From NCBI RefSeq assembly GCF_025685425.1, contig NZ_JAGTAS010000056.1:248001-312000 (forward strand): a stretch of 64,000 nucleotides of DNA, given 5' to 3'. The stretch is from Terriglobus albidus. Its GTDB lineage: Bacteria > Acidobacteriota > Terriglobia > Terriglobales > Acidobacteriaceae. Both the position numbers and the translations under genes were made by a program. Shown one piece after another: positions 1-64,000 of this stretch. The notes below the pieces were generated by a model. It saw only the letters and a list, made by a program, of their open reading frames with translations, was not told where the DNA came from and made no database searches. Numbering within the stretch: position 1 is the first letter of the stretch; each line of letters starts with the position of its first letter.

Positions 1-467
1 CGTGAGATTCCCACCTGCCGGCTCACCAGCGAGGCCACCCCCGCGCCGATTTGTAATGAGGGGTCTTCCGGACCTAAAGAGTGCCCGCTGCCAATCGCAA
101 GCGCCGAGAGCAGAAACTTTCCAATCGTTGTCCTGAAGGAGATGTATCCGTTATGGATGTATAGCGCTGCCTTCGTCTGATTTACACCGCTGCCGCGAAC
201 GTCGGGAAATACATAGCGTGTCGCAATTGCGACGACAAGTCCGATACCGGCAGGCACGAGGATCATGCGCAGCTGATGGGGTTCCGATACCGATCCCAGT
301 AGTAGTACCTGGAGCCATTCAATCGCCATCCGGAACGATACGACCAGTAAGCCGGCAATGACTCCAATAAAAATCGACAGCAGCAGAAACAGCCGCTCTT
401 CACGCCGCTGCTGCTGCCTTGGATCCAACGGGCTCTCCTCTGGCATCTGTTGCGTCGTGTCGCTCAT
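1..467 (-). CDS. ClC-type chloride channel/antiporter, N-terminal part (runs off window)
   Basis: The gene enters the window from the left edge; only about 155 N-terminal residues are visible, starting with ATG (MSDTTQQMPEES) at 467. A first membrane segment follows a basic stretch (about residues 22-42), then a second (about 60-80). The motif GSGHSLGPEDPSLQIG near the cut end corresponds to the ClC selectivity-filter segment (family form GSGxSxGREGP), so this is a voltage-gated-ClC family anion channel or H+/Cl- exchanger of the inner membrane. The filter reads GPEDP instead of GREGP, but the gating glutamate position is kept. The ATG overlaps the stop of the upstream TPR gene by 4 bp (ATGA), so the two are probably translationally coupled. 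A second ClC gene lies about 0.9 kb upstream on the same strand. Substrate and transport mode cannot be decided from this fragment. Confidence 0.85.
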   Translation of the reverse strand, partial: MSDTTQQMPEESPLDPRQQQRREERLFLLLSIFIGVIAGLLVVSFRMAIEWLQVLLLGSVSEPHQLRMILVPAGIGLVVAIATRYVFPDVRGSGVNQTKAALYIHNGYISFRTTIGKFLLSALAIGSGHSLGPEDPSLQIGAGVASLVSRQVGIS

Positions 468-1123
468 TGACCGGCACCGGCCTTTGCGAGCAGATCGTTG
501 ACTTCTCGTTGCACTGCCGGGTCTCTGGGCCAGTTTCCTCTCACGACTAGCAGTTCCTCGCGAGCCGCAGGTTCATCATGTTGTGCGATCAGATATCGGG
601 CTAGCTCCAGTCGTCCCTCGCGCCGGTGTACTGCTCCATTCTCGTCCCACCGCCCATCAATCGCCGCGCGATAATACCTGACTGCTGCTGTCGGGTCTTT
701 GCGTCGTGCCGCGATCCGCGCTAACTGCAAGTTGATCAGCCCGTCGCCCGGGTGGACATCCCATAGCTCCAGAAAGGCGTTGTACGCCTCATCGGTATGC
801 TTTGGTCCTGCCGCGGCGAGTGACTGTGCCAGCAATAGCTCATTCACAGAGGCCCCCGGAGCAAATGTCAGTGCGGTGCGAAAGTCTTTCACTGCATCTT
901 CCGCGTGCCCGGCGTTCAGCGCCATTTGCCCCTTTGCCGTCCACGAGCGAGCCTGCTCTGAACGATGGTTTGTAAAGCTCCGGAACAGCAACAGTGTCAT
1001 CACAAACAGCGCCACTGTTATCAGCGTCAGCACGAAAAAAGCCAGCGCATCATGCAGCAAAAGTTCACGCCGAGTGAGCTTGTGTGTCTCCACGGAACCA
1101 GTGTAATGGGCCAAATGATCCAT
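464..1123 (-). CDS. TPR membrane-anchored protein between two ClC genes
   Basis: A 219-residue protein with one hydrophobic helix (about residues 26-48) after a short cytoplasmic start, followed by alanine-rich helical repeats resembling tetratricopeptides (GHAEDAVKDFRTAL; DPTAAVRYYRAAI; DEPAAREELL). The topology suggests a single-pass protein with an extracytoplasmic TPR domain used for protein-protein contact. I start it at MDHLAHYTG. A longer reading frame begins at 1249, but its first 42 codons lie in a dispersed repeat element and show no family resemblance. No strong ribosome-binding site precedes the chosen ATG. The stop overlaps the ATG of the downstream ClC gene, so a role linked to that channel (assembly or regulation) is plausible but only inferred from position. 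Confidence 0.65.
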   Translation of the reverse strand: MDHLAHYTGSVETHKLTRRELLLHDALAFFVLTLITVALFVMTLLLFRSFTNHRSEQARSWTAKGQMALNAGHAEDAVKDFRTALTFAPGASVNELLLAQSLAAAGPKHTDEAYNAFLELWDVHPGDGLINLQLARIAARRKDPTAAVRYYRAAIDGRWDENGAVHRREGRLELARYLIAQHDEPAAREELLVVRGNWPRDPAVQREVNDLLAKAGAGQ

Positions 1124-1162
1124 CCTGCGCGTAGCGTGGCGAATCTTAGTCGCTGACGGCTT

Positions 1163-1269
1163 AGAGCTTTTTCCCTGTAGGTGTAGGGTTTCCGCATCTA
1201 TGGGCGTTTTCCGCAATGAAGACGCCGCTGCACTCCTCTTCCGGGACACCCAGCAACAGGGAAATGCTT
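1163..1269 (+). repeat. Dispersed palindromic repeat, copy 1
   Basis: About 107 bp, starting AGAGCTTTTTCCCTGTAGG and ending CAGGGAAATGCTTT. The ends form an imperfect inverted repeat, and the centre holds GGGCGTTTTCCGCAATGAAG, part of an inner palindrome. The same element occurs at 29687, 47335, 55700 and 57681. It lies in the upstream region of the TPR gene and creates a false N-terminal extension in that reading frame. Confidence 0.8.
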
Positions 1270-1331
1270 TGGGCAGCCACGGCAGCTTCTAATCCGCCAG
1301 CACTCCGATCGATAGAGATCGCTATCTCCTG

Positions 1332-2930
1332 CTAGTCGAGATCGTATCCGAATAGACGGAGACGCTCGTTTTCACGCTCAATCGAGCGTTCTCTGCCTCG
1401 TAGCAGGCCCCTGATGGAGAGTTCGCCGCATATCTGTCCCGTTGCCCGCTCGACGACCGGTAATGCTTCTACTCCTTCAGTTGCCATAATCTCCGCTGCT
1501 CCGCGCGTCGTTGAATCGTCATAGGCATAGAAAGGCGGGAGCGCGTTGGCTGGGGGATCGGCTGTGAGAGGAGACATCACTTCACGGACAAGCACGAGCT
1601 CAAGCGGGTCAACACCGTATTCCCGCGTGAGGTGGAAGCCCCGCCGGCTGAGTTTCTCGGTCAGGATCGATCGAGGCATGATCAACGCTGTAACCAGGTA
1701 AGACGCGATGCAGGCCATCGAAAGAGGCAGCAGCGCGGGCAGGCAATGCGTTACTTCCAGGCTGAAGAGAATTGCGGTCAAGGGAACACCGAGGGAGCCG
1801 GCCAACATCGATCCCATGCCGATTAAGGCAAAGAAAGCCTGGGTTTCGGCCGAAGCGTGAGCCAGATGTCCAGCAAGCGCTCCAACGGCGCCTCCGATCA
1901 TGAGGAGCGGCGCAAGAACACCGCCGGAGGTCCCCGATCCCAGCGAGAAAGCCCACATCAGCGACTTCGCCAGAAGGATTCCAACGATCAGGGCAAGTGG
2001 TGCAGACCCTTGTAGCAGTTCGGCAATGTTTTCGTACCCAACGCCAAGGCCACGGGGGAAGAAAAGGCCGCCCAGACCGATGCCGATACCACCAATTGCA
2101 GGCCACCACATCCAGTGGAGATGCAGATGCTCGAAGAGGTCTTCGAAGGCGTACATCATGCGGCTCATAAGCGCCGCGACGATGCCGATGAATGCGCCCA
2201 GGAAAAGAGACGCAACGGACAGGGTAGCGAAATGAACTTCCGCAATGGCGGGCATAGCGAACAGTGGCCCTGCGCCCAGCCAATAGACACGGAAGAGCGC
2301 GGCTGTAGCACTCGCAATCGCAACTGGCACCAGACTGCGCGGCCGCCATTCAAAAAGCAAAAGCTCAACCGCGATAAGAATAGCGGCCAGCGGTGTTGCG
2401 AAGGTAGCCGACATACCAGCAGCGGCTCCGGCAACAAGCAGCGTGGTTCGTTCGGCGTCGGTAACATGCATCCACTGTCCAACCAGTGATCCTGCCGCGC
2501 CGCCCGTCATAATGATTGGACCTTCCGCACCGAACGGACCACCCGAACCAATGGCGATTGCCGCCGAGACAGGTTTCAGGATCGCGATCTTTGGATCGAC
2601 TTTCGCGCGGCGAAGCAGGATGGCTTCGATTGCTTCCGGAATACCATGTCCCCGAATCTTGTCGGAGCCGAAGCGAGCCATAATACCTACCAGCAGGCCG
2701 CCCACAATTGGAACGAAGACCATCAGGTGTCCTAGAGGACTACCTGCGGGAGACACGGGGGCGCTGCTGAAACGGTGATAGTAAAAAATATTGGTTGAAA
2801 ATGCGATACAGCGTAGAAGCAGGACCGCCAACAGCGTTGCACAGATACCGATGCCGACTGCGACGCCAGAAAGCAGCCAAACTCGTTTATCAACTGTGAA
2901 ATCTCTAAGTATCGATGGTTCCGACTGCAA
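1332..2930 (-). CDS. ClC chloride channel/antiporter with C-terminal CBS region
   Basis: A 532-residue inner-membrane ClC protein with about ten or more hydrophobic segments. The family motifs are present in order: GHGIPEAI near residue 93, GSGGPFGAEGP (filter motif with GAEGP for GREGP, gating Glu kept), and GTSGGVLAPLLMIGG near residue 332. The last roughly 100 residues (VREVMSPLTADPP onward) look like one or two CBS repeats, which in this family bind adenosyl nucleotides and regulate transport. The start is TTG, supported by AAGGA 4 bases before it; no ATG fits. It is on the same strand as the TPR gene and the first ClC gene, with a repeat element between. Ion-channel versus proton-coupled exchange is not resolved. 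Confidence 0.88.
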   Translation of the reverse strand: MQSEPSILRDFTVDKRVWLLSGVAVGIGICATLLAVLLLRCIAFSTNIFYYHRFSSAPVSPAGSPLGHLMVFVPIVGGLLVGIMARFGSDKIRGHGIPEAIEAILLRRAKVDPKIAILKPVSAAIAIGSGGPFGAEGPIIMTGGAAGSLVGQWMHVTDAERTTLLVAGAAAGMSATFATPLAAILIAVELLLFEWRPRSLVPVAIASATAALFRVYWLGAGPLFAMPAIAEVHFATLSVASLFLGAFIGIVAALMSRMMYAFEDLFEHLHLHWMWWPAIGGIGIGLGGLFFPRGLGVGYENIAELLQGSAPLALIVGILLAKSLMWAFSLGSGTSGGVLAPLLMIGGAVGALAGHLAHASAETQAFFALIGMGSMLAGSLGVPLTAILFSLEVTHCLPALLPLSMACIASYLVTALIMPRSILTEKLSRRGFHLTREYGVDPLELVLVREVMSPLTADPPANALPPFYAYDDSTTRGAAEIMATEGVEALPVVERATGQICGELSIRGLLRGRERSIERENERLRLFGYDLD

Positions 2931-3497
2931 GGTTTCCTTCTTTCATCGGCCCGGTATAGCGAGAGCCGTTTGAGGAGTTGATTTGCCTTGACGCTCAACC
3001 ACGGAATTGTGTCGAAGGCGCACCACATCTGCGATGTAAGAGATCGCCGCCAGGGTGCCATCCGGAGCGCCGGAAATTTGCAACAAGGGCTGACGCTGTT
3101 GCGACTGCAGGCCCGCCTTCACTACGAATTGTTGACTAAATTGGAGAAAACGCCCGATTTTTTGATTGAACGGAGCCAGTAGCTGAATCTGCCTCCGTTC
3201 AATCGTTCTGGGGGAGCGTTTCATTACATTTATATCGTAACACGATTCATTTCCCGGCCGAAACTCAAGCGTAATTCGATCTGACTGCTGTATCCAATGA
3301 AATCGTGGCTCGCGCGCATCGCAGGCTGCAAGCGCAACATCCGGCGGAGGTACTGTTGACGACGTCCGCGGACCTTTACTAGCATCGGAACGCTCCGCAA
3401 CGAGCAATGAAGCATTTCGGTTGAGGAATGAGACAAACTGCGACCGCTACCAAGCGACACAGCCGCAGTGTGACTGGCTATAAAGAAAGGCGCGGCG
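2931..3497. other. Intergenic stretch without a recognisable gene
   Basis: This 567-bp divergent region separates the minus-strand ClC gene from the plus-strand oxidase. Reading frames here are short and show no domain or good codon pattern. It presumably holds the promoters of both neighbours; I see no convincing box or RNA. Confidence 0.5.
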
Positions 3498-4852
3498 ATG
3501 AATAAGCGTGAGTTTTTGAAGACGTCTGGTTCCGTAATGGCGGTAGCCCTGCTCTCGCGGTTAGGCGTCGGGCAGGAGCAAAAACAGGCGGCGGCTAAGG
3601 CAAACCGGACCAACTGGGCTGGTAACTACACCTATAAGGCTGCACATCTGGATGAACCTGGAAGCGTGCAGGAGGTGCAGCGACTGGTCGCATCTCTCAG
3701 AAATGCCAAGGCTCTCGGCGCGCGCCATTCGTTCAACGATATCGCCGACTCCTCCGGCGATCAGATCTCACTTAAAACATGACCGAGATGACGCTGGATA
3801 AGGCAGCGGGCACGGTCACGGTCTCGGCTGGAGTGACCTACGGGAAGCTTGCGCCGTGGCTCGACGCACAAGGGTTCGCCGTGCACAACCTGGCCTCTCT
3901 GCCACATGTCTCTGTCGTGGGCGCCTGTGCTACGGCCACACACGGTTCTGGCATTCACAATGGAAACCTCTCCACAGCGGTTCGCGCTATCGAATTTGTG
4001 GATGGCACGGGGCAGCTCAAGACACTTTCACGCAGTGCCAATGGTGACGAGTTTAATGGAGCTGTTGTGGCGCTAGGCGCACTGGTCGTCACCCGCATTA
4101 CGCTGGCAGTTGTGCCCACATTTCAGATCTCGCAGCTCGTCTATGAGAATCTGTCGTTCGATCAACTGGAGCACAACCTGGATGCGATCTTCGGCTCGGG
4201 TTACAGCGTCAGTCTCTTTACGGACTGGCAGCGTCATCGCGCGACCCAGGTATGGCTGAAACAGAGCATCACCGGTTCGACGACGCCAGCTCTTCCGCCA
4301 CTCTTCTATGGCGCCACGCTGCAGAAAACGAAGCTCCATCCTCTGGCCGGACACTCCCCGGAGAACTGCACCGAGCAGCTTGGCGTTCCGGGACCATGGT
4401 ACGAGCGTCTTCCACACTTTCGCATGAACTTCACACCATCCAGCGGCGCGGAACTGCAGTCGGAGTACTTTGTGCCACGCGCGCAGGCGTATAAGGCCAT
4501 TCTGGCGGTGGAGCAGTTGCGTGACAAAATTACGCCCCATCTTTTCATTACGGAGCTGCGTACCATCGCTGCGGACGATTTGTGGCTCAGCACGGCTTAC
4601 AAGCGCGATTCCGTGGCAATCCACTTCACCTGGAAGCCGGAAGAGAAGGCAGTACGGAGTGTACTTCCTCTGATTGAAGAGAAGCTCGCCCCATTTGATG
4701 CTCGTCCGCACTGGGCGAAGGTGTTCACCATGTCACATCAGCGGCTCAGCGAGTTATACCCACGGCTTAACGACTTTCGCGCATTGACCGCGCGCTATGA
4801 TCCTAATCGCAAGTTTTTCAATACCTATCTGCAGAACGTCCTTGGCGCATAA
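3498..4852 (+). pseudogene. FAD-linked alditol/lactone oxidase split by a frameshift
   Basis: The two frames together read as one protein of about 450 residues from the FAD-binding oxidase family that includes xylitol/alditol oxidase and D-arabinono-1,4-lactone oxidase. The N-terminal piece (3498-3782) has a signal-like start (MNKREFLKTSG, Tat-like but KR rather than RR) and the FAD-domain motif ARHSFNDIADS. It stops at TGA in ACATGA. The second piece (from ATG at 3779) continues with TVTVSAGVTYGKL and ATATHGSGIHNG and ends with the family signature RYDPNRKFFNTYL. Adding one A to the AAAA run at 3774-3777 restores LKNMTEMTLD and a continuous protein. The break may be a real mutation, a sequencing error, or a coupled split gene (the ATGA overlap would allow re-initiation). 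A classic slippery heptamer is not present. The likely function, if intact, is oxidation of a polyol or sugar lactone outside the cytoplasm. Confidence 0.8.
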
Positions 4853-4864
4853 GGGTGGAACATC

Positions 4865-5608
4865 TTATTTAAGCGGGTACAGCTTCATATTGCGGAAGTA
4901 GATCTCGGCGCCTTCTGACTGGAAGAGAATCTTGCCTCTGGACGGGAAGGCGTTCGTCCCTTCGTTGGCGAGTTTGCCGTTTACGTACTGCCATACGTGA
5001 CCGTTGCGGTTGACCAGCTCCACCACGTTCCACTCGCCGTGCGGCTTTTCGACCTCGTTTACCGGGTCGCGATATCCCACCACGTTCTGGTAAGGCCCTT
5101 TGTTGAAGCGATCGATCTTCAGAGCCTTGCCATCAGGACCGGTTACACGCACACCATCTTTGCCCGTTAGCGCCGCGCCGTCCGTCATCCAGAAGTCGCC
5201 TGTACATCCCTCATTGATCTGAAACTCGACCGACCGTGGCCACACCTTGTGGGGGCCCTGGATGTTGTAAAGAATGCCGCTGTCGCGCGCCTTGCCCTGC
5301 CGTGAGCCGTAAGTTCCTTCACCCCACTTGAACTCGGCGCGCAGATAGTAGTTGGAGTATTCCTGCTTGGTGATGAAGTAACCCATCTCCATGCCGGAAA
5401 CATGCACGACACCGTTCTCAATGGTGAAGACGTGGTTCGGATCGGAGTTCAGTCCCTCACCGGTGAGGAACGTATCGAAGCCTTCCAGGTCCTTCCCGTC
5501 AAAGAACTTCACCGCGCGTCCGTGTTTGGGTATCTCCGGTGACTGGCCTACCGCGAGAATCGTGCTGCCAAGTAGCGCCGCTGCGCAGATACAGGCTGCA
5601 ATACGCAT
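4865..5608 (-). CDS. Secreted DUF1080 (3-keto-disaccharide hydrolase-like) protein
   Basis: A 247-residue protein with a signal peptide (MRIAACICAAALLGSTILAVGQ) and a single DUF1080 beta-sandwich domain. Typical elements are FDGKDLEGF near the start of the domain, DSGILYNIQGP, SVEFQI and the closing EIYFRNMKLYPL. DUF1080 domains are concanavalin-like and several act on sugars, including 3-keto-glycosides. I chose the start at 5608 because GGAGG lies 11 bases before it. The open frame extends to 5701, but that overlaps the upstream gene and lacks a signal sequence. It follows the VOC gene on the same strand by about 50 bp and may be co-transcribed. The substrate is unknown. Confidence 0.8.
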   Translation of the reverse strand: MRIAACICAAALLGSTILAVGQSPEIPKHGRAVKFFDGKDLEGFDTFLTGEGLNSDPNHVFTIENGVVHVSGMEMGYFITKQEYSNYYLRAEFKWGEGTYGSRQGKARDSGILYNIQGPHKVWPRSVEFQINEGCTGDFWMTDGAALTGKDGVRVTGPDGKALKIDRFNKGPYQNVVGYRDPVNEVEKPHGEWNVVELVNRNGHVWQYVNGKLANEGTNAFPSRGKILFQSEGAEIYFRNMKLYPLK

Positions 5609-5661
5609 CGGTCGAAGTGCCTCCGTTTGTGTCGCAAGTATTGTCATAGCGTGCCGACGAG

Positions 5662-6549
5662 CTAAGGCTTCGGGTGGGGAGCGGTGATGGGCGAGCAGCA
5701 TGGCGTCATCACTGGAGTGAACTCCATCAGCTCCGTGCGTGTGCCTTCATCATCGTAAGAGTTGAACTGCCACTTTCCGTCGCGGCCAATCTGCATGGGG
5801 CTATGTTCGGTGCTGAGGCGGTCCTGCGCTGCCAGCGTTGAAACAGCCTGTTCCATGTTCACGACGCCGATAGAGTAATGGTTCATGACGCCCGCCTGTT
5901 TCTGGGTCAGTTCCTGGCCCTCACGCGGCAACATATACTCCAGCCATTCGTTAGCATCGGGTGTCTGCTGCGAGACCCAGGACGTACGGCCGTCGGTGCC
6001 GCCTCCATACCAGTAGGGCCGGAAGTTTAGGATCTCACGGTAGAAGGTGTCTTCCTTTGCCCGGTCATGCACCACCATGCCGACATGGATTATCCTTGTG
6101 CCGATCGGCTGGGCTCCACTGAGGTCTGCTTTTCCGGGTTGTACGAACTCCACCGTGTTGCCTTCGGGGTCTTTCACCGAGAAGGTTTTTGATCCATCAT
6201 TCAACGCCTGAATGGTTGCGGGGACCTCGACATGCTTCGCAGCGAGATACGACCGCAGGCCTGCGGCGTTGACCGTTTTGTAGGCAAGGTGATCCAGCCG
6301 GGTAATGCCGGCCTGTGCGGGCAGCGGCAGGACCTCCACAAACTGTGTCGCATTGACGTAATAACGGGTGCCGGCCGAATTCTCCGGATCCGCAGCCTTC
6401 TTCAAGCCCATGTCATGTTCGTAATATCGTTGTGCGGCGGCCATATCGCGCGCATAGACAGCGATATGAGAGATGCCGTCGATCGCGGGCCGCTGCTGCG
6501 CCGCAAGGGGAAGAGCGCCGAAAAGGAGGAGTAGAGTGGGTGCCTTCAT
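5662..6549 (-). CDS. Secreted two-domain VOC (glyoxalase/dioxygenase-fold) protein
   Basis: A 295-residue protein with a signal peptide (MKAPTLLLLFGALPLAAQQ) and two vicinal-oxygen-chelate domains. The first begins at ISHIAVYARDMAAAQRYYE and includes KTFSVKDPEGNTVEFVQP. The second begins at IIHVGMVVHDRAKEDTFYRE. VOC domains often use His/Glu pairs to bind a metal; His and Glu residues lie at the expected strand positions in both halves. The start at 6549 removes nine residues with no signal character. It is immediately upstream of the DUF1080 gene. The reaction cannot be named from sequence. Confidence 0.8.
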   Translation of the reverse strand: MKAPTLLLLFGALPLAAQQRPAIDGISHIAVYARDMAAAQRYYEHDMGLKKAADPENSAGTRYYVNATQFVEVLPLPAQAGITRLDHLAYKTVNAAGLRSYLAAKHVEVPATIQALNDGSKTFSVKDPEGNTVEFVQPGKADLSGAQPIGTRIIHVGMVVHDRAKEDTFYREILNFRPYWYGGGTDGRTSWVSQQTPDANEWLEYMLPREGQELTQKQAGVMNHYSIGVVNMEQAVSTLAAQDRLSTEHSPMQIGRDGKWQFNSYDDEGTRTELMEFTPVMTPCCSPITAPHPKP

Positions 6550-6611
6550 CGCGCAACCATCATAGTCCGTCTCCATTTCTGCGGCTAGATTCCCGTCAAT
6601 TGCGAGGTAAA

Positions 6612-6647
6612 GATCTGGTGCCCCAGTTCCAGCCGGGGCACCAGATC
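6612..6647 (-). terminator. Long perfect hairpin after the alginate-lyase-like gene
   Basis: Two perfect 13-bp arms (GATCTGGTGCCCC and its complement) enclose a 10-base loop, 16 bp past the stop codon of the minus-strand gene ending at 6663. A short T run follows on the minus strand, so it is probably an intrinsic terminator. Confidence 0.75.
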
Positions 6648-6662
6648 GGGGTAGAGGTTGAT

Positions 6663-8477
6663 TTATTGAGGGAAGTTCCCTCCCAAAGGGAGGTTGAAGC
6701 TACAGACGTTGTCCGTGCCGACTTCGGCATGCAAAACCGCGTGGTCAAGTGTCGTGGCGGTCAGCCGGAACTTGTAGCCGGAGGCGATCTGCACTTGTGA
6801 CCCTCCGTCGGGAGTGACGTAGGCGTCGTAGGTCTGGTTGGGAATGTTGAGAATCATCCAGAAGCTATATTTCGTTCCGCCGGTGTAGGGAATTGAATTT
6901 ACCGCGGCATAGCCCCCGATGTTGCCGTTGTAAGCGTCAATGAAGCCAGATGGGTTGAAACGGACGATAGCCGCTAGCTGGGCATATGCGGCCGGCGTGC
7001 CGCTGCTGAGGCCCACAACCGTATTGGCGTTATTTTGCGACGGTGTTGCGTTGAACTTCACCGTCGGAGAGCCGGTCTGCGCAATGTAGGCGATGCTATT
7101 CCAGGAGGAGTTGTTTGCCTGGGTGCAGACCTCGGCTGTATGTGTCAGCGCCTCGAACAACGTCATGTGATTTCCGTGGTCGGTATCCTGGGCAAGGTTC
7201 AGGCCGTTGTTCTGGATCCAGTTGTAGGTATTCGCGGTACCGTGCTGGCCGCTTGTTCCATGCTGGTTTTGCATGGCGGCGACATTTAGGCGGTTATGGT
7301 AGGCGTTGTAACCGATGACATACGTAGCGCCATAGCCCAGTTTGATCTGGTTGATACCGACTCCGCCGGAGCTGGTGCAGAAGTCGAAGGGCGCGGTGAT
7401 GATGTTGTTCTGCCCCGGGTTCTGTGCTTCGAGACCAGAGATAAGGTTCAGCGCGCCAACGATCCGATCCTCCGCTTTGACCTGGGCTCCGGTCTCTGTG
7501 GAATTGCTTGTGTCGGTGTAGAGTTCACCACCCTGGATCCAGTCGGTCTCAGCGGTCATGATGGTCGAGGAGATGCTGTCTTCTGTGTGCGTAAGGTCAC
7601 GGCAGGTCTCCTGATTCACATTCTCCGTGGATGCGTTGAAGATGCTTTGGCCGAACCAGCTTGGATTACCGCGTGGCGAAGCCGCATGACTGGAGCCATC
7701 AATCGCGTTGAGATAGAAGAGATCGGGAACCCGGCCCAGCCACATGGTGCGGGCTTGATTGAGTAGTGAGCGGTTCTCGGTCAGGACGGCGATCTGCATG
7801 GTGCCATCGATCATGCTCATGTCCCAGTTCCCGTTGACTCCCGATCCATTCTGGATAACGGGTTGATAGACATTGACCAGCATATTCTTGAAGTTGTTAA
7901 AGCTGGTGCTGGACCACCCGGAGCTGGCTCCTGAGGATGTGCGGCCGTAGTAGAGGATCTCGGCAGCGCGTGGCCACTTCTCGGCATCCCAGCCGGACTG
8001 GAGTGGACCATTGGAGCAGTCGGTACCGCTCGGGCAGGGGATACCGTTGGTTCCGGCATAACCCTGGAAGCTTGCCCAGGCATTCAGGATGTTCATCGCA
8101 TTGTTGGCGTAGGTCTGGTTGCCGGTGATGTACCAGAGTAACGCCTGAACATAGGCCGCGTTCGAGTCGTTGTCGGCAGCCTGGCAGCCGTGGTTGGGAT
8201 TGGAATTTGCCCCGCATTGGTTGACGCCGCCGGGGTAGTAGCCCTGAACGGCGTATGTCGTGGACCCATAGGTGGAGGCCATGGCTTTGCTGACCTGGTT
8301 GCCAACTGTGGCATCTCCGGTCTGATACGCGTTCCGGGTTGCCAGAAGTTGTTGCGGGCTAACGACGATACCTGGATGAACCCATGTCTGGGCGTCAGCG
8401 ATAGTACTGGCAAAGACGACGGCGCAAGCGATGGCGAAGGCCAGAGCCATTGGCCTGCTGAAGGGAGTGATTCTCAT
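6663..8477 (-). CDS. Secreted alginate-lyase-family protein with C-terminal beta domain
   Basis: A 604-residue exported protein with a signal peptide (cleavage near ADAQ, residue 29). The first roughly 400 residues resemble the alpha/alpha-barrel alginate-lyase domain: Asn/His-rich helices, an AYVQALLWYITGNQTYANNA helix typical of this fold, the motif GNWDMSMIDGTMQIAVL, and a later HNRLNVAAM segment. The last roughly 150 residues are strand-rich (KYSFWMILNIPNQTYDAYV) and resemble a concanavalin/LamG-type sandwich, perhaps a carbohydrate-binding module. ATG at 8477 is supported by GAGGAGC 6 bases upstream. It probably degrades a uronic-acid-containing polysaccharide outside the cytoplasm, but alginate itself is not established. 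It is transcribed alone and ended by a strong hairpin. Confidence 0.75.
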   Translation of the reverse strand: MRITPFSRPMALAFAIACAVVFASTIADAQTWVHPGIVVSPQQLLATRNAYQTGDATVGNQVSKAMASTYGSTTYAVQGYYPGGVNQCGANSNPNHGCQAADNDSNAAYVQALLWYITGNQTYANNAMNILNAWASFQGYAGTNGIPCPSGTDCSNGPLQSGWDAEKWPRAAEILYYGRTSSGASSGWSSTSFNNFKNMLVNVYQPVIQNGSGVNGNWDMSMIDGTMQIAVLTENRSLLNQARTMWLGRVPDLFYLNAIDGSSHAASPRGNPSWFGQSIFNASTENVNQETCRDLTHTEDSISSTIMTAETDWIQGGELYTDTSNSTETGAQVKAEDRIVGALNLISGLEAQNPGQNNIITAPFDFCTSSGGVGINQIKLGYGATYVIGYNAYHNRLNVAAMQNQHGTSGQHGTANTYNWIQNNGLNLAQDTDHGNHMTLFEALTHTAEVCTQANNSSWNSIAYIAQTGSPTVKFNATPSQNNANTVVGLSSGTPAAYAQLAAIVRFNPSGFIDAYNGNIGGYAAVNSIPYTGGTKYSFWMILNIPNQTYDAYVTPDGGSQVQIASGYKFRLTATTLDHAVLHAEVGTDNVCSFNLPLGGNFPQ

Positions 8478-8663
8478 GCAGATGCTCCTCGAATTTTATT
8501 GGGACGTCATGGTGCCGAAGCTGGCCAGCTTTGAGCGGCACCATAGGAGCATTGCCAAAAGATAAATGTCAAGTTCGAACTAAATAAACAATCGGTTGTT
8601 TACCGAGTTATCCCTTCTTAGAAAAATGAGACGATTCGGAGGCCCATCTGGTAGGCGATGCAA

Positions 8664-11195
8664 TCACTCAATCCTTAGAGCTTCCACGGGATTGATGGAT
8701 GCCGCACGTTTTGCAGGAACCAGACCCGCGACGCAGGCCGCCAGACCAAGCACGGCGAGTGCTCCCAGCAGAATGCCGGCGTCTACACTCGTGATCTCGT
8801 AAAGCTGCGACTGAACAAAGCGCACGCAGAGCAGAGTGGCGGGAATCCCGATCGCAAGGCCGATGATTGCCTGCAGAAGGGCGCCACGCAGGATCATGGC
8901 CATGACACCACCCCGATCCGCTCCCAGGGCCATACGTATACCGATTTCGTTTGTCCTGCGCACGACAGTGTATGCGGTTACTCCGTACAGTCCGATAGCC
9001 GCCAGCAACAGCGCCAGGCCGCCAAACATCATCGTTAACCGTGAGAGCATTCTCTCTTCGGTGAAGCGATCAGCGATCTGTTCATCGAAGGTCTGGAACT
9101 TTACCACGGTTAGATTAGGGTTGATGGCGACGAGAGTTCGTCTAGCAATCGTCTCCATCTCGCGGATGGGCCGATCGGTCTGCAGTACCAGAGCTCCGGC
9201 ATAGAGGCCGAGGTCATCCTCTATGGGGCCATCCGTCGCTACTCGTTGCAGCGTTGGGAGAAAGACCATGAGATGGTCTGTCCATCGCACCGTGGTATAG
9301 ACCGTATCCTGCACCACGCCGATAATCTCGTAATCGCCAGGGTGAGTTTCGGAAGTACCAATACGCCTGCCAATCGGATTGCTATCCCCGAAGAACTTCT
9401 TCGCGAATGACTGATTCACAACGGCAACTCTGGGAGCTGTCGGCGTATCGCCGATGCCGATGTCTCTCCCGGCAAGCACCTTGGTTCCGACAGAGTCGAA
9501 GTACTCCGGGTTGACACGTATGACCGAGGCGCCGTGGCTAACATTCGGCACACCTTCCGCGTTCCAACCCCAGCCGTTGTTGTTGTCTTCCATCGGCGTG
9601 TAGCTGGTGATGCCGACCTTCTGTACTCCAGGAACCGCGTGGAATCGGTCCTCCATCTCGCGATACAGGGCTTCGAGCTGAGTCTGCTTGTAACCGGCTG
9701 CCTGAGGATTGATATGGACGATATACCGGTTCTGTGTCTCCAGCTTCATGTCGGTGTTTTCGAGTTTACGCAGGCTCTGTGCGAAGAGTCCCGCGCCTAC
9801 CAGAAGTACAAACGAGAGCGCCGCCTGAATGACAACCAGCACCTTCTGCAGCTTGGGAGTACCGCCGGTTGTCGTTCTGGCTCCGCTCCGCAGTACGTCC
9901 GCCGGCTCCGTCCTCGATGCAACGAACGCAGGAGCCAGACCGAACAATAGCCCAGTCAGTAGGCTGAGTCCGAGGGCAAATGCAATGACTGTAGCGGAAG
10001 GAGCAGCCTCGATCGGTACTCCGTGCTCGCCGGGAAACGCCAGCGCCAGCAGGATTCGCGCTCCACCGTACGCGATCACCAGGCCGAGAAGGCCGCCGAT
10101 TCCTGAGAGCAGAATACTTTCGGTCAGTAACTGACGGATGAGACGGTCGCGCCCCGCACCCATGGCTGCGCGTACCGACATCTCGACCTTTCGCGCCATG
10201 CCGCGCACCAGTAGCAGATTCGCAACATTCGCGCACGCCACCAGAAGCACCAGCGCTGCGATCCAGGTCAACAGGTGGAGATGGGCGCCGTATGCCTCCT
10301 GCATTACCTGGATGCCGTTTCCTCCAGGGGTGAGTGTTACGTGAGAACGGGCCAGCCTTGTCTTGCCGGCTTCCGAGGTAAAGTTGAGCCGTGTCTGCAG
10401 CAGTGTCTGCCGCAGAATGCCACTCAGCTTCTCCTGCAGAGGAAGCATTGCGGTTCCTGGCTTCACACGACCTACGATGTACAGCCAGTTTGTGCTGGGA
10501 TCATGGACATACGGCACGTTCATGATCGCAGGCATCGTCTCGATCGGCAGGTAGTAGTCCGGAGGCGTAGCCACAAGGCGGTCGCCATAGAACCCCTTGG
10601 GCGCGATGCCAACGATGGTGACCGGCTTGGTATTCACCCAGAAGGTGCTACCCACCACTTTGGGATTGCCTGCAAAATCCCGTTGCCAGGCGGCATAGCT
10701 GATCACCGCCGTCATCGGCGCGCCCTTTGTATCGTCCGCATCGGTGAACAGACGCCCGGCATAGGGGCGCAGTCCAAAGGTTCGGAAGTAGTTGCCGGAG
10801 ACATACTCTCCCATGACCGATTTCGGCAGAGCGTCGGGCTCATCTCCTCGCACCGTAACCGGACGGAAGGTGAAGCCTGCCTGGATGGCTGCCAGTTCCT
10901 CAAACTCCGGTGCGCCCTTCTTCATCTGCTCGTACGTTGTGGTCGAAAAGAGTGAATAGTTGCCATCGCTCCGCCAACCGGAGCCGACACAGCAGTCGTT
11001 CGAATCACCGACATGCACCAGCGCTGATGGATTGGCTGCAGGGAGACTCCGCAACAGAACGCTGTTGACCAAGGTGAAGATTGCCGCATTCGCTCCGATC
11101 CCCAACGCAAGCGTAAGCAGCACGGTCACCGTAAACGCGGGCGTTTTCTTTAACTGCCGCACGGCATAGCGAAGATCCTGAGCGAGCGTGGTCAT
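8664..11195 (-). CDS. ADOP-type FtsX/MacB permease, second paralogue
   Basis: An 843-residue inner-membrane protein of the acidobacterial ADOP permease type: an N-terminal DLRYAVRQLKKTPAF segment and TM1 (TLALGIGANAAIFTLVNSV), a large MacB-like periplasmic domain, three central TM helices (about residues 300-410), a second periplasmic domain, and a final FtsX domain. It ends with the typical NPVEALRIE. These proteins work with MacB-like ATPases to drive export or envelope mechanotransmission. The start at 11195 is set by GGAGGA 9 bases upstream; the frame extends to 11267 without support. A sigma-54-type promoter and a two-part motif precede it, matching those of the export operon at 21.8 kb. 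Its partner ATPase is probably one of the two in that operon. It shares clear overall similarity with the permease at 16836. Confidence 0.9.
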   Translation of the reverse strand: MTTLAQDLRYAVRQLKKTPAFTVTVLLTLALGIGANAAIFTLVNSVLLRSLPAANPSALVHVGDSNDCCVGSGWRSDGNYSLFSTTTYEQMKKGAPEFEELAAIQAGFTFRPVTVRGDEPDALPKSVMGEYVSGNYFRTFGLRPYAGRLFTDADDTKGAPMTAVISYAAWQRDFAGNPKVVGSTFWVNTKPVTIVGIAPKGFYGDRLVATPPDYYLPIETMPAIMNVPYVHDPSTNWLYIVGRVKPGTAMLPLQEKLSGILRQTLLQTRLNFTSEAGKTRLARSHVTLTPGGNGIQVMQEAYGAHLHLLTWIAALVLLVACANVANLLLVRGMARKVEMSVRAAMGAGRDRLIRQLLTESILLSGIGGLLGLVIAYGGARILLALAFPGEHGVPIEAAPSATVIAFALGLSLLTGLLFGLAPAFVASRTEPADVLRSGARTTTGGTPKLQKVLVVIQAALSFVLLVGAGLFAQSLRKLENTDMKLETQNRYIVHINPQAAGYKQTQLEALYREMEDRFHAVPGVQKVGITSYTPMEDNNNGWGWNAEGVPNVSHGASVIRVNPEYFDSVGTKVLAGRDIGIGDTPTAPRVAVVNQSFAKKFFGDSNPIGRRIGTSETHPGDYEIIGVVQDTVYTTVRWTDHLMVFLPTLQRVATDGPIEDDLGLYAGALVLQTDRPIREMETIARRTLVAINPNLTVVKFQTFDEQIADRFTEERMLSRLTMMFGGLALLLAAIGLYGVTAYTVVRRTNEIGIRMALGADRGGVMAMILRGALLQAIIGLAIGIPATLLCVRFVQSQLYEITSVDAGILLGALAVLGLAACVAGLVPAKRAASINPVEALRIE

Positions 11196-11228
11196 TGCAG
11201 GCATTCCTCCATGAGTCAATGAGTTTGC

Positions 11229-11244
11229 TGCATGTGAACGGCCA
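11229..11244 (-). promoter_or_regulatory. Predicted sigma-54 (-24/-12) promoter for the second permease
   Basis: On the minus strand the sequence reads TGGCCGTTCACATGCA: GG and GC are separated by exactly 10 bases, as in TGGCAC-N5-TTGCA. The predicted start of transcription is near 11218, giving a 23-base leader that contains the GGAGGA ribosome-binding site. Confidence 0.6.
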
Positions 11245-11307
11245 CGCGAATCATCGTTGGCGACCACGAAAAATCAAAGACTTCAATCGCGAAGTCACCT
11301 GCTGTCA

Positions 11308-11343
11308 TGTCCGGAAGTGAAATGGGACGTCCAGTTCCGGACA
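11308..11343. promoter_or_regulatory. Predicted activator site (half site plus palindrome) upstream of the second permease
   Basis: A TGTCCGGAA half site at 11308 and an imperfect palindrome CGTCC-N6-GGACA at 11328 lie 20 bp apart, about 90-125 bp upstream of the predicted transcription start. The same pair with the same 20-bp spacing and order precedes the export operon (21902-21937). I infer it is the binding site of the adjacent NtrC-type regulator. Confidence 0.55.
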
Positions 11344-11349
11344 GCCCGA

Positions 11350-12801
11350 TCAGAACTTATTCGCGCTGTTTGCAGCCATCTGGGGGAGACCTGCCCGTTC
11401 AGCGGTTCCTGCCGGGAGTCGCACTTCGGCAACGCAGCCTGTCACTCCATCCGTACGATTCGCCAACCTCACCGCTCCGGCGTGCCCTTCGGCGATCTGC
11501 TGCGCGAGCACCAGTCCTATACCTGTTCCGGTCGGTTTCGTCGTGTAAAAGGGCACAAAGAGATTGCTCGCATTGCTCAACCCTGGACCATTGTCGAGAA
11601 TGGAGATGGTGACCTCATCGTCAACTCGGCGCCATGCGATGGATACGCTCGCAGTGGCTGCATTCTCGGCCTCCGGGCCTAACGCAGCTTCGGTTGCATT
11701 GCGCACAAGATTGATGAGCGCCTGCTGCAACTGATCGGCGTCGGCCTGGATGACACACTCTTCGCCATCGATCACGCGTACGCGAAGCCGGGTCTCCAGC
11801 TTGGCGACTCTCTGGAGCAGACTATTGATCTCCACGGGAGCAAGACGTGGAGCAGGCAAGCCCATTAACTGACGGTAGGCCTGCAGAAATCGATTGAGTG
11901 ATTCGGAACGATCTTCGATAACCTCGAGGCCGCGATCGAAGTCTTCCAGATCCGCGGCGCTAATACCTGGCCGCAACTGTCCGCGCAGACTGGCGGCAAT
12001 GGACTTGATCGGCGTGAGGGAATTATTGATCTCGTGGCCAAGCACGCGGATCAGCCGCTTCCACGCCAATCGTTCTTCTTCTCGTAACGCAGAACTTACA
12101 TCGGCCAGCACCAGCAATTGATGAGGAATGCCGTGAAGACGAAAGCCGGTGCGCTTCACCATCCATCGACCGGGCTGAGCGCTGGTATCCATCGTGAGCA
12201 GATCTTCATCGGCAGCGCCGGAGAAACGCTCCAGACCCAGCTCCTGGGCGGTGCGTCCCAGCGCGGTGCGTATCTCCAGCCCAAAGACATGCTCTGCCGC
12301 CGTATTCAGCAGCTTCAAACGCCCATCCGGGTCGAACGCCATGACCGGCGACTGCATGGAGTCGACGACGCGCTCAACAAGGGCAATCGCCTCCAGAGCA
12401 CCAGCCCGTTGGGACTGCAGCATATTGGCCAGGGCATTGATCTCGATGGCGAGATCGCCGATTGCATCTTCGCGTCGCGCACCTCGTGCACGGAAGGAAT
12501 AATCGTCTTCCCGCAGCGCCGCTACGACGTTGGTCAGTGTCTGCAGAGGACGCGTGATCTGCTCCATCGCGATCGAGGCGAGAAAGGCCCAGAGCAACAG
12601 ATAGAAGGCGAGCAGGATGCCTGTCACAATCGGATCGACGGCATTGGCGTATAACAACCACCAGCAGAGGACCATGCCGGGAGTTCCGAACAGCCAGAAG
12701 AGCATCCGTAGACGCGCCTCAAAACTCAGCCGCCTTCCCGAACGCTGTAACGGAATGCGTTGTATCGTCGGTCCGCTCGCGGGCTGGTGGTCAGAGTCCA
12801 T
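11350..12801 (-). CDS. Sensor histidine kinase, NtrY-like
   Basis: A 483-residue membrane kinase with two close hydrophobic helices (about residues 31-52 and 56-78) with almost no periplasmic loop, a HAMP-like linker, a PAS domain (about 140-240, ending VLADVSSALREEERLAW), the phospho-acceptor His256 in VLGHEINNSLTPIKS, and an ATPase domain with NLVRNATEA, DNGPGL and GTGIGLVLAQQI. The short loop suggests it senses a membrane or cytoplasmic signal rather than a periplasmic ligand. Its start overlaps the end of the response-regulator gene by 11 bp, so the two are translationally coupled partners. It is the last gene of the export operon, and probably tunes expression of that operon and the neighbouring permease. 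Confidence 0.92.
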   Translation of the reverse strand: MDSDHQPASGPTIQRIPLQRSGRRLSFEARLRMLFWLFGTPGMVLCWWLLYANAVDPIVTGILLAFYLLLWAFLASIAMEQITRPLQTLTNVVAALREDDYSFRARGARREDAIGDLAIEINALANMLQSQRAGALEAIALVERVVDSMQSPVMAFDPDGRLKLLNTAAEHVFGLEIRTALGRTAQELGLERFSGAADEDLLTMDTSAQPGRWMVKRTGFRLHGIPHQLLVLADVSSALREEERLAWKRLIRVLGHEINNSLTPIKSIAASLRGQLRPGISAADLEDFDRGLEVIEDRSESLNRFLQAYRQLMGLPAPRLAPVEINSLLQRVAKLETRLRVRVIDGEECVIQADADQLQQALINLVRNATEAALGPEAENAATASVSIAWRRVDDEVTISILDNGPGLSNASNLFVPFYTTKPTGTGIGLVLAQQIAEGHAGAVRLANRTDGVTGCVAEVRLPAGTAERAGLPQMAANSANKF

Positions 12802-14197
12802 ACTTTTCGATACGGCGATAGAGCGCTCCGCGGCTTAGGCCCAGGGCATCCGCTGCATGGCTCACATTTCCGTTTGCACGGGCGAGCGCCTTCCGAATAA
12901 GAATAGCCTCAACGGCTTCAAGACTCATCTCGTCAAGGCTCTGTGAAGCAGTGCTGCGATGCTGCGCCTGCAGACCGAGGTTTGACGCTTCAATCCGGGT
13001 TCCTCGCGCCATCAGCACGGCACGTTCCACCGTATGGTCGAGTTCGCGGACATTCCCCGGCCAGCCATATTGCAGCATCTGTTGCAGGGCATTTGCTTCG
13101 AAGCCCTCAAGCTGACGACGGTAGCGGGCGGCGTACTTTGCGAGGAAGTGTGCTGCCAGCGCGGGAATATCTTCACGTCGATCGCGCAGCGGCGGAAGAG
13201 AGATCTCGACCGTATTCAGCCGGAAGAGCAGATCTTCGCGGAACCGGCCAGCCTCGCATTCGGCGCGCAGGTCGGCATTGGTCGCCGACAGCATGCGTAC
13301 ATTCACCTTCTGGGTGCGCGACGATCCAACGCGCTCCATCTCTCCGGTCTCGAGTACGCGCAGCAGCTTGGACTGCTGGCGGACAGGGATATTGGCAATC
13401 TCATCCAGGAAGAGCGTTCCGCCGCTCGCAAGCTCAAAACGACCAATACGGTCGGTACGGGCATCGGTAAAGGCGCCCTTCACATGGCCGAACAGCTCAC
13501 TCTCAAAGGTACCTTCGGGAAGAGCGCCGGTATTGACGGCAACCATGGCGCGGTCGGAGCGGTTCGAGAGCCGATGTAGTGTCTGGGCGACAACTTCCTT
13601 GCCGGTGCCGTGTTCGCCGGTAATCAGCACATTGGCGTCGGAAGGGCCTATGCGTGCCATCATCTCGACCACACCGCGCATGGCCGGCGCCGAAGCGATG
13701 AAGTCCGGAGCACCTGAAGTACGAAGGAGACGGTTTTCCGCCTCCAGCTTTTGCATGCGCCGCTGGCTGCGATAGAGCTCTGTCTGCGTGCGGAGAACGT
13801 TCAGCAGGCGGGCGTTCTCCCAGGGCTTCTGGATGAAGTCGCTGGCTCCCCGGCGCATCGCTTCGACGGCAAGATCGATGTTGCCCCACGCCGTCATGAC
13901 GATGACTGGAAGCTGTGCGTCGATCTCTTTGATACGGGCAACCAGCTCCAGTCCTTCCTGGCCGGAGGTGGTATCACGCTCGTAGTTCAGGTCGATGAGG
14001 ACGCCGTCGAACTCCTCATGCGCAATCGCTTCCAGTGCCAGAGCCGGGGTTCGAACCAGCTCCAGATCGTAGCCTTCGGGTTTGAGAAGCAGGCGAATGG
14101 CCTCAAGAATATGCGGCTGATCGTCGGCGACAAGTAGTTTGCCGGCCTGCCTTCGATCCGATCCTTTCGCATCCGAAACCATTACTGCCTCTGCCAT
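12791..14197 (-). CDS. NtrC-family sigma-54-dependent response regulator
   Basis: A 468-residue regulator with three domains. The receiver (about 20-135) has acidic residues D25/D26, phospho-acceptor D69 and K124. The AAA+ domain (about 165-400) has Walker A GEHGTGKE and Walker B GGTLFLDE. The Fis-type DNA-binding helix-turn-helix is at the C-terminus (NVSHAADALGLSRGALYRR). The sigma-54 contact loop reads GAFTDA (residues 241-246) instead of GAFTGA. It activates sigma-54 RNA polymerase from upstream sites; suitable promoters and paired upstream motifs lie before the export operon and the second permease. It sits just after the TolC gene (16 bp) and overlaps the kinase gene. The target inference rests on motif matching only. 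Confidence 0.92.
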   Translation of the reverse strand: MAEAVMVSDAKGSDRRQAGKLLVADDQPHILEAIRLLLKPEGYDLELVRTPALALEAIAHEEFDGVLIDLNYERDTTSGQEGLELVARIKEIDAQLPVIVMTAWGNIDLAVEAMRRGASDFIQKPWENARLLNVLRTQTELYRSQRRMQKLEAENRLLRTSGAPDFIASAPAMRGVVEMMARIGPSDANVLITGEHGTGKEVVAQTLHRLSNRSDRAMVAVNTGALPEGTFESELFGHVKGAFTDARTDRIGRFELASGGTLFLDEIANIPVRQQSKLLRVLETGEMERVGSSRTQKVNVRMLSATNADLRAECEAGRFREDLLFRLNTVEISLPPLRDRREDIPALAAHFLAKYAARYRRQLEGFEANALQQMLQYGWPGNVRELDHTVERAVLMARGTRIEASNLGLQAQHRSTASQSLDEMSLEAVEAILIRKALARANGNVSHAADALGLSRGALYRRIEKYGL

Positions 14198-14213
14198 ATA
14201 TCAATCCAACTAT

Positions 14214-16112
14214 TTACTGTCCGCCCGGAATAGTTCCGGTTCTCGCTGATTCTATCGAAATGTTGTGCGATTCCAGTGTGACACCCAGGGTCCGGTCGAG
14301 CTCGACCTTTGCCTTCTGGTAGGCCGTCATCGCGGCCACCAGGGTGGACTCGGCCGTGGAGAGGTCGCGGCGAGCGGTGAGTGTCTGCAGATTTGAGCCA
14401 GCGCCCAGCTCCTGCTCCTTGGCGGTGATATCGAAGGTACGCTGTGCGAGATCACGCGCCTTGCGGGCGGACTCCACGCGGGCACGGCTCTGTTGTAATG
14501 TGTACTGCGCGTTGCGCACTTCGATGCGGATCTGTTTTTTCAGCTCTTGAGTGCGCAGCTCCGCCTGGCGCGTTTCCAGCTCTGCGCGGTATTGGTCTGA
14601 CTTGGCAACCCTGTTGCGGATAGGGATATTGACGTTGAGACCGACATAGTAATCCGGAGCGGAGTTGTTGAAGGCGCCATTTACCGCTCCATGCCAGTCC
14701 ATGGGTTGGGTAGACGCAACACCTGCGGAGGGATTCGGCGGACCTGCCAAACCGCTGCCACCGTAAAACGCTGTGAGCGAGATGGTAGGAAGCAGAGCAT
14801 TGCGTGCTGCGCCAAGGCTGATGCCGCGGTTTTGCAGGTCGATATCCGACTCAATCAGTTCAATGCGGTTTTTCAGCGCGAGTGCAATGCTGTCAGCGGT
14901 TGCGGCGGAGGCGGCGTCGGGCGCGTTATCGACTGAGCTGGAGTCGGTCGGTTTCACTGGCATCGCTTCCAGGGTCGGGTCATCGAGGTTCTTTGTCAGA
15001 GCATTCTTGATCAACAGCTCCTGGAACTGCAGGGTTGTCTTCGCCACGGTAAGGTCCTGCTCCCGATTGGCGACTTCAGCCTCGTCCTTGAGCACATCCA
15101 TCGCGGGAATTGCCTGGAGAGCGAGCTCCTTGCGCGCACTGTCCAGCGTCTGCTGTGCGAATGCGAGGGTGCTGCTCTTCACCTGTTCATCTTCATAAGC
15201 GGCAACCAGGTCCCAGTACATATTGGCAATCTGGGTAATGGTGCTGACTACCTGCAACTTGAAAGCCTCATCGGAGATCTTCCGGTTATTCTTCGCGATG
15301 CGCAGATAACGGAGATTCGGCCCGAAGCCGAAGCCGGCCAGCAACTGCTGTTGCAGCGCGACGCGATAGTAGGTATTCAGCGTGGGATTGAGGTAGCTGC
15401 GCGGGCTGTTAGTCGCGGTGCGGTCATTGTTGAAGACTGCCGAAAACGTCGTGCCGGTGGGGAAGGCCTGCGAGTAGCCGATGTTACCCGTTATCGTGTT
15501 CAGCTGCAGTTCCTGCACGCCATAGGTAGAGATATTCGACAGCGGCTGCGTATAGTGTTCGACATTGGCGGTGCCGGTAAGGGAGGGATCGAACGACGGC
15601 ACATTGGTGCCGGTACCGAGTGTCGACTGCACCAGGCCGGACGCGCCCGATCCCGCTCCGCCTGCGCCACCCGAAGTTCCACCGGCGCCAGCTCCTGCTG
15701 CCCCTGTACCGAAACCTCCAACGCCTCCGCCCGGTGTGTTCTGTACGACGCCGGTGTTGACGCCGCGGAACGATCCGCCGGCGCGGGTGCGGAGAACGTC
15801 AGCTTCGGCAATCGGCAGGTTGTAACGCGCGATTGCCAGGTCGAGGTTGTTCTCCAATGCGAGTGTGATCGCGTCCTTCAGGCTGAGCTCCAGCACGCCA
15901 TTGTGGATCAATTGATCGATGCGCGGCGTATTGGAGAGGTTCGGAGGGGGAACGCTCACCGCGCGATAGGTATTGATCGGGTTGCTGGAGTGAGGAATAT
16001 CCAGACGTAACGCCGGTGACGGCGCCTGTGATGTTGGCGCTGCGTTCTGTGCTGTTGCCGTGACACTCACCGCCGCCAGCAGTGCGGCCGATCCCAGTCT
16101 TCTTCCGATCAC
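14214..16112 (-). CDS. TolC-family outer-membrane efflux protein
   Basis: A 632-residue outer-membrane factor with a signal peptide (AVSVTATAQ, cut near residue 22) and two TolC repeats of long coiled-coil helices (LSLKDAITLALENNLDLAIARYN; later repeats of ELETRQAELRTQELKKQ type). It would form the trimeric exit duct for the adaptor and permease encoded upstream. It starts with GTG, overlapping the ATPase stop (GTGA), consistent with coupling. A Gly/Ala/Ser-rich stretch at residues 127-158 lies inside the first repeat, a longer low-complexity loop than usual for TolC. It is followed by the regulator gene after 16 bp. Confidence 0.9.
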   Translation of the reverse strand: MIGRRLGSAALLAAVSVTATAQNAAPTSQAPSPALRLDIPHSSNPINTYRAVSVPPPNLSNTPRIDQLIHNGVLELSLKDAITLALENNLDLAIARYNLPIAEADVLRTRAGGSFRGVNTGVVQNTPGGGVGGFGTGAAGAGAGGTSGGAGGAGSGASGLVQSTLGTGTNVPSFDPSLTGTANVEHYTQPLSNISTYGVQELQLNTITGNIGYSQAFPTGTTFSAVFNNDRTATNSPRSYLNPTLNTYYRVALQQQLLAGFGFGPNLRYLRIAKNNRKISDEAFKLQVVSTITQIANMYWDLVAAYEDEQVKSSTLAFAQQTLDSARKELALQAIPAMDVLKDEAEVANREQDLTVAKTTLQFQELLIKNALTKNLDDPTLEAMPVKPTDSSSVDNAPDAASAATADSIALALKNRIELIESDIDLQNRGISLGAARNALLPTISLTAFYGGSGLAGPPNPSAGVASTQPMDWHGAVNGAFNNSAPDYYVGLNVNIPIRNRVAKSDQYRAELETRQAELRTQELKKQIRIEVRNAQYTLQQSRARVESARKARDLAQRTFDITAKEQELGAGSNLQTLTARRDLSTAESTLVAAMTAYQKAKVELDRTLGVTLESHNISIESARTGTIPGGQ

Positions 16113-16816
16113 GAACGTACCTCCTGCAGCGGAGGTTGTGCCGTGCCGGCGGTGTCGGAGTGGACCCAGCCGTCGCGCAGTTCGATAATGCGTGTGCCGT
16201 AGGCGGCGTTCGTTTCAGAGTGTGTGACCTGTACGATCGTCGTGCCTTCCTGATTCAGTTGCCGAAACATCTCCATAATCTCTTGTGCCTGTTTTGAGTG
16301 CAGATTGCCTGTCGGTTCGTCGGCGAGCAGCAGTGCCGGCTTATGAATCATGGCGCGGGCGATGCCTACCAGTTGCTGCTGTCCGCCGGAGAGTTGGTGC
16401 GGGTAGAGGTCCTTTTTTGCGACTATCTGAAAGCGGTCAAGCGTGTCTGCCACCATCGCTTGCCGCTCGCTGCGCGGGATGTCTTTGTAGGACAAGGGAA
16501 GGTCGATGTTCTCGGCCACCGTCATGTCATCCAGCAGGTGATAGCTCTGGAAGACCATACCGATCTTCTGCCGGGCGAGGTCGGCCCGCTGTTTACGATT
16601 CAAACGGTGTACGGCTACGCCATCGAAGTCGAACTCACCCTTCCACTGGTCATCGAGCATCGCGAGTACGTTCAGCAATGACGACTTGCCCGCACCCGAA
16701 GGGCCCATGATGGTGACAAACTCCCACGGTTGGATGGTTAGCGAGATTCGCCGCAGCACCCAGGTCTCGGTACCGCCTGCGCGGTAACTCCGCTCCACAT
16801 TCCTTAGGTCAATCAT
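16109..16816 (-). CDS. MacB/LolD-type ABC ATPase (second of operon)
   Basis: A 235-residue ATPase with Walker A GPSGAGKSSLL, Q-loop region KIGMVFQSYHLLDDMTVAENI, signature LSGGQQQLVGIARAM, Walker B ALLLADEPTGNL and the switch His in VQVTHSE. This set marks the MacB/LolD/FtsE subfamily that powers FtsX-like permeases. It lies 19 bp downstream of the ADOP permease and overlaps the TolC start. Note QQQLVGIARA rather than the more common QQQRVAIARA in the signature helix. It may serve either ADOP permease of this regulon. Confidence 0.92.
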   Translation of the reverse strand: MIDLRNVERSYRAGGTETWVLRRISLTIQPWEFVTIMGPSGAGKSSLLNVLAMLDDQWKGEFDFDGVAVHRLNRKQRADLARQKIGMVFQSYHLLDDMTVAENIDLPLSYKDIPRSERQAMVADTLDRFQIVAKKDLYPHQLSGGQQQLVGIARAMIHKPALLLADEPTGNLHSKQAQEIMEMFRQLNQEGTTIVQVTHSETNAAYGTRIIELRDGWVHSDTAGTAQPPLQEVRS

Positions 16817-16835
16817 TGTGTCTCCAGTTGCTTTA

Positions 16836-19388
16836 CTACTCTGTTCGCAATGCTTTTACGGGATCGGTTGATGCGGCTCGTTGGGCGGGAATCAACCCTG
16901 CCAGCAGCGCTGCGATCGTCAGCACCAGGACAGAGCCAGTCATGACCATGGCATCATGGCCGCCGACGTTGTAAAGCTGCGACTGCACAAGACGAACGCA
17001 AAGCCACGCGGCAGGAATGCCGATGGCCAGGCCGATGATGGCTTGAAGCATTGCCTCGCGCATTACCATGGCAACTACGTTGCCGCGTCCCGCGCCCAGA
17101 GCCATGCGTACCCCGATCTCGGGTGTGCGTCGCGCGACGGAGTAAGCGGTAACGCCATAGAGTCCAACCGCAGCAAGCATCAGCGCCAGCAGGCTGAACA
17201 TTAGCGTGAGCCGGGCAATCATCCGCTCCTGGTCAAACTGGCCACGGACCTGCGCCTCGAAGGTGTTGTAGTCCACCACGGTGAGATTCGGGTTGATATT
17301 GGCCAGGGTCCGGCGCACCTGTGATTCCAGGTTACCCACCTGGCCCTTGGTTGTGAGCATGATGGCTCCGGCATACAGAGACCGGGTATCGGTCTGCGAC
17401 TTCGTATGCGCCACCTGTAATAACGGCCGGAAGTACATGGCTCTCGTAGGCCGGCGCAGATCGTTGTACTTGATGTCGGAGACAACGCCGACGATCTCCC
17501 AGTCGCCCACACTCTCCATGCCGGAGATGCCGAAATGTGCTCCGAGGGGGTTCTCTCCATTCGAGAAAAACTTCTTCACGAAAGCTTCATTTACGACAAC
17601 GACCGGGAGGGAAGTCGCAGTGTCCTGCGCTGTAATTCCGCGGCCACGCAACACACGATGACCAACGATATCGAAGTACTCCGGTCCTACGCGCAACCAT
17701 GAGGCGCCGTTCTTTGCCTGAGCGCCAGGCTCAGGACGTCCCTGGATATATACACCCTCTCCCCAGTTGTTACCTTCGAGCGGCGTGTAAAGTGACAGAG
17801 CTGCTTTGTCTACGCCGGGTAGCGCATGCAGATCATTGATGATTTTGTCGTAGAGACCTTGAAGCTGCTCCTGCTTGTAGCCTGCGCTCTCAGGACTGAA
17901 GTGCACCACGACGCGATTCTGGGTGACGACACCGAAGTCCTGGTTCTCCAGCTTGCTCAGGCTCTTCGCCATCAGCCCCGCACCAACCAGCAGAATCAGA
18001 GAGAGCGCAGCCTGCAGAATCACCAATGACCGCTGCAGCCAACCCGACCGGTCTGATGTAGTGCGATTCGACCCCCGCAGGGCATCGGCCGGCTGCGAGT
18101 GTGACGTGACCCATGCGGGCGCTACACCGAAGATCAGGCCTGTGAGAAGAGAAAGCGCGAAGGCGAACCCAAGTACCACCAGAGAGGGCGTCGCCTCGAT
18201 AGGAAGGCTCTGCGCATGGGGAAACGCCATTGCCAACAGAACCTTGGTTCCGGCATAGGCAACGAGAAGCCCGGCAAGGCCGCCGAGACAGGAGAGCACG
18301 ACGCTTTCTGTGAGCATCTGCCGGATAAGCCTTGCGCGTTGCGCTCCCAGAGCCATGCGAATGGAGGTTTCAGCTCTGCGCGCCATACCGCGCACCAGCA
18401 TCAGGTTGGCGATGTTGGCGCAGGCGATCAGCAGCACGAGTGCCGAGACCGTGATCAGCATCTTCAGGCCGACGCCGTACTCCTGCTGCATATTTTCGAT
18501 ACCCGCGCCACCTGGGGTAAGAACCACATGCGCACCCGCCAGATCCGCCTGCCGGTCCTGGCGCTGATAGAGCGGCAAGGTTGCGAGATAGTTGCGAAGC
18601 GAGGCGCTCATCTTTGCCTCGAGCTGTTTCAGATCCGTCCCGGGCTTGATCTTCCCCAGAAGGTAGAGCCAGTTTGCATCTCTACGGTGCAGCAGACTGG
18701 TAGGGTTCCCAGGGCCGAAGTTCGGCTCCATCACCATGGGGATGTAGAAGTCCGGCGGTGCTGAAGTCATGCGATCGCCATAGAAGGATGGAGGCGTAAT
18801 GCCGAGAATTGTGACCGGATAGGTGTTCAGTACGAAGGTGCTTCCTACAACGGAAGGATCGCTGGCGTAGTCACGTTGCCAGGCCTGATAGCTCATGACA
18901 ACACCCATCGGTGCTCCCTGCACATCGTCCGAGGGAAGGATGAGTCGTCCTGCATAGGGCTGCAGGCCCAGCACCTGAAAGTAGTTGCCTGTCACTACCT
19001 CGCCGCGCTCAGCACGCGGAAGATCGCCAGGCTTGTTGCTTCTCGCTGTTACGCCGGCATAGCCAACGCCTGCCTGCATGGCTGCCAGGCTCTCAAACTC
19101 GGGTGTGTTTTCGCGCAGGTGCTGATAAAGCTCAAAGGCGAAGATCGAATAGTCGCGTTGGTCGGGAACGCCGCCCTCAACGCAGCAATCGTCTGTATCG
19201 CCGACACGCACCAGAAGTTTGGGGTCGGAGACGGGAAGATTCTTGAGCAGCACGGCGTGCACCAGCGTGAAGATCGCCGCATTGGCGCCGATGCCCAAAG
19301 CCAGGGTCACGATCGCGGTGATGGTGAATCCAGGCGACTTTCTGAGCTGCCGCAGCGCGAACTTGATGTCCTGCACCAGTCGATTCAT
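16836..19388 (-). CDS. ADOP-type FtsX/MacB permease, first paralogue
   Basis: An 850-residue permease with the ADOP opening DIKFALRQLRKSPGF, first helix TLALGIGANAAIFTLVHAV, MacB-like periplasmic domains on both sides of a central block of helices, and closing DPVKALRTE. It is the membrane engine of the export system whose adaptor, two ATPases and TolC surround it. The start is 19388, supported by AGGAGAGG 8-13 bases upstream; the frame extends six codons further. It is strongly similar along its length to the permease at 8664, including the conserved CC pair after the first helix (DTDDCCVEGG versus DSNDCCVGSG). Confidence 0.92.
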   Translation of the reverse strand: MNRLVQDIKFALRQLRKSPGFTITAIVTLALGIGANAAIFTLVHAVLLKNLPVSDPKLLVRVGDTDDCCVEGGVPDQRDYSIFAFELYQHLRENTPEFESLAAMQAGVGYAGVTARSNKPGDLPRAERGEVVTGNYFQVLGLQPYAGRLILPSDDVQGAPMGVVMSYQAWQRDYASDPSVVGSTFVLNTYPVTILGITPPSFYGDRMTSAPPDFYIPMVMEPNFGPGNPTSLLHRRDANWLYLLGKIKPGTDLKQLEAKMSASLRNYLATLPLYQRQDRQADLAGAHVVLTPGGAGIENMQQEYGVGLKMLITVSALVLLIACANIANLMLVRGMARRAETSIRMALGAQRARLIRQMLTESVVLSCLGGLAGLLVAYAGTKVLLAMAFPHAQSLPIEATPSLVVLGFAFALSLLTGLIFGVAPAWVTSHSQPADALRGSNRTTSDRSGWLQRSLVILQAALSLILLVGAGLMAKSLSKLENQDFGVVTQNRVVVHFSPESAGYKQEQLQGLYDKIINDLHALPGVDKAALSLYTPLEGNNWGEGVYIQGRPEPGAQAKNGASWLRVGPEYFDIVGHRVLRGRGITAQDTATSLPVVVVNEAFVKKFFSNGENPLGAHFGISGMESVGDWEIVGVVSDIKYNDLRRPTRAMYFRPLLQVAHTKSQTDTRSLYAGAIMLTTKGQVGNLESQVRRTLANINPNLTVVDYNTFEAQVRGQFDQERMIARLTLMFSLLALMLAAVGLYGVTAYSVARRTPEIGVRMALGAGRGNVVAMVMREAMLQAIIGLAIGIPAAWLCVRLVQSQLYNVGGHDAMVMTGSVLVLTIAALLAGLIPAQRAASTDPVKALRTE

Positions 19389-19452
19389 CGTGCACCTCTC
19401 CTTCACCGGCTGAGAATCCGGTCAATGTGTACCGCATGCAAGGGGTTCAGTC

Positions 19453-19818
19453 TTAAGCAACGCTTCTTGCCATGGGGCAAGGGTTTCCGGCAGGCGCTCC
19501 GGGGAGTTCCCTGAGTAGAGGAAGCGTCGGCGCAGATGGCACGCTCAGCCGGAGAGACAGGCTTCCCAGCCTTGCATCAAAGGAGAGGCGCGATAACGTA
19601 GCTTTGGACGATTGCGTGCTGTTCCGGTCGTGTGCCACGGCCTGCAGCACGGTGTCCTCGCCGTAGGTAACGACCAGGCTTACCCGGTCTGCCTCGGTAT
19701 TGCTAATGGTGGTTGCATGGATAGAAAGGCTGGACAGCAGCCCGATCAACACAAGCGCCGCTGCTGTCCAGGGTGTGAGATACAGTGAGTCGCCTGCATC
19801 TTTCAACAAATTACGCAT
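19453..19818 (-). CDS. Small single-pass membrane protein in export operon
   Basis: A 121-residue protein I do not recognise. It begins MRNLLKDAGDSLYLTPWT and has one hydrophobic helix (about residues 18-35), then a polar Ser/Thr-rich part ending in a Pro/Leu-rich tail. It starts 4 bp after the ATPase stop, and all genes around it point the same way, which supports it being translated. The opening MRNLLKDA resembles the start of FtsX-like permeases (MRNLLKD.RYALR), so it may be a remnant of a permease N-terminus or a small accessory subunit. Moderate confidence that it is real. Confidence 0.5.
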   Translation of the reverse strand: MRNLLKDAGDSLYLTPWTAAALVLIGLLSSLSIHATTISNTEADRVSLVVTYGEDTVLQAVAHDRNSTQSSKATLSRLSFDARLGSLSLRLSVPSAPTLPLLRELPGAPAGNPCPMARSVA

Positions 19819-19822
19819 GGCA

Positions 19823-20533
<711 letters not shown>

Positions 20534-20559
20534 CTAATCTCTCCTTGTCGCTTCGCTGC

Positions 20560-21819
20560 CTATTCCAGGCGAATTCTGTCTGTGTTCTCCCATCGGCTCA
20601 TGTCCGAAAGGATCACGGTGTCTCCGGCCTGCAATCCTTCTATGACCTGGATTGCGTTCACCGATGCTTTGCCTACCTTGACCGGAACCCGAACTGCGGT
20701 CTTTCCATCAGGTCCCAGGCGGAAAAGACTGATCGTGCTGTTCTCGTTGCCGAATGCGGGACGGCCCACAAACAGTACGTTGGACAGCCGGTCTAGATCA
20801 ATTTCGCCATCGACGCTGAGGTCCGGACGCGCTCCCTGCGGAAGAGCGCCTGCTAGTTCTACGTCAACGGTCACGGTTCCGTTCACTACGGCTGGGTCAA
20901 TTCGCATTACTTTGCCGGGGATGACACCGTTATGGGTGTCGATCTCAGCGGGCTGGCCGATCTGGATATCGCGCGCCTGGGTCTCAGCGATCTTCAGGCT
21001 GGCTTTCAGCTGGTCAGGCTGGACGACTTTGGCGAGGGTCGTGCCCGGCGCCACGTGTTCGCCCACCTGGTGGGGAAGGTCGACGAGGACACCGCTGATG
21101 CCGGCCCGGACGCTGAGGGCATCCTGCTGCCGCTGTTTCAGGGCAAGCAGCGCTCGCGCCTGATCCACCTTGGTCTGCTGGACGGCAATCTGCGTCTCGA
21201 TCGCCTTCTCATTGACGGTGATCCGCTTCTTCTCAATCTCGTCGCGCGTCGTAAGCTCATCGGCCTTGCCCTTGGAGGCGCTGTAGGTCAGACCGCTGAT
21301 TACGCCCAGATCGAAGAGCGATTTGTCTGTCTGAGCCTGCAATTTCGCCTGTTTGTAGTCGGCGCTGACGGTTGCGGCTGCAGCCTTCTGTGTCATGAGA
21401 TCGCTGTCGAGCTTCGCCTTTACGTTCATCAGGTCGGTCTGCGCCGCCTTCCACTGCAGTTCAGCATCCAGCAACTCCTGCTGCACGGTTGGATCGACCA
21501 GGTCCATCAGGATCGTGTCCGGCTCGACCTTCGCGCCGGGAAGAACCCGGATGCGGACAACGGTCGCTTCCGTCTCGGAGGGGATCAGGCGAATTCGATC
21601 TTCACGTGGAACCAGCGTGCCCGGACCGCGCACCTGGCGGAGCAGCGGTCCCTGCTTTACGGTGTCCGTCCACACGGTCGCGCGGTCAACGGTTGGCGCG
21701 GCAGGCTTCAGGCGGGAAACAGCCCATCCCACGACCGACAGCACCAGGACCAGAACGCCACCCAGGATCCACTGCCGCCGCTGCTTTTTTAGCCTGATAT
21801 CAGGTCTTTGGATGTCCAT
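20560..21819 (-). CDS. MacA/HlyD-type periplasmic adaptor protein
   Basis: A 419-residue membrane-fusion protein with one N-terminal anchor helix (about residues 18-38), a split lipoyl/barrel-sandwich domain (GTLVPREDRIRLIPSETEATV ahead of the hairpin, ISGVLVDLPHQVGEHV after it), a long alpha-helical hairpin (about 115-240) and a C-terminal beta-barrel. It connects the inner-membrane permease with TolC. It is first in the operon. The predicted sigma-54 start of transcription lies only about 5 bases before the ATG and no ribosome-binding site is visible, so translation may be nearly leaderless. Confidence 0.9.
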   Translation of the reverse strand: MDIQRPDIRLKKQRRQWILGGVLVLVLSVVGWAVSRLKPAAPTVDRATVWTDTVKQGPLLRQVRGPGTLVPREDRIRLIPSETEATVVRIRVLPGAKVEPDTILMDLVDPTVQQELLDAELQWKAAQTDLMNVKAKLDSDLMTQKAAAATVSADYKQAKLQAQTDKSLFDLGVISGLTYSASKGKADELTTRDEIEKKRITVNEKAIETQIAVQQTKVDQARALLALKQRQQDALSVRAGISGVLVDLPHQVGEHVAPGTTLAKVVQPDQLKASLKIAETQARDIQIGQPAEIDTHNGVIPGKVMRIDPAVVNGTVTVDVELAGALPQGARPDLSVDGEIDLDRLSNVLFVGRPAFGNENSTISLFRLGPDGKTAVRVPVKVGKASVNAIQVIEGLQAGDTVILSDMSRWENTDRIRLE

Positions 21820-21834
21820 ACGTAGAAATACTGG

Positions 21835-21850
21835 AGCACCTTTTGTGCCA
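21835..21850 (-). promoter_or_regulatory. Predicted sigma-54 (-24/-12) promoter of export operon
   Basis: The minus strand reads TGGCAC-AAAAG-GTGCT, one mismatch from TGGCAC-N5-TTGCW, with the required 10 bases between GG and GC. The predicted transcript begins near 21824, about 5 bases before the adaptor ATG. Confidence 0.7.
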
Positions 21851-21901
21851 AATTAACTCAAGCGATATCAACAAGTTGCGAGTGCTCCTTCAATGCTGTG
21901 G

Positions 21902-21937
21902 TGTCCGCAAACGCATCCTTGTGTCCGGAAATGGACA
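21902..21937. promoter_or_regulatory. Predicted activator site (half site plus palindrome) upstream of export operon
   Basis: A half site TGTCCGCAAA at 21902 and a palindrome TGTCC-N6-GGACA at 21922 are spaced 20 bp, about 80-115 bp upstream of the predicted sigma-54 start. The arrangement repeats upstream of the second permease, pointing to one shared activator, most likely the NtrC-type regulator of this operon. Confidence 0.6.
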
Positions 21938-22028
21938 GGAGCGAATTAGTTTTCTCGTGCTTGAAGGATGTGTCTTCGTAGCAGAGAATGGCTGACGTTC
22001 GCCATTTCATCCGTTTCCGCGAGAACAC

Positions 22029-23015
22029 ATGTTTCCATCCCGATCCCTCGGCATGATCTTCGTTGTCCTGTGGGCTTACGGAACACAGGCACAAGTTTCT
22101 GCGCCTTCTTCCATATCGCTTCCTGGGAAAGGTCTTGCCGGTCACGATTTTCTCTATGCCGGCGAATCTCGTGACCGAAAGGTCTTTCTCATCCGACGCG
22201 GCAAAATCGACTGGAACTACGACGACCCCCAAGGGAAGGGAGAGATCAGCGACGCCGTTTTGCTTTCAAGCGGCAACCTTCTCATTGCTCATCAGTACGG
22301 CGTTAAGCTCATCTCGCCTGAGAAGAAGATTCTGTGGAGTTATGATCCGCCCGCCGGCCACGAAGTTCATACCGCGGTTCCTATCGGTGCGTCTCATGTG
22401 CTCTACATCCAGAACGGCGATCCCTCCGCTTTACTGCGCGTGGTCAATACCAACACCGGCGCGGTTGAAAAAGAGCTCACGCTCGCCGTCAAACATCCGG
22501 TTCATGTTCATACCCAGTTCCGGCATGCTCGGCTGACGGTCCAGGGAACGCTGCTTGTCGCTCACATGGATCTGAATAAGGTTGTAGAGTACGACGCGGG
22601 CGGCAACGAACTCTGGTCGTTTCCGGCCACCAGTCCCTGGGGTGTTTCGCCGCTGGAGAATGGCAACGTCCTGATCACCGACCGCGTCGGTGTCCGGGAA
22701 GTAACCCGCCGCGGAGATACCGTGTGGTCCTTTACTCCGGCGGAAGCGCCTGAGTATCACTTCACCAGCCTGCAGCAGGCGTGGCGATTGCCGAACGGAA
22801 ATACCGTCATCAACAACTGGGTCAATGAATGGAGCAAGAACTATGCGACGGCTGGGCCGCATACTATCCAGGCCATCGAGGTTACGCCGGAGAAGGAGGT
22901 CGTGTGGGCGTTGCGGGAGTGGGATCCTCCCACAAACCTGGGCCCCTCGACCACTCTTCAGTTTCTGGATCAGCCTTCCGCTCCGGAGGCAGTCCACTTC
23001 GGTGAGATCCAATAG
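22029..23015 (+). CDS. Secreted PQQ-like beta-propeller protein
   Basis: A 328-residue protein with a signal peptide (cut near YGTQAQ) and repeated four-stranded blades of the PQQ/WD-like type, each with a Trp or Tyr at the blade end: IDWNYDDP, ILWSYDPPAGHEV, ELWSFPATSPWG, TVWSFTPAEAPEY, VVWALREWDPP. Such propellers occur in arylsulfotransferase-like and sugar-binding secreted proteins; no catalytic motif can be pointed out. It is divergent from the export operon and convergent with the LysR gene. The function is unknown. Confidence 0.75.
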   Translation: MFPSRSLGMIFVVLWAYGTQAQVSAPSSISLPGKGLAGHDFLYAGESRDRKVFLIRRGKIDWNYDDPQGKGEISDAVLLSSGNLLIAHQYGVKLISPEKKILWSYDPPAGHEVHTAVPIGASHVLYIQNGDPSALLRVVNTNTGAVEKELTLAVKHPVHVHTQFRHARLTVQGTLLVAHMDLNKVVEYDAGGNELWSFPATSPWGVSPLENGNVLITDRVGVREVTRRGDTVWSFTPAEAPEYHFTSLQQAWRLPNGNTVINNWVNEWSKNYATAGPHTIQAIEVTPEKEVVWALREWDPPTNLGPSTTLQFLDQPSAPEAVHFGEIQ

Positions 23016-23080
23016 ACGGGACTCGCCGATATAGCAATATAAGCCGGATGCCATCCAAACGGCTGCGGAAGGTGGAGAAA

Positions 23081-23968
23081 TCAGATCTCCGCCATCGCGG
23101 GCTCCGGATGAGAGCGGAGATGCTCCCGAGCAATCCGGATAAAGGTCTCGGCCTCTGGGGTAGTTCTGCGCGGATAGAGAAAGTATCCCTTGGCGTCTTC
23201 TTCGAAGTCGCGCAACTCTGAGAGTTGCAGCATCTTCGAGCCCACGGTGCTGGGCAAAATGGCGGCGGCCACGCCCGCCTGCACCACGTTCAGGATGGTG
23301 GCAATGTCATCGATCTCCATGATGACCTGGGCCTTCACCTTCAATCGCCGCAATGTATCGTCGATCAGCGTGCGCGTTCCGCAGGTACGGGGAGGCAAGA
23401 CCAGCGGTTGACGGCAGAACTCTTCCAGGGTGAGATTCTCGGGTATTGCCAGATCTCGTGAAGAGAAGCCCACCATGCGCGTTCTGAAGACAACTTCCCG
23501 AACAAAGAGCGGGGAGTCAGGAAGTTCGAGTCCCAAACAAAGATCAAATCGCTCATTCTCGAGCCCGCGGATAAGATGCTTGGATAAGCTCCGGGTCACG
23601 CTGACCTGTACATCCGGATGCGCTTTATGAAAGGCAAGAAGATCCGGAGGCAATAGCTGCACGGAAGCAGTAATGCTGATTCCGAGGCGAAGCGTCTTGT
23701 CTGCGCCCTCGCCTAGGCGGCGAACCGCGGCATGCCCGGCGTCGTACATCGCACTGATTCGTTTGGCATAGACCAGGAAAGCCCGGCCCGATTCAGAGAG
23801 CTCCAGGCCGCGAGGCGACCGGTGAAAGAGTGTAGTTCCAAGCTCGCGCTCTACCTGCTGAAGCTGCTGGGTCAAGCGGGGCTGCGAAGTCGCAAGCTCT
23901 TCCGCCGCCGCTGAGATGGAACCGGCTTGCTCCAATACCAGCAGCATCTTCAGATGGTTAAGGTTCAT
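23081..23968 (-). CDS. LysR-family transcriptional regulator
   Basis: A 295-residue regulator with an N-terminal winged helix (residues 1-62; SISAAAEELATSQPRLTQQLQQ) and a periplasmic-binding-protein-like effector domain (from about residue 90, TLRLGISITASVQLLPPDLL). LysR proteins bind DNA as tetramers and respond to a small molecule. No clear target is divergent next to it: the gene upstream is the minus-strand TonB receptor about 80 bp away. A perfect inverted repeat lies 27 bp before the start and may be its own operator. Confidence 0.9.
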   Translation of the reverse strand: MNLNHLKMLLVLEQAGSISAAAEELATSQPRLTQQLQQVERELGTTLFHRSPRGLELSESGRAFLVYAKRISAMYDAGHAAVRRLGEGADKTLRLGISITASVQLLPPDLLAFHKAHPDVQVSVTRSLSKHLIRGLENERFDLCLGLELPDSPLFVREVVFRTRMVGFSSRDLAIPENLTLEEFCRQPLVLPPRTCGTRTLIDDTLRRLKVKAQVIMEIDDIATILNVVQAGVAAAILPSTVGSKMLQLSELRDFEEDAKGYFLYPRRTTPEAETFIRIAREHLRSHPEPAMAEI

Positions 23969-23994
23969 CGATCCCTCGGGTGCTCGTTTTATAT

Positions 23995-24012
23995 CGGTAT
24001 AAGAGCATACCG
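23995..24012. promoter_or_regulatory. Inverted repeat upstream of LysR gene
   Basis: CGGTAT-AAGAGC-ATACCG, perfect 6-bp arms, between the LysR start and the end of the TonB receptor gene. It is a possible LysR autoregulatory site. Confidence 0.4.
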
Positions 24013-24051
24013 GAGGCGCAAGAATATCAATCAGAAAATCTGCAGCAGGGC

Positions 24052-26619
24052 TCAGAACGTATACCGGATTGATACTGTCATGGCGCGGGGCGTCAGGAAG
24101 TGTGTTCCGGAAAACGTCGAGAGATAGTTGTACAGAGCGCTGGTATTGTTCAAATTGACGATATCGAGCCGTATGCCCACGCTCTGTTTTTCGCGAGAGA
24201 TCAGATCGTCTTTGCCGATGGAGAGATCGACGGTATTGCGAACGGCGATGCGGGAAGGATTGCGGTCCGCGTCATACGTGCCTGGAAGTGGAATGCGAAT
24301 GCGGGTCGCACGGATCGCTCTATCGCAGGAACGAATTGGCGCGGAGACTGTTGCAAAGACTCCGCCACAGTGAAGACCCATCTGTTGCTGTTCATCTCCG
24401 CTGCGTTTGAGCACTGTGGGAATGTCAGGTGTGGCGACCGAAACCAGCCCTCCATCGTAGCGGTAGGATGCATTGATCCACTGGCCGCGCCTGCCGAACT
24501 GATAACGCGCGTTGAGATTCATTGCCAGGCCCTCGTCGTGGTCTGGCCGCACAACGTCGCTGTACGGTGCACTGAAGCTGACGCCTCCCAACTGCGGACC
24601 AAAGAGGCGAGATCGCGTATGGCTCACGGTGACGAAGCCGGCGAATCCTCTATAGGGACGAAGAGTTACCCGCACCAGCCCACCGTCGATCTTGGACTTT
24701 GCAAATTGCGTGGGGAAGGTCAGCGGGCTATTAAGGAGCACATCGAAGTCGTAAGCGCCGTAGGTGAATTTCCAGAGATACTCTCCGGTGAAGGAGACGC
24801 GTTTCAGGTCCGTAGTGAAGCCGATATTGAACTGGTTTCTGGTTGCGGTGCTGAGAACGTGCGAATCCGAGGCTCCGAGGGTCGCTGATGGCGATCCCGG
24901 ACCATTGGAACTGGCCACGATGAGGTTCTCGTTGTACGGCGTCAGGAAGACGCGGGAATAGTCTCCTCGGAAGGTGGTGCGGATGCGCTGGACTCCGTAG
25001 GTTATTCCCACGCGAGGCTGGATACCGTTCGTGCTCACCATGCCGTTGTACTTGTCGTAGCGCAGGCCAAGCTTGAATTGAAGCTGTCCTAAGCGAATGA
25101 AGTCCTGTCCGAAGAGGGCTAGCTGCTTAATGTCGGTTCTGCCGCGGAACGAGTAAATGGAGCCTCCGCGGGTGAGATCGACCGAGAGCAGGCCTGGGAG
25201 GTAGTCGGCGTTGGCTGTGAGTCCGGCCTTGGCGCATTGCGAAGGATCGTGCACCGTGGTGTCGGAGGACGGCGAGCCATCCGCGCCCAGGCATGGACTG
25301 TTATAAGTAGGGTCGGTCAGCCCTGTCGCGAACTGCTCCGTCAGGAACGTGTGCTTATATTCGCCTCCGGCAACAAGATTATGCCGGCGGTGGGTATAGG
25401 TGAACTCCGTGCGTGTTCCCGCATTGGTCAGGCGGCGGGCCTGCGCCAGATATGCCGGAGAGTCGGAGAAGATATCTCCGGAGGGGCGATAGCGAACCTT
25501 ATCCTGCCGCACCCAGAAGTTGATGCGGTGGAAGGCGTGATCGTTGAAGGTATGAACCAGTTGCGGAGCGACGTTGAAGCTTACGATCGTCTGCCGCTGA
25601 TTTTGTCCGAGCGTCTGCTGGTCAAAGGTGTTCGGAGTCTGGAACCATGAGTGGCTCAGACTGGTACTTAGTTGGAGAATCGTCCGATCCGTCAGACGAT
25701 AATCAAATCGCTGGAAGGCGTTTTCTGCGTTGCCATTTGCATGCAGGTTCACAGTTTCCGGCGTGTCGAGAAAACGTGCGCTGTTCACCGCATCCGCGGC
25801 GGTGAAGGAGCCAAAACGTTGCGTTCCAAATCCGAGGCTGGCGCTCGCATTGCTGGTCGAGAAGGAGCCGCGGCTGAACTGGAGCGTTCCCGAAGGCTTG
25901 CGCTGATCCAGTCCGGATCGCGTCTGAGCCGCGATGATCATGCTGGTTTTGTCGCCCACATCCGCACCCGGAGCACCTTCGCGCACATCGACCGACTGCA
26001 GTGTGTTGAGCGACACCTGTGTCGAAAAGGTACGGCTTTGCTGATCCGTGATCGGCTGGCCATCGACAAAGAAAGATGCTTCCGCATGATCGCCGAGGGG
26101 ATGGAAGGACCCGTTGGAGTCGGCCGAGACTCCCGGTGTCGTCATGGTGATGAGGGAACTGAAGGGAGCACTCACGCTCTGTGAAGGCATGCGATCGATC
26201 TCCTCTGGCGTGATGAACACATGCGCCGGTGCTGCCGGCTCTTCGGCAATGTCTGTTGCTGCAACCGTGACCTCGCCGCTGGCGGCGGCTCCAAGCGGAA
26301 TGGTCAGATGAATCGGGGCGCCCTGATAGGAAACAGCCTGCTGCGCTGATCCAAAACCAATGGCCTCAACTCCCAGGCGGTACTCGCCGGTGGTGAGCTG
26401 AAGAAACGCGAATCCACCATCAGGGCCGGCAACCTGCTTTCGTTCCGCGCCGCTTCTCTCAAAGGTGAGAGTCAGCCTCGCCCCTGGAAGCGCGGCGCCG
26501 GTGGCATCGGTAACCACTCCTGAGAGAGCCGCAGAGATGCCGCTCTGTGCAGAGAGAAAGGCGTCGAGCAGGAACAGAAGAGCGAGCGCCAGGGCGGAAG
26601 TGAGTCTGAGCCGGATCAT
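24052..26619 (-). CDS. TonB-dependent outer-membrane receptor with carboxypeptidase-regulatory domain
   Basis: An 855-residue outer-membrane protein with a signal peptide (to about residue 25), a carboxypeptidase-regulatory-like domain (about 30-118; LSGVVTDATGAALPGARL), a plug (about 130-235; VFITPEEIDRMPSQSV, ASFFVDGQPITDQ) and a 22-strand-type barrel ending in the terminal aromatic TVSIRYTF. It would import a metal complex or other large substrate using TonB energy. The start codon has no ribosome-binding site and directly abuts one of two TTAGG-N4-CCTAA operators, suggesting repression by a metal-dependent DtxR/MntR-like protein. It is therefore probably a metal-chelate (iron or manganese) receptor. 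Confidence 0.88.
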   Translation of the reverse strand: MIRLRLTSALALALLFLLDAFLSAQSGISAALSGVVTDATGAALPGARLTLTFERSGAERKQVAGPDGGFAFLQLTTGEYRLGVEAIGFGSAQQAVSYQGAPIHLTIPLGAAASGEVTVAATDIAEEPAAPAHVFITPEEIDRMPSQSVSAPFSSLITMTTPGVSADSNGSFHPLGDHAEASFFVDGQPITDQQSRTFSTQVSLNTLQSVDVREGAPGADVGDKTSMIIAAQTRSGLDQRKPSGTLQFSRGSFSTSNASASLGFGTQRFGSFTAADAVNSARFLDTPETVNLHANGNAENAFQRFDYRLTDRTILQLSTSLSHSWFQTPNTFDQQTLGQNQRQTIVSFNVAPQLVHTFNDHAFHRINFWVRQDKVRYRPSGDIFSDSPAYLAQARRLTNAGTRTEFTYTHRRHNLVAGGEYKHTFLTEQFATGLTDPTYNSPCLGADGSPSSDTTVHDPSQCAKAGLTANADYLPGLLSVDLTRGGSIYSFRGRTDIKQLALFGQDFIRLGQLQFKLGLRYDKYNGMVSTNGIQPRVGITYGVQRIRTTFRGDYSRVFLTPYNENLIVASSNGPGSPSATLGASDSHVLSTATRNQFNIGFTTDLKRVSFTGEYLWKFTYGAYDFDVLLNSPLTFPTQFAKSKIDGGLVRVTLRPYRGFAGFVTVSHTRSRLFGPQLGGVSFSAPYSDVVRPDHDEGLAMNLNARYQFGRRGQWINASYRYDGGLVSVATPDIPTVLKRSGDEQQQMGLHCGGVFATVSAPIRSCDRAIRATRIRIPLPGTYDADRNPSRIAVRNTVDLSIGKDDLISREKQSVGIRLDIVNLNNTSALYNYLSTFSGTHFLTPRAMTVSIRYTF

Positions 26620-26661
26620 TTAGGTGGGCCTAAGTTGATATTTAGGCTAGCCTAAATATCA
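26620..26661. promoter_or_regulatory. Tandem DtxR-like operators at the TonB receptor promoter
   Basis: Two copies of TTAGG-N4-CCTAA lie 22 bp apart centre to centre: one at 26620-26633, touching the receptor ATG, and one at 26642-26655. The latter is the core of a perfect 26-bp palindrome (26636-26661). The form is close to DtxR/IdeR-type boxes (TTAGGTTAGCCTAA-like). Binding would cover the core promoter and the translation start. Confidence 0.65.
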
Positions 26662-26833
26662 GAGAAAGGGAACACCGTGCGCGAAAAATTACTCTCCGTT
26701 CACTAAAGCGGGCGGACCGGATGCCGGCGGTCGCAAGTTTGCAGTGAGTTTTACGTTGCGATGGAAGCACTACGTGGCCGGTAGTATGTGGGGAGCAGCG
26801 TCCTTTGTAGAAGATACGCTCTGGTGACGTCGA

Positions 26834-28381
26834 ATGACCTTCTTTGAAAGCCTGCTTCTTCTGATGTTTGCGGCTATTGTGCTGCTGCAGTTGGCACGGC
26901 GGCTGTCGCTGCCTTATCCCGCCTTGCTGGCGGCAGCGGGGGTGCTTATTGCGCTACTCCCAGGCTCTCCGAAGATCGAGATTGAGCCGGAGACCTATCT
27001 CGCATTGCTGATCGCGCCTGTCCTGGTGGATGCAGCCTTTGATTTTCCTCTCGGTGCTGCACGTCGCCTGTTTCTTCCACTCTTTTTCTATGCGGTGGTC
27101 GCGGTTGTGATTACGGCCTTGGTCGTGGCGTGGATCGGGAAGTTGTATCTTGGCTTGCCGTTTTCCGCAGCTCTTGTAATGGGCGCCATTGTCGCGCCGC
27201 CCGATGCCGCCGCGGCTACGGCTGTGCTGAGGCGATTTTCGATTCCTCGTGAGGTCGATAGCATCCTGCAGGGTGAGAGCCTCTTCAACGATGCGACGGC
27301 GTTGCTGCTCTTCAGCGCCGGGCTTGCCTTCGTGAACCATCACATGGATGCGGGAAGTGTGACTCGCCTGGTGTTCGCCGCCCCCGGAGGAATTCTGTTC
27401 GGTGTTGCGAGCGCCTATCTGATCATGCGTGTGAATCCGCTGGTGCGGGGGACGCTGGGAGGAAACCTCCTTCAGTTTGTCTTCTCGTATGCCATCTGGA
27501 TCATCGCCTCGCATCTCGGACTTTCGGCGGTTCTTGCCACCGTTGCCTTTGCCATGACCGCAGCGCATCGGACCGAACCAAATGCAGGCGCCCTCGATGC
27601 CCGCATGCGCATTCAGTCCTATGCCGTCTGGAGTGCAGTCGTCTTCACGCTGAATGTCTTTGCCTTTTTGTTGATGGGTATGCAGGCGCGCGTCATTCTT
27701 GGACGAATGGAGAGGTCGCAGCTTCACAACGCCCTTATCTTTGCGGGTATTGTTGTTGCTGTTGTAATCGCTGTCCGCCCATGTATCGTTCTCACCTTTC
27801 GGGCCGTCCGCTGTCTTCAGGCGCGAATGGGGCAGAGATGCCAGCCGTCGCCTTTGGGGGAGAGTCTCTTCATTGGCTGGTGTGGTATGAGAGGGTTTGT
27901 CACGATGGCGACGGCCCTCGCGCTGCCTCAGGGGTTTCCGCACCGCGATACCGTGGTGTTGGCGGCGTTTTCGGTTGTGCTGACGACGCTGGTAGTGCAG
28001 GGAGTGACACTCGCTCCGATGATCCAGGTGCTGTGTCTCAGTTCGAAAGAGGCCAAGGAGGCGGAGGCCTTAGCAATTAGAGTGAAGCTCGCGGATGCGG
28101 CTCTCAACGCGCTCTCGGATAAGACCGGCTGCGAGGCAGACAATATCCGATTCCGGCTTCGGTTGGTACGGGACACCTGTATGCAGCGGCAGGACTCCGT
28201 TGGGTTACAGAGGCTGCGGGAGCTCGGGCTGGAGTCGGTACTCTCGCAACGCCAGGAGCTGGAGCGCCTGCGGGACGAGGACGCGATCAGCACCGAGGCG
28301 TACCTCGAGTCGCAGGAGCAGATCGACTGGCTGGAGCTTACCTTCCTGCGCGGGGAAGAGCGCCGCATCGAAGAGATTTAG
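26834..28381 (+). CDS. Na+/H+ antiporter, CPA1 family
   Basis: A 515-residue protein with about 12 hydrophobic segments in the first 400 residues and a charged cytoplasmic tail of about 115 residues. The CPA1 core motifs are present: GAIVAPPDAAAATAVLRR (ion-binding unwound helix, the counterpart of the SPTDP/APPD motif) and GESLFNDATALLLF. It exchanges cytoplasmic Na+ or K+ for H+ across the inner membrane and would help pH and salt balance. The start ATG follows TGGTGACGTCGA without a strong ribosome-binding site. It is a single gene, divergent from the TonB receptor. Confidence 0.9.
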   Translation: MTFFESLLLLMFAAIVLLQLARRLSLPYPALLAAAGVLIALLPGSPKIEIEPETYLALLIAPVLVDAAFDFPLGAARRLFLPLFFYAVVAVVITALVVAWIGKLYLGLPFSAALVMGAIVAPPDAAAATAVLRRFSIPREVDSILQGESLFNDATALLLFSAGLAFVNHHMDAGSVTRLVFAAPGGILFGVASAYLIMRVNPLVRGTLGGNLLQFVFSYAIWIIASHLGLSAVLATVAFAMTAAHRTEPNAGALDARMRIQSYAVWSAVVFTLNVFAFLLMGMQARVILGRMERSQLHNALIFAGIVVAVVIAVRPCIVLTFRAVRCLQARMGQRCQPSPLGESLFIGWCGMRGFVTMATALALPQGFPHRDTVVLAAFSVVLTTLVVQGVTLAPMIQVLCLSSKEAKEAEALAIRVKLADAALNALSDKTGCEADNIRFRLRLVRDTCMQRQDSVGLQRLRELGLESVLSQRQELERLRDEDAISTEAYLESQEQIDWLELTFLRGEERRIEEI

Positions 28382-28547
28382 CGCCGTTTATCGCGCAATT
28401 CGCATTATTTTTGTTCATCGCTGACATTCCTGCGAGGATTCAGGACTATTTCTGTCGTATATTTGTATTGATATTGGACTGTTTCGATCCTTATTTGGGT
28501 TGAGGCAGGTCCTTTCATTCCAAAAAACCTGGGCAGATCGACATCGC

Positions 28548-29690
28548 ATGAACCTTCGACGAGTACTCTTTTGGTTTCACCTTGTTATCGGCCTCGTCGT
28601 TGGGTTGACGATCTGCTTCTTTGCTTCGACCGGCAGCCTGATGGCATTCCAACCACAGATCATCGCGTTTGCTGAGCGGAAGATTTCCGTTCCAGAGCAC
28701 CTCCCGGACGCGATGTGTCTCGCTCCGAGCGAATCACTGAGAAAGCTGCAGGGAAAGATTGGCGCTCCGCCGACCTCATTTGAGGCGTTCGCGAATCCTC
28801 GCACGCCGGCCCAGGTGATGACCGCCCCAGACCGGGTTTTCTTAGTGGATGCCTGCACCGGCGAGTTGCTTGGAAACGGACCGAGCCGGGTGCGCGCGTT
28901 CTTTGCGCACGTCAGAGACCTTCATCGCTACGCCGCCTATGGCGGAACCCGCTATGAGGCATTGCATTCCATTACCACTGCCGGCAATCTGGGATTTCCG
29001 ATCCTTATTCTTAGCGGCTTGATCCTTTGGATCCCGCGTCAGTGGAAGAAGGTACATCTGCGAAACGCTTTAGTTATTCGCGGCGATCTCAAGGCTCGTG
29101 CGCGTGACTGGAATCTGCACACGGTTGGTGGTTTCTGGTTAGCTCTTCCACTATTGGTGATCTCGCTCTCCGGATCGGTGATGGCCTATGACTGGGTCAA
29201 TGCATTGCTCTACCGCGCGGCGGGGACGCCGTCGCCGCAGGGGAAAGAAGAGAGGCCGAAGGCGGTTAACCTCGGAAATGTCGAACTGCTGGATAAGCTT
29301 CTTCCTCTCGCGAAAGAAACAGATCCGCAATGGAACAGCCTGACGGTACGTTTTCCCATCGCTGCGAATAGCGTTCCCTTCGCGCTCGATGAGGGATCAG
29401 GCTCGCGGCCACAGGAGAAGACGCAGCTTGTGCTGTCGAAGAACGGCAAACTGACGAAGTTTGACACCTTCGACAAGCTTCCGCGCGGTAGACAGTGGAG
29501 GCTCTATGGGCGCTTTCTCCATACAGGCGAGATCTTCGGATGGATAGGGCAGAGTGTTGCCTTTCTCGCCGCCCTAACCGCTGTGTTGCTCGTCTGGACA
29601 GGATTTGCGCTCAGTCTTCGCCGGTATGTGGCGTGGAGAACGCGCAAGGCTCGTGCGAGAGAGCGAGCTCCAGTGCTAGAGGCCGTCTAG
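28548..29690 (+). CDS. PepSY-associated transmembrane protein (iron-uptake type)
   Basis: A 380-residue protein with the typical opening MNLRRVLFWFHLVIGLVVGL, a first helix, a periplasmic PepSY-like part, a helix pair in the middle (GNLGFPILILSGLILWIPRQW, then WLALPLLVISLSGSVMAYDW), and a last helix (SVAFLAALTAVLLVWTGFAL). Conserved His residues (HLVIG; FAHVRDLHRYAA; LHS; LHTVGGFW; FLHTGEIFG) match PepSY-TM proteins that may reduce ferric siderophores or bind heme in the inner membrane. Its stop codon TAG lies inside the end of a dispersed repeat, and a TonB receptor fragment follows, a pairing common in iron uptake. The frame could start at 28500, but 28548 fits the family. Confidence 0.8.
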   Translation: MNLRRVLFWFHLVIGLVVGLTICFFASTGSLMAFQPQIIAFAERKISVPEHLPDAMCLAPSESLRKLQGKIGAPPTSFEAFANPRTPAQVMTAPDRVFLVDACTGELLGNGPSRVRAFFAHVRDLHRYAAYGGTRYEALHSITTAGNLGFPILILSGLILWIPRQWKKVHLRNALVIRGDLKARARDWNLHTVGGFWLALPLLVISLSGSVMAYDWVNALLYRAAGTPSPQGKEERPKAVNLGNVELLDKLLPLAKETDPQWNSLTVRFPIAANSVPFALDEGSGSRPQEKTQLVLSKNGKLTKFDTFDKLPRGRQWRLYGRFLHTGEIFGWIGQSVAFLAALTAVLLVWTGFALSLRRYVAWRTRKARARERAPVLEAV

Positions 29691-29760
29691 AGCATTTTCC
29701 CTGTAGGTGTAGCGTAGGGATCCCGCATCTATGGGCGTTTTCCGCAATGAAAACGCCGCT
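29687..29760 (+). repeat. Dispersed palindromic repeat, copy 2 (left half only)
   Basis: Begins CTAGAGCATTTTCCCTGTAG, supplies the TAG stop of the PepSY gene, and runs through GGGCGTTTTCCGCAATGAAA and ACGCCGCT. It then stops abruptly where a TonB-receptor fragment begins. The right half seen in other copies is missing. Confidence 0.8.
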
Positions 29761-30136
29761 TCCGTATGCATTCCGGCTCAGCGGAACCACAACCGCTGCG
29801 AGTGGGTTGCCGGTGAATCCGCTGACAGGTGTTGACAACGATGGGGATGGCATCGCAAGTGATCGTCCTATCGGGCTTTCGCGCAATTCGTTCCATGGGC
29901 CGCTGCAGGCTCAGACGGACCTGGCTTTGACTCGGACTTTCTCCTTCTTTGAAAAGGTGAGAGTCGAGACACGGGCCGAGTTCGCCAACGTCTTCAATCA
30001 CAATAACTTTGTGAAACTGACGACGACGTACGGAAACACAGCGACCGCGGGCAGCACCTTCCTGTTGCCGCAGGCAGGTATTCAGAACAGCGACCCATCC
30101 CGTCAGATTCAATTCGCAACGAGGATCCTGTTCTAG
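29761..30136 (+). pseudogene. C-terminal remnant of a TonB-dependent receptor
   Basis: About 125 in-frame codons encode the end of an Oar-like TonB receptor barrel: GTTTAASGLPVNPLTGVDNDG, DRPIGLSRNSFHGP, TRAEFANVFNHNNFV, and a last strand ending QIQFATRILF with the terminal Phe. The roughly 700-900 upstream residues are absent, and the fragment abuts a half copy of a dispersed repeat. It is a gene remnant, probably left by a deletion between repeat and receptor. The position after a PepSY protein suggests the lost gene was an iron-chelate receptor. Confidence 0.8.
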
Positions 30137-30146
30137 ACTGAACCCG

Positions 30147-30653
30147 ATGACCTACGATGATCTCCATCTCCTCGTCGACTACAACTATTGGGCGCGCGAC
30201 CGCGTGCTCGAAGCGGTAAGCGCGATCACGCCCGAGCAGTTCACACGTCCTCTGGGGAACAGCTTCAGCTCGGTACGCGACACCGTTGCGCATATCTGCG
30301 CTGCCGAGCGCATCTGGATCACCCGATTGAAGGGAGAAAAGCTGCAGGGAATTCAGAAACCGGATCGCCTTCCCGATGTTCACGCGGCTCGTAAGGAATG
30401 GGCCGAACTGGAGGCTGAGATGCGCGAACAGCTCGCAAGATTGGGGCCGGAAGCTGTAGAGCGCGTGATCGAGTACCAGGACCTGCGTGGTAATGATCAA
30501 TCAGACGTGCTTTGGCAGATGCTGCAGCACATGGTCAATCATGGGACCTATCATCGCGGACAGATCACCACGATGCTACGACAGTTGAGTGCGGCGCCGC
30601 CGAAGTCCATGGATCTGATTTCCTTTTATCGCGAGCAAAACCGGAAGCCTTGA
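30147..30653 (+). CDS. DinB-family four-helix metal-binding protein
   Basis: A 168-residue DinB/YfiT-like protein. It has the usual opening LHLLVDYNYWARDRVLEAV and the three metal-binding His positions: one in VRDTVAHICAAE, two in MVNHGTYHRGQI near the C-terminus. Many members are thiol-dependent transferases or hydrolases with a Ni or Zn site. It has no clear operon partner; it starts 10 bp after the receptor remnant. The exact reaction is unknown. Confidence 0.88.
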   Translation: MTYDDLHLLVDYNYWARDRVLEAVSAITPEQFTRPLGNSFSSVRDTVAHICAAERIWITRLKGEKLQGIQKPDRLPDVHAARKEWAELEAEMREQLARLGPEAVERVIEYQDLRGNDQSDVLWQMLQHMVNHGTYHRGQITTMLRQLSAAPPKSMDLISFYREQNRKP

Positions 30654-30660
30654 CAGGCTT
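30645..30660 (+). terminator. Possible weak terminator after DinB gene
   Basis: AAGCCT-TGAC-AGGCTT forms a 6-bp hairpin overlapping the stop codon, followed by TAG rather than a long T run. Confidence 0.3.
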
Positions 30661-30761
30661 TAGAGCCCATCGGCATATAGTAATTTTAGATTCCAAACAG
30701 AGCCTGAATAGCCTTTCAATCTCCAGTTATTTGTCGATTCGCCCTACAGAAAGTGGCGCCT

Positions 30762-31748
30762 TTAGAAGCTGTTTTCGTTCGATGAATGGTAGTTGAGAGA
30801 GCAGACACAACGCTTGCAAATCTCGTTCTCATCGACCTTCAGTTGCGACCGGAACTCAAAGGCGCTACTGCCGTGAAGGATATCTTCCAGCGTTCCGTGT
30901 GCCAGATTGCCGATGGACTGGTGGAAGAAACAGGGTTTTACGGTCCCGTCCACCTCCCATACAGCAGAGACCCAGGGAGCATTGCATACCGGAGCTCGAT
31001 GTGGAATCAGGCCGGCTTCTGCGGCAAAGTGGTCCGCAATGCGCTGCAGCTTCTTCCGGTTCTCTGCGATCAAGAACCCCGGGGCCAGCCGCTCACGCGC
31101 TTCGGCGACGAGATCGAACTGACGCTTGAGGGTCTCGAGCTCGGTGGCGTCCACCTGAATCGAATTGCGCCGCTCAATGGGCCAAACCAGCTCCCGGTTG
31201 AAGGCGGTGGACGAGAGATCCGCAGCCAGGAAAGAGATTCCATCCAACCCGGCATCGATCGCGGCGTCCACGGTGGCAGCCAGATGAGCGAAGTTTGCGT
31301 GTTGAACGGTGCAGCGCGCTTTGACCGGAAGTGCACCGTGCTGTTTGAGTGCATGGACTCCGCGAGAGAGCAGGGCAAAGGCGCCTTTGACACCGCGAAT
31401 CTGATCGTGAACCTCGGGCGGGCCATCGAGAGAGACAATAACCTCGTGGAACTCGGCTGTGACCAGGACAGCATGCCTCTCCAGCAGGAGCCCGCTGGTA
31501 AGCAGGGTTAGTTTCGCTCCGATCTCACGAAAGAAGTGCGTGAGCTGTGGCAGCCTTCGATGCATCAATGCTTCGCCACCGGTGAAGACGACCTGTTCTA
31601 CACCCAGCGCGAGCAGCGACTCACGTTGCCTTTGCAGAACGGCGAGGTCGAGCTCCTGGTTCTCCTCGCGTTTCCAGATGTCACACATGGCGCACCGGCA
31701 GTTGCAGCGGCTGTGCACATGCAGCAGAAGGATCGGCATCCGCGTCAT
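30762..31748 (-). CDS. Radical SAM protein with SPASM-like C-terminus, last gene of radical SAM operon
   Basis: A 328-residue protein (from MTRMPILLLHVHS). The radical SAM cluster motif C15-N-C-R-C19-A-M-C22 is at the very start, followed by FTGGEALMHRRL. The C-terminal part (CNAPWVSAVWEVDGTVKPC, then GNLAHGTLEDIL and CKRCVC) resembles a SPASM/twitch region that holds an extra iron-sulfur cluster. Unlike the five upstream radical SAM proteins it has no B12-binding domain. SPASM proteins often modify peptides, but also sugars and other small molecules. An upstream extension to 31982 is possible but overlaps the fusion gene by 190 bp. It sits 43 bp after that gene. Confidence 0.82.
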   Translation of the reverse strand: MTRMPILLLHVHSRCNCRCAMCDIWKREENQELDLAVLQRQRESLLALGVEQVVFTGGEALMHRRLPQLTHFFREIGAKLTLLTSGLLLERHAVLVTAEFHEVIVSLDGPPEVHDQIRGVKGAFALLSRGVHALKQHGALPVKARCTVQHANFAHLAATVDAAIDAGLDGISFLAADLSSTAFNRELVWPIERRNSIQVDATELETLKRQFDLVAEARERLAPGFLIAENRKKLQRIADHFAAEAGLIPHRAPVCNAPWVSAVWEVDGTVKPCFFHQSIGNLAHGTLEDILHGSSAFEFRSQLKVDENEICKRCVCSLNYHSSNENSF

Positions 31749-31791
31749 GCGGTGCTTCTCTATTTGCGGTGTCTCCGCGATTGCGGCTGTC

Positions 31792-33681
31792 TCAGGCAAG
31801 AGCCACCGTCCTTTCTCCCAGGCGGAGTACGCCATCTTGCTGCAGCTTGGCGGCAGCTTCAAACGCAGGACGAAGATCTGCTCTGATCCAACGTCGCCGG
31901 CCATCGACCTGTATCCCGGTGAAAGCGGAAAGCTCCGATGGCTGCAGAATGTGTACGAGTTCTTCCGCAACAAGCTGGACAACGCCGTTCCGCATCACGA
32001 AGTGAACATCCTGCCATGTCAGATGACGGAGCGTCTCTGCGGGTGAGAGGCCGCGGTCGGGTACGGCGATCAGATCGGCCCGGCCATCAATTTGAATCTT
32101 CCCCTGACCATCGGTCAGCCGCAACATGGTTGCTGGGTTCTCCATGAGCAGGGAGTAGAGCCGTGCCGCCGGCAGATCGTATCGCGCCATGACGAAGGCT
32201 GCTTCGTCCAGCAGATCGCCGCAGGCGGTAAGTGGGGAGTCGCTGCCAAGGGCAGCATTTTCGAAGTCCTCGATCAGTGCTGCGGCTGGAACCGTTCCGA
32301 AGAGGAATTCATTGGAACTGGGGCAGAAGATTAAACCGACACCCGCTTCGATTAGGCTTGTGATCATTTGCGGCGTAACAGCAAGTGCGTGAACAAGAAT
32401 CGTCGAAGGCTGCAGCAGATCTAACGCCCGCAGTATTTCGATCTCCTGTTTTGCTCGTTCGCTTACGCCCTCGGCCGCATGTACGATCAGAATCTCTCCA
32501 GAACCGATCGACGCTTCTTCCTGAAGCCCCGCAAAATCGAATGCCGCGGAGTGCACCCAGCGCATCTCTTCCACCACGCTGACTGGGAATTCTGGCTCTC
32601 GCATCGCGCCTGTGATGGGATTGTGATGGCAGACGCTTGTTACCCCGCACAACAGATTCCTCAACGCTCCCCACTGAATACGTGCCTCCCGTTGGACACT
32701 GCGGTGCAGTGCAATGGCTTCGGCATAACGCACCTGAATTGTGGCGGCCCATTCCTGTGCATCCGCATAGGTGCCGTCTCCCAACCTGGGAAAGAGACCG
32801 AACTCCAGATGATCGTGCGCATTAATCAGCCCAGGAAGAAGGAGATATCCATCCAGGGATATCTGTGGCTGCGGCTCAGGTGAACTGCAAAGGATAGAGC
32901 GTACACGCCCTCTCTCCACGGTCAGTGTGCGCGGCAGCGCATCATAGGCCGATAGAGCGCATCGTGCTCCGCTAATGGCAAGCTCTTGTTTCAGGTCTTC
33001 CCGCGCAAGTTGAAGCAGATACATCACCGGCTCTTCCATCAGTTCTTCGAAGGCAGAAGCCCGGTCTTGCTGTACAAAGATCCCGCGCTCCGCTTCCGAA
33101 AATCCAGGTTCGAGATCGCATACGCAATGGAACCCTTCAGCCGCAAAGATGGCTCTCAGGTCTTCCAGTCCGATCCGGTTCCAGCCAATCGTGATCTCTT
33201 CGCCATGCTGGTGGAAGGAGCGATTCCAGCCTCGCCGTTGTGCTGTATCGGGATGGATGTCGGCCAGGATAATCTGGCCTCCTGGTCGAAGCAACCGCCG
33301 CATTTCATTGCAGAAAGCTGGAAGATCGCTCACGTATCCCAGAACAAGGGAACAGAGGACGACGTCGATGGACTGTGCACAGATCGGAACCGCAGTGCAG
33401 TCTGCCTGGTGAATTGTGGCGTTCTCTGGAAGCCGCTGTTTCGCCAGCTCCAGCATCTGAGCAGAGTAGTCTACGGCGTGGATCCACTTTGCTTGCAGCT
33501 TGCTCAGAAGCGGGAAGTGTCTTCCCGTTCCGCAGCCGGCATCGAGGATTGTCTTTTCTCGCAATGATGGCAGAAGCTGCCGAAGCAGTCTTACCTCTAA
33601 CGCGCAGAATGGGTTGTGGGCATCATCATAGACCGGTGCCCATTCATCAAAGACTGCGGGAGTTGCAGGAGCCGCGATCAT
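31792..33681 (-). CDS. Methyltransferase-amidohydrolase fusion protein
   Basis: A 629-residue two-part enzyme. Residues 1 to about 235 are a class I SAM methyltransferase (ILDAGCGTGRHFPLL, motif I; later LLRPGGQIILADIHP). Residues about 245-629 are an amidohydrolase of the cytosine deaminase/chlorohydrolase type with all metal positions visible: H289-D-H291 in INAHDHLEFG, H401 in IVHAAEG, H431 in LVHALAV and D481 in LGSDSPLTACGDLLDE. The fusion implies that methylation and hydrolysis or deamination act on one compound. It overlaps the upstream gene by 4 bp (ATGA) and is seventh of eight genes in the operon. The substrate is unknown. The frame is continuous, so it is not an annotation join. 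Confidence 0.88.
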   Translation of the reverse strand: MIAAPATPAVFDEWAPVYDDAHNPFCALEVRLLRQLLPSLREKTILDAGCGTGRHFPLLSKLQAKWIHAVDYSAQMLELAKQRLPENATIHQADCTAVPICAQSIDVVLCSLVLGYVSDLPAFCNEMRRLLRPGGQIILADIHPDTAQRRGWNRSFHQHGEEITIGWNRIGLEDLRAIFAAEGFHCVCDLEPGFSEAERGIFVQQDRASAFEELMEEPVMYLLQLAREDLKQELAISGARCALSAYDALPRTLTVERGRVRSILCSSPEPQPQISLDGYLLLPGLINAHDHLEFGLFPRLGDGTYADAQEWAATIQVRYAEAIALHRSVQREARIQWGALRNLLCGVTSVCHHNPITGAMREPEFPVSVVEEMRWVHSAAFDFAGLQEEASIGSGEILIVHAAEGVSERAKQEIEILRALDLLQPSTILVHALAVTPQMITSLIEAGVGLIFCPSSNEFLFGTVPAAALIEDFENAALGSDSPLTACGDLLDEAAFVMARYDLPAARLYSLLMENPATMLRLTDGQGKIQIDGRADLIAVPDRGLSPAETLRHLTWQDVHFVMRNGVVQLVAEELVHILQPSELSAFTGIQVDGRRRWIRADLRPAFEAAAKLQQDGVLRLGERTVALA

Positions 33682-35141
33682 AGGCTTTCCCGTTTGGGCT
33701 TTCTAAGATCAATGAACCGCTGCGCCAGTACCAGTTCGTGAGGAGCGGTATAGAAACGGAATGCATAACGCCATGCACTGAGCGTCTGCAGCAGATACCG
33801 TCCCCAGCGCGGTGCGCGAATATCCTGCACCGTCGGCCAGCGCGAAGCGACAACGATCTCGAAGTTATCGATCAGGCGTTTGGTCTTGTCCTTCATCCAC
33901 GGAGCGCGGGTATCGATGCGGAGGGTGAAATCCATCCACTTCTTCTCGGCCCACTCTCCCGGGCTGGTTGGAAAGCTGATCTTATCGTCGACGTCACCGT
34001 ACATCGAACCGCGCTGCGGTGTCGGCGTGTAGTGCTGAATGATGATCTCCGAATCAGGGTTGATGCGCTTGATCTTGCGAATGAACGCCAGCGTCTCGCG
34101 GGTATCGCGCTCGGGGTCTTTTGGATTACCGACAACGAAGGAGAATTCAGGAATGATGCCGGCCTCGCGTGTCCGGCGCGCCATGATCAGCGTCTGTTCG
34201 GTGGTGATGCCTTTCTGCATCTCTTTCAGCGCCCAGTCTGAACCTGACTCGGCGCCGAAGAAGATCATCTTGCAGCCGGCACGCCGGATGGCCTGCATGG
34301 TCTCATCGCTGTAACGCGACATAATGTCGACACGAGCTTCGCACCACCAGCGTAACTTCAAAGGGGCGATGCGATCCATGAGCTCCCGGGCATGATCTTC
34401 GCTCAGAAAGAAGTTCATATCGTAGAACTGGACGGAGTCGGCGTCGTAGCGGTCGACTAGGTGACGCAGAATCGCTTCGGTACGCGCGGGAGACTCAAAC
34501 TTTTCGGTTCTGCCGTATGCAGCATGCACGCCACAGAAGCTGCAGTTGAAGGGACAGCCGATGCTGGCGTGGTGCACCGCTGTGCGTTTGCCGAAAAATG
34601 AGGGACGAAGATACTTCTCGACCGGAAGCCGGTGGAATGGTGACCACGGAAATGCGTCCGGCCCCTTCATCGGGCGCTCGGCGTTATTACGATGGAAGCC
34701 GAACTGGTCCTTGTGCGAGAGCCCTAGGATGCTGTCGAAGGTACGCTGTCCACGAAGCGCCTCCAGCAGCTCGAGCAATGTGTCCTCCCCCTGTCCGCGG
34801 ACCGCAAAGTCGATGTACTTCGCATTGAGCGTCGCTTCGGGATAGATGGAAGGGAAGTAGCCTCCCCAGACGATCGGAACGTGAGGCCGCAGTTTGCGAA
34901 TCTCGCGGCAGACCTCCATGCCGGCAGCCATCTGCGGCCCGGGCATCACTGACACACCAAGCAACTCCACGCGATGCTGGTCGATCAGGCTGAGCAGCGT
35001 GCCCAATGGGTCGTCATCGACATTGCCGTCGACGATCTCATACTCCTCACGACCTTCCAGCACGGCCGCCAGGGCAAGCACTGCGAGAGGCAGCCGGCGG
35101 CTTCGAGGTTTCACGGCACGAGGATGAAAGAGGAGAATCAT
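33678..35141 (-). CDS. B12-binding-type radical SAM protein E
   Basis: A 487-residue protein with an N-terminal cobalamin-binding-like Rossmann region (about 1-130; LGVSVMPGPQ, VPIVWGGYFPSIYPEATL, FAVRGQGEDTLLELL) and a radical SAM core with C196-P-F-N-C200-S-F-C203, followed by a C-terminal helical tail. The family (BchE/HpnJ-like architecture) performs radical methylations, cyclisations or rearrangements, using SAM and often cobalamin. It overlaps both neighbours by 4 bp. It belongs to the operon but is not closely similar to the A/B or C/D pairs. Confidence 0.88.
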   Translation of the reverse strand: MILLFHPRAVKPRSRRLPLAVLALAAVLEGREEYEIVDGNVDDDPLGTLLSLIDQHRVELLGVSVMPGPQMAAGMEVCREIRKLRPHVPIVWGGYFPSIYPEATLNAKYIDFAVRGQGEDTLLELLEALRGQRTFDSILGLSHKDQFGFHRNNAERPMKGPDAFPWSPFHRLPVEKYLRPSFFGKRTAVHHASIGCPFNCSFCGVHAAYGRTEKFESPARTEAILRHLVDRYDADSVQFYDMNFFLSEDHARELMDRIAPLKLRWWCEARVDIMSRYSDETMQAIRRAGCKMIFFGAESGSDWALKEMQKGITTEQTLIMARRTREAGIIPEFSFVVGNPKDPERDTRETLAFIRKIKRINPDSEIIIQHYTPTPQRGSMYGDVDDKISFPTSPGEWAEKKWMDFTLRIDTRAPWMKDKTKRLIDNFEIVVASRWPTVQDIRAPRWGRYLLQTLSAWRYAFRFYTAPHELVLAQRFIDLRKPKRESL

Positions 35142-35944
35142 ACAGCCTCCCCAGTCTTCTCAAAGTGCAACAGCATGTGATCTCCAAGTTTGCGCAGCAG
35201 CGGCAAGCGGGAGAACATCGCATCCAGCCGGACAAAGATCCGAAGCAGAAGAGGGCGTTTCTGTATCCACGATTCGACGTATGACGGCGGCACGAAAAGT
35301 CCGATCGCCCGCACGCCGCGGAGTCTGAAGTGTGGACGGAAAGCCTGTTTGAGAGTGTTCAGCGTAGGGTAGTAAACGTCCACCGGCATGCCCTGCAGCA
35401 TTGCCTGATGTCTTCCCGTCCACCGACGAAAAGCCTTAGCAGGCTTGGCGTGCAGTAGATACCACGCGGTCTCCCACAGGCAGACACGGGTCGACATACA
35501 GAGAAGCAACGGAGAGCCTGGCGTGGTCTTTTCCGCCAGCATGCGAGCGACCGGAGCCAGATCGCGAACGCAATTCAGGCCTGAGAAGTTCGAGAAGACG
35601 CCGTCGAACTCCCCAGCAATCTCTCTCAGGTCTTCGGTGGCTACCTGCCTGAACTGCGGATTGTCTCGTGCTCCAAGGTTCTCCCTCCGAACCCGGGCGC
35701 AGGCGATCATCCTCTCCGATGCATCCAGAGCCAGCACTCTCCAGCCATTCTCTGCGAAACGGAGAGCGTCTTCGCCGGTACCGCAATTCAGTTCCAGAAG
35801 CCGTCTACGGCCTGGAAAGATACGAAACGCATCCTTCATCACTGCGGAACGCTGTGCCTGCCCGACATCGCTTTGCGTGAAGTCGTCGTCATACGTGTCG
35901 GCCATCGTATCGAACGCCCGGCCGGCTGGGTGTTCCGCAATCAT
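35138..35944 (-). CDS. SAM-dependent methyltransferase
   Basis: A 268-residue class I methyltransferase. Motif I is LLELNCGTGEDALRFA (about 49-64), followed by VLALDASERMIACAR and FDGVFSNFSGLNCVRDL. The C-terminal part has amphipathic, partly hydrophobic helices (PLLLRIFVRLDAMFSRLPLL), which may indicate a membrane-bound or lipid-like substrate. It overlaps genes on both sides by 4 bp. It may carry out an ordinary N- or O-methylation next to the radical SAM steps. Confidence 0.88.
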   Translation of the reverse strand: MIAEHPAGRAFDTMADTYDDDFTQSDVGQAQRSAVMKDAFRIFPGRRRLLELNCGTGEDALRFAENGWRVLALDASERMIACARVRRENLGARDNPQFRQVATEDLREIAGEFDGVFSNFSGLNCVRDLAPVARMLAEKTTPGSPLLLCMSTRVCLWETAWYLLHAKPAKAFRRWTGRHQAMLQGMPVDVYYPTLNTLKQAFRPHFRLRGVRAIGLFVPPSYVESWIQKRPLLLRIFVRLDAMFSRLPLLRKLGDHMLLHFEKTGEAV

Positions 35945-37338
35945 GCCTCTACCTCTGCAGCCGCATCCATCAGGCCGGTCCGGGCATTGCGTATCTCTTC
36001 AGCCAGGCGGCTGACCTCCTGCTCGTCGGGTGTGCTTGTACCGCTCATCCGCGCGAGAGCGACTTCGCTACGGAGCAGCTTGTCAGCGAAACTGTAATAA
36101 CGGCGGGAATGGCGGCCGCGAATCTTGATCTCCCGGTCAGAGCTCGTGCCCCACGGTGCAAGCTGAACCAGGTCATCCTGGATCTTCTTGTAGTAGGGCG
36201 TTCCTTTGATTGGGTAGGAGACAGTAGTGAAGAAGATATCCGGCTGCGTCCGGCTTACATGCTGGATGGTGGCTTCGATGTCTTCCATCTCTTCGCCATC
36301 GTAGCCCCACATCAGGAACATTCCGCTCTCGATACCGTGGGTCTTGCTCAGTTCAACGGCGCGCTGCACCTGGTCCAGCTTGACGCCGCGCTGCATGGAG
36401 TCCAGAATGCGCTGCGAACCGCTCTCCGATCCGATCCAGACGCGGAAGCAGCCCAGCTCAGCCAGCAGGTCCATCGCCTCTTCATTCAGACGGTCGGCTC
36501 GTGAGATGCATTCAAACGGAATGCGAAGGCCGCGGCGCTTCATCTCGGCGGCATAGGTGCGTAACCAGGTGTGGTTGATAGTAAAGACATCGTCCGAGAC
36601 CCACACCATGTCCGGCTGGTACTCCGAGAGTAGCCACTCTACCTCATCCACCACCAGCAGCGGATCGCGGCGGCGATGGGTGTTGCCATAGACCTGGTGA
36701 CTGCACCACTGGCAGCGGTAGGCACATCCGCGTGCCGTGATGAAGTTGACGGAACCTTTGCCGTGGTGTGTACGCCAGGTATCCACGTACTTCTGGATAT
36801 TCACCATCTTGCGCGCAGGCCAGGGCTGGTCGTCTAGGCACTTGATCTGTGCCCGCGGTGGAGTTTGGCGAAGCTCTCCGTTTTCGAGGTAGGCCAGGCC
36901 ATCGATCTTGCTCACCTGATCGAGTCCGCCTGAACGGATGGCGGTCATCAACTCTTCCAGCGTCAGCTCGCCTTCGCCCAGAACCACAAACTCGGCGCCG
37001 GCATCAAGATATTCTTTGGCGTAGGCCCCGGGCTCCGGACCTCCGACGATCGTTCGCCATCCAGCCTCGCGTGCGATCCGCAGCAGCTCCACTACATTGC
37101 TACGAGTCATCAGATTGGCATAGAGGCCCAGCGTTGACGGTGTCCCTGTCTGCAGGCGTTCGATGAGGGCCGCCTTCGACGAGAAGGTCGTATCGAAGAC
37201 CTCGACATCGAACCCCTTTGCCTGCAGATGTGAGCAGAGATAAAGAATGCCCAGTGGGGCATAGGGCTTCATGATCTGCAGCTCTTTGGGGTCTTCGTAG
37301 AGAAAGTAGCCGTGGGCCAACAGCAGGTCAGGAGTCAT
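35941..37338 (-). CDS. B12-binding-type radical SAM protein D
   Basis: A 465-residue protein with an N-terminal B12-binding-like domain (YEDPKELQIMKPYAPLGILY; VFDTTFSSKAALIERL; TIVGGPEPGAYAKEYL; VVLGEGELTLEELM) and a radical SAM core with C205-A-Y-R-C209-Q-W-C212. It is closely related to protein C just upstream: the first 50 residues share DPK-L--M-PYAPLG-LY and VFDTT. The pair suggests duplication followed by divergence. It overlaps protein C and the methyltransferase by 4 bp. Confidence 0.88.
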   Translation of the reverse strand: MTPDLLLAHGYFLYEDPKELQIMKPYAPLGILYLCSHLQAKGFDVEVFDTTFSSKAALIERLQTGTPSTLGLYANLMTRSNVVELLRIAREAGWRTIVGGPEPGAYAKEYLDAGAEFVVLGEGELTLEELMTAIRSGGLDQVSKIDGLAYLENGELRQTPPRAQIKCLDDQPWPARKMVNIQKYVDTWRTHHGKGSVNFITARGCAYRCQWCSHQVYGNTHRRRDPLLVVDEVEWLLSEYQPDMVWVSDDVFTINHTWLRTYAAEMKRRGLRIPFECISRADRLNEEAMDLLAELGCFRVWIGSESGSQRILDSMQRGVKLDQVQRAVELSKTHGIESGMFLMWGYDGEEMEDIEATIQHVSRTQPDIFFTTVSYPIKGTPYYKKIQDDLVQLAPWGTSSDREIKIRGRHSRRYYSFADKLLRSEVALARMSGTSTPDEQEVSRLAEEIRNARTGLMDAAAEVEA

Positions 37339-38822
37339 ACGGCGCCTCCAGCAGGTGTGAGTGCATGAAGCGGCAGGAAACTTGCTGAGTCCTTGCTGGA
37401 ACGTGGCTGCAGTATGTGTTCTATGTCTCTCCGTTCCTGCGGCTCAAGCGCGGCGATGTGTTTCCACATGGCATCCACCTGCGGCTCATGGTCCGAACCG
37501 CTCTTCCATCCGCTGACTTCCAAGTGCAGCGCATCGCGAATCGTGCGATAGAAGCTGTCGGAGTAAGCGCCGGAGAACATGACGCACAGATCGTCACTGT
37601 CCTTCCAGTTACGTTTTGCCGCCAGCTCGGCCTGGACGCGTTCATAGAAAACCGTTCCCGGCAGGGGGTACGAGATGCTGACACCGATATCATCCGGACG
37701 CGTGGCGCGGACCAAAGCAACTGTTTCCAGCAGCTCCCGCCATCCTTCGCCCGGATAACCAAGCTGCAGGAAGAAGCATGCCTTGATGCCGGCAGTGCGG
37801 AGATGAGTGGTTGCCGCGACTACGTCTGAAACTTGAAGTCGTTTGTCCATCGCATCCAGAACCTTCTGTGATCCTGACTCGACGCCCATCCAGACCTCGT
37901 CGCATCCGCTTTCCGCCAGCAAGGAAACCACATCCTCGCGCAGGAGATCGGCTCTCGCCTGGATCTTGTAAGGAATGACCGCCTCGTAGGTGTGCACCCA
38001 CCGGGCGAAGTCATGCAGCCAGTGCCGGTTCAGGGCAAAAATATCGTCGCTGAACCAGATGTGTTCCGCGCCGTAGTACAGCTTCAGGTCGCGCAGCTCC
38101 CGTGCGACGTCGGCTGCAGGGCGAAGCTGATACTTGTTGCCGGAGATCGGCTTCGCGCACCAGTTGCAGGAATAAGGACAGCCCCGGCTGGCGACGACAT
38201 TCGCGGAAAAGCGCCCGTGAGCATCGGTCCATGCATCGCGGTAGAGGCCCATGTCGATGAGGTCACGCGCCGGCAGCGGCATCTTGGACCAGTCGCTATT
38301 ACGAACCGGATTGCTTCCGCTGCGGTGAAGCGAACCTGCCGTATCCTTCCAGATCAGGCCCGGGATTCCGGATGGATCCTGATTCGCAAGGAGGGCATGG
38401 CATAACTCGGTAAGGGTACCCTCAGCCTCGCCAGTCAGAATGTAGTCCACACCGGCCTTCAGATACTCTTCCGCGAAGTCGGTCTCGTCGGAGCCATGAC
38501 CCACGACGACGGCTCCTGCCGCCTTTCCCAGCCGTGCGATCTGTTCTGCTGTCTGGCGCATGGAGAGCAGACACATCTTCGAGAGAAAGTTGAAGTCATC
38601 CTCGTAAATCACTAGTACCTTTGGATTTTCTCGATTAAGGACCGTCTTTAGACTCCGGAGCGGATTCTTCAGGGTGGTATCAAAGACCGTTACCGAGACG
38701 CCGGAATCACGGAGAGCCGCGGCGGCATAGAGGGTGCCCAAAGGGGCATAGGGCTGCATCTTCCGCAGTTGCTTCGGATCGTTAGCCAGGTGATAGGAGT
38801 GAGTGAGAAGGATATCGGTCAT
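37335..38822 (-). CDS. B12-binding-type radical SAM protein C
   Basis: A 495-residue protein. The N-terminal cobalamin-binding-like domain includes HLANDPKQLRKMQPYAPLG, VFDTTLKNPLRSLKTVL and GAVVVGHGSDETDFAEEYL; the radical SAM motif is C215-P-Y-S-C219-N-W-C222. The C-terminal tail has about 120 residues after the core. It is a paralogue of protein D. It starts 15 bp after protein B ends and overlaps D by 4 bp. Confidence 0.88.
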   Translation of the reverse strand: MTDILLTHSYHLANDPKQLRKMQPYAPLGTLYAAAALRDSGVSVTVFDTTLKNPLRSLKTVLNRENPKVLVIYEDDFNFLSKMCLLSMRQTAEQIARLGKAAGAVVVGHGSDETDFAEEYLKAGVDYILTGEAEGTLTELCHALLANQDPSGIPGLIWKDTAGSLHRSGSNPVRNSDWSKMPLPARDLIDMGLYRDAWTDAHGRFSANVVASRGCPYSCNWCAKPISGNKYQLRPAADVARELRDLKLYYGAEHIWFSDDIFALNRHWLHDFARWVHTYEAVIPYKIQARADLLREDVVSLLAESGCDEVWMGVESGSQKVLDAMDKRLQVSDVVAATTHLRTAGIKACFFLQLGYPGEGWRELLETVALVRATRPDDIGVSISYPLPGTVFYERVQAELAAKRNWKDSDDLCVMFSGAYSDSFYRTIRDALHLEVSGWKSGSDHEPQVDAMWKHIAALEPQERRDIEHILQPRSSKDSASFLPLHALTPAGGAV

Positions 38823-38837
38823 CGTGGGTACTCCGTG

Positions 38838-40400
38838 CTAACAAGCGGCTGCCTGGTCAGGAAGATCCTGACCGGTCACCAACGATCTGCGGGATGCAAG
38901 TGGTCCTGAGAGTCTGGACGCCCAGAGTTCCCAGGGAAAGCCGTAATGGCTTGAACGGACGCGCCAGCTTACGGTCTGTTTGAACAATCGGCGGAGGGCG
39001 GCTGTCTTCAGGGTTTCCTTTTCGTGTCGACGATGAACCTGGCCGTTCAGGAGGAAGTAGTCTGTCATCCGTTTCAGGCGCTCAAGCTCCTCGCCTTGCA
39101 GCCATGGCAAGGCATTCACGCTGAGCGGCAGCTTGATCCACTCTTCCAGGGTTTGGGGCTCCCGCACTCCCAGCTCACGGAGCTGAGGCCAGATGGGAAT
39201 GCCGGGATAAGGGGTAAACAGGTTTGGCGAGAACTGGACGTTGTTGTAGCGCTCCACGATGTCACTCATGGTCTGGAAGGTAAGTACCCTGTCTTCTTCT
39301 GTTTCCCCCGGATATCCAAAGATCAGGTTGAAGTTGATCTTGATGCCGGAGACGTGCGCTTTGCGTGCCGTCTCATACATCTCGTCCACGCGCTGATGGC
39401 GCTTGTTCATCAGCTTTAGCACCCGTGCTGAGGTTGACTCGGTCCCGAAGCCCATCACCTTTACGCCGCTATCGGCCAGGAGTTGCACTTCATCCTGGGT
39501 CATGCGGCAAAGGAAATCGGTCGAGGCCTGAAAGGTCCACTGAAAGCGAACTCCGGAGTTTACGATTCCGCGGGCGATCGCCAATGCCCGCTTTACATCT
39601 ACCGGGAAGTTCGAGTCGAGCAGGGCGACCTCGTCGATCCGGTACTTGCGTACCAGATCGACGAGCTCACCCACCACCCGGTCCGCGTCATAGGCATTGA
39701 AGCGTCGCCGGTATACCACCATGTCGGTGCAGTAGTTGCATGCGTAGGGACAGCCCACGCTGGTGGCGTAGGCCAGCTTGCGATGTCCATTGAGCGGCTC
39801 ATAGGCGTCGAAGTCCGCCAGGTCGTAAGCGGGCGGAGCGAAGCTGCCGATGGGAGCGACGGTGCGCTCGGGATTCTCAATGATCTCGCCGTCCTGTTTC
39901 CAATGAATGCCTGCGATCGGGCCAACTGAACTGCCCTGAGAGAAGGCCTGGGCAAGTTCCAGCATGGTCAGCTCTCCCTGTCCACGTACCACGACATCGA
40001 CGTACGGCTCGCGCACGGTCTGGGCGGGTTCCAGCGAGGGATGCCACCCTCCAAAGATCACCGGAAGTTCGGGGCGGGAAACCTTCAGTGCTTTCGCTGC
40101 GGCGATCGCCCCGCGGATCATCGGCCCCGTCAGCACAGAGATCCCAACGCAGACAGCGTCAGCGCTCTCCGCGACGATGCGTTGTAGATAGTCCTTATGA
40201 ATGCAGGCGTCGATGATGCTGATCCTGAAACCGGCGTCACGCAGAACTCCGGCGAGCGCCAGAAGACAGAGCGGAGCTCCGAGCGGGGGGCCGTCGTAGG
40301 GCGGATAGAACAGCACCACCTTGTCCCGGCCGGGCGAGGGGCATAGCGAACTGTGCACCGGAGCCGGCCGGATGGCGCTGGCTGGCAGCACGTTCAGCAT
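38838..40400 (-). CDS. B12-binding-type radical SAM protein B
   Basis: A 520-residue protein with a B12-binding-like domain (DKVVLFYPPYDGPPLGAPL; ISVLTGPMIRGAIAAAKAL; LPVIFGGWHPSLEPAQTV; VVVRGQGELTMLELAQ) and a radical SAM core with C217-P-Y-A-C221-N-Y-C224. It is clearly homologous to protein A along the whole length, including LADFDAYE before the core, NLFTPYPGIPIW after it, and a C-terminal end AAAC in both. The ATG overlaps the stop of A (ATGCTGA). Confidence 0.88.
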   Translation of the reverse strand: MLNVLPASAIRPAPVHSSLCPSPGRDKVVLFYPPYDGPPLGAPLCLLALAGVLRDAGFRISIIDACIHKDYLQRIVAESADAVCVGISVLTGPMIRGAIAAAKALKVSRPELPVIFGGWHPSLEPAQTVREPYVDVVVRGQGELTMLELAQAFSQGSSVGPIAGIHWKQDGEIIENPERTVAPIGSFAPPAYDLADFDAYEPLNGHRKLAYATSVGCPYACNYCTDMVVYRRRFNAYDADRVVGELVDLVRKYRIDEVALLDSNFPVDVKRALAIARGIVNSGVRFQWTFQASTDFLCRMTQDEVQLLADSGVKVMGFGTESTSARVLKLMNKRHQRVDEMYETARKAHVSGIKINFNLIFGYPGETEEDRVLTFQTMSDIVERYNNVQFSPNLFTPYPGIPIWPQLRELGVREPQTLEEWIKLPLSVNALPWLQGEELERLKRMTDYFLLNGQVHRRHEKETLKTAALRRLFKQTVSWRVRSSHYGFPWELWASRLSGPLASRRSLVTGQDLPDQAAAC

Positions 40401-41908
40401 GCCGCCGCCTCCGCCGGGGTGCGGGCAAGCCGCTTGGCATCCACAGCCGGTTTTCCTTTGGGAATCCGTTTCTTCAGCTTGTTATTCAGCCAGATGTCGA
40501 CCGGAAAGCGGTACACGTCGTGATCAAGACGCCAGCGGGCCGGGAAGGAGATGGCCTTCTGTGCCAACCGGATGATCGGTGGGCGCGTGTCGGCGGCGAT
40601 GGGGATACGGTTGAAGGCCAAGCGCAGGTACTCGCGCGTGTCCTGAAGCCGCTTATGGTCTTCACCCTTCAGCCAGGGCAGTTCGGTGTAACGGGGGAAG
40701 AAGTCTGCCCAGCCCTCCAGCGTGGTCGGCGGCTCGATGCCAATCTCCGCTGTGCGCTTGAAGATCGGAGAGCCCGGGTAGGGCGTAAAGATGTTGGTCC
40801 AGAACTCCGCGCCCGGAAACTTGCGGCAGACGTCGAGCATGAATTCGACAGTCTCGCGGCGTTCCTTCGGTCCTTCGCCGGGGAAGGCAAAGATGATGTT
40901 GAAGGAGGGGCGAATGCCGGCCTCCAGGCAGCGCGCTGCGCTTTCGTAGATCGAGTCGAAGTCCTGGAAGTCCTTGTTCATCGCCTTCAGGATCGTGGGC
41001 GATCCTGAATCGACGCCCTGACATACCTGCCGCAGTCCAGCCCGGCGCAGCAAACGCATATCTTCCAGTGACAGCCTTGCTACCAGGTTCGTTGTTGCCT
41101 GAATACTCCAGGTGTAATGCGAGTTTTCGCGGACCAGACCTTCGGCGATGCCGCGCGCACGGTCAAGATCGACGAGGAAGTTATCATCGACGACCCAGAT
41201 CATCTCCAGCTCATAGCGCCGGCTCAGATCCACGGTCTCTTCGACAAACTGTTCTGGGGGGAGGGCATTCCATTTTCTGCCATAGACGCCACCGTTGGTG
41301 CAGTAGGCGCAGTTGAAGGGGCAGGCGAGACTGGAGGTGTACATTGCCCAGCGGCGTCCGCAGGATCGCTCGTAGGCGTCGAAGTCCGCCAGGTGGTAGG
41401 CCTTCGGCGGCATCTCCACGATGGGGCGCAGCGGTCTCTCTGGCGTAAAGATGATGCGGCCGTCGCGCTTGAAGCCGATACCGGCGATCAGGTCCGGCGC
41501 CGATCCGCTGCTGAGATGCTGCACCAGCTCCAGCATCGCGTCTTCGCCCTGGCCACGGACGACGTAGTCCACGCAGGCGGCTTCGAGCGTCTGTTGCGGC
41601 AGCAGCGACGGATGCCAGCCACCCAGGACGACCGGAAAGTCCGGCTTCCATTCCTTGACGGCTCTGGCGATCGCAACGGTCTCCCGGATCATCGGTCCGG
41701 TGACCAGAGAGACGGCGAGGCAGAGGGCGTCCTTTACCTCTTCGAGAACCCGTTTCTGGAAGTCCGGTGTGATCGTCGAATCGACGAGACAGATCTGGTA
41801 GCCGGCGCGCTCCAACGGTGTCGAAACCGCAAGAATACCCAAAGGCGCCGTCGCTTCCGTACTTGCGAACGACGGGAAGAAGAAGACGATTTTGCGGGAG
41901 CGTGCCAG
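40394..41908 (-). CDS. B12-binding-type radical SAM protein A, first gene of operon, likely CTG start
   Basis: A roughly 504-residue protein. The B12-binding-like domain begins RKIVFFFPSFASTEATAPLG and includes VSLVTGPMIRETVAIARAV, VVLGGWHPSLLPQQTLEA and YVVRGQGEDAMLEL. The core motif is C196-P-F-N-C200-A-Y-C203 (numbered from the CTG). The nearest conventional start (TTG at 41842) would remove the first beta strand that paralogue B has. No ATG, GTG or TTG exists between that point and the in-frame stop upstream, but a CTG at 41908 is preceded by GAGG with 9 bases between. A frameshift near the start is the alternative. The operon continues through seven more genes. Confidence 0.82.
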   Translation of the reverse strand: MARSRKIVFFFPSFASTEATAPLGILAVSTPLERAGYQICLVDSTITPDFQKRVLEEVKDALCLAVSLVTGPMIRETVAIARAVKEWKPDFPVVLGGWHPSLLPQQTLEAACVDYVVRGQGEDAMLELVQHLSSGSAPDLIAGIGFKRDGRIIFTPERPLRPIVEMPPKAYHLADFDAYERSCGRRWAMYTSSLACPFNCAYCTNGGVYGRKWNALPPEQFVEETVDLSRRYELEMIWVVDDNFLVDLDRARGIAEGLVRENSHYTWSIQATTNLVARLSLEDMRLLRRAGLRQVCQGVDSGSPTILKAMNKDFQDFDSIYESAARCLEAGIRPSFNIIFAFPGEGPKERRETVEFMLDVCRKFPGAEFWTNIFTPYPGSPIFKRTAEIGIEPPTTLEGWADFFPRYTELPWLKGEDHKRLQDTREYLRLAFNRIPIAADTRPPIIRLAQKAISFPARWRLDHDVYRFPVDIWLNNKLKKRIPKGKPAVDAKRLARTPAEAAAC

Positions 41909-41947
41909 TTTCGGATACCTCGTTTCGCTCGTTCAAGAAAAACGATA

Positions 41948-42040
41948 GAGACCCGGTCTCATGGCAATGTCACCTGCATGTCAGCGATTTGTAACTGTGT
42001 GGGCGACTTGTTTTTGCTTTGTCACTGGGCGGGACAGTGA
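41948..42040. promoter_or_regulatory. Inverted repeats between the radical SAM operon and GH42 gene
   Basis: Two perfect inverted repeats: GAGACC-C-GGTCTC at 41948-41960, about 40 bp before the proposed CTG start of the operon, and TCACTG-N7-CAGTGA at 42022-42040 in the middle of the divergent region. Either may be an operator; I see no clear -35/-10 pair. Confidence 0.4.
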
Positions 42041-42133
42041 GTTCGCATGTATCCGATTTCAAATGTCTTGCAACAAGAGCCATGATTTGATGTGATGGGA
42101 CGGCGGAAACATCGATGTGAATTGGAGATACAG

Positions 42134-44239
42134 ATGGTGGGAAGTAAACGTTTTCTTGCTTCGATCGGCAAGATGATTCTTTTTGTGTTGGTTGGGCTGG
42201 CTGCTTCCAGGGCAATGGCACAACTGCCCGATACGATCCTCTTCGGAGTTGCTTATTACGACGAATACACACCGGTCGATCGCGTCGAAGAAGATGCACG
42301 GATGATGAAGGCAGCCGGCATCACAGTCGTTCGCATCGCGGAGTCTACGTGGGGAACCCTGGAACCGCAGCCCGGTGTCTTTGATTTCTCCCACATCGAC
42401 CGCACGCTTGCCGCCATGCAGCGGAGCGGGATCAAGGTTATCGTTGGAACGCCGACCTACGCGATTCCGACGTGGCTGGCGCGTCAGCATCCGGAGATCC
42501 TGGTCGTCCGTCGGGAAGGCCAGGCCCGTTACGGCCCTCGCCAGAATATGGACATCACCAATCCCGAGTTCCGGCGGGAGGCTGAGCGGGTGATTGTCGC
42601 TCTCGTGGATCACGTCAAGGACAACCCTGCCGTCATCGGATACCAGGTAGACAACGAAACGAAGGCATACGGCAATACCGGAGCGAATGTGCAGACAGCG
42701 TTCGTCAAGGAGATGCAGCGTAAGTTCCCTAGCCTGGACACTCTGAACCATGCCTTCGGTCTTGATTACTGGAGCAACCGGATCAATCGCTGGGAGGACT
42801 TTCCCTCGGTCGACGCCTCCATCAATGCCAGCCTCTCCAATGCGTTCTCGGAATTTCAGCGGGGACTGGTGACGGAGTATCTTGCCTGGCAGGCCGGTCT
42901 GGTCCGCGCTCATTATCGGCCTGGACAGTTCATCACGCAGAACTTCGATCTAAGCTGGCAGGGCTACTCGTACGGCGTTCAGCCCGAAGTAAACCATTGG
43001 GAGGCAGCCAAGGCGCTCGATGTCGCCGGGATCGATATCTACTATCCCAGCCAGGAAAAACTTACCGGCGCGGGGATTGCCTTTGGCGGGGATGTCGCCC
43101 GTTCCATGAAGAACGGGAAGAACTTCCTGCTCATGGAGACCGAGGCACAGGGGTTTCCGAATTGGACGCCCTATCCCGGCCAGCTTCGATTGCAGGCGTT
43201 CAGCCACATCGCTTCCGGCGCGAATATGGTGGAGTACTGGCACTGGGCCACAACCGCCAACGGGATCGAGACCTACTGGAGGGGAGTGCTCACGCAGGAC
43301 TACCAGCCTAACCCGACCTACGAAGAAGCAAAGACCATCGGCGCCGATCTACAGCGGCTTGGAAGCAAGCTCGTCAATATGAAGAAGCACAATCAGGTCG
43401 CCATGTATGTGAGCAATACAGCGCTCGATGGCTTCGACGCATTCCGCATTAATACAGATGGGGGCATCGGCTACAACAATGTACTCCGCTCGCTCTACGA
43501 TGCGCTCTACCGCATGAACGTGGAGGTGGATCTCATCTCCCCGTCGTCGACGGTCCCGCTGAGCGACTACAAGTTGATCCTTGTACCTGCGCTGTACTCA
43601 GCCAGTGACGCGGAGATCGCGAAGTTGAATGCCTACGCCAAAGCGGGAGGGCACCTGGTCTACACCTTCAAGAGCGGCTTCTCCGACGAGAACACGAAGG
43701 TGCGCTATGCTGCGCAACCTGGTGGCATCTCTGAAGCTGCGGGCGTGAAATACAGTGAGTTCGCGATTCCGGAGGGTGTCACGTTGGATGGTGATCCTTT
43801 CGGTGTCGGCGAGCAGGACAATAAGGTGCGTTGGTGGATGGAGTTTCTGAATCCTACAACAGCAACTGTTCTTGCACGCTACAAGCACTCGTCGTGGCCC
43901 GCATATGCCGCCGTGACACGCAATACCTACGGCAAAGGCGAAGTCACTTACGTCGGCTTTATGCCGACGGATGCGACGGCTGAAAAGATCCTCGAAGATG
44001 CTGTGAAACGAGCCGGTGTCGAGTCGCTGCCGGGCGCCCATTTCCCCATGATTGTCCGCAGCGGAACGTTGCAGAATGGCCATCTGGTTCACTATTTCCT
44101 GAACTACTCGAAGGATAAGCAGCAAGTGAGCTACGGTTATCAAAACGGAAGTGATCTTCTTTCAGGAAAACAGATCAGCCGCGGACGGGCGTTGGATCTT
44201 GCTCCATGGGGAGTCGCGATTGTGGAGGAGAGTCAGTAA
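42134..44239 (+). CDS. Secreted GH42-family beta-galactosidase
   Basis: A 701-residue enzyme with a signal peptide (MILFVLVGLAASRAMAQ region), a GH42 TIM barrel starting FGVAYYDEY and containing the proton donor in GYQVDNE (E175) and the nucleophile in LLMETEAQG (E335), a trimerisation/beta-galactosidase middle domain (about 420-620, VEVDLISPSSTVPLSDYKLI), and a small C-terminal beta domain. It cleaves terminal beta-galactosides, here outside the cytoplasm. I start at 42134 because GGAG lies 6 bases upstream and a signal peptide follows; the frame extends 14 codons further. It is divergent from the radical SAM operon and near GH59 and aldose epimerase genes. Confidence 0.9.
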   Translation: MVGSKRFLASIGKMILFVLVGLAASRAMAQLPDTILFGVAYYDEYTPVDRVEEDARMMKAAGITVVRIAESTWGTLEPQPGVFDFSHIDRTLAAMQRSGIKVIVGTPTYAIPTWLARQHPEILVVRREGQARYGPRQNMDITNPEFRREAERVIVALVDHVKDNPAVIGYQVDNETKAYGNTGANVQTAFVKEMQRKFPSLDTLNHAFGLDYWSNRINRWEDFPSVDASINASLSNAFSEFQRGLVTEYLAWQAGLVRAHYRPGQFITQNFDLSWQGYSYGVQPEVNHWEAAKALDVAGIDIYYPSQEKLTGAGIAFGGDVARSMKNGKNFLLMETEAQGFPNWTPYPGQLRLQAFSHIASGANMVEYWHWATTANGIETYWRGVLTQDYQPNPTYEEAKTIGADLQRLGSKLVNMKKHNQVAMYVSNTALDGFDAFRINTDGGIGYNNVLRSLYDALYRMNVEVDLISPSSTVPLSDYKLILVPALYSASDAEIAKLNAYAKAGGHLVYTFKSGFSDENTKVRYAAQPGGISEAAGVKYSEFAIPEGVTLDGDPFGVGEQDNKVRWWMEFLNPTTATVLARYKHSSWPAYAAVTRNTYGKGEVTYVGFMPTDATAEKILEDAVKRAGVESLPGAHFPMIVRSGTLQNGHLVHYFLNYSKDKQQVSYGYQNGSDLLSGKQISRGRALDLAPWGVAIVEESQ

Positions 44240-44259
44240 TAGTTCCCACTGAGGGCATC

Positions 44260-45066
44260 TCAATTCGTTGAAGGTCGAGTGATATGTGTGATGATTACGG
44301 CATCAACATCCGCTTTCATCGCTTCCAATCTCAGACCAAGCTCATCCTGCAAGGCTGTGAAGATAGACGCTCTGGAAACGCCATCTTTTTCCGACCCATC
44401 TTGAGCGTTCGGCAAGGTATTGTCAGAAGTCCATGTCAGCGAGATATCGTATTGTCCCACCAATCCTGTTCTATCGATGATCTGCCGTTCGAGTCCGACT
44501 TTGCTCAGCGCGTAGATGAGAGCATCCATCGGAATACCCCGCCCCTCGATCTTGCCTGTACTCTGCGTCAGGTTCCATCCTGGGCTTTTCGCGTCAGCGC
44601 GAGCGGGAGAGATTTCTTTTATCTTTGGTCCAGATTTGGAAAGGACGAGGGCATAAACCGGAGCTTCTTTCTTGCCATTGTGAGCGACTAAACCACACCG
44701 CTCTTTCAGTATTTGCTGCAATACTGTCTTTTGCTCTTCGAATGGCATCTGTCTGAAGGTCGTTACACTCTCTTCGGCGATGGTCGCTTCGATATCCCAG
44801 CGCAGGTCTTCAGCCCACTCAGGTAATCCCTCAATGAGATCATTCCGCTGCTTGTTGAAAGCAAAACCGATGATCCGAAACATCGGGGAGTTTGTGACGA
44901 CAATTCTGTTTCCGTTGGGGGGAATGCTGAGATAACCTTGTTCGTTGCCGGATCGATTTTCCTTCATGGAGACAGCGTCGAGGTGGATGGCAGTCTGGGC
45001 AGTCAGCTGAGCCAATCCCATAATCGGCATCAAGAGAAGGGTAGAGGTGAGCAATCTCTTCAGCAT
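44260..45066 (-). CDS. TIGR03435-family secreted protein
   Basis: A 268-residue protein with a signal peptide (MLKRLLTSTLLLMPIMGLAQ) and the soil-bacterial TIGR03435 pattern: AIHLDAVSMKENRSG, ITNSPMF-type segment followed by RIIGFAF, LPEWAEDLRWDIEA, LLKERCGL-like ILKERCGLVAHNGKKEAPVY, IIDRTGLVGQYDISLTW, and a closing IITHITRPSTN. The function of the family is unknown. It is typical of Acidobacteria and occurs in many copies there. Confidence 0.85.
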   Translation of the reverse strand: MLKRLLTSTLLLMPIMGLAQLTAQTAIHLDAVSMKENRSGNEQGYLSIPPNGNRIVVTNSPMFRIIGFAFNKQRNDLIEGLPEWAEDLRWDIEATIAEESVTTFRQMPFEEQKTVLQQILKERCGLVAHNGKKEAPVYALVLSKSGPKIKEISPARADAKSPGWNLTQSTGKIEGRGIPMDALIYALSKVGLERQIIDRTGLVGQYDISLTWTSDNTLPNAQDGSEKDGVSRASIFTALQDELGLRLEAMKADVDAVIITHITRPSTN

Positions 45067-45294
45067 GGGACGAGTATATCCAGTCCCGGACGCTCATCAG
45101 CCGCCATATACTGTATCCGTTCCACTAGAGTTCCCCTCGTCAAAGGTAATATCTCCGAGTGGCTGCTTGCTCATCTCTGTCATTCGAAACCTGCGATGAA
45201 CGCATCGGAAACCAACTGTTTTCCAAGCGGTCCACCGACTTCGTGGTTCTTCCAGATCGTTTTAAGTATGTTTTCCCAGCAAAAAAGGGGCACT

Positions 45295-47265
45295 ATGAAT
45301 TCCATGCACCGCGCTCTTTTGGTCTTAACTGCTGTAGCCGGGCTCCTGTCGGGGACACGTGGCGTGGCACAGACGACGATCCACCTGGACGCAACCAGCT
45401 CTGGCAAGGTATTTGAAGGATTGGGCGCGGTGAGTGCCGGAGCCAGTTCACGGTTGTTGATTGATTATCCGGAGCCGCAGCGCTCCGAGATCCTGGACTT
45501 CTTGTTCAAGCCGAAGTTTGGTGCTTCACTGCAACATTTGAAGGTTGAAATTGGATCGGACGTTAATTCCACGGATGGGTCCGAGCCCAGCCACATGCGT
45601 TCAGCGAATGACCATGATTATTCCCGTGGATATGAATGGTGGTTGATGAAGGAAGCCCGGAAGCGCAACCCGGCAATTGTGTTGGATACGCTCGCGTGGG
45701 GTGCTCCTGGCTGGGTGGGACATGGCAAGTTTTTCAGTAAGGACATGGCGGAATACGTCGCCGACTTCCTGGAGGGTGCGCAGAAACAAGGTTTGAATAT
45801 TGAATACACCGGAGCGTGGAATGAGCGCCGTCCTGACTATGAATGGGTAAAGTTGCTGCGCACGGTGCTTGACCAGCATGGCCTGAAGACCAAGATCGTT
45901 TGCTGCGATATGACCCCGAACTCAGGCATGTACACGGTGCTGGATAAAGTGAACGCCGACCCGGCACTGGACAAAGCAGTCGATGTGATTGGTGTGCATT
46001 ATCCTGCCGAGGTTCCGGGGATCGCACCGGCAGCGATTCAGGATACGCAACGCCGGGTCTGGTCCAGTGAAGATCAACCAAACCCTGGGAGCGGCCCGTT
46101 TATCGCGCGCGATTGGGCGCATGGAGGACGTATCCTGGCGCGGCGCTACAACGAGAACTACATTAAGGCGCACTTTACGAAAACAGAGATATGGAGTCCG
46201 ATCACTTCGTACTACGACCTGCTTGCGGCGCCGAACTCCGGTCTGATGTACGCCAATACGCCCTGGTCGGGAAACTACGAAGTCCAGTCCACAATCTGGG
46301 TAACGGCGCATACGACACAGTTCGTCGAACCGGGATGGAAGTACATGGATTCTGCTACGGGCTATTTGCCTGACGATAGCGGTACCTATGTGGCCATGCA
46401 CGCTCCTCTATCAGGGAGCAAGCCTGCGGATTGGAGCATCATCCTGGAGACCACATCCGCGAACCGTGTGCAACACGTCACACTGCAGTTGAGTAAGGGG
46501 CTGAGCAACGGAACGGCGTTCGTCTGGCAGACGAATGCAACAAAGACGTTTGAACAGGTTGCTGCTACTCCGGTGAAAGATGGGCGCGTGACGTATGACT
46601 TTGAACCGGGCTCCATCTACACCGTCACGACAACGACCGGACAAACTCGCGGCACAAGCCATCCGCCGGCGGCCGCGGCATTTCCTTTTCCGTATTCTGA
46701 CGATTTTGAAGCAGTCGAGATCGGTCGAACCGCGAAGTATCTGAGCGATCAGGACGGTGCATTTGAGGCGATTGCATGTGAGGGACGCGCCGGCCGCTGC
46801 GTACAACAGAAGATTACGGAAAGGCCAACGCCATGGTCGCCGCGACCCGATCCATTCACCATGGCTGGTGATGTCAAGTGGACCGACTACAAAATTGGTA
46901 TCGATGTGATGCTGCCTAAGGACGGTATCGCAACAGTGCAGGGCCGGATAGATTCCGCGGACGTCTTCCAGGATCACAACGCTCTCTATCCCAGCGGTTA
47001 TGTTCTCAAAGTTGCAGCGAATGGGAACTGGTCATTACTATCGACGCGATTCAAAAATTCCCCGGCAGCTCTGGCGCAGGGACATACTGATCTCAAGCAA
47101 GGCTGGCATCGGATGGAACTGCAATTCCAGGGAGCCTCGATTACCGCGTTCTTAGACGGGAAGCAACTTTCGCTGGTTCAAGATACCGCACACTCTGCAG
47201 GAATGGCCGGCTTTGGAAGCGATTGGTCGAACGTGCAATTCGACAACCTCAGAATAAGTAAATAG
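45295..47265 (+). CDS. Secreted GH59-like galactocerebrosidase
   Basis: A 656-residue enzyme: signal peptide (to about residue 25), TIM-barrel and beta-sandwich catalytic part opening with IHLDATSSGKVFEGLGAVS, acid/base E177 in YTGAWNERRPDYEW, nucleophile E259 in VWSSEDQ, and a C-terminal lectin-like sandwich (SDDFEAVEIGRTAKYL to VQFDNLRISK) as in animal GALC. GH59 enzymes release galactose from beta-galactosylceramide and related galactosides. The start is ATG 45295 with GGGG a few bases upstream; a long frame further upstream overlaps another gene and is not coding. Followed by a strong hairpin. Confidence 0.88.
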   Translation: MNSMHRALLVLTAVAGLLSGTRGVAQTTIHLDATSSGKVFEGLGAVSAGASSRLLIDYPEPQRSEILDFLFKPKFGASLQHLKVEIGSDVNSTDGSEPSHMRSANDHDYSRGYEWWLMKEARKRNPAIVLDTLAWGAPGWVGHGKFFSKDMAEYVADFLEGAQKQGLNIEYTGAWNERRPDYEWVKLLRTVLDQHGLKTKIVCCDMTPNSGMYTVLDKVNADPALDKAVDVIGVHYPAEVPGIAPAAIQDTQRRVWSSEDQPNPGSGPFIARDWAHGGRILARRYNENYIKAHFTKTEIWSPITSYYDLLAAPNSGLMYANTPWSGNYEVQSTIWVTAHTTQFVEPGWKYMDSATGYLPDDSGTYVAMHAPLSGSKPADWSIILETTSANRVQHVTLQLSKGLSNGTAFVWQTNATKTFEQVAATPVKDGRVTYDFEPGSIYTVTTTTGQTRGTSHPPAAAAFPFPYSDDFEAVEIGRTAKYLSDQDGAFEAIACEGRAGRCVQQKITERPTPWSPRPDPFTMAGDVKWTDYKIGIDVMLPKDGIATVQGRIDSADVFQDHNALYPSGYVLKVAANGNWSLLSTRFKNSPAALAQGHTDLKQGWHRMELQFQGASITAFLDGKQLSLVQDTAHSAGMAGFGSDWSNVQFDNLRISK

Positions 47266-47304
47266 GAAACATTCTGTGCGGGAGGAACTACAAAGGACCT
47301 CATC

Positions 47305-47332
47305 GGCACGTGAGATCTTGGTCTCACGTGCC
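47305..47332 (+). terminator. Hairpin after GH59 gene
   Basis: Perfect 11-bp arms (GGCACGTGAGA and complement) around a 6-base loop, 40 bp after the GH59 stop and directly before a dispersed repeat. It lacks a long T run but probably ends transcription. Confidence 0.6.
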
Positions 47333-47334
47333 TG

Positions 47335-47446
47335 GAGCATTTCCCTGGAGGTGTAAGACTAGGGCTTCCGCATCGATGGGCGTTTTCCGCATGAAGACGC
47401 CGCTTCACACCCTTTCCGGAATCACCAGCAACAGGAAAGATGCTCT
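47335..47446 (+). repeat. Dispersed palindromic repeat, copy 3
   Basis: Starts GAGCATTTCCCTGGAGGTGT, has the inner GGGCGTTTTCCGCATGAAG block and ends GATGCTCT. The right end overlaps the TAG stop codon of the converging aldose epimerase gene. Confidence 0.8.
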
Positions 47447-48566
47447 ATTTCTTGTCCACCCGGAATACATAGAGCGTTTGTGACTTGAATAGCTGTTTGG
47501 GGCGGAGCGTCGTCGAAGGAAAGTTTGGGTGGTTTGGCGAATCGGGGAAATGTTGTGTCTCCAGGCAGAAGGCGGCAATTCCGGGTCGGGATGCAACGGA
47601 CGCGGAAGGAGGCAGCCTTGGGACATAGAACTGTAGTCCAGGCTGATCCGTGATCACTTGCAAGGTGCGGCCACTCTTCGGATCTCTTATCTCCGCATTT
47701 GGCGATGTGTTGTGATGCACACTAAGTACGAAATTTTGATCATAGCCACGTTCAGGAGCTTTCTCGCCAATCGCGTGAGGAGTTGTGAAATCGAAGGCGG
47801 TTCCATGCACCGTTTCGATCTCACCGGTTGGGATACCGTTGGAATCTACCGGGGTATATCGATCCGCATCAATCCATGCAACGTCATCAAACACTGGGTC
47901 CTCTCCTGTCGCGGATAAATTGAAGAAGGCGTGGTTGGTGAGATTAATCACCGTAGTACGGTCCGTACTCGCGCGATAGACGATCGAGAGGGCTGGGTCA
48001 TGCCCGTGTTTGACCAGTGTGAATGTGACCTGAACAGAAAGATTGCCTGGAAATCCCATATCGCCATCAGGGGAAACCAGCGACATCTCGACTCCATTCT
48101 TGAGCACGTGGGCGGTCCAGACTTTCTTATTGAAGCCAAGCGGCCCACCATGGAGAGCGTTGCCATTGTTGTTGGGCGGGATGGTGTATTCGCTTCCGTC
48201 CAGCGCGAAGTGCCCACGCGCGATCCGGTTTGCGAATCGCCCGACCGTTGCACCCATCACTGCATTGCGTGGTTCCAGATAGCGTTCGACACCTGGAAAG
48301 CCGAGAACGATGTTTCCGGTCTGACCACTATGGTCCGGTACGCGTATCGCTACGATTCGCGCACCGTAGTTGGAAACCTGAACGATCAGCGGACCATCGC
48401 GCATGGTGAAGAGTTCGACTGCCTGGCCGTCGGGTAAGCTGCCCCAGTTTTCTTTTGAGACGATCGTTTCCGCGTTCGAGGCGGATGTCCAAGCCCCCAG
48501 CAATAGCGCTACAGCACAAAGTAGCCATCGCGTTCGGTGGGAAATGGACATAGGAGTTTCCGGCAT
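47445..48566 (-). CDS. Secreted aldose 1-epimerase (galactose mutarotase)
   Basis: A 373-residue GalM-family protein with a signal peptide (RTRWLLCAVALLLGAWTSASNA), NYGARIVAIRVPD near the start of the domain, substrate-binding GRFANRIARGHF, ALHGGPLGFNKKVW (catalytic His region), LTNHAFFNL (second catalytic His) and C-terminal Glu in AFCLETQHFPDSPNH. It interconverts alpha and beta anomers of galactose or glucose, here in the periplasm or outside. The start 48566 has GAGGA 8 bases upstream. With the GH42 and GH59 enzymes nearby, its role is likely handling released galactose. Confidence 0.9.
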   Translation of the reverse strand: MPETPMSISHRTRWLLCAVALLLGAWTSASNAETIVSKENWGSLPDGQAVELFTMRDGPLIVQVSNYGARIVAIRVPDHSGQTGNIVLGFPGVERYLEPRNAVMGATVGRFANRIARGHFALDGSEYTIPPNNNGNALHGGPLGFNKKVWTAHVLKNGVEMSLVSPDGDMGFPGNLSVQVTFTLVKHGHDPALSIVYRASTDRTTVINLTNHAFFNLSATGEDPVFDDVAWIDADRYTPVDSNGIPTGEIETVHGTAFDFTTPHAIGEKAPERGYDQNFVLSVHHNTSPNAEIRDPKSGRTLQVITDQPGLQFYVPRLPPSASVASRPGIAAFCLETQHFPDSPNHPNFPSTTLRPKQLFKSQTLYVFRVDKK

Positions 48567-49061
48567 CGGTGTAGTCCTCGTTTGCAATCTCGCCCAGCTT
48601 ATATCCGAATCGATAAAAATTGCTGCCAATTTGAATAAGGAAAGATGAGATTGAAGCCAAAACGTTGAGGACGGCTCGGAGTCGGCGCACGAATGCGCTC
48701 CTCATCAATGTTTCGTTGCTGCAGCCGGCGTCGTCCCGCTTGAATGGCCAGAGCCCTCCACGCTGTGTGGCGACCGCAATTGGGGCAGCAACTGGCCGGG
48801 AAGTGTGTTGCGCGGGAGACGCTTTCCGTTCTGAAGGCGAATACGACGCCGGACCTGTTTCATACTCTTGTCTGGGTCAATGGTCACCATGTGTATGGTT
48901 TACAGACCTGACAGGACTTTACGATCTGCGAAAGGTTTGACCACTCGGCAGGACGGCTCGGTATCTGGGGGAGCACGCAGGGAAAGGCTCATTGCAGTTC
49001 TATATGGTTGTTGTGAGTTTGAGTTGAAGGCGCATAAAATGTGCTTCGTCTCGAACAGGCA
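48567..49061. other. Intergenic stretch without a recognisable gene
   Basis: This 495-bp region has only short frames without family resemblance. It holds the promoters of the divergent epimerase and HTH-like genes. Nothing specific can be named. Confidence 0.5.
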
Positions 49062-50318
49062 ATGGCTACTCCTGCTACCATTTCGTTCTCTGCCCAAGAA
49101 AAGGCCCTGATCCTTTCCGAGCTGGCGCTCATTTTGGAAAGTGCTCCATTTCGCAGCAGCAAGCGCTATCCAGCGATGCTGGAGTATTGCGTCCGCCATA
49201 CGCTGGACGGCGAAACCGAGAAGCTCCGCGAACGTCAGCTCGGAATCGTACTGTTCTCCCGCACTCCCGGTTACGAGACGAGTTCCGATCCGATTGTTCG
49301 TATGGGCGCGAGCGAGATTCGAAAGCGCCTGGCGCAGTACTATGACATCGCCGGCGACTTGGCGCGGGTCCGGATCTCATTGCCGCCGGGAAGCTATGTA
49401 GCCGAGTTCCGGTTTCCGGAGCCGCCCCATGTCATGCCTCTGGCGGCGATTCAACCAGACACGCGCCTTGAATCGGTCTCTGCCGCTCCCGCTATGGCCG
49501 TTCAGACAGTTCCTGGCGAGCATGAACCCGGTGCGATCGCCCGGAGGAAACGGCGCCCGATTCCAGTTTTCGCGCAGGTTTTTGTCTCTGTCGCAATTAT
49601 CGCGGCCTGCGTCTGGGGTGTAATGAGCTTTCAGTCGAGGCGGCAGGTTCCGGCCTTGTGGCGCGGCTTTGCCGGTTCTGGCAATGGTCAGGTACTGGCC
49701 GTGGTCGGACAACTGACTCCTCATGCCGACGATAAGTCCATGGATTCCGATCCGCCGCTGTCATCGGATATCTACCGTACGAATCATTACGTCTCCGTTG
49801 GAGACGCATCATCGGCGATGCGTGCTTGCCTGGTTCTGGCCCGCATCGGGGCAGATTGTCAGATGAAGGCTGTCCTGGCTACCGATCTCTCCAACGTGCA
49901 TGCCCGCCCCGTCCTGTTTGTGGGCGCCTATAACAACCCTTGGGTCCTGCGCGTGACTCAGACGCTTCCATATCGATTTGGGGATCTGGCCTGTAAGTGC
50001 ATCCTCGATTCGAAAGACGGCAGCCATGTCGGAGGCGTCGACTTCTCCATGCCGCGTAACAAAATCACAACCGACTACAGCATTGTGGCGCGATTCAACT
50101 CCGAGATCACGGACGGCCCCGTCGTTGTGATCGCGGGGATTGGTCCCATGAGCACGGAAGCCGCGGCGGAGTTTTCTGCCATCCCAGAGCGATCCAGAGA
50201 ACTGTTTGCGCTTGCTCCCAAGGGATGGAAAGGCGCGAACGTGGAAGCCGTTCTTGCCACCGAAGTGGTCAATGGAATCCCCGGCCATACCCGCATTTTG
50301 AAGGCCACCTTTTGGTAA
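49062..50318 (+). CDS. Acidobacterial membrane protein with regulator-like N-terminal domain
   Basis: A 418-residue protein. The first roughly 100 residues (SSKRYPAMLEYCVRHTLDG, KLRERQLGIVLFSRTPGYE, RMGASEIRKRLAQYY) form a domain that in Acidobacteria occurs at the N-terminus of many membrane-anchored signalling proteins and looks DNA-binding-like. One TM helix follows (about residues 165-185, VFAQVFVSVAIIAACVWGV), then an extracytoplasmic domain of about 230 residues with no known motif (YNNPWVLRVTQTLPYRF; VVVIAGIGPMSTEAAAEF). The layout suggests a ToxR-like one-component membrane regulator, but DNA binding is inferred. It is near the galactoside-degrading genes and may control them. Confidence 0.7.
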   Translation: MATPATISFSAQEKALILSELALILESAPFRSSKRYPAMLEYCVRHTLDGETEKLRERQLGIVLFSRTPGYETSSDPIVRMGASEIRKRLAQYYDIAGDLARVRISLPPGSYVAEFRFPEPPHVMPLAAIQPDTRLESVSAAPAMAVQTVPGEHEPGAIARRKRRPIPVFAQVFVSVAIIAACVWGVMSFQSRRQVPALWRGFAGSGNGQVLAVVGQLTPHADDKSMDSDPPLSSDIYRTNHYVSVGDASSAMRACLVLARIGADCQMKAVLATDLSNVHARPVLFVGAYNNPWVLRVTQTLPYRFGDLACKCILDSKDGSHVGGVDFSMPRNKITTDYSIVARFNSEITDGPVVVIAGIGPMSTEAAAEFSAIPERSRELFALAPKGWKGANVEAVLATEVVNGIPGHTRILKATFW

Positions 50319-50437
50319 ACCGGACTAGTCTGATGCTCCGGTCTGCCCTTCGAAACACTGAAAGCAAGAGCATGATTCCTGTAAGTAGCAGGTAAAGGAC
50401 CTTTCGCTGCTGGGGCCCAAGATCTCTACTTTCCCTT

Positions 50438-51114
50438 ATGAAGCAACGCATCGTGCAGCAAGCATGGCCCCTCGTACTCACGATGACTGGATCGCTGTTG
50501 TGGGCGCAGTTCGGTCCCCAGGAACCGCAAGGGCATGGACCTAAACTTCCTCCTCCCACGGCTTTTCCCGCTCCGGGCTCCTATTCGACCACAGAGTCGG
50601 TCACGCTGCGTAGTTCAGAGCCGGGCGTCACTATCCACTACACCTGGGACGGTAGCCAACCCACATCGAAGAGTTCCATCTATGACCCATTACAGGTACT
50701 TTTTGTCGGCGGTGTTTATGAGGGGAACCATGGCCTGAAGACCTGGTACACACTGCGTGCGGTCGCAATGAAGGAGGGCAACACAAATAGCGACGTTGCG
50801 AACTTTCAGTACACGATCGATCGCCGGGACCGTACAGCTTATGTGTCAGAAGAGATCGTACCGGGTGTCCGCATGGCACGAGACTCCGATAACGACAAGA
50901 TGTTCCTGATTAGGGGGAGTCAAAAATATGTACCTTAGGCCGGACATCTGCATTGACCGTGAACAATGCGGATTTCTTAGCTGCAAAGAACATTGATATT
51001 CCTGTCTCGGGAGATGCCAGGATCGTCGTAACTTCACCGAATGGCAAATCAACCGCTACCTATACCTTGCATTTCACAACCATAAATTCAGGAGAGAACC
51101 GTGCAAAACGTTAG
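50438..51114 (+). pseudogene. Metallo-beta-lactamase-fold protein with its catalytic domain deleted
   Basis: The first frame (50438-50938) has a signal peptide, a chitobiase-like beta domain (SYSTTESVTLRSSEPGVTI, YTWDGSQPTS) and the lead-in to an MBL domain (EEIVPGVRMARDSDNDKMFL), then stops after 166 residues. Another frame resumes at about 50945 with ALTVNNADFLAAKNIDIPVS and VVTSPNGKSTATYTLHF, the C-terminal beta domain of the same protein type, ending at 51114. The roughly 250-residue metal-binding hydrolase domain between them is missing and the frame shifts, so the gene is inactive. It ends inside the start of the ceramidase-like gene, so it was probably the first gene of that pair. Confidence 0.7.
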
Positions 51115-52525
51115 CCTTTCGAAGGCCTCAGTGATCGTTCTGGGAACCGCTCTGGCGTGCAGTATGGCGGGTATTGGCAATGCGCAAATGATCTACTCGT
51201 TGCGGGCGGGTGCGGCGATGATCGATATTACGCCGAAGCCAGACGAACTGAAGCTCAAGACGGACACGATCCGGGATCATCTGTATGCACGTGCCATCGT
51301 TGCCGACTCGGGTGACAGTTGCGCGGTGTTGATTGGTGTCGATCAAGGGGCGATCCGCAAAGACATGTATGACGCTGCACTCCCGCGGGTAGCTTCCGCG
51401 ACTGGGTGTGCGAAGGAAAACATCTTGATTTCCGCAACGCACACTCATAGCGGATCGACCGATGGCTTTGGCGGTGCACCATCCTCGGCCACGGTCGCGG
51501 ATGGGATAGTGAAGGCTGCTACGGAGGCAAAAGCGAAGCTAGCGCCGGCAACCGTCGGATATGGGCGCGCAAACGTCGATCTGAATGTAAATCGGGATCT
51601 ATTCAACAGCAAGCTGGAGTGGAGGCAAGAGCCTAACCCGCAGGGCATCTCAGACAAGACCTTATCCGTCGTTGAGTTCATTGGGGCTGACTACATTCCG
51701 ATTGGCGTCTATATGAACTACGCCATGCACCCGATCAACTTCTATCTTTCAGGTGTCATCAGCGCAGATTTCCCAGGAGAAGCATCGCGCACGATCGAAG
51801 AACATTTCGACCACGGGACAGTCGCTATCTTCACACAGGGAACTTCGGGGGATCAGAACCCGATGCTACGCGAAAACTTTTTGACCGCGTTCCGGGGAGA
51901 GACAGTGCCTGGCACCGAGACGATCGGTGCACCGCCTCCTCCGCCAGCTCCAGCCAGCAATTTCAACCCCGCTACTGCTGCCGCAGGCCTGAAGCCAGTG
52001 CCGGAGCAGAATCTCGCTGCGTATCGGAAAGCAATTGATCGTACCAGCACAGATGTGACGATGATGGGTGTATTGATCGCCGAGAAAACTCTCTATCTCA
52101 TGCGTCATGACATTCAACCTGTTGCCGAGGCGCGCATCTGGGGCGGCCAGGAAAAGTTCACCTGTCCCGGACGCGACCGTTTGGACACGGATCATCCCAT
52201 CCGTGAGAACGGGATGCCACCCTATAAAGATGGCGCTGACGTAAACCTGATGGTGAGTCTGGTTCGCATAGGTGACATCTATTTCACCGGGATCAATGGG
52301 GAAGTCTACACAAATATCGGACTGAAGATTAAGAACACGGCCCCGGCGAATAAGCTCGTTATCTCAACGCTCACGAACGGCGGGGCAAACTCCGGCTATA
52401 TCTACTCAGACGATGCTTATAGCCACCTTTCGTTTCAGGTGATTGGTTCGAGGCTGAAGCCCGGCTGCGCTGAAAACAAAATCACCGATGCGGCGTTAGA
52501 TCTTATGCGGAAAGCCGACCAATAA
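51101..52525 (+). CDS. Secreted neutral/alkaline ceramidase-like hydrolase
   Basis: A 474-residue protein with a signal peptide (cut near GIGNAQ) and the neutral-ceramidase fold signatures: LRAGAAMIDITPKP at the start, SATHTHSGSTDGFGG (zinc-binding HTHSG), YMNYAMHPINFYLSG and FTQGTSGDQNP. Members cleave the amide bond of ceramides or remove acyl chains from related amides; shorter forms such as this one lack the C-terminal Ig-like domain. It starts with GTG, supported by AGGAG 6 bases upstream. Together with GH59, a full pathway from galactosylceramide to sphingoid base is possible, but many family members are uncharacterised. Confidence 0.8.
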   Translation: MQNVSLSKASVIVLGTALACSMAGIGNAQMIYSLRAGAAMIDITPKPDELKLKTDTIRDHLYARAIVADSGDSCAVLIGVDQGAIRKDMYDAALPRVASATGCAKENILISATHTHSGSTDGFGGAPSSATVADGIVKAATEAKAKLAPATVGYGRANVDLNVNRDLFNSKLEWRQEPNPQGISDKTLSVVEFIGADYIPIGVYMNYAMHPINFYLSGVISADFPGEASRTIEEHFDHGTVAIFTQGTSGDQNPMLRENFLTAFRGETVPGTETIGAPPPPPAPASNFNPATAAAGLKPVPEQNLAAYRKAIDRTSTDVTMMGVLIAEKTLYLMRHDIQPVAEARIWGGQEKFTCPGRDRLDTDHPIRENGMPPYKDGADVNLMVSLVRIGDIYFTGINGEVYTNIGLKIKNTAPANKLVISTLTNGGANSGYIYSDDAYSHLSFQVIGSRLKPGCAENKITDAALDLMRKADQ

Positions 52526-53001
52526 GCGTGCTAAGGACGCCAGGTTCTTTGTTTGAACCTGGCCTCAGTCAATCAGTTTTGCGAGAGGGTTTGGCTCGAG
52601 AGCGTATGACGGCCATGCGGCTCTCGATACTATTTGATTGCCGTAGCAATCACTTCGGAGGACAGGGAACACCCGCTACGATCGGAGTTTTGGAACGGCG
52701 AAATGGGATTCGTGTTCGGCTACGCGCCAATCGATGACTCGTGCAGAATGAAGATCGTCAAACCAAACTATTGAATCTAGAAGCTCCTTACAGGTAAATG
52801 ACAGGGGCTACACTTCTCTTGCTGCATTGGAGCACGGTCGCGAACGTGCGTCGATGTCAAAGTCCCATCGAATGCAAACCCCGGAGACACGACTCATATC
52901 ATCAGCTCGGTGAGAGATTCCGGTAAGCCAACGTTGACGAGGTACGCCCGCTTTATCCTCACCATCTAACCGAGTGCTTCCGAAAAGAAAGGGTCAACGT
53001 A
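52526..53001. other. Intergenic stretch without a recognisable gene
   Basis: 476 bp with short frames only (for example a 69-codon frame from 52528) that show no domain or ribosome-binding site. I see nothing supportable here. Confidence 0.5.
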
Positions 53002-53424
53002 ATGCGAAGAAGATTCATTCAAGGAGCCATCATCCTCGTGTGTTTGGTTTCCTCAGCCTCAGCGTTCGCTGCAAACTTCTCAGGCAAGTGGGCTCTCAAA
53101 ATTCCTATGGGAAGAGGCGAGGCGACGGTAATTCTTCAACTGAACCAAGCCGGGAATCAGATTTCAGGAACACTCGCGCCCGCGCGGCTGGATGCCGGGA
53201 GTGGTTCTCCTGTGTCTAATGAGGTATTCGACGCCAAAGTAGACGGGGACACGATCTCATTCTATGTCTGGAGGGGAAGCGACCAGCCTGCAAAGCAGTA
53301 CTACAAAGGCACAATGACGGAAGACGAGATTCAGTTCACCGTGACCGGCGGACCTGCTTCGACGGGAAATTTTGGCCCTCCTGCTCCAGCCAACCTTACG
53401 GTAAAAGCGATACGCGTTCCTTAA
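53002..53424 (+). CDS. Small secreted beta-rich protein
   Basis: A 140-residue protein with a signal peptide (MRRRFIQGAIILVCLVSSASAFA) followed by a beta-rich domain: NFSGKWALKIPMGRGEATV, LNQAGNQISGTLAP, FDAKVDGDTISFYVWRG, and QYYKGTMTEDEIQFTVTGG. The GKW...G-ISGT...ISF...G pattern is common in lipocalin-like secreted proteins of Acidobacteria and related soil bacteria. The function is unknown. A hairpin follows the stop. Confidence 0.75.
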   Translation: MRRRFIQGAIILVCLVSSASAFAANFSGKWALKIPMGRGEATVILQLNQAGNQISGTLAPARLDAGSGSPVSNEVFDAKVDGDTISFYVWRGSDQPAKQYYKGTMTEDEIQFTVTGGPASTGNFGPPAPANLTVKAIRVP

Positions 53425-53430
53425 CATCAA

Positions 53431-53466
53431 GGCTGCAGGGTGTCTAAAATATGACACCTTGCGGCC
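53431..53466. terminator. Hairpin after the small secreted protein gene
   Basis: 14-bp arms with two mismatches that are G-U pairs on one strand (GGCTGCAGGGTGTC and GACACCTTGCGGCC) around the 8-base loop TAAAATAT. It lacks a T run; it could serve transcripts from either side. Confidence 0.45.
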
Positions 53467-53583
53467 CAACATCACCTTGCTTAAATGTTCCTCTAGTCTG
53501 GTACGCGAATCGCCACAAGGGGCCATCGTGCACGCTGGACTAGTCTAGAAGCTTTTGCTGAATTTCTAAGTTGTTGGGGAGTT

Positions 53584-53658
53584 TGGAGGCGCGGGTCGGA
53601 ATCGAACCGACGCATAAAGGTTTTGCAGACCTCTCCCTTACCACTTGGGTACCGCGCC
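53584..53658 (-). tRNA. tRNA-Cys (GCA)
   Basis: Cloverleaf on the minus strand: acceptor GGCGCGG pairs with CCGCGCC, anticodon loop CTGCAAA with anticodon GCA, T-loop GGTTCGATTCC, discriminator U as expected for tRNA-Cys, and CCA encoded in the DNA. Confidence 0.95.
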
Positions 53659-53695
53659 GAATGCTGTAGGGATTGACAGCAGTGGAGGGACTTTA

Positions 53696-53771
<76 letters not shown>

Positions 53772-53785
53772 CCGTTCCAAGAACA

Positions 53786-53814
53786 ACTATATCGATTGGG
53801 GCGAAATCAATCAA
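53786..53814 (-). promoter_or_regulatory. Predicted sigma-70 promoter of the tRNA-Gly/tRNA-Cys unit
   Basis: Minus-strand TTGATT, 17-bp spacer, TATAGT, ending 15 bp before the tRNA-Gly 5' end. Confidence 0.6.
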
Positions 53815-53827
53815 GTCCGCCCATAAC

Positions 53828-55672
53828 TTAGTTGTTGGAAACGGTGATCGGAACCAGGGGGCCGGCATTTCCTTTACGGCGGCTGCGAACGATGTGCGGC
53901 GTCAGCAAGATAACGAGATCACTCTTGCTGCGCGAGCTCTGCTTGTTCGTTGTGCTGCCAAAGCCAGGCAACTCGCTCAGCCCCGGCAGGCCGCTTACCG
54001 CGTATGCCTCCTGCTCCGACATGGCTGAGACCAGCATGATGGTGTCTCCGTCCTGCGTCGTAACGTCCGATGCGTACTGCCGGCTTGCAAGCACGGGGAT
54101 GCCATTCAGTGAGCTTCCAGCCAGGGCTTCAATCTTGAAGTCCATCTTGACGTGAATGTCCCCGGTCTTCTGGATGGTCGGCTCAGCCTTGAAGGTCAGT
54201 CCCAGATCTTCATATTGAATCTGCGGGATAGCGCTGCTCAGCAGGTTCGATGAGGAGTTGGTTCCCAGATATTGGGACAAAAGGGAAGAGGTCCTTGATG
54301 ACGAAGTGAGATCCGAATAGAGAGAGGTCGCGATCGGGTACCGCGTTCCCGCCCGGAAAGTGGACTGCTCCCGATCGCGAACACGCAGCATTACGTCATC
54401 CAGCGCACGCGAGTCGGATGAAGTGAAACCCAGGTTCAGTATCGGTGTGAGTCCGGCCGACAGGACAGTGGTCGTCAGGCCTCCGCCAACAGCGAGGAAC
54501 GAATTCGACAACAGGCTGGAACTGACAACGCCCGACGCCAGCAGGTACAGCGCAATCTGGGTCGGTGTTGTCGAAGAGGTGAAGATGCCGGCTGCATAGA
54601 GTTGATTGATCAGGCTCTGGTTTGCCGATATGATGCTCTGCGCCTGTGAGGCAAGATTGTAAGCGCTAAGCTGCGTTGGAAGAATGATGCCTACATTCCG
54701 CGTACGCGAGGTGTCCAGGGCATAGACCTTCAGGTCAAAGACAACTTCGCTTCCGCCATCCAGAAGATCGCTGAGCACCGCATTCATGGCCTTGATGGAC
54801 TGCTCCGGCGCTCGTACTACCAGGTTCCCTGAATTGACCTGGACGGTCGCCAGCTTGATGTCGAAGACCTGACGCACAACATTACCCAGCTCCGTCATCT
54901 GATTGTTGTTCAAGCCGGCAAGGTATACCGTCTCCTGAAAGAGATGCTCGTACTGGTCGTGATTCTCAAGGGTATCGTTGGCAACGACGATCGTGTGTTC
55001 GTCAATGGGTACGGCGAAGGTATGGAAGAGCTGGCCAAGAATATCGAGACAACGCTGATAGGTCAGGCCGTCGAGATCGATCTTTGTCTGTTCGCCGCTG
55101 AGACCGTTGCCGAAGGTAACGTGAAGACCGGCCTGGTTAGCGGCTGCCACATAGGCTTCGCGCGCTCCTCCCCGCAGATGCAGGCTGATCGGGGTGTTTT
55201 TGAGGACCAGGGAGATCGGACCCGCAAGCTGTGGTGTCGCATCGGCAGGCAAGGTGGGCACCGCCTCAACACGTGGCGTCGTGTCGAGGTTGGCGAAGTG
55301 CTGCGTGACGATAGGATTGTCCGGAGCGAGAGCACGAGCCTGTTCCAGAAGCCGGGATGCATCCGTCAGGTTGCCGGAGAGCCCGGCATTGGCTGATTGT
55401 TGTACCAGCCCCGTGACCCGGTGTTCCCGGGCGGTGAGCGCGGCGGCCGCATATTCAGCCTTGGATGGATCCAGCTTGAAAGCCCTGGCAAACGCTTTTT
55501 CCGCAGCAACCAGATCGTTCCGGTCCAGCGCCCGCGCACCCTCCAGGTAAGCATCGGCGGCCTTCCTCGCCTGTTTGGCGGAGACTGGTTTGGTGGGAGT
55601 CTGCGCACCGACATACGACCACGCGGCGCCGGCAAACAAGACTGCGGCCACGGTGATGCGAAGATGCTTCAT
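53828..55672 (-). CDS. TPR-containing secretin-family outer-membrane protein
   Basis: A 614-residue protein: signal peptide (cut near YVGAQ), an N-terminal TPR-like region (ALDRNDLVAAEKAFARAFKL; LLEQARALAPDNP), an N0/N1-type secretin domain (ISLVLKNTPISLHL; FAVPIDEHTIVVANDT; MTELGNVVRQVFDIKLATVQ), and a C-terminal secretin domain (VVFDLKVYALDTSRTRNVGI; YEDLGLTFKAEPTI; DGDTIMLVSAMSEQE; SDLVILLTPHIVRSR). It is related to the GspD/PilQ group that forms outer-membrane pores. No other type II or IV pilus genes are beside it, so it may be an orphan secretin or work with components elsewhere. A dispersed repeat separates it from the Fis gene. Confidence 0.88.
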   Translation of the reverse strand: MKHLRITVAAVLFAGAAWSYVGAQTPTKPVSAKQARKAADAYLEGARALDRNDLVAAEKAFARAFKLDPSKAEYAAAALTAREHRVTGLVQQSANAGLSGNLTDASRLLEQARALAPDNPIVTQHFANLDTTPRVEAVPTLPADATPQLAGPISLVLKNTPISLHLRGGAREAYVAAANQAGLHVTFGNGLSGEQTKIDLDGLTYQRCLDILGQLFHTFAVPIDEHTIVVANDTLENHDQYEHLFQETVYLAGLNNNQMTELGNVVRQVFDIKLATVQVNSGNLVVRAPEQSIKAMNAVLSDLLDGGSEVVFDLKVYALDTSRTRNVGIILPTQLSAYNLASQAQSIISANQSLINQLYAAGIFTSSTTPTQIALYLLASGVVSSSLLSNSFLAVGGGLTTTVLSAGLTPILNLGFTSSDSRALDDVMLRVRDREQSTFRAGTRYPIATSLYSDLTSSSRTSSLLSQYLGTNSSSNLLSSAIPQIQYEDLGLTFKAEPTIQKTGDIHVKMDFKIEALAGSSLNGIPVLASRQYASDVTTQDGDTIMLVSAMSEQEAYAVSGLPGLSELPGFGSTTNKQSSRSKSDLVILLTPHIVRSRRKGNAGPLVPITVSNN

Positions 55673-55699
55673 CGAAGAGTTAGACGCGAAAGAACGAGA

Positions 55700-55815
55700 T
55701 TAGGGCGTTTTCCCTGTTGCTGGGTATCCCGGAATTGGTGTGCAGCGGTGTTTTCATTGCCGAAAACGCCCATAGAGCGAAAGCCCTGCTCTACACCTAT
55801 AGGGAAATGCTCTAG
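55700..55815 (-). repeat. Dispersed palindromic repeat, copy 4 (reverse orientation)
   Basis: Bounded by TTAG on the left and CTAG on the right. It contains GTTTTCATTGCCGAAAACGC and ends TAGGGAAATGCTCTAG; the final CTAG gives the stop codon of the Fis-type gene. Confidence 0.8.
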
Positions 55816-56102
55816 CGTGCGCCGGCAACAACATTGAATGCCGGCCGCTCCACATTGCGCTCACTGCGCACGGGACGGCGAAGACCATTGCGGATGGCGT
55901 GCGAGTCCATGTTCAGCTCCGCCAGGGTACGAGAGAGCGTATTGCGGTGCATGCCCAGCTCTTCAGCAGCCTTGCACTGGTTGCCACGATGACGAGCAAG
56001 CACTTCGAGGATGTAGCGCTTCTTGAACTCGCGCACAGCATCGGTATAGCTGATTCCTGCATTGTGCATCTGTGCGACTAAAGTCTCGAGTTCTCGCTTC
56101 AT
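55812..56102 (-). CDS. Fis-type helix-turn-helix protein
   Basis: A 96-residue protein with a Fis-family DNA-binding C-terminal half: FKKRYILEVLARHRGNQCKA, AAEELGMHRNTLSRTLAEL, as in the last domain of NtrC regulators. It has no AAA+ or receiver domain, so it is a stand-alone Fis-like DNA-binding protein. The start is 56102, supported by GAGGA 5 bases upstream; the open frame to 56186 overlaps the CvpA gene. Its last codons and stop lie at or in a dispersed repeat (ending NVVAGAR then TAG). The role could be nucleoid organisation or regulation. Confidence 0.82.
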   Translation of the reverse strand: MKRELETLVAQMHNAGISYTDAVREFKKRYILEVLARHRGNQCKAAEELGMHRNTLSRTLAELNMDSHAIRNGLRRPVRSERNVERPAFNVVAGAR

Positions 56103-56136
56103 TTCTTCCTCATTCGAAGTTGCAGTCGTTTTCTTA

Positions 56137-56670
56137 CTACCGATGTCCTGAGACCATAGCGGCCTCATTTTTGAGTTGCGAGACACCGTTCATCACGCGC
56201 TGCTGAAAATCAGTTGGCACGATGAAGGATACCCCATGCGATGCGGTTAGGAAATAGGGAGCCAGGTACGACTGGCGAAACAGCGTCGATTTGGGCAAAA
56301 AAGCCGCAATGGCCATAACAATTGCCGTAACCGCCAGGCAACCCCTCAGAAATCCAAAACAGGCGCCTGCCAGACGGTCAGCCATGCCAAGTCCAATGGC
56401 CTCACAGCTTTTACGGATAGCAAAGCCGGCCAGCGTTGCCAGAAGCATGACCGCAAAGGCGATGATCAGAAACGCCGCCGTCTCAGCGGCCGACCGGGCT
56501 GTGACCCATCGGGTCAGAAGCGCGGCTACCCGCTCGTAGTACACACCCGCCAGCACGATGCCGAGCGCGATGCCTGCCAAAGAAAACAGTGACCGGATCA
56601 AGCCGCGGAGAAAGGCGGCAATTACCGACCAGGCAAGCAAAGCGACGATGGCATAGTCCACCGGGGTCAT
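56137..56670 (-). CDS. CvpA-family membrane protein
   Basis: A 177-residue protein with four hydrophobic helices and the CvpA pattern: opening MTPVDYAIVALLAWSVIAAF, RGLIRSLFSLAGIALGIVLA, FLIIAFAVMLLATLAGFAIRK, and LGMADRLAGACFGFLRGCL. CvpA proteins are linked to colicin V production, envelope stress tolerance and, in some bacteria, the purF region. Here it lies next to purC. ATG 56670 has AGGAG 2 bases upstream, while a GTG seven codons earlier is an alternative. Confidence 0.85.
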   Translation of the reverse strand: MTPVDYAIVALLAWSVIAAFLRGLIRSLFSLAGIALGIVLAGVYYERVAALLTRWVTARSAAETAAFLIIAFAVMLLATLAGFAIRKSCEAIGLGMADRLAGACFGFLRGCLAVTAIVMAIAAFLPKSTLFRQSYLAPYFLTASHGVSFIVPTDFQQRVMNGVSQLKNEAAMVSGHR

Positions 56671-56719
56671 TACTCCTATTTTGAGTGACACCCGGTGGAT
56701 TTAGCTGTTGACTCTTTGG

Positions 56720-57613
56720 CTACACCTCAAGAGGGTGGCCGGTGATGCGTTGATAGGCCTCGAGATACTTGGCGCGGGTATTGACGATGACCTCTTCTGG
56801 CAGAGCGGGCGCCGGAGCCTGCTTGTTCCAGTGGATCGATTCCAGGTAATCGCGCACGTACTGCTTGTCGAAGGAGGGTTGCGCCCCGCCCGGCGAGTAC
56901 AGATCGGCGGGCCAGTAACGTGAGGAGTCCGGCGTCAACACCTCGTCCGCCAGCGTGATAGCACCATCGATCACACCAAATTCGAACTTGGTATCCGCCA
57001 GGATCAGCCCCTTCGATTCGGCATGAGCCGAGGCCTTGGCATAGATGGCCAGTGTCAGATCCCGCAGCCTGGTCGCCGTTTCGCGTCCGACCACCCGGAT
57101 CACATCCTCGAACGAGATGTTCTCATCATGCCCAACGTTGTTCTTGGCTGCGGGGGTGAAGATCGGTTCAGGCAGCCGGTCGGACTCGCGAAGGCCTTTG
57201 GGTAACGGAATGCCGCAGATCATGCCGGTATTCTGGTAGTCCTTCCAACCGGAACCGGAGATGTATCCGCGAACGACACACTCAACCGGGAACATCTCCG
57301 CCCGCTTTACCAGCATCGAGCGCCCCTGGAGCTGCGTGGCATATTCCGGCAACGGAAACGGGTACGCTGCGGCATCGGCGGTAATCAGGTGGTTGGAGAC
57401 GATCTCCTTCAGGTGCTCAAACCAGAAGAGAGAGAGTTGCGTAAGCACCTTACCCTTGTCCGGAATGCCAGAGCCCAGCACATGATCGAATGCCGAGATG
57501 CGGTCGGTGGCAACGAACAGAAGTTCGCGGTCGCTGACCGCCAGAATATCGCGTACCTTACCGCGAGCAGTGAGCGGCAGAGGCAGGTCGGTTTGAAGTA
57601 ACGCCTGATGCAT
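56720..57613 (-). CDS. purC: Phosphoribosylaminoimidazole-succinocarboxamide synthase (SAICAR synthetase)
   Basis: A 297-residue ATP-dependent ligase joining CAIR and aspartate in purine synthesis in the cytoplasm. Family signatures are visible: GKVRDILAVSDRELLFVATD, RISAFDHVLGSGIPDKG, ECVVRGYISGSGWKDYQ, GIPLPKGL, ILADTKFEFG and LTPDSSRYWPAD. The length fits the PurC type with about 290-300 residues. I start at MHQALLQTDL (57613). The open frame runs to 57754 into a dispersed repeat, whose translation has no homology. The CvpA gene follows after about 50 bp. Confidence 0.95.
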   Translation of the reverse strand: MHQALLQTDLPLPLTARGKVRDILAVSDRELLFVATDRISAFDHVLGSGIPDKGKVLTQLSLFWFEHLKEIVSNHLITADAAAYPFPLPEYATQLQGRSMLVKRAEMFPVECVVRGYISGSGWKDYQNTGMICGIPLPKGLRESDRLPEPIFTPAAKNNVGHDENISFEDVIRVVGRETATRLRDLTLAIYAKASAHAESKGLILADTKFEFGVIDGAITLADEVLTPDSSRYWPADLYSPGGAQPSFDKQYVRDYLESIHWNKQAPAPALPEEVIVNTRAKYLEAYQRITGHPLEV

Positions 57614-57680
57614 ATGGGGAAAACATGAGTGTATCAAGCGGTTACTTGGCTGCGCGAAGATACCGCGGCGCGAATACGTT

Positions 57681-57798
57681 CTAGAGCATTTTCCCTGTCG
57701 TCGGGTGTCCCGAAAGGGGCGTGCTGCGGCGTTTTCATTGCGGAAAACGCCCATAGATGGGGATGCTGTGAACTACACCTACAGGGAAAATGTTCTAG
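57681..57798 (-). repeat. Dispersed palindromic repeat, copy 5 (most complete, reverse orientation)
   Basis: 118 bp bounded by CTAG at both ends: CTAG then AGCATTTTCCCTGT, and ACAGGGAAAATGTT then CTAG, giving near-perfect 14-bp terminal inverted repeats. The inner palindrome is GGCGTTTTC-ATTGCG-GAAAACGCC. The right CTAG supplies the TAG stop of the YihY gene. Confidence 0.85.
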
Positions 57799-58787
57799 GC
57801 CGCTTCATTCCGTGGCTTAGCCGGATGCGAGAGCTGTTCCCGCGCGAGCTTGCGTTCGGCGATTGCCGCCTCAAGCTCTGAATTAAACTCCGCCCCCAGC
57901 AGGATTGTGAGGGCTGTCAGATAAAACCACGTAAGCAGGATGATGACAGCGCCCAGAGAGCCGTAGGTGACAGAGTAGTTGTTGAAGAATTGAAGATAGA
58001 TTCTCAGCCCGATAGATGCCAGCAGCCAACAGGAGATGCCGAGCGCTCCTCCAGGGGTGAGCCATCGCCAGGCGCGGACCGTGAAGTTTGGCGCGAAGTA
58101 ATAGAGCAAGGCGATTGCTAATGCCAGGAAGGAACCGCCCACGGCATATCCCAGAATCCGCGCCGTCCAACCCAACACTGACGGAAGGTGAATCGTTGCC
58201 GTAAGCCAATGTCCGAGCAGGTCGCCTCCCAGCATGGATGACAGAGAGAAGGTCAGGATGATGGAGATCACGACCGTCAGCACCATGGCTGAGAGACGCG
58301 CGCGCAGGTATGAGCGCGATTCCCGGATGTTATAGACCGAGTTGAGCGCCTCCTGCATGGCCGAAACACCGACGGAGGCAGACCATAGTGCCGCTAGCAA
58401 GCCGATGGTGACCTTTCCGGTCGTGGAATGTGCCGTCGTCTGATGAAAGGTTCGCAATACCAGGTCGAATGCCTCTGGCGGGATCACCTTGGCGAGATAT
58501 TGCAGGATCTTCATGTAAAACCCTGTCGCAGATTTGGCCGCAATGCCGAGCAGGGAACTGGTTGCGATAAGAGCCGGGAAGACTGCAAACAGGAAGTAAT
58601 ACGCCAATTGTGCTGAGCGGCCCAACAAGTCATCTTTCAGGAACGATCGCGCGGTTCGCCGCAGCACTACGCGCAGGCTGATGCCTTCCAGGTTCCATAG
58701 AGACCGCAGCGGAGACCGATTGACCATATCCCACACGTACTCCGGCGCGGATGGACTCCTCGGCTCGGGTTGGGCACCCAGCAACAT
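57795..58787 (-). CDS. YihY/BrkB-family inner-membrane protein
   Basis: A roughly 330-residue protein of the YihY (BrkB) family with six TM helices. It shows DDLLGRSAQLAYYFLFAVFP, ALWSASVGVSAMQEALNSVY, VGGSFLALAIALLYYFAPN, WLTPGGALGISCWLLASIGL and SVTYGSLGAVIILLTWFYLT, the last being a family signature. The family was once misnamed RNase BN; the function is unknown, perhaps transport. The open frame begins at 58901, but a terminator-like hairpin lies in its first codons, so translation likely starts at 58787 or 58727; no strong ribosome-binding site decides. The C-terminal end reaches the dispersed repeat. Confidence 0.82.
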   Translation of the reverse strand: MLLGAQPEPRSPSAPEYVWDMVNRSPLRSLWNLEGISLRVVLRRTARSFLKDDLLGRSAQLAYYFLFAVFPALIATSSLLGIAAKSATGFYMKILQYLAKVIPPEAFDLVLRTFHQTTAHSTTGKVTIGLLAALWSASVGVSAMQEALNSVYNIRESRSYLRARLSAMVLTVVISIILTFSLSSMLGGDLLGHWLTATIHLPSVLGWTARILGYAVGGSFLALAIALLYYFAPNFTVRAWRWLTPGGALGISCWLLASIGLRIYLQFFNNYSVTYGSLGAVIILLTWFYLTALTILLGAEFNSELEAAIAERKLAREQLSHPAKPRNEAA

Positions 58788-58856
58788 GCATCTACGTTGG
58801 ATGGCTGGATTGCAGGAAGGTTTGGATGGGATGTCATGTCGGGTATCCCACACAAG

Positions 58857-58886
58857 ACCAGGGGCCTCGCGATGGAGGCCCCTGGT
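58857..58886 (-). terminator. Hairpin after the SMC gene
   Basis: Perfect 12-bp arms (ACCAGGGGCCTC and its complement) around a 6-base loop, 18 bp past the SMC stop on the minus strand. The T tract is weak. It likely separates SMC from the YihY gene. Confidence 0.7.
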
Positions 58887-58903
58887 GCGTCGGTCGTTCA
58901 CGT

Positions 58904-61900
58904 TCAGGCTGCGTTCGTCGTCCGGTCCGCCCGGTTCAGATTCACGCTGACAATGCGCGAGACGCCCGGCTCCTGCATGGTGACGCCATAGATCATGTCG
59001 GCTTCTGACATCGTGCGTTTGTGGTGGGTAATCACCACAAACTGGGTATTTGCTGACATCTCGCTTACCAATTTGGCGAAGCGGCCAACGTTGGTTTCGT
59101 CCAGAGGCGCATCGACTTCGTCCAGGATGCAGAACGGCGCCGGAGCGTAGAGGAAGATGCCGACCAGCAGGGAGAAGGCGGTAAGTGCCTTTTCTCCACC
59201 GGAGAGCAGCAGAATGTTCTGCAGCTTCTTGCCCGGAGGCGAAGCGATGATGTCGATACCGCTCTCGGAGATGTTGTCCGGATCGGTCAGCTTCATCATG
59301 GCCTGGCCGCCATTGAAGAGCTTGGTGAACGTGGTTGAGAAGTTCTCGTTGATCTGAGCAAAGGCCTCTTCGAACTTGGTACGCGAGACCTCGTCGATTT
59401 CCTTGATCGACTGCTGGGTGTTTTCGATCGAGTCCAGCAGGTCCTTACGCTGGCTTTCGAGGAAGCCGTGGCGCTGCTCGGTCTCGGCGAACTCTTCCAA
59501 GGCCATCATGTTGACCGGTCCCATGTTCTCGAGCTTCTGCTTCAGATTGCCTGTCTCTTCGCCGGCGGCGGCAAGCTCATCGCCGCTAATACGCAGAGTG
59601 AGTTCGTCAGCCCGCAGTTCGGCTGCCTCCACGCCAAGGTCCGCCATGGTCTGTGCTTCGAGATGTTCGATATCAGAGCTCAGGCGTGCTGCCTGTGCGG
59701 TGAGTGCGCTGCGCTTTTCCCGCTGCGCATCCGTCTCGGCACGCAGCGTCTTCAGTCTCTGTTCGAGCTCCGTCAGCGAGGCGCGGAGTGCAGTCGCTTC
59801 AGAGGTGAGTGTTTGCTGTTCGGAGATCGCCTGCTCCCGCTGCGCTGCCAGCACGGTCTGCTGTTCGGCCAGTTGCAGGTTCTCCTCTTCACGACGCTGC
59901 TTCTCCGTAGCTCCGGAGGTAAGCTGCTGCTCCATCTGGAGGAGCCGTTGCTGCTGGCCGTTGAACATGCGTTGGTTCTGTTCAAAGGCGGCCGTTGCGT
60001 TGCGACGGCGTTCTTCCAGGCCGGCGAGCTGGGCTGACGCAGCGGCGGCTTCAGACTGCAGCACCTCGCGGCTCAGACGCAGCTCGTCCATGCGTGCTGT
60101 GAATTCGGCGATACGGCTTTCAGCGGCGACACGCTCGGCCTCGTACTTCGCAGCCTCTTCCTGCTTGCGGCTGATCAGGTCCTGCTTAGCGTTGCGAGCC
60201 TCGCGGTTGCGCTCGACAGAGAGCTGCCAGTCTGCCAGGCGGCGCTCAATGCGGGCAGCCTCTGACTCCATCTGGCGCAGGGCGGCACCCTGGTTGGCAG
60301 ACTCTCGCTCGGCTTCGCGGCGCTCAGCCTGCTTATGCTCCAGAAGCTGCGTCAGCTCAGTGATCTGACGGGCCAGGGTAGCCGCATGAATCTCGGTTTG
60401 CGACAGCTCTGCTTCGAGAGCTTCTAATTTCGTCTGAATCTCACGCAGCTCGCGCTTGAGGGCCAGAGGTCCTTCGCCGCGCGGACGTCCACCGGTAACC
60501 GTGACGTTATGGAAGGTCTCACCGGAGGGCGACAGGAAGAAGGCGTCGGGATTCTGCAGGGCAAGGTCACGCGCGGTGGAAGAGTCCGGAGTGACATATC
60601 CCTCACGTAGCTTCGGCAGGACAACCTCAAGGGATTTGCCGAAACCGTTCAAGACGCGAATGCAGTTCTTCAGCGGCACAATGCCGGAATGTCCGGTTGT
60701 GTTCGCCGTGGATTCCATGCCCGCAGTGAAAGGGAAGCGGGCCTGTGAGTCCGGAGGATGCACGAGGAACGTCGCACGGCCTTCAACATCCGACCGCAGC
60801 ATCTGCATGCCCTGGTCGGCGGCGTCCCAGCTTTTGACGACGATGTAGTTCAACTCGTCACGCAGGAACTCGTCGACGACCTGTTCATACTGGCCATCAA
60901 CTTCCAGAAAGTCGGCAAGAGTTCCGATGGGCGCAACCGCGCTGGCCGCTGCATTGTGGCGGAAGATGTTGCGGACAGTATCCGTCGAATAGCTGTGCTC
61001 ACGGATCAGGGCTTCCAGTGAGTTACGGCGGCCTAGCAGGGTAGCAACCTCGGCGCGAAGCTGATCGCCGCGGCGCTTGGTCTCAGCCTCTTCCGACCGC
61101 TTGCTCTCAAGCTGAATGCGCAGATCGGCGATCTCTGCTTCAAGGCGCTGCAGGCGGTCGGTGGCCGACTCAAACTCCATCGAAACCTGTCCACGACGTT
61201 GCCCCAGAGCCTCAAGCTCCTGCCGGGCTGTCTCCGACTCGGCCGTCAGGCGCTCGGCTTCGCGCTCCAGGCCGGCCAGCGACTCAGCGGCCTGCGCCTC
61301 TTCGCGATGGGCCTGGGACGTGCGCTGCATCCACTGGATGGCCTGCTGACGGTGTGCCTCGGCTTCACGTTCTGAGGACCCTACTGCACGCACCGCTTCC
61401 TGGGCTTCAGCCTGCTTCTGCTGAGCCAGTTCGCGGGCTGCAGTAGCTTCAGCCGTTGCCGACTCCAGGAACGACTGTGTCTCGGCACGTTCAGCGGCCA
61501 GAGTCTCCATCTGCTGGCGAATCTGGGCCAGCTCGGCGTTGCCTGTCTCAAGACGCGTCTCCAACTCGGAGATGCGGTCGGTGTTCGAGGCAGTGCGAGC
61601 CACCACGCGTTCAAGCTCGACGGCCGTCTGGTTGGAGCGGACACCTGCTTCGCGGATGGCGGCGTCCAGCTCATAGCCGCGGGCGCGGCCGGTGCTGGCT
61701 TCGGCGTCCAAAGTTTCGATCTCCGCGGCCTGAGTGTCGATTGTTTCTGTCAGAGAAGCGATCTGCTGGGCCGTATTCGCCTGTTCTGCGTCCATCTGCG
61801 CCAACTTGCTTGCCAGCACAACCCGCAGTTTGGTGCGAAGCTCATCGCGCAGGGCCACATAACGCTCTGCCTTGGCCGCCTGGCGCTTCAGGCTGGCCAT

Positions 61901-62782
61901 CTGGCGTGTGACTTCGTCGAAGATATCGTTGACGCGGGCGAGGTTCTGCTTTGCAGCTTCAAGGCGAAGCTCAGCCAGACGCTTTTTGGTCTTGAAGCGG
62001 GTAACGCCGGCAGCCTCTTCGATGATGGAGCGGCGGTCCAGAGGCTTCGAGCTCAGCAGTTGGCCGATGCGCTCCTGACCGATGATGGCGTAGTTCTCGC
62101 CGGAGAGACCGGTTCCGAGGAAGACGTCCTGGATGTCCCGAAGGCGGCAGATCTTGCCATTCATCAGATATTCGGACTCGCCGGATCGGAATAAACGGCG
62201 GGTTACGGTGATCTCGCCGGCGCGCACAGGGGCACGATTGAACTTGCGGCGGCGGATCTTCAGAACGACGTTGTTGGCCGCATCGCCCTCGGGAATACCC
62301 TCGAGCTGCTGTTGGGGATGCGCTTCGCCATCGATTACCTGGCCAGGCTGCGCTTCCAGAACCGCGGCTTCGGTCTCCGCGGCGCGCTCCGCACGCAGGG
62401 CAGCTTCATCCCAGTCGCCGTTGGGCTTGATAGCCGTGCTGTCTTCGGGATGCTCGTCTTCAATCTCGATCTCGGGTGTCTCGCCCGGCGCCAGCAACTG
62501 GCCGTCATAGACCTCGGGGTCCACCAGCGTCAGAGAGACTTCGGCCATGCCTGTCGGCTTGCGGTCGCGGGTTCCGGCGAAGATGACGTCTTCCATCTTC
62601 GTTCCGCGCAAGCTCTTGGCGGATTGTTCACCCAGTACCCACGTAATGGCGTCCGAAATATTCGACTTGCCGCAACCGTTCGGGCCTACGATGGCCGCAA
62701 TGCCGTTGCCGGCGAGTTGAACCTCGGTGCGATCGCAGAAAGACTTGAAGCCGAGAATCTGAATGCGCTTCAACTTGAGCAT
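58904..62782 (-). CDS. smc: Chromosome segregation ATPase SMC
   Basis: A 1292-residue SMC protein. The N-terminal head has Walker A GPNGCGKSNISDAI (33-46) and the Q-loop/R-loop region (GENYAIIGQ). Then come a long coiled coil, a hinge (about 560-700, GTLADFLEVDGQYEQVVDEF), a second coiled coil, and the C-terminal head with signature LLSGGEKALTAFSLL and Walker B FCILDEVDAPLDE. It forms a condensin with ScpAB that organises and segregates the chromosome. It is about 100 residues longer than usual because of an acidic, Pro/Glu/Ala-rich insertion at about residues 90-187 between MAEVSLTLVDPE and GEITVTRRLFRSGESEY. It appears to be its own transcription unit. Confidence 0.96.
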   Translation of the reverse strand: MLKLKRIQILGFKSFCDRTEVQLAGNGIAAIVGPNGCGKSNISDAITWVLGEQSAKSLRGTKMEDVIFAGTRDRKPTGMAEVSLTLVDPEVYDGQLLAPGETPEIEIEDEHPEDSTAIKPNGDWDEAALRAERAAETEAAVLEAQPGQVIDGEAHPQQQLEGIPEGDAANNVVLKIRRRKFNRAPVRAGEITVTRRLFRSGESEYLMNGKICRLRDIQDVFLGTGLSGENYAIIGQERIGQLLSSKPLDRRSIIEEAAGVTRFKTKKRLAELRLEAAKQNLARVNDIFDEVTRQMASLKRQAAKAERYVALRDELRTKLRVVLASKLAQMDAEQANTAQQIASLTETIDTQAAEIETLDAEASTGRARGYELDAAIREAGVRSNQTAVELERVVARTASNTDRISELETRLETGNAELAQIRQQMETLAAERAETQSFLESATAEATAARELAQQKQAEAQEAVRAVGSSEREAEAHRQQAIQWMQRTSQAHREEAQAAESLAGLEREAERLTAESETARQELEALGQRRGQVSMEFESATDRLQRLEAEIADLRIQLESKRSEEAETKRRGDQLRAEVATLLGRRNSLEALIREHSYSTDTVRNIFRHNAAASAVAPIGTLADFLEVDGQYEQVVDEFLRDELNYIVVKSWDAADQGMQMLRSDVEGRATFLVHPPDSQARFPFTAGMESTANTTGHSGIVPLKNCIRVLNGFGKSLEVVLPKLREGYVTPDSSTARDLALQNPDAFFLSPSGETFHNVTVTGGRPRGEGPLALKRELREIQTKLEALEAELSQTEIHAATLARQITELTQLLEHKQAERREAERESANQGAALRQMESEAARIERRLADWQLSVERNREARNAKQDLISRKQEEAAKYEAERVAAESRIAEFTARMDELRLSREVLQSEAAAASAQLAGLEERRRNATAAFEQNQRMFNGQQQRLLQMEQQLTSGATEKQRREEENLQLAEQQTVLAAQREQAISEQQTLTSEATALRASLTELEQRLKTLRAETDAQREKRSALTAQAARLSSDIEHLEAQTMADLGVEAAELRADELTLRISGDELAAAGEETGNLKQKLENMGPVNMMALEEFAETEQRHGFLESQRKDLLDSIENTQQSIKEIDEVSRTKFEEAFAQINENFSTTFTKLFNGGQAMMKLTDPDNISESGIDIIASPPGKKLQNILLLSGGEKALTAFSLLVGIFLYAPAPFCILDEVDAPLDETNVGRFAKLVSEMSANTQFVVITHHKRTMSEADMIYGVTMQEPGVSRIVSVNLNRADRTTNAA

Positions 62783-63304
62783 GGAATGGGTGCCTCCAAC
62801 CGAAACAGGCCGTGAGGGTCCTTGAACATTGGACGCTCCAGAGCCTCATATCAATTGTGTGCATGGCGGGCGGCATGAATCAACAAGGGCAACCCAAGAT
62901 TTTGTGGATAAAGCGGCCGTAACCCCACAAATGGGCGCAGGTTACACTCGAAAGGTCCGCCCGGAGAGGGGCAACGTCAGCTCCTGGCCTGTCGGACAAA
63001 TACAGTGACAGTTTCCCGAAGAGAGCGTCTATAGGTTGTCATGATCCCGTTACAAGGTGGTCAAACCACTGTGACGGTGAAGGATATGCCGCAGTTCCTC
63101 GTTACGTCCGGCTCTTTTCGACCTCTTGCCAGAGAGCAACGGGCTTCTTATAATCCGCATCAACCCCCTATGGCAGGGCGAAGCGGCGCAGCGCGCAATC
63201 GCTGTCGTGCAGTGAACCTCTGGTCCATCGGGGAAAAATTCTCCCTGCTGTACCTTCATAGACATCGCACAGTAGATTTTGAGAGTACTTAGGAGCCTTA
63301 TCAA
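62783..63304. other. Divergent intergenic region between SMC and TPR-like genes
   Basis: 522 bp without a supportable gene. It contains one clear promoter for the plus-strand gene (63126-63154). The rest shows no RNA or repeat I can name. The leader between promoter and ATG is about 144 bases long. Confidence 0.5.
63126..63154 (+). promoter_or_regulatory. Predicted sigma-70 promoter of the TPR-like gene
   Basis: TTGCCA, exactly 17 bases, TATAAT. Transcription would start near 63161. Confidence 0.7.
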
Positions 63305-64000
63305 ATGAAGAAGGTTTTGTTCGCCTCGTTCCTGGCGGCCGCCGCGGTCACGGCCTCCCCTATCGCCCTGGTGGCAGCAACGGCCAACATGGGCCAAGCC
63401 CAGGGTGGCGGCGTGCAGATGTCGCAGGAAGAGTACAACGCTTACGATGCGGCCACGAAGACCGCCGATCCGAAGGCCAAGGTTGCCGCTCTGCAGGCAT
63501 ACCTCGACAAGTATCCGCAGAGCAGCGTGAAAGAGGGCGTCCTGGAGCTCATCATGGGCACCTACGGTCAGCTCAATGATCCTGCCGGTATGCTTAGTGC
63601 TGCTGACAAACTCCTGCAGGTAAATCCGCAGAATCTTCGCGGCCTTACCACTGAGATGAGTCTGCACAAGGGTATGGCCGATCAGAAGACGGATCCGGCA
63701 GAGAAGCAGGCTGAACTCGACAAGGCCGCCGATGCCGCCAAGAAGGCATTGACCGCGACGAAGGGTAAGGACATCGATCAGGCGACCTGGGATGCGATGA
63801 TCAAGCAGGCGACACCGTACCTGTACAGCGCAATCGCCTCTGCCGCCCTCAACAAGAAGGACACTGCCACAGCGATCGACAACTACAAGAAGGAGCTGGC
63901 CGCTGTTCCGGTCGAGCAGACCGCTACTCCCGGACCCTTCCTGCAGGACACCTTCTTCCTCGGCTTGGCTTATCTGCAGTCCACTCCGCCTGACTACGTG
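63305..64000 (+). CDS. Secreted TPR-like protein (truncated at window end)
   Basis: The first 232 codons of a gene that runs off the right edge. It has a signal peptide (MKKVLFASFLAAAAVTASP, cut near NMGQAQ), then helical repeats resembling TPRs: EYNAYDAATKTADPKAKVAA, LQAYLDKYPQSSVKEGVLEL, DKLLQVNPQNLRGLTTEM, and DTATAIDNYKKELAAVP. AGGAG lies 9 bases before the ATG, and a strong promoter lies about 180 bases upstream. Such exported Ala/Lys-rich TPR proteins are common in Acidobacteria; the function is unknown. Confidence 0.85.
   Translation, partial: MKKVLFASFLAAAAVTASPIALVAATANMGQAQGGGVQMSQEEYNAYDAATKTADPKAKVAALQAYLDKYPQSSVKEGVLELIMGTYGQLNDPAGMLSAADKLLQVNPQNLRGLTTEMSLHKGMADQKTDPAEKQAELDKAADAAKKALTATKGKDIDQATWDAMIKQATPYLYSAIASAALNKKDTATAIDNYKKELAAVPVEQTATPGPFLQDTFFLGLAYLQSTPPDYV

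Follow-up and report, generated by a model that had tools for sequence, protein, structure and literature searches.

The closest described relatives of the enzymes considered here belong to several separate systems. For one of them the best solved relative is BlsE, the cytosylglucuronate decarboxylase of the blasticidin S pathway; for another it is AprD4, a radical SAM diol dehydratase that acts in apramycin biosynthesis. The B12-type domain of AprD4 is degenerate, and AprD3 serves as its partner reductase. Five of the enzymes have the domain order of the families BchE, PhpK, HpnJ and rSAM_ladder_B12, and a hydrolase domain has the fold and catalytic frame of the MTA/SAH/adenosine-type deaminases, that is, TM0936 and its relatives.

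Distant relatives of all these enzymes stand together in one operon of Terriglobus albidus, in a stretch of 64,000 nucleotides that is called the window below. The operon encodes five B12-type radical SAM proteins, one SPASM-type radical SAM protein, a methyltransferase and a methyltransferase-amidohydrolase fusion (Table 1). Six radical SAM enzymes in one operon, without a recognisable scaffold-building enzyme of its own, is an unusual arrangement. In the literature on radical SAM biosynthetic gene clusters of Acidobacteria, judged by title and the start of the abstract, we found nothing on such an operon or on a cluster of the same composition, and as far as this literature goes the multi-radical-SAM operon appears to be undescribed, as the preliminary description had supposed. 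It is conserved, shows strong selection and has ties to genes for surface polysaccharides; the phylum is a major one in soil, and its polysaccharides have been little studied.

Table 1. Genes of the operon in order of transcription, with window coordinates and Pfam domain scores.
Gene	Coordinates	Strand	Product	Length (aa)	Pfam scores (bits)
G1	40394..41908	−	B12-binding radical SAM protein, CTG start	504	B12-binding 63.4; Radical_SAM 75
G2	38838..40400	−	B12-binding radical SAM protein, paralogue of G1	520	B12-binding 75.4; Radical_SAM 64.8
G3	37335..38822	−	Radical SAM protein, weak B12-type domain	495	B12-binding 31.5
G4	35941..37338	−	B12-binding radical SAM protein	465	B12-binding 51.8; Radical_SAM 77.1
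G5	35138..35944	−	Class I SAM-dependent methyltransferase	268	Methyltransf_25 46.5
G6	33678..35141	−	B12-binding radical SAM protein	487	B12-binding 67.8; Radical_SAM 55.6
G7	31792..33681	−	Methyltransferase (~1-228) and deaminase-type amidohydrolase (~229-629)		Methyltransf_11 77.8; Amidohydro_1 53.1
G8	30762..31799	−	SPASM-type radical SAM protein		Radical_SAM 51.9; SPASM 37.5

The operon compared with known enzyme families

The eight genes all lie on the minus strand (41908..30762), and the transcription order G1-G2-G3-G4-G5-G6-G7-G8 was confirmed, which bears out the eight-gene operon proposed from first inspection. Most junctions had been thought to be ATGA overlaps; this holds for four of the seven, G3/G4, G4/G5, G5/G6 and G6/G7, each an overlap of 4 bp, while the other three are a 7-bp overlap, a 15-bp gap and an overlap at G7/G8. 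The CTG start of G1 at 41908 is also found in locus L038, and near the same position TTG is found in L041 and GTG in L073; for G8, the TTG at 31799 is probably the start, in preference to 31982. Across loci, the G1 and G2 proteins are about 37-42% identical. All eight genes are under strong purifying selection, with dN/dS values, measured against L038 of the same-genus genome G135, of 0.012 for G1, 0.020 for G6, 0.025 for G4, 0.035 for G2, 0.085 for G3, 0.093 for G5, 0.116 for G8 and 0.128 for G7. The operon is beyond chance because its open frames are long, its order is conserved in many genomes and its dN/dS values run from 0.012 to 0.128. No cobalamin riboswitch was found at gathering score in the window or in the loci of seven relatives.

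The domain content agrees with the earlier view of five B12-type proteins and one SPASM-type protein. Radical_SAM exceeds the Pfam gathering score in G1, G2, G3, G4, G6 and G8, and the CxxxCxxC motif is unbroken in all six; B12-binding exceeds it in G1, G2, G4 and G6 and falls slightly below it in G3 (31.5 vs 32.1 bits). The SPASM domain of G8 (PF13186, 37.5 vs 21.5 bits) follows the radical SAM core, and its five C-terminal Cys columns are invariant in 39 rows. Two methyltransferase domains and an amidohydrolase had also been named, and these are present; the amidohydrolase, however, is no separate gene and is fused to the second methyltransferase in G7. None of the eight proteins reaches a curated NCBIfam cut-off among the matches listed, which for five of the proteins are the best 25 (BchE, HpnJ, HpnR, PhpK, BzaD, AprD4, rSAM_ladder_B12 and others), and since Pfam yields domains only, assignment to a known family was dropped. 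The conserved order, the purifying selection and this lack of any named family over its cut-off support the earlier idea of one multi-step pathway.

The likeness to characterised enzymes is distant. BlsE is the best solved relative of G8 both by profile and by model, with the RiPP maturase SkfB second, but identity to BlsE is 19%, the profile match spans only part of the radical SAM core, and G8 fails the cytosylglucuronate decarboxylase model TIGR04466 (56.9 vs a cut-off of 400). Among solved structures the G3 family profile matches AprD4 best (E 9.8e-29), whereas G3 scores 105 against the cut-off of 500 of the AprD4 family NF033070. These two likenesses assign no substrate to G8 or G3. BchE, PhpK, HpnJ and rSAM_ladder_B12 are among the best NCBIfam matches of G1-G4 and G6, all below the curated cut-off, the best score being that of BchE on G4 (156 vs 481 bits); unlike those systems, the operon has five such proteins.

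The amidohydrolase part of G7 gave an AlphaFold2 model with a pLDDT of 95.2. In a 44-row alignment, H61, H63, H173, E176, H203 and D253 are invariant, matching the HxH, HxxE, H and D that we take to be the defining metal and catalytic residues of MTA/SAH/5'-deoxyadenosine deaminases. Unlike the TM0936-type deaminases, it is fused to a methyltransferase, or in other loci stands next to one as a separate adjoining gene, inside a radical SAM operon. It could have no biosynthetic part and could instead clear the 5'-deoxyadenosine and S-adenosylhomocysteine released by six radical SAM and two methyltransferase units, a role to which we give a little less than an even chance. Identity to the seven best matches is nevertheless only 16-22%, and Foldseek's own ranking puts the atrazine chlorohydrolase AtzA first. 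Profile positions ~74-175 are unaligned to 4dyk and 4gbd, with the AtzA match extending to position 121, and the nucleoside pocket may differ. The domain is, moreover, kept in compact loci that have a single radical SAM enzyme. Such by-product removal would touch the G7 amidohydrolase alone and is compatible with any pathway.

Distribution in Acidobacteriota and a compact form

Matches to G7 (E 1e-20) were found in 56 of the 299 genomes of the class; by a count of the rows listed, the match covers the amidohydrolase part in 47 of these and is confined to the methyltransferase part in 9. The cluster occurs in three of the nine genomes of the window's genus among the matches listed. A pattern scan of a species-genome collection gave 397 confirmed stretches with amidohydrolase relatives, and the best 80 of these 397 were all acidobacterial by their titles. 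At E 1e-60, G6 matched 33 of 396 genomes of the phylum, 14 in the window's family and 19 elsewhere. For comparison, 40 of the 56 genomes matching G7 were drawn on, together with the 80 stretches from the pattern scan. From the 120 loci L038-L157, 20 duplicates were removed to leave 100; the 26 of these shorter than 15 kb were tallied separately.

Two forms were distinguished by script. Loci with at least two of G1, G2, G4, G6 and G8 were classed as full, and those with at least two of GTP cyclohydrolase II, a compact-type methyltransferase and a GT1-type glycosyltransferase as compact, a definition that partly fixes the shares of these genes. Among the 100 non-duplicate loci, the full form has the order G1-(G2)-G3-G4-G5-MT9-G6-G7m-G7a-G8, in which the methyltransferase (G7m) and amidohydrolase (G7a) parts of G7 are fused or separate and MT9 is a third methyltransferase, present in most full-type relatives; the window, L038, L039 and L054 have no space for it between G5 and G6. 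In full loci of at least 15 kb, MT9 was present in 40 of 49, G2 in 31, G8 in 44 and the G7 fusion in 25, all of these being lower bounds, because the gene caller was a greedy longest-frame one that missed some genes (for example G5 in L064).

The gene order recurs in Terriglobia and is rearranged in other Acidobacteriota. Twenty stretches from 19 genomes, taken from every one of the 33 G6 matches that falls outside the window's family, carry G6 with variable subsets of the other operon genes, as judged by eye. By the same judgement, L192 has a G8-like gene, G3, a G1/G2-like gene, G4, G5, G6, G7m and G7a, with GT4-type genes next to them; L180 and L186 have the genes dispersed among GDP-fucose-synthase-, GT4-, FkbM-, PIG-L- and GNAT-like genes; and in L183 and L188 G6 was the sole operon gene recognised. 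The genes are not unrelated neighbours.

The compact form has the order NTP_transf_5, methyltransferase, GTP cyclohydrolase II, G3, MT9, amidohydrolase and GT1-type glycosyltransferase, followed in part of the loci by GT87, and G3 is the only radical SAM enzyme that it retains. In the 21 compact loci of at least 15 kb we counted GT1 in 21, HprK-like genes in 20, MT9 in 20, NTP_transf_5 in 19, GTP cyclohydrolase II in 18, a phytanoyl-CoA-dioxygenase-type gene in 17 and GT87 in 10; GT1 and GTP cyclohydrolase II both helped to define the class. It represents a smaller pathway, of one radical SAM enzyme, two methyltransferases, one hydrolase and GTP cyclohydrolase II, that shares steps with the full one.

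A G3 tree of 85 proteins, built by a quick method with SH-aLRT support only and a midpoint root after frames below 75% of full length had been excluded, places the 23 compact rows inside one group of 27 (support 98), together with the full-type L091 and three unclassified rows. Compact versus full is one change on this tree, with the compact form nested in the full, and the next relatives of the compact group are full-type loci, L047 and L051 among them. The other-class rows lie on the far side of the midpoint root. Given this nesting and the rows beyond the root, the compact form was most likely derived from the full form by loss. L047 and L051 carry GTP cyclohydrolase II and GT87, divergently oriented, beside a full operon; the cyclohydrolase gene may have been acquired ahead of the loss, or independently in these two loci. 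GTP cyclohydrolase II was rejected as a general partner of the full form, being near only 3 of the 49 full loci of at least 15 kb. An extra DHBP synthase is found in six of seven compact genomes vs none of eight others; in five of the six the coordinates put it ~6-19 kb away from the cluster, and in genome G215 it is on another contig. The idea that the compact form makes a lumazine or flavin through a lumazine synthase of its own was discarded, a second PF00885 copy being found in none of the 15 genomes.

Association with exopolysaccharide genes

Thirty genomes were chosen from the 56 with a G7 match. In 19 of them the cluster has a Poly_export (Wza) gene no more than 30 kb away, and in 14 no more than 15 kb away, whereas genome size and copy number lead one to expect 1.77 and 0.93. 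This proximity of the Wza gene to the cluster, 19 of 30 against about 1.8, is a new observation. The other 11 genomes, including the window's own and G135, have no Poly_export gene within 30 kb among the matches listed. Polysaccharide-type genes, of families judged by eye, occur in 23 of the 49 full loci of at least 15 kb, a share that rises to 37 of 49 when HprK-like, NTP_transf_5, GT87 and GT1 genes are added; both tallies stand without a random-locus control. The statement in the preliminary description that no glycosyltransferase gene lies beside the operon is therefore true of this window and does not extend to the loci elsewhere.

In the window's genome, the exopolysaccharide locus is on a different contig (C54), unlinked to the operon. 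By Pfam it encodes WecG-type and GT4 glycosyltransferases, Wzy_C, a flippase, Wzz and a 1043-aa SLBB/Poly_export protein, with NTP_transf_5 also confirmed. By eye we add a presumed outer-membrane protein, a c-type cytochrome, a sensor kinase, a regulator and an HprK-like gene; the profile search found no family for the first two. Identification of the HprK-like gene as an HprK-related kinase was given up, the models matching weakly and below cut-off. In related loci a cupredoxin/COX2-type protein (L200) and Wzi (L198) occur as well.

The presumed outer-membrane protein served as marker of this locus and has matches in 59 of the 299 genomes. In Acidobacteriaceae it occurs in all 27 cluster-bearing genomes vs 16 of at least 36 cluster-free ones (E 1e-15, Fisher 5e-7), the latter including G242, whose G7 match is over the methyltransferase part alone. 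Close copies (at least 45% identity, a threshold chosen after a gap between 45% and 42% had been seen) occur in 26 of the 27 vs 5 of at least 36 (Fisher 1e-11). Stratified by genus, the co-occurrence has P 1.8e-7; related genomes were treated as independent, and all these P values overstate independence. The coordinates place the marker 30 kb or less from the cluster in 14 of the 27 Acidobacteriaceae carriers. In the genomes G000 and G135 the marker, Poly_export and NTP_transf_5 stand together, apart from the operon, so that these two genomes show co-occurrence without linkage. G194, G260 and others have a Poly_export gene near the operon but the marker far from it, so that the marker and the locus do not form a single fixed unit. 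No cluster-bearing genome of families f4, f5, f6 and f9 has the marker, and outside the window's family the two are found together only in G280 (f7), which makes the co-occurrence a result for Acidobacteriaceae, plus G280. Uncorrected for phylogeny, linkage and co-occurrence of the operon with a Wza-type exopolysaccharide locus exceed chance.

Possible product of the pathway

We tentatively read the operon as a single pathway to a hypermodified sugar- or nucleoside-type unit that would be used by, or would decorate, a surface exopolysaccharide, although we hold this reading with less than even confidence. The starting compound would be a small polar building block, most plausibly a nucleoside or nucleotide sugar. 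G1, G2, G3, G4 and G6 are predicted to carry out successive radical steps of C-methylation, dehydration or rearrangement, and G8 is predicted to act on a sugar ring by BlsE-like radical chemistry, for instance to decarboxylate it. O- or N-methylation is predicted for G5, for the N-terminal part of G7 and, in relatives, for MT9, and deaminase-type hydrolysis for the C-terminal part of G7; the product would then join or decorate a polysaccharide made by the Wza/Wzz/flippase/polymerase machinery. We infer the class of the substrate, the order of the steps, which of the B12-type enzymes methylate, and the attachment to polysaccharide. Of the earlier suggestion of a small molecule or lipid, the small molecule has been kept and, solely on likeness of fold and profile, narrowed towards a unit of sugar or nucleoside type, and the lipid has been kept at a lower weight. 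One report (PMC5259719) accounts for two Granulicella polysaccharides by ordinary sugars and pyruvate, which would weigh against our reading if those strains carry the cluster.

A hot spot of accessory clusters could produce the linkage to polysaccharide genes without any shared function, and in that case the operon would do no more than share the hot spot, and its product might be a bioactive small molecule released from the cell, such as an antibiotic-like modified nucleoside or amino sugar. The patchy spread of the cluster in its class and genus would suit such a product, and so would enzymes of kinds known from antibiotic pathways, with BlsE and AprD4 as best solved relatives, and the GT1-type gene in all 21 compact loci of at least 15 kb, GT1 being part of the class definition. 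However, no transporter or resistance gene was recognised by eye among the families recurring in at least three loci, and the exopolysaccharide marker co-occurs in G000 and G135 though unlinked; a secreted product seems unlikely to us, if still worth serious attention. Modification of a ribosomal peptide, which we regard as very improbable, has in its favour that SPASM and B12-type radical SAM enzymes are common in such pathways, that SkfB is second to BlsE for G8, and that HprK-like and NTP_transf_5 genes, known also from lasso-peptide clusters, are near many of the loci. Yet no short gene recurs among the listed operon-locus genes of at least 80 aa, and neither a peptidase nor a leader-binding partner was recognised.

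Action of the operon on a lipid or tetrapyrrole, by C-methylation or cyclisation as with HpnR, the ladderane-type family or BchE, also appears improbable. BchE, HpnJ and rSAM_ladder_B12 are indeed among the best NCBIfam matches, with BchE first for G1, G2 and G4; BchM matches G5 weakly, and in the other-class locus L180 genes resembling glutamyl-tRNA reductase and ferrochelatase adjoin G6, by eye. Against this, the scores are far under the cut-offs (BchE at most 156 vs 481 bits) and the likeness is superfamily-wide, no lipid or tetrapyrrole gene was recognised by eye among the families recurring near the operon in Terriglobia, and a nucleoside-deaminase-type hydrolase is a poor fit.

Within the preferred reading of a surface polysaccharide unit, a more specific version, to which we accord only a small probability, is a hypermodified nucleoside- or pterin/flavin-like unit made from GTP, with as many as six radical SAM enzymes taking part, and joined to an exopolysaccharide whose locus would also contain c-type cytochromes and a CuA-type cupredoxin. 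If that were true, the unit would be a chemically or redox-active decoration of polysaccharide in soil acidobacteria, and the compact form, with its GTP cyclohydrolase II and often a DHBP synthase, would be a trimmed version of a pathway drawing on GTP.

Start of the operon and gene order in relatives

The reading frame of G1, the B12-type radical SAM gene that opens the operon, holds no ATG, GTG or TTG start 5' of its B12-type domain in the window. Translation likely begins at a CTG, at 41908 in the window and also in the locus of a same-genus genome (L038), and two relatives' loci carry a TTG (L041) and a GTG (L073) close to the position of this codon.

The order of genes varies among relatives, with G2 (B12-type radical SAM) placed between G7 (methyltransferase-amidohydrolase) and G8 (SPASM-type radical SAM) in L050 (2408-3913), and with both G2 and G5 (methyltransferase) placed after G7 in L126. 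Outside Terriglobia, in a locus of another class (L180, 5-3877), genes resembling those for glutamyl-tRNA reductase and ferrochelatase, as read by eye, immediately adjoin the relative of G6 (B12-type radical SAM).

Other loci of the window and its genome

An exopolysaccharide locus, its genes partly read by eye, lies in the window's genome on a separate contig from the operon (C54; stretches L202 and L203); related loci have a cupredoxin/COX2-type protein as an addition, again partly by eye. A search of 13 genomes showed two or more GTP cyclohydrolase II domains in each of 12. In the window's own genome, one lies within a 390-aa frame that also contains a DHBP synthase match, and one stands alone in a 245-aa frame.

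Features of the window and of contig C54
Feature	Sequence	Position	Strand or orientation	Remark
Glycoside hydrolases, GH42 and GH59-type protein	window	within 42092-48629	divergent from operon	
Aldose 1-epimerase	window	within 42092-48629		past GH42/GH59-type pair as seen from operon
tRNA-Cys and tRNA-Gly	window	53584-53771	-	tandem
GTP cyclohydrolase II domain	C54	36826-37338		
GTP cyclohydrolase II domain	C54	109565-110101		
Exopolysaccharide locus	C54	72000-111800		c-type cytochrome, presumed outer-membrane protein, sensor kinase, regulator, NTP_transf_5, HprK-like gene (partly by eye)
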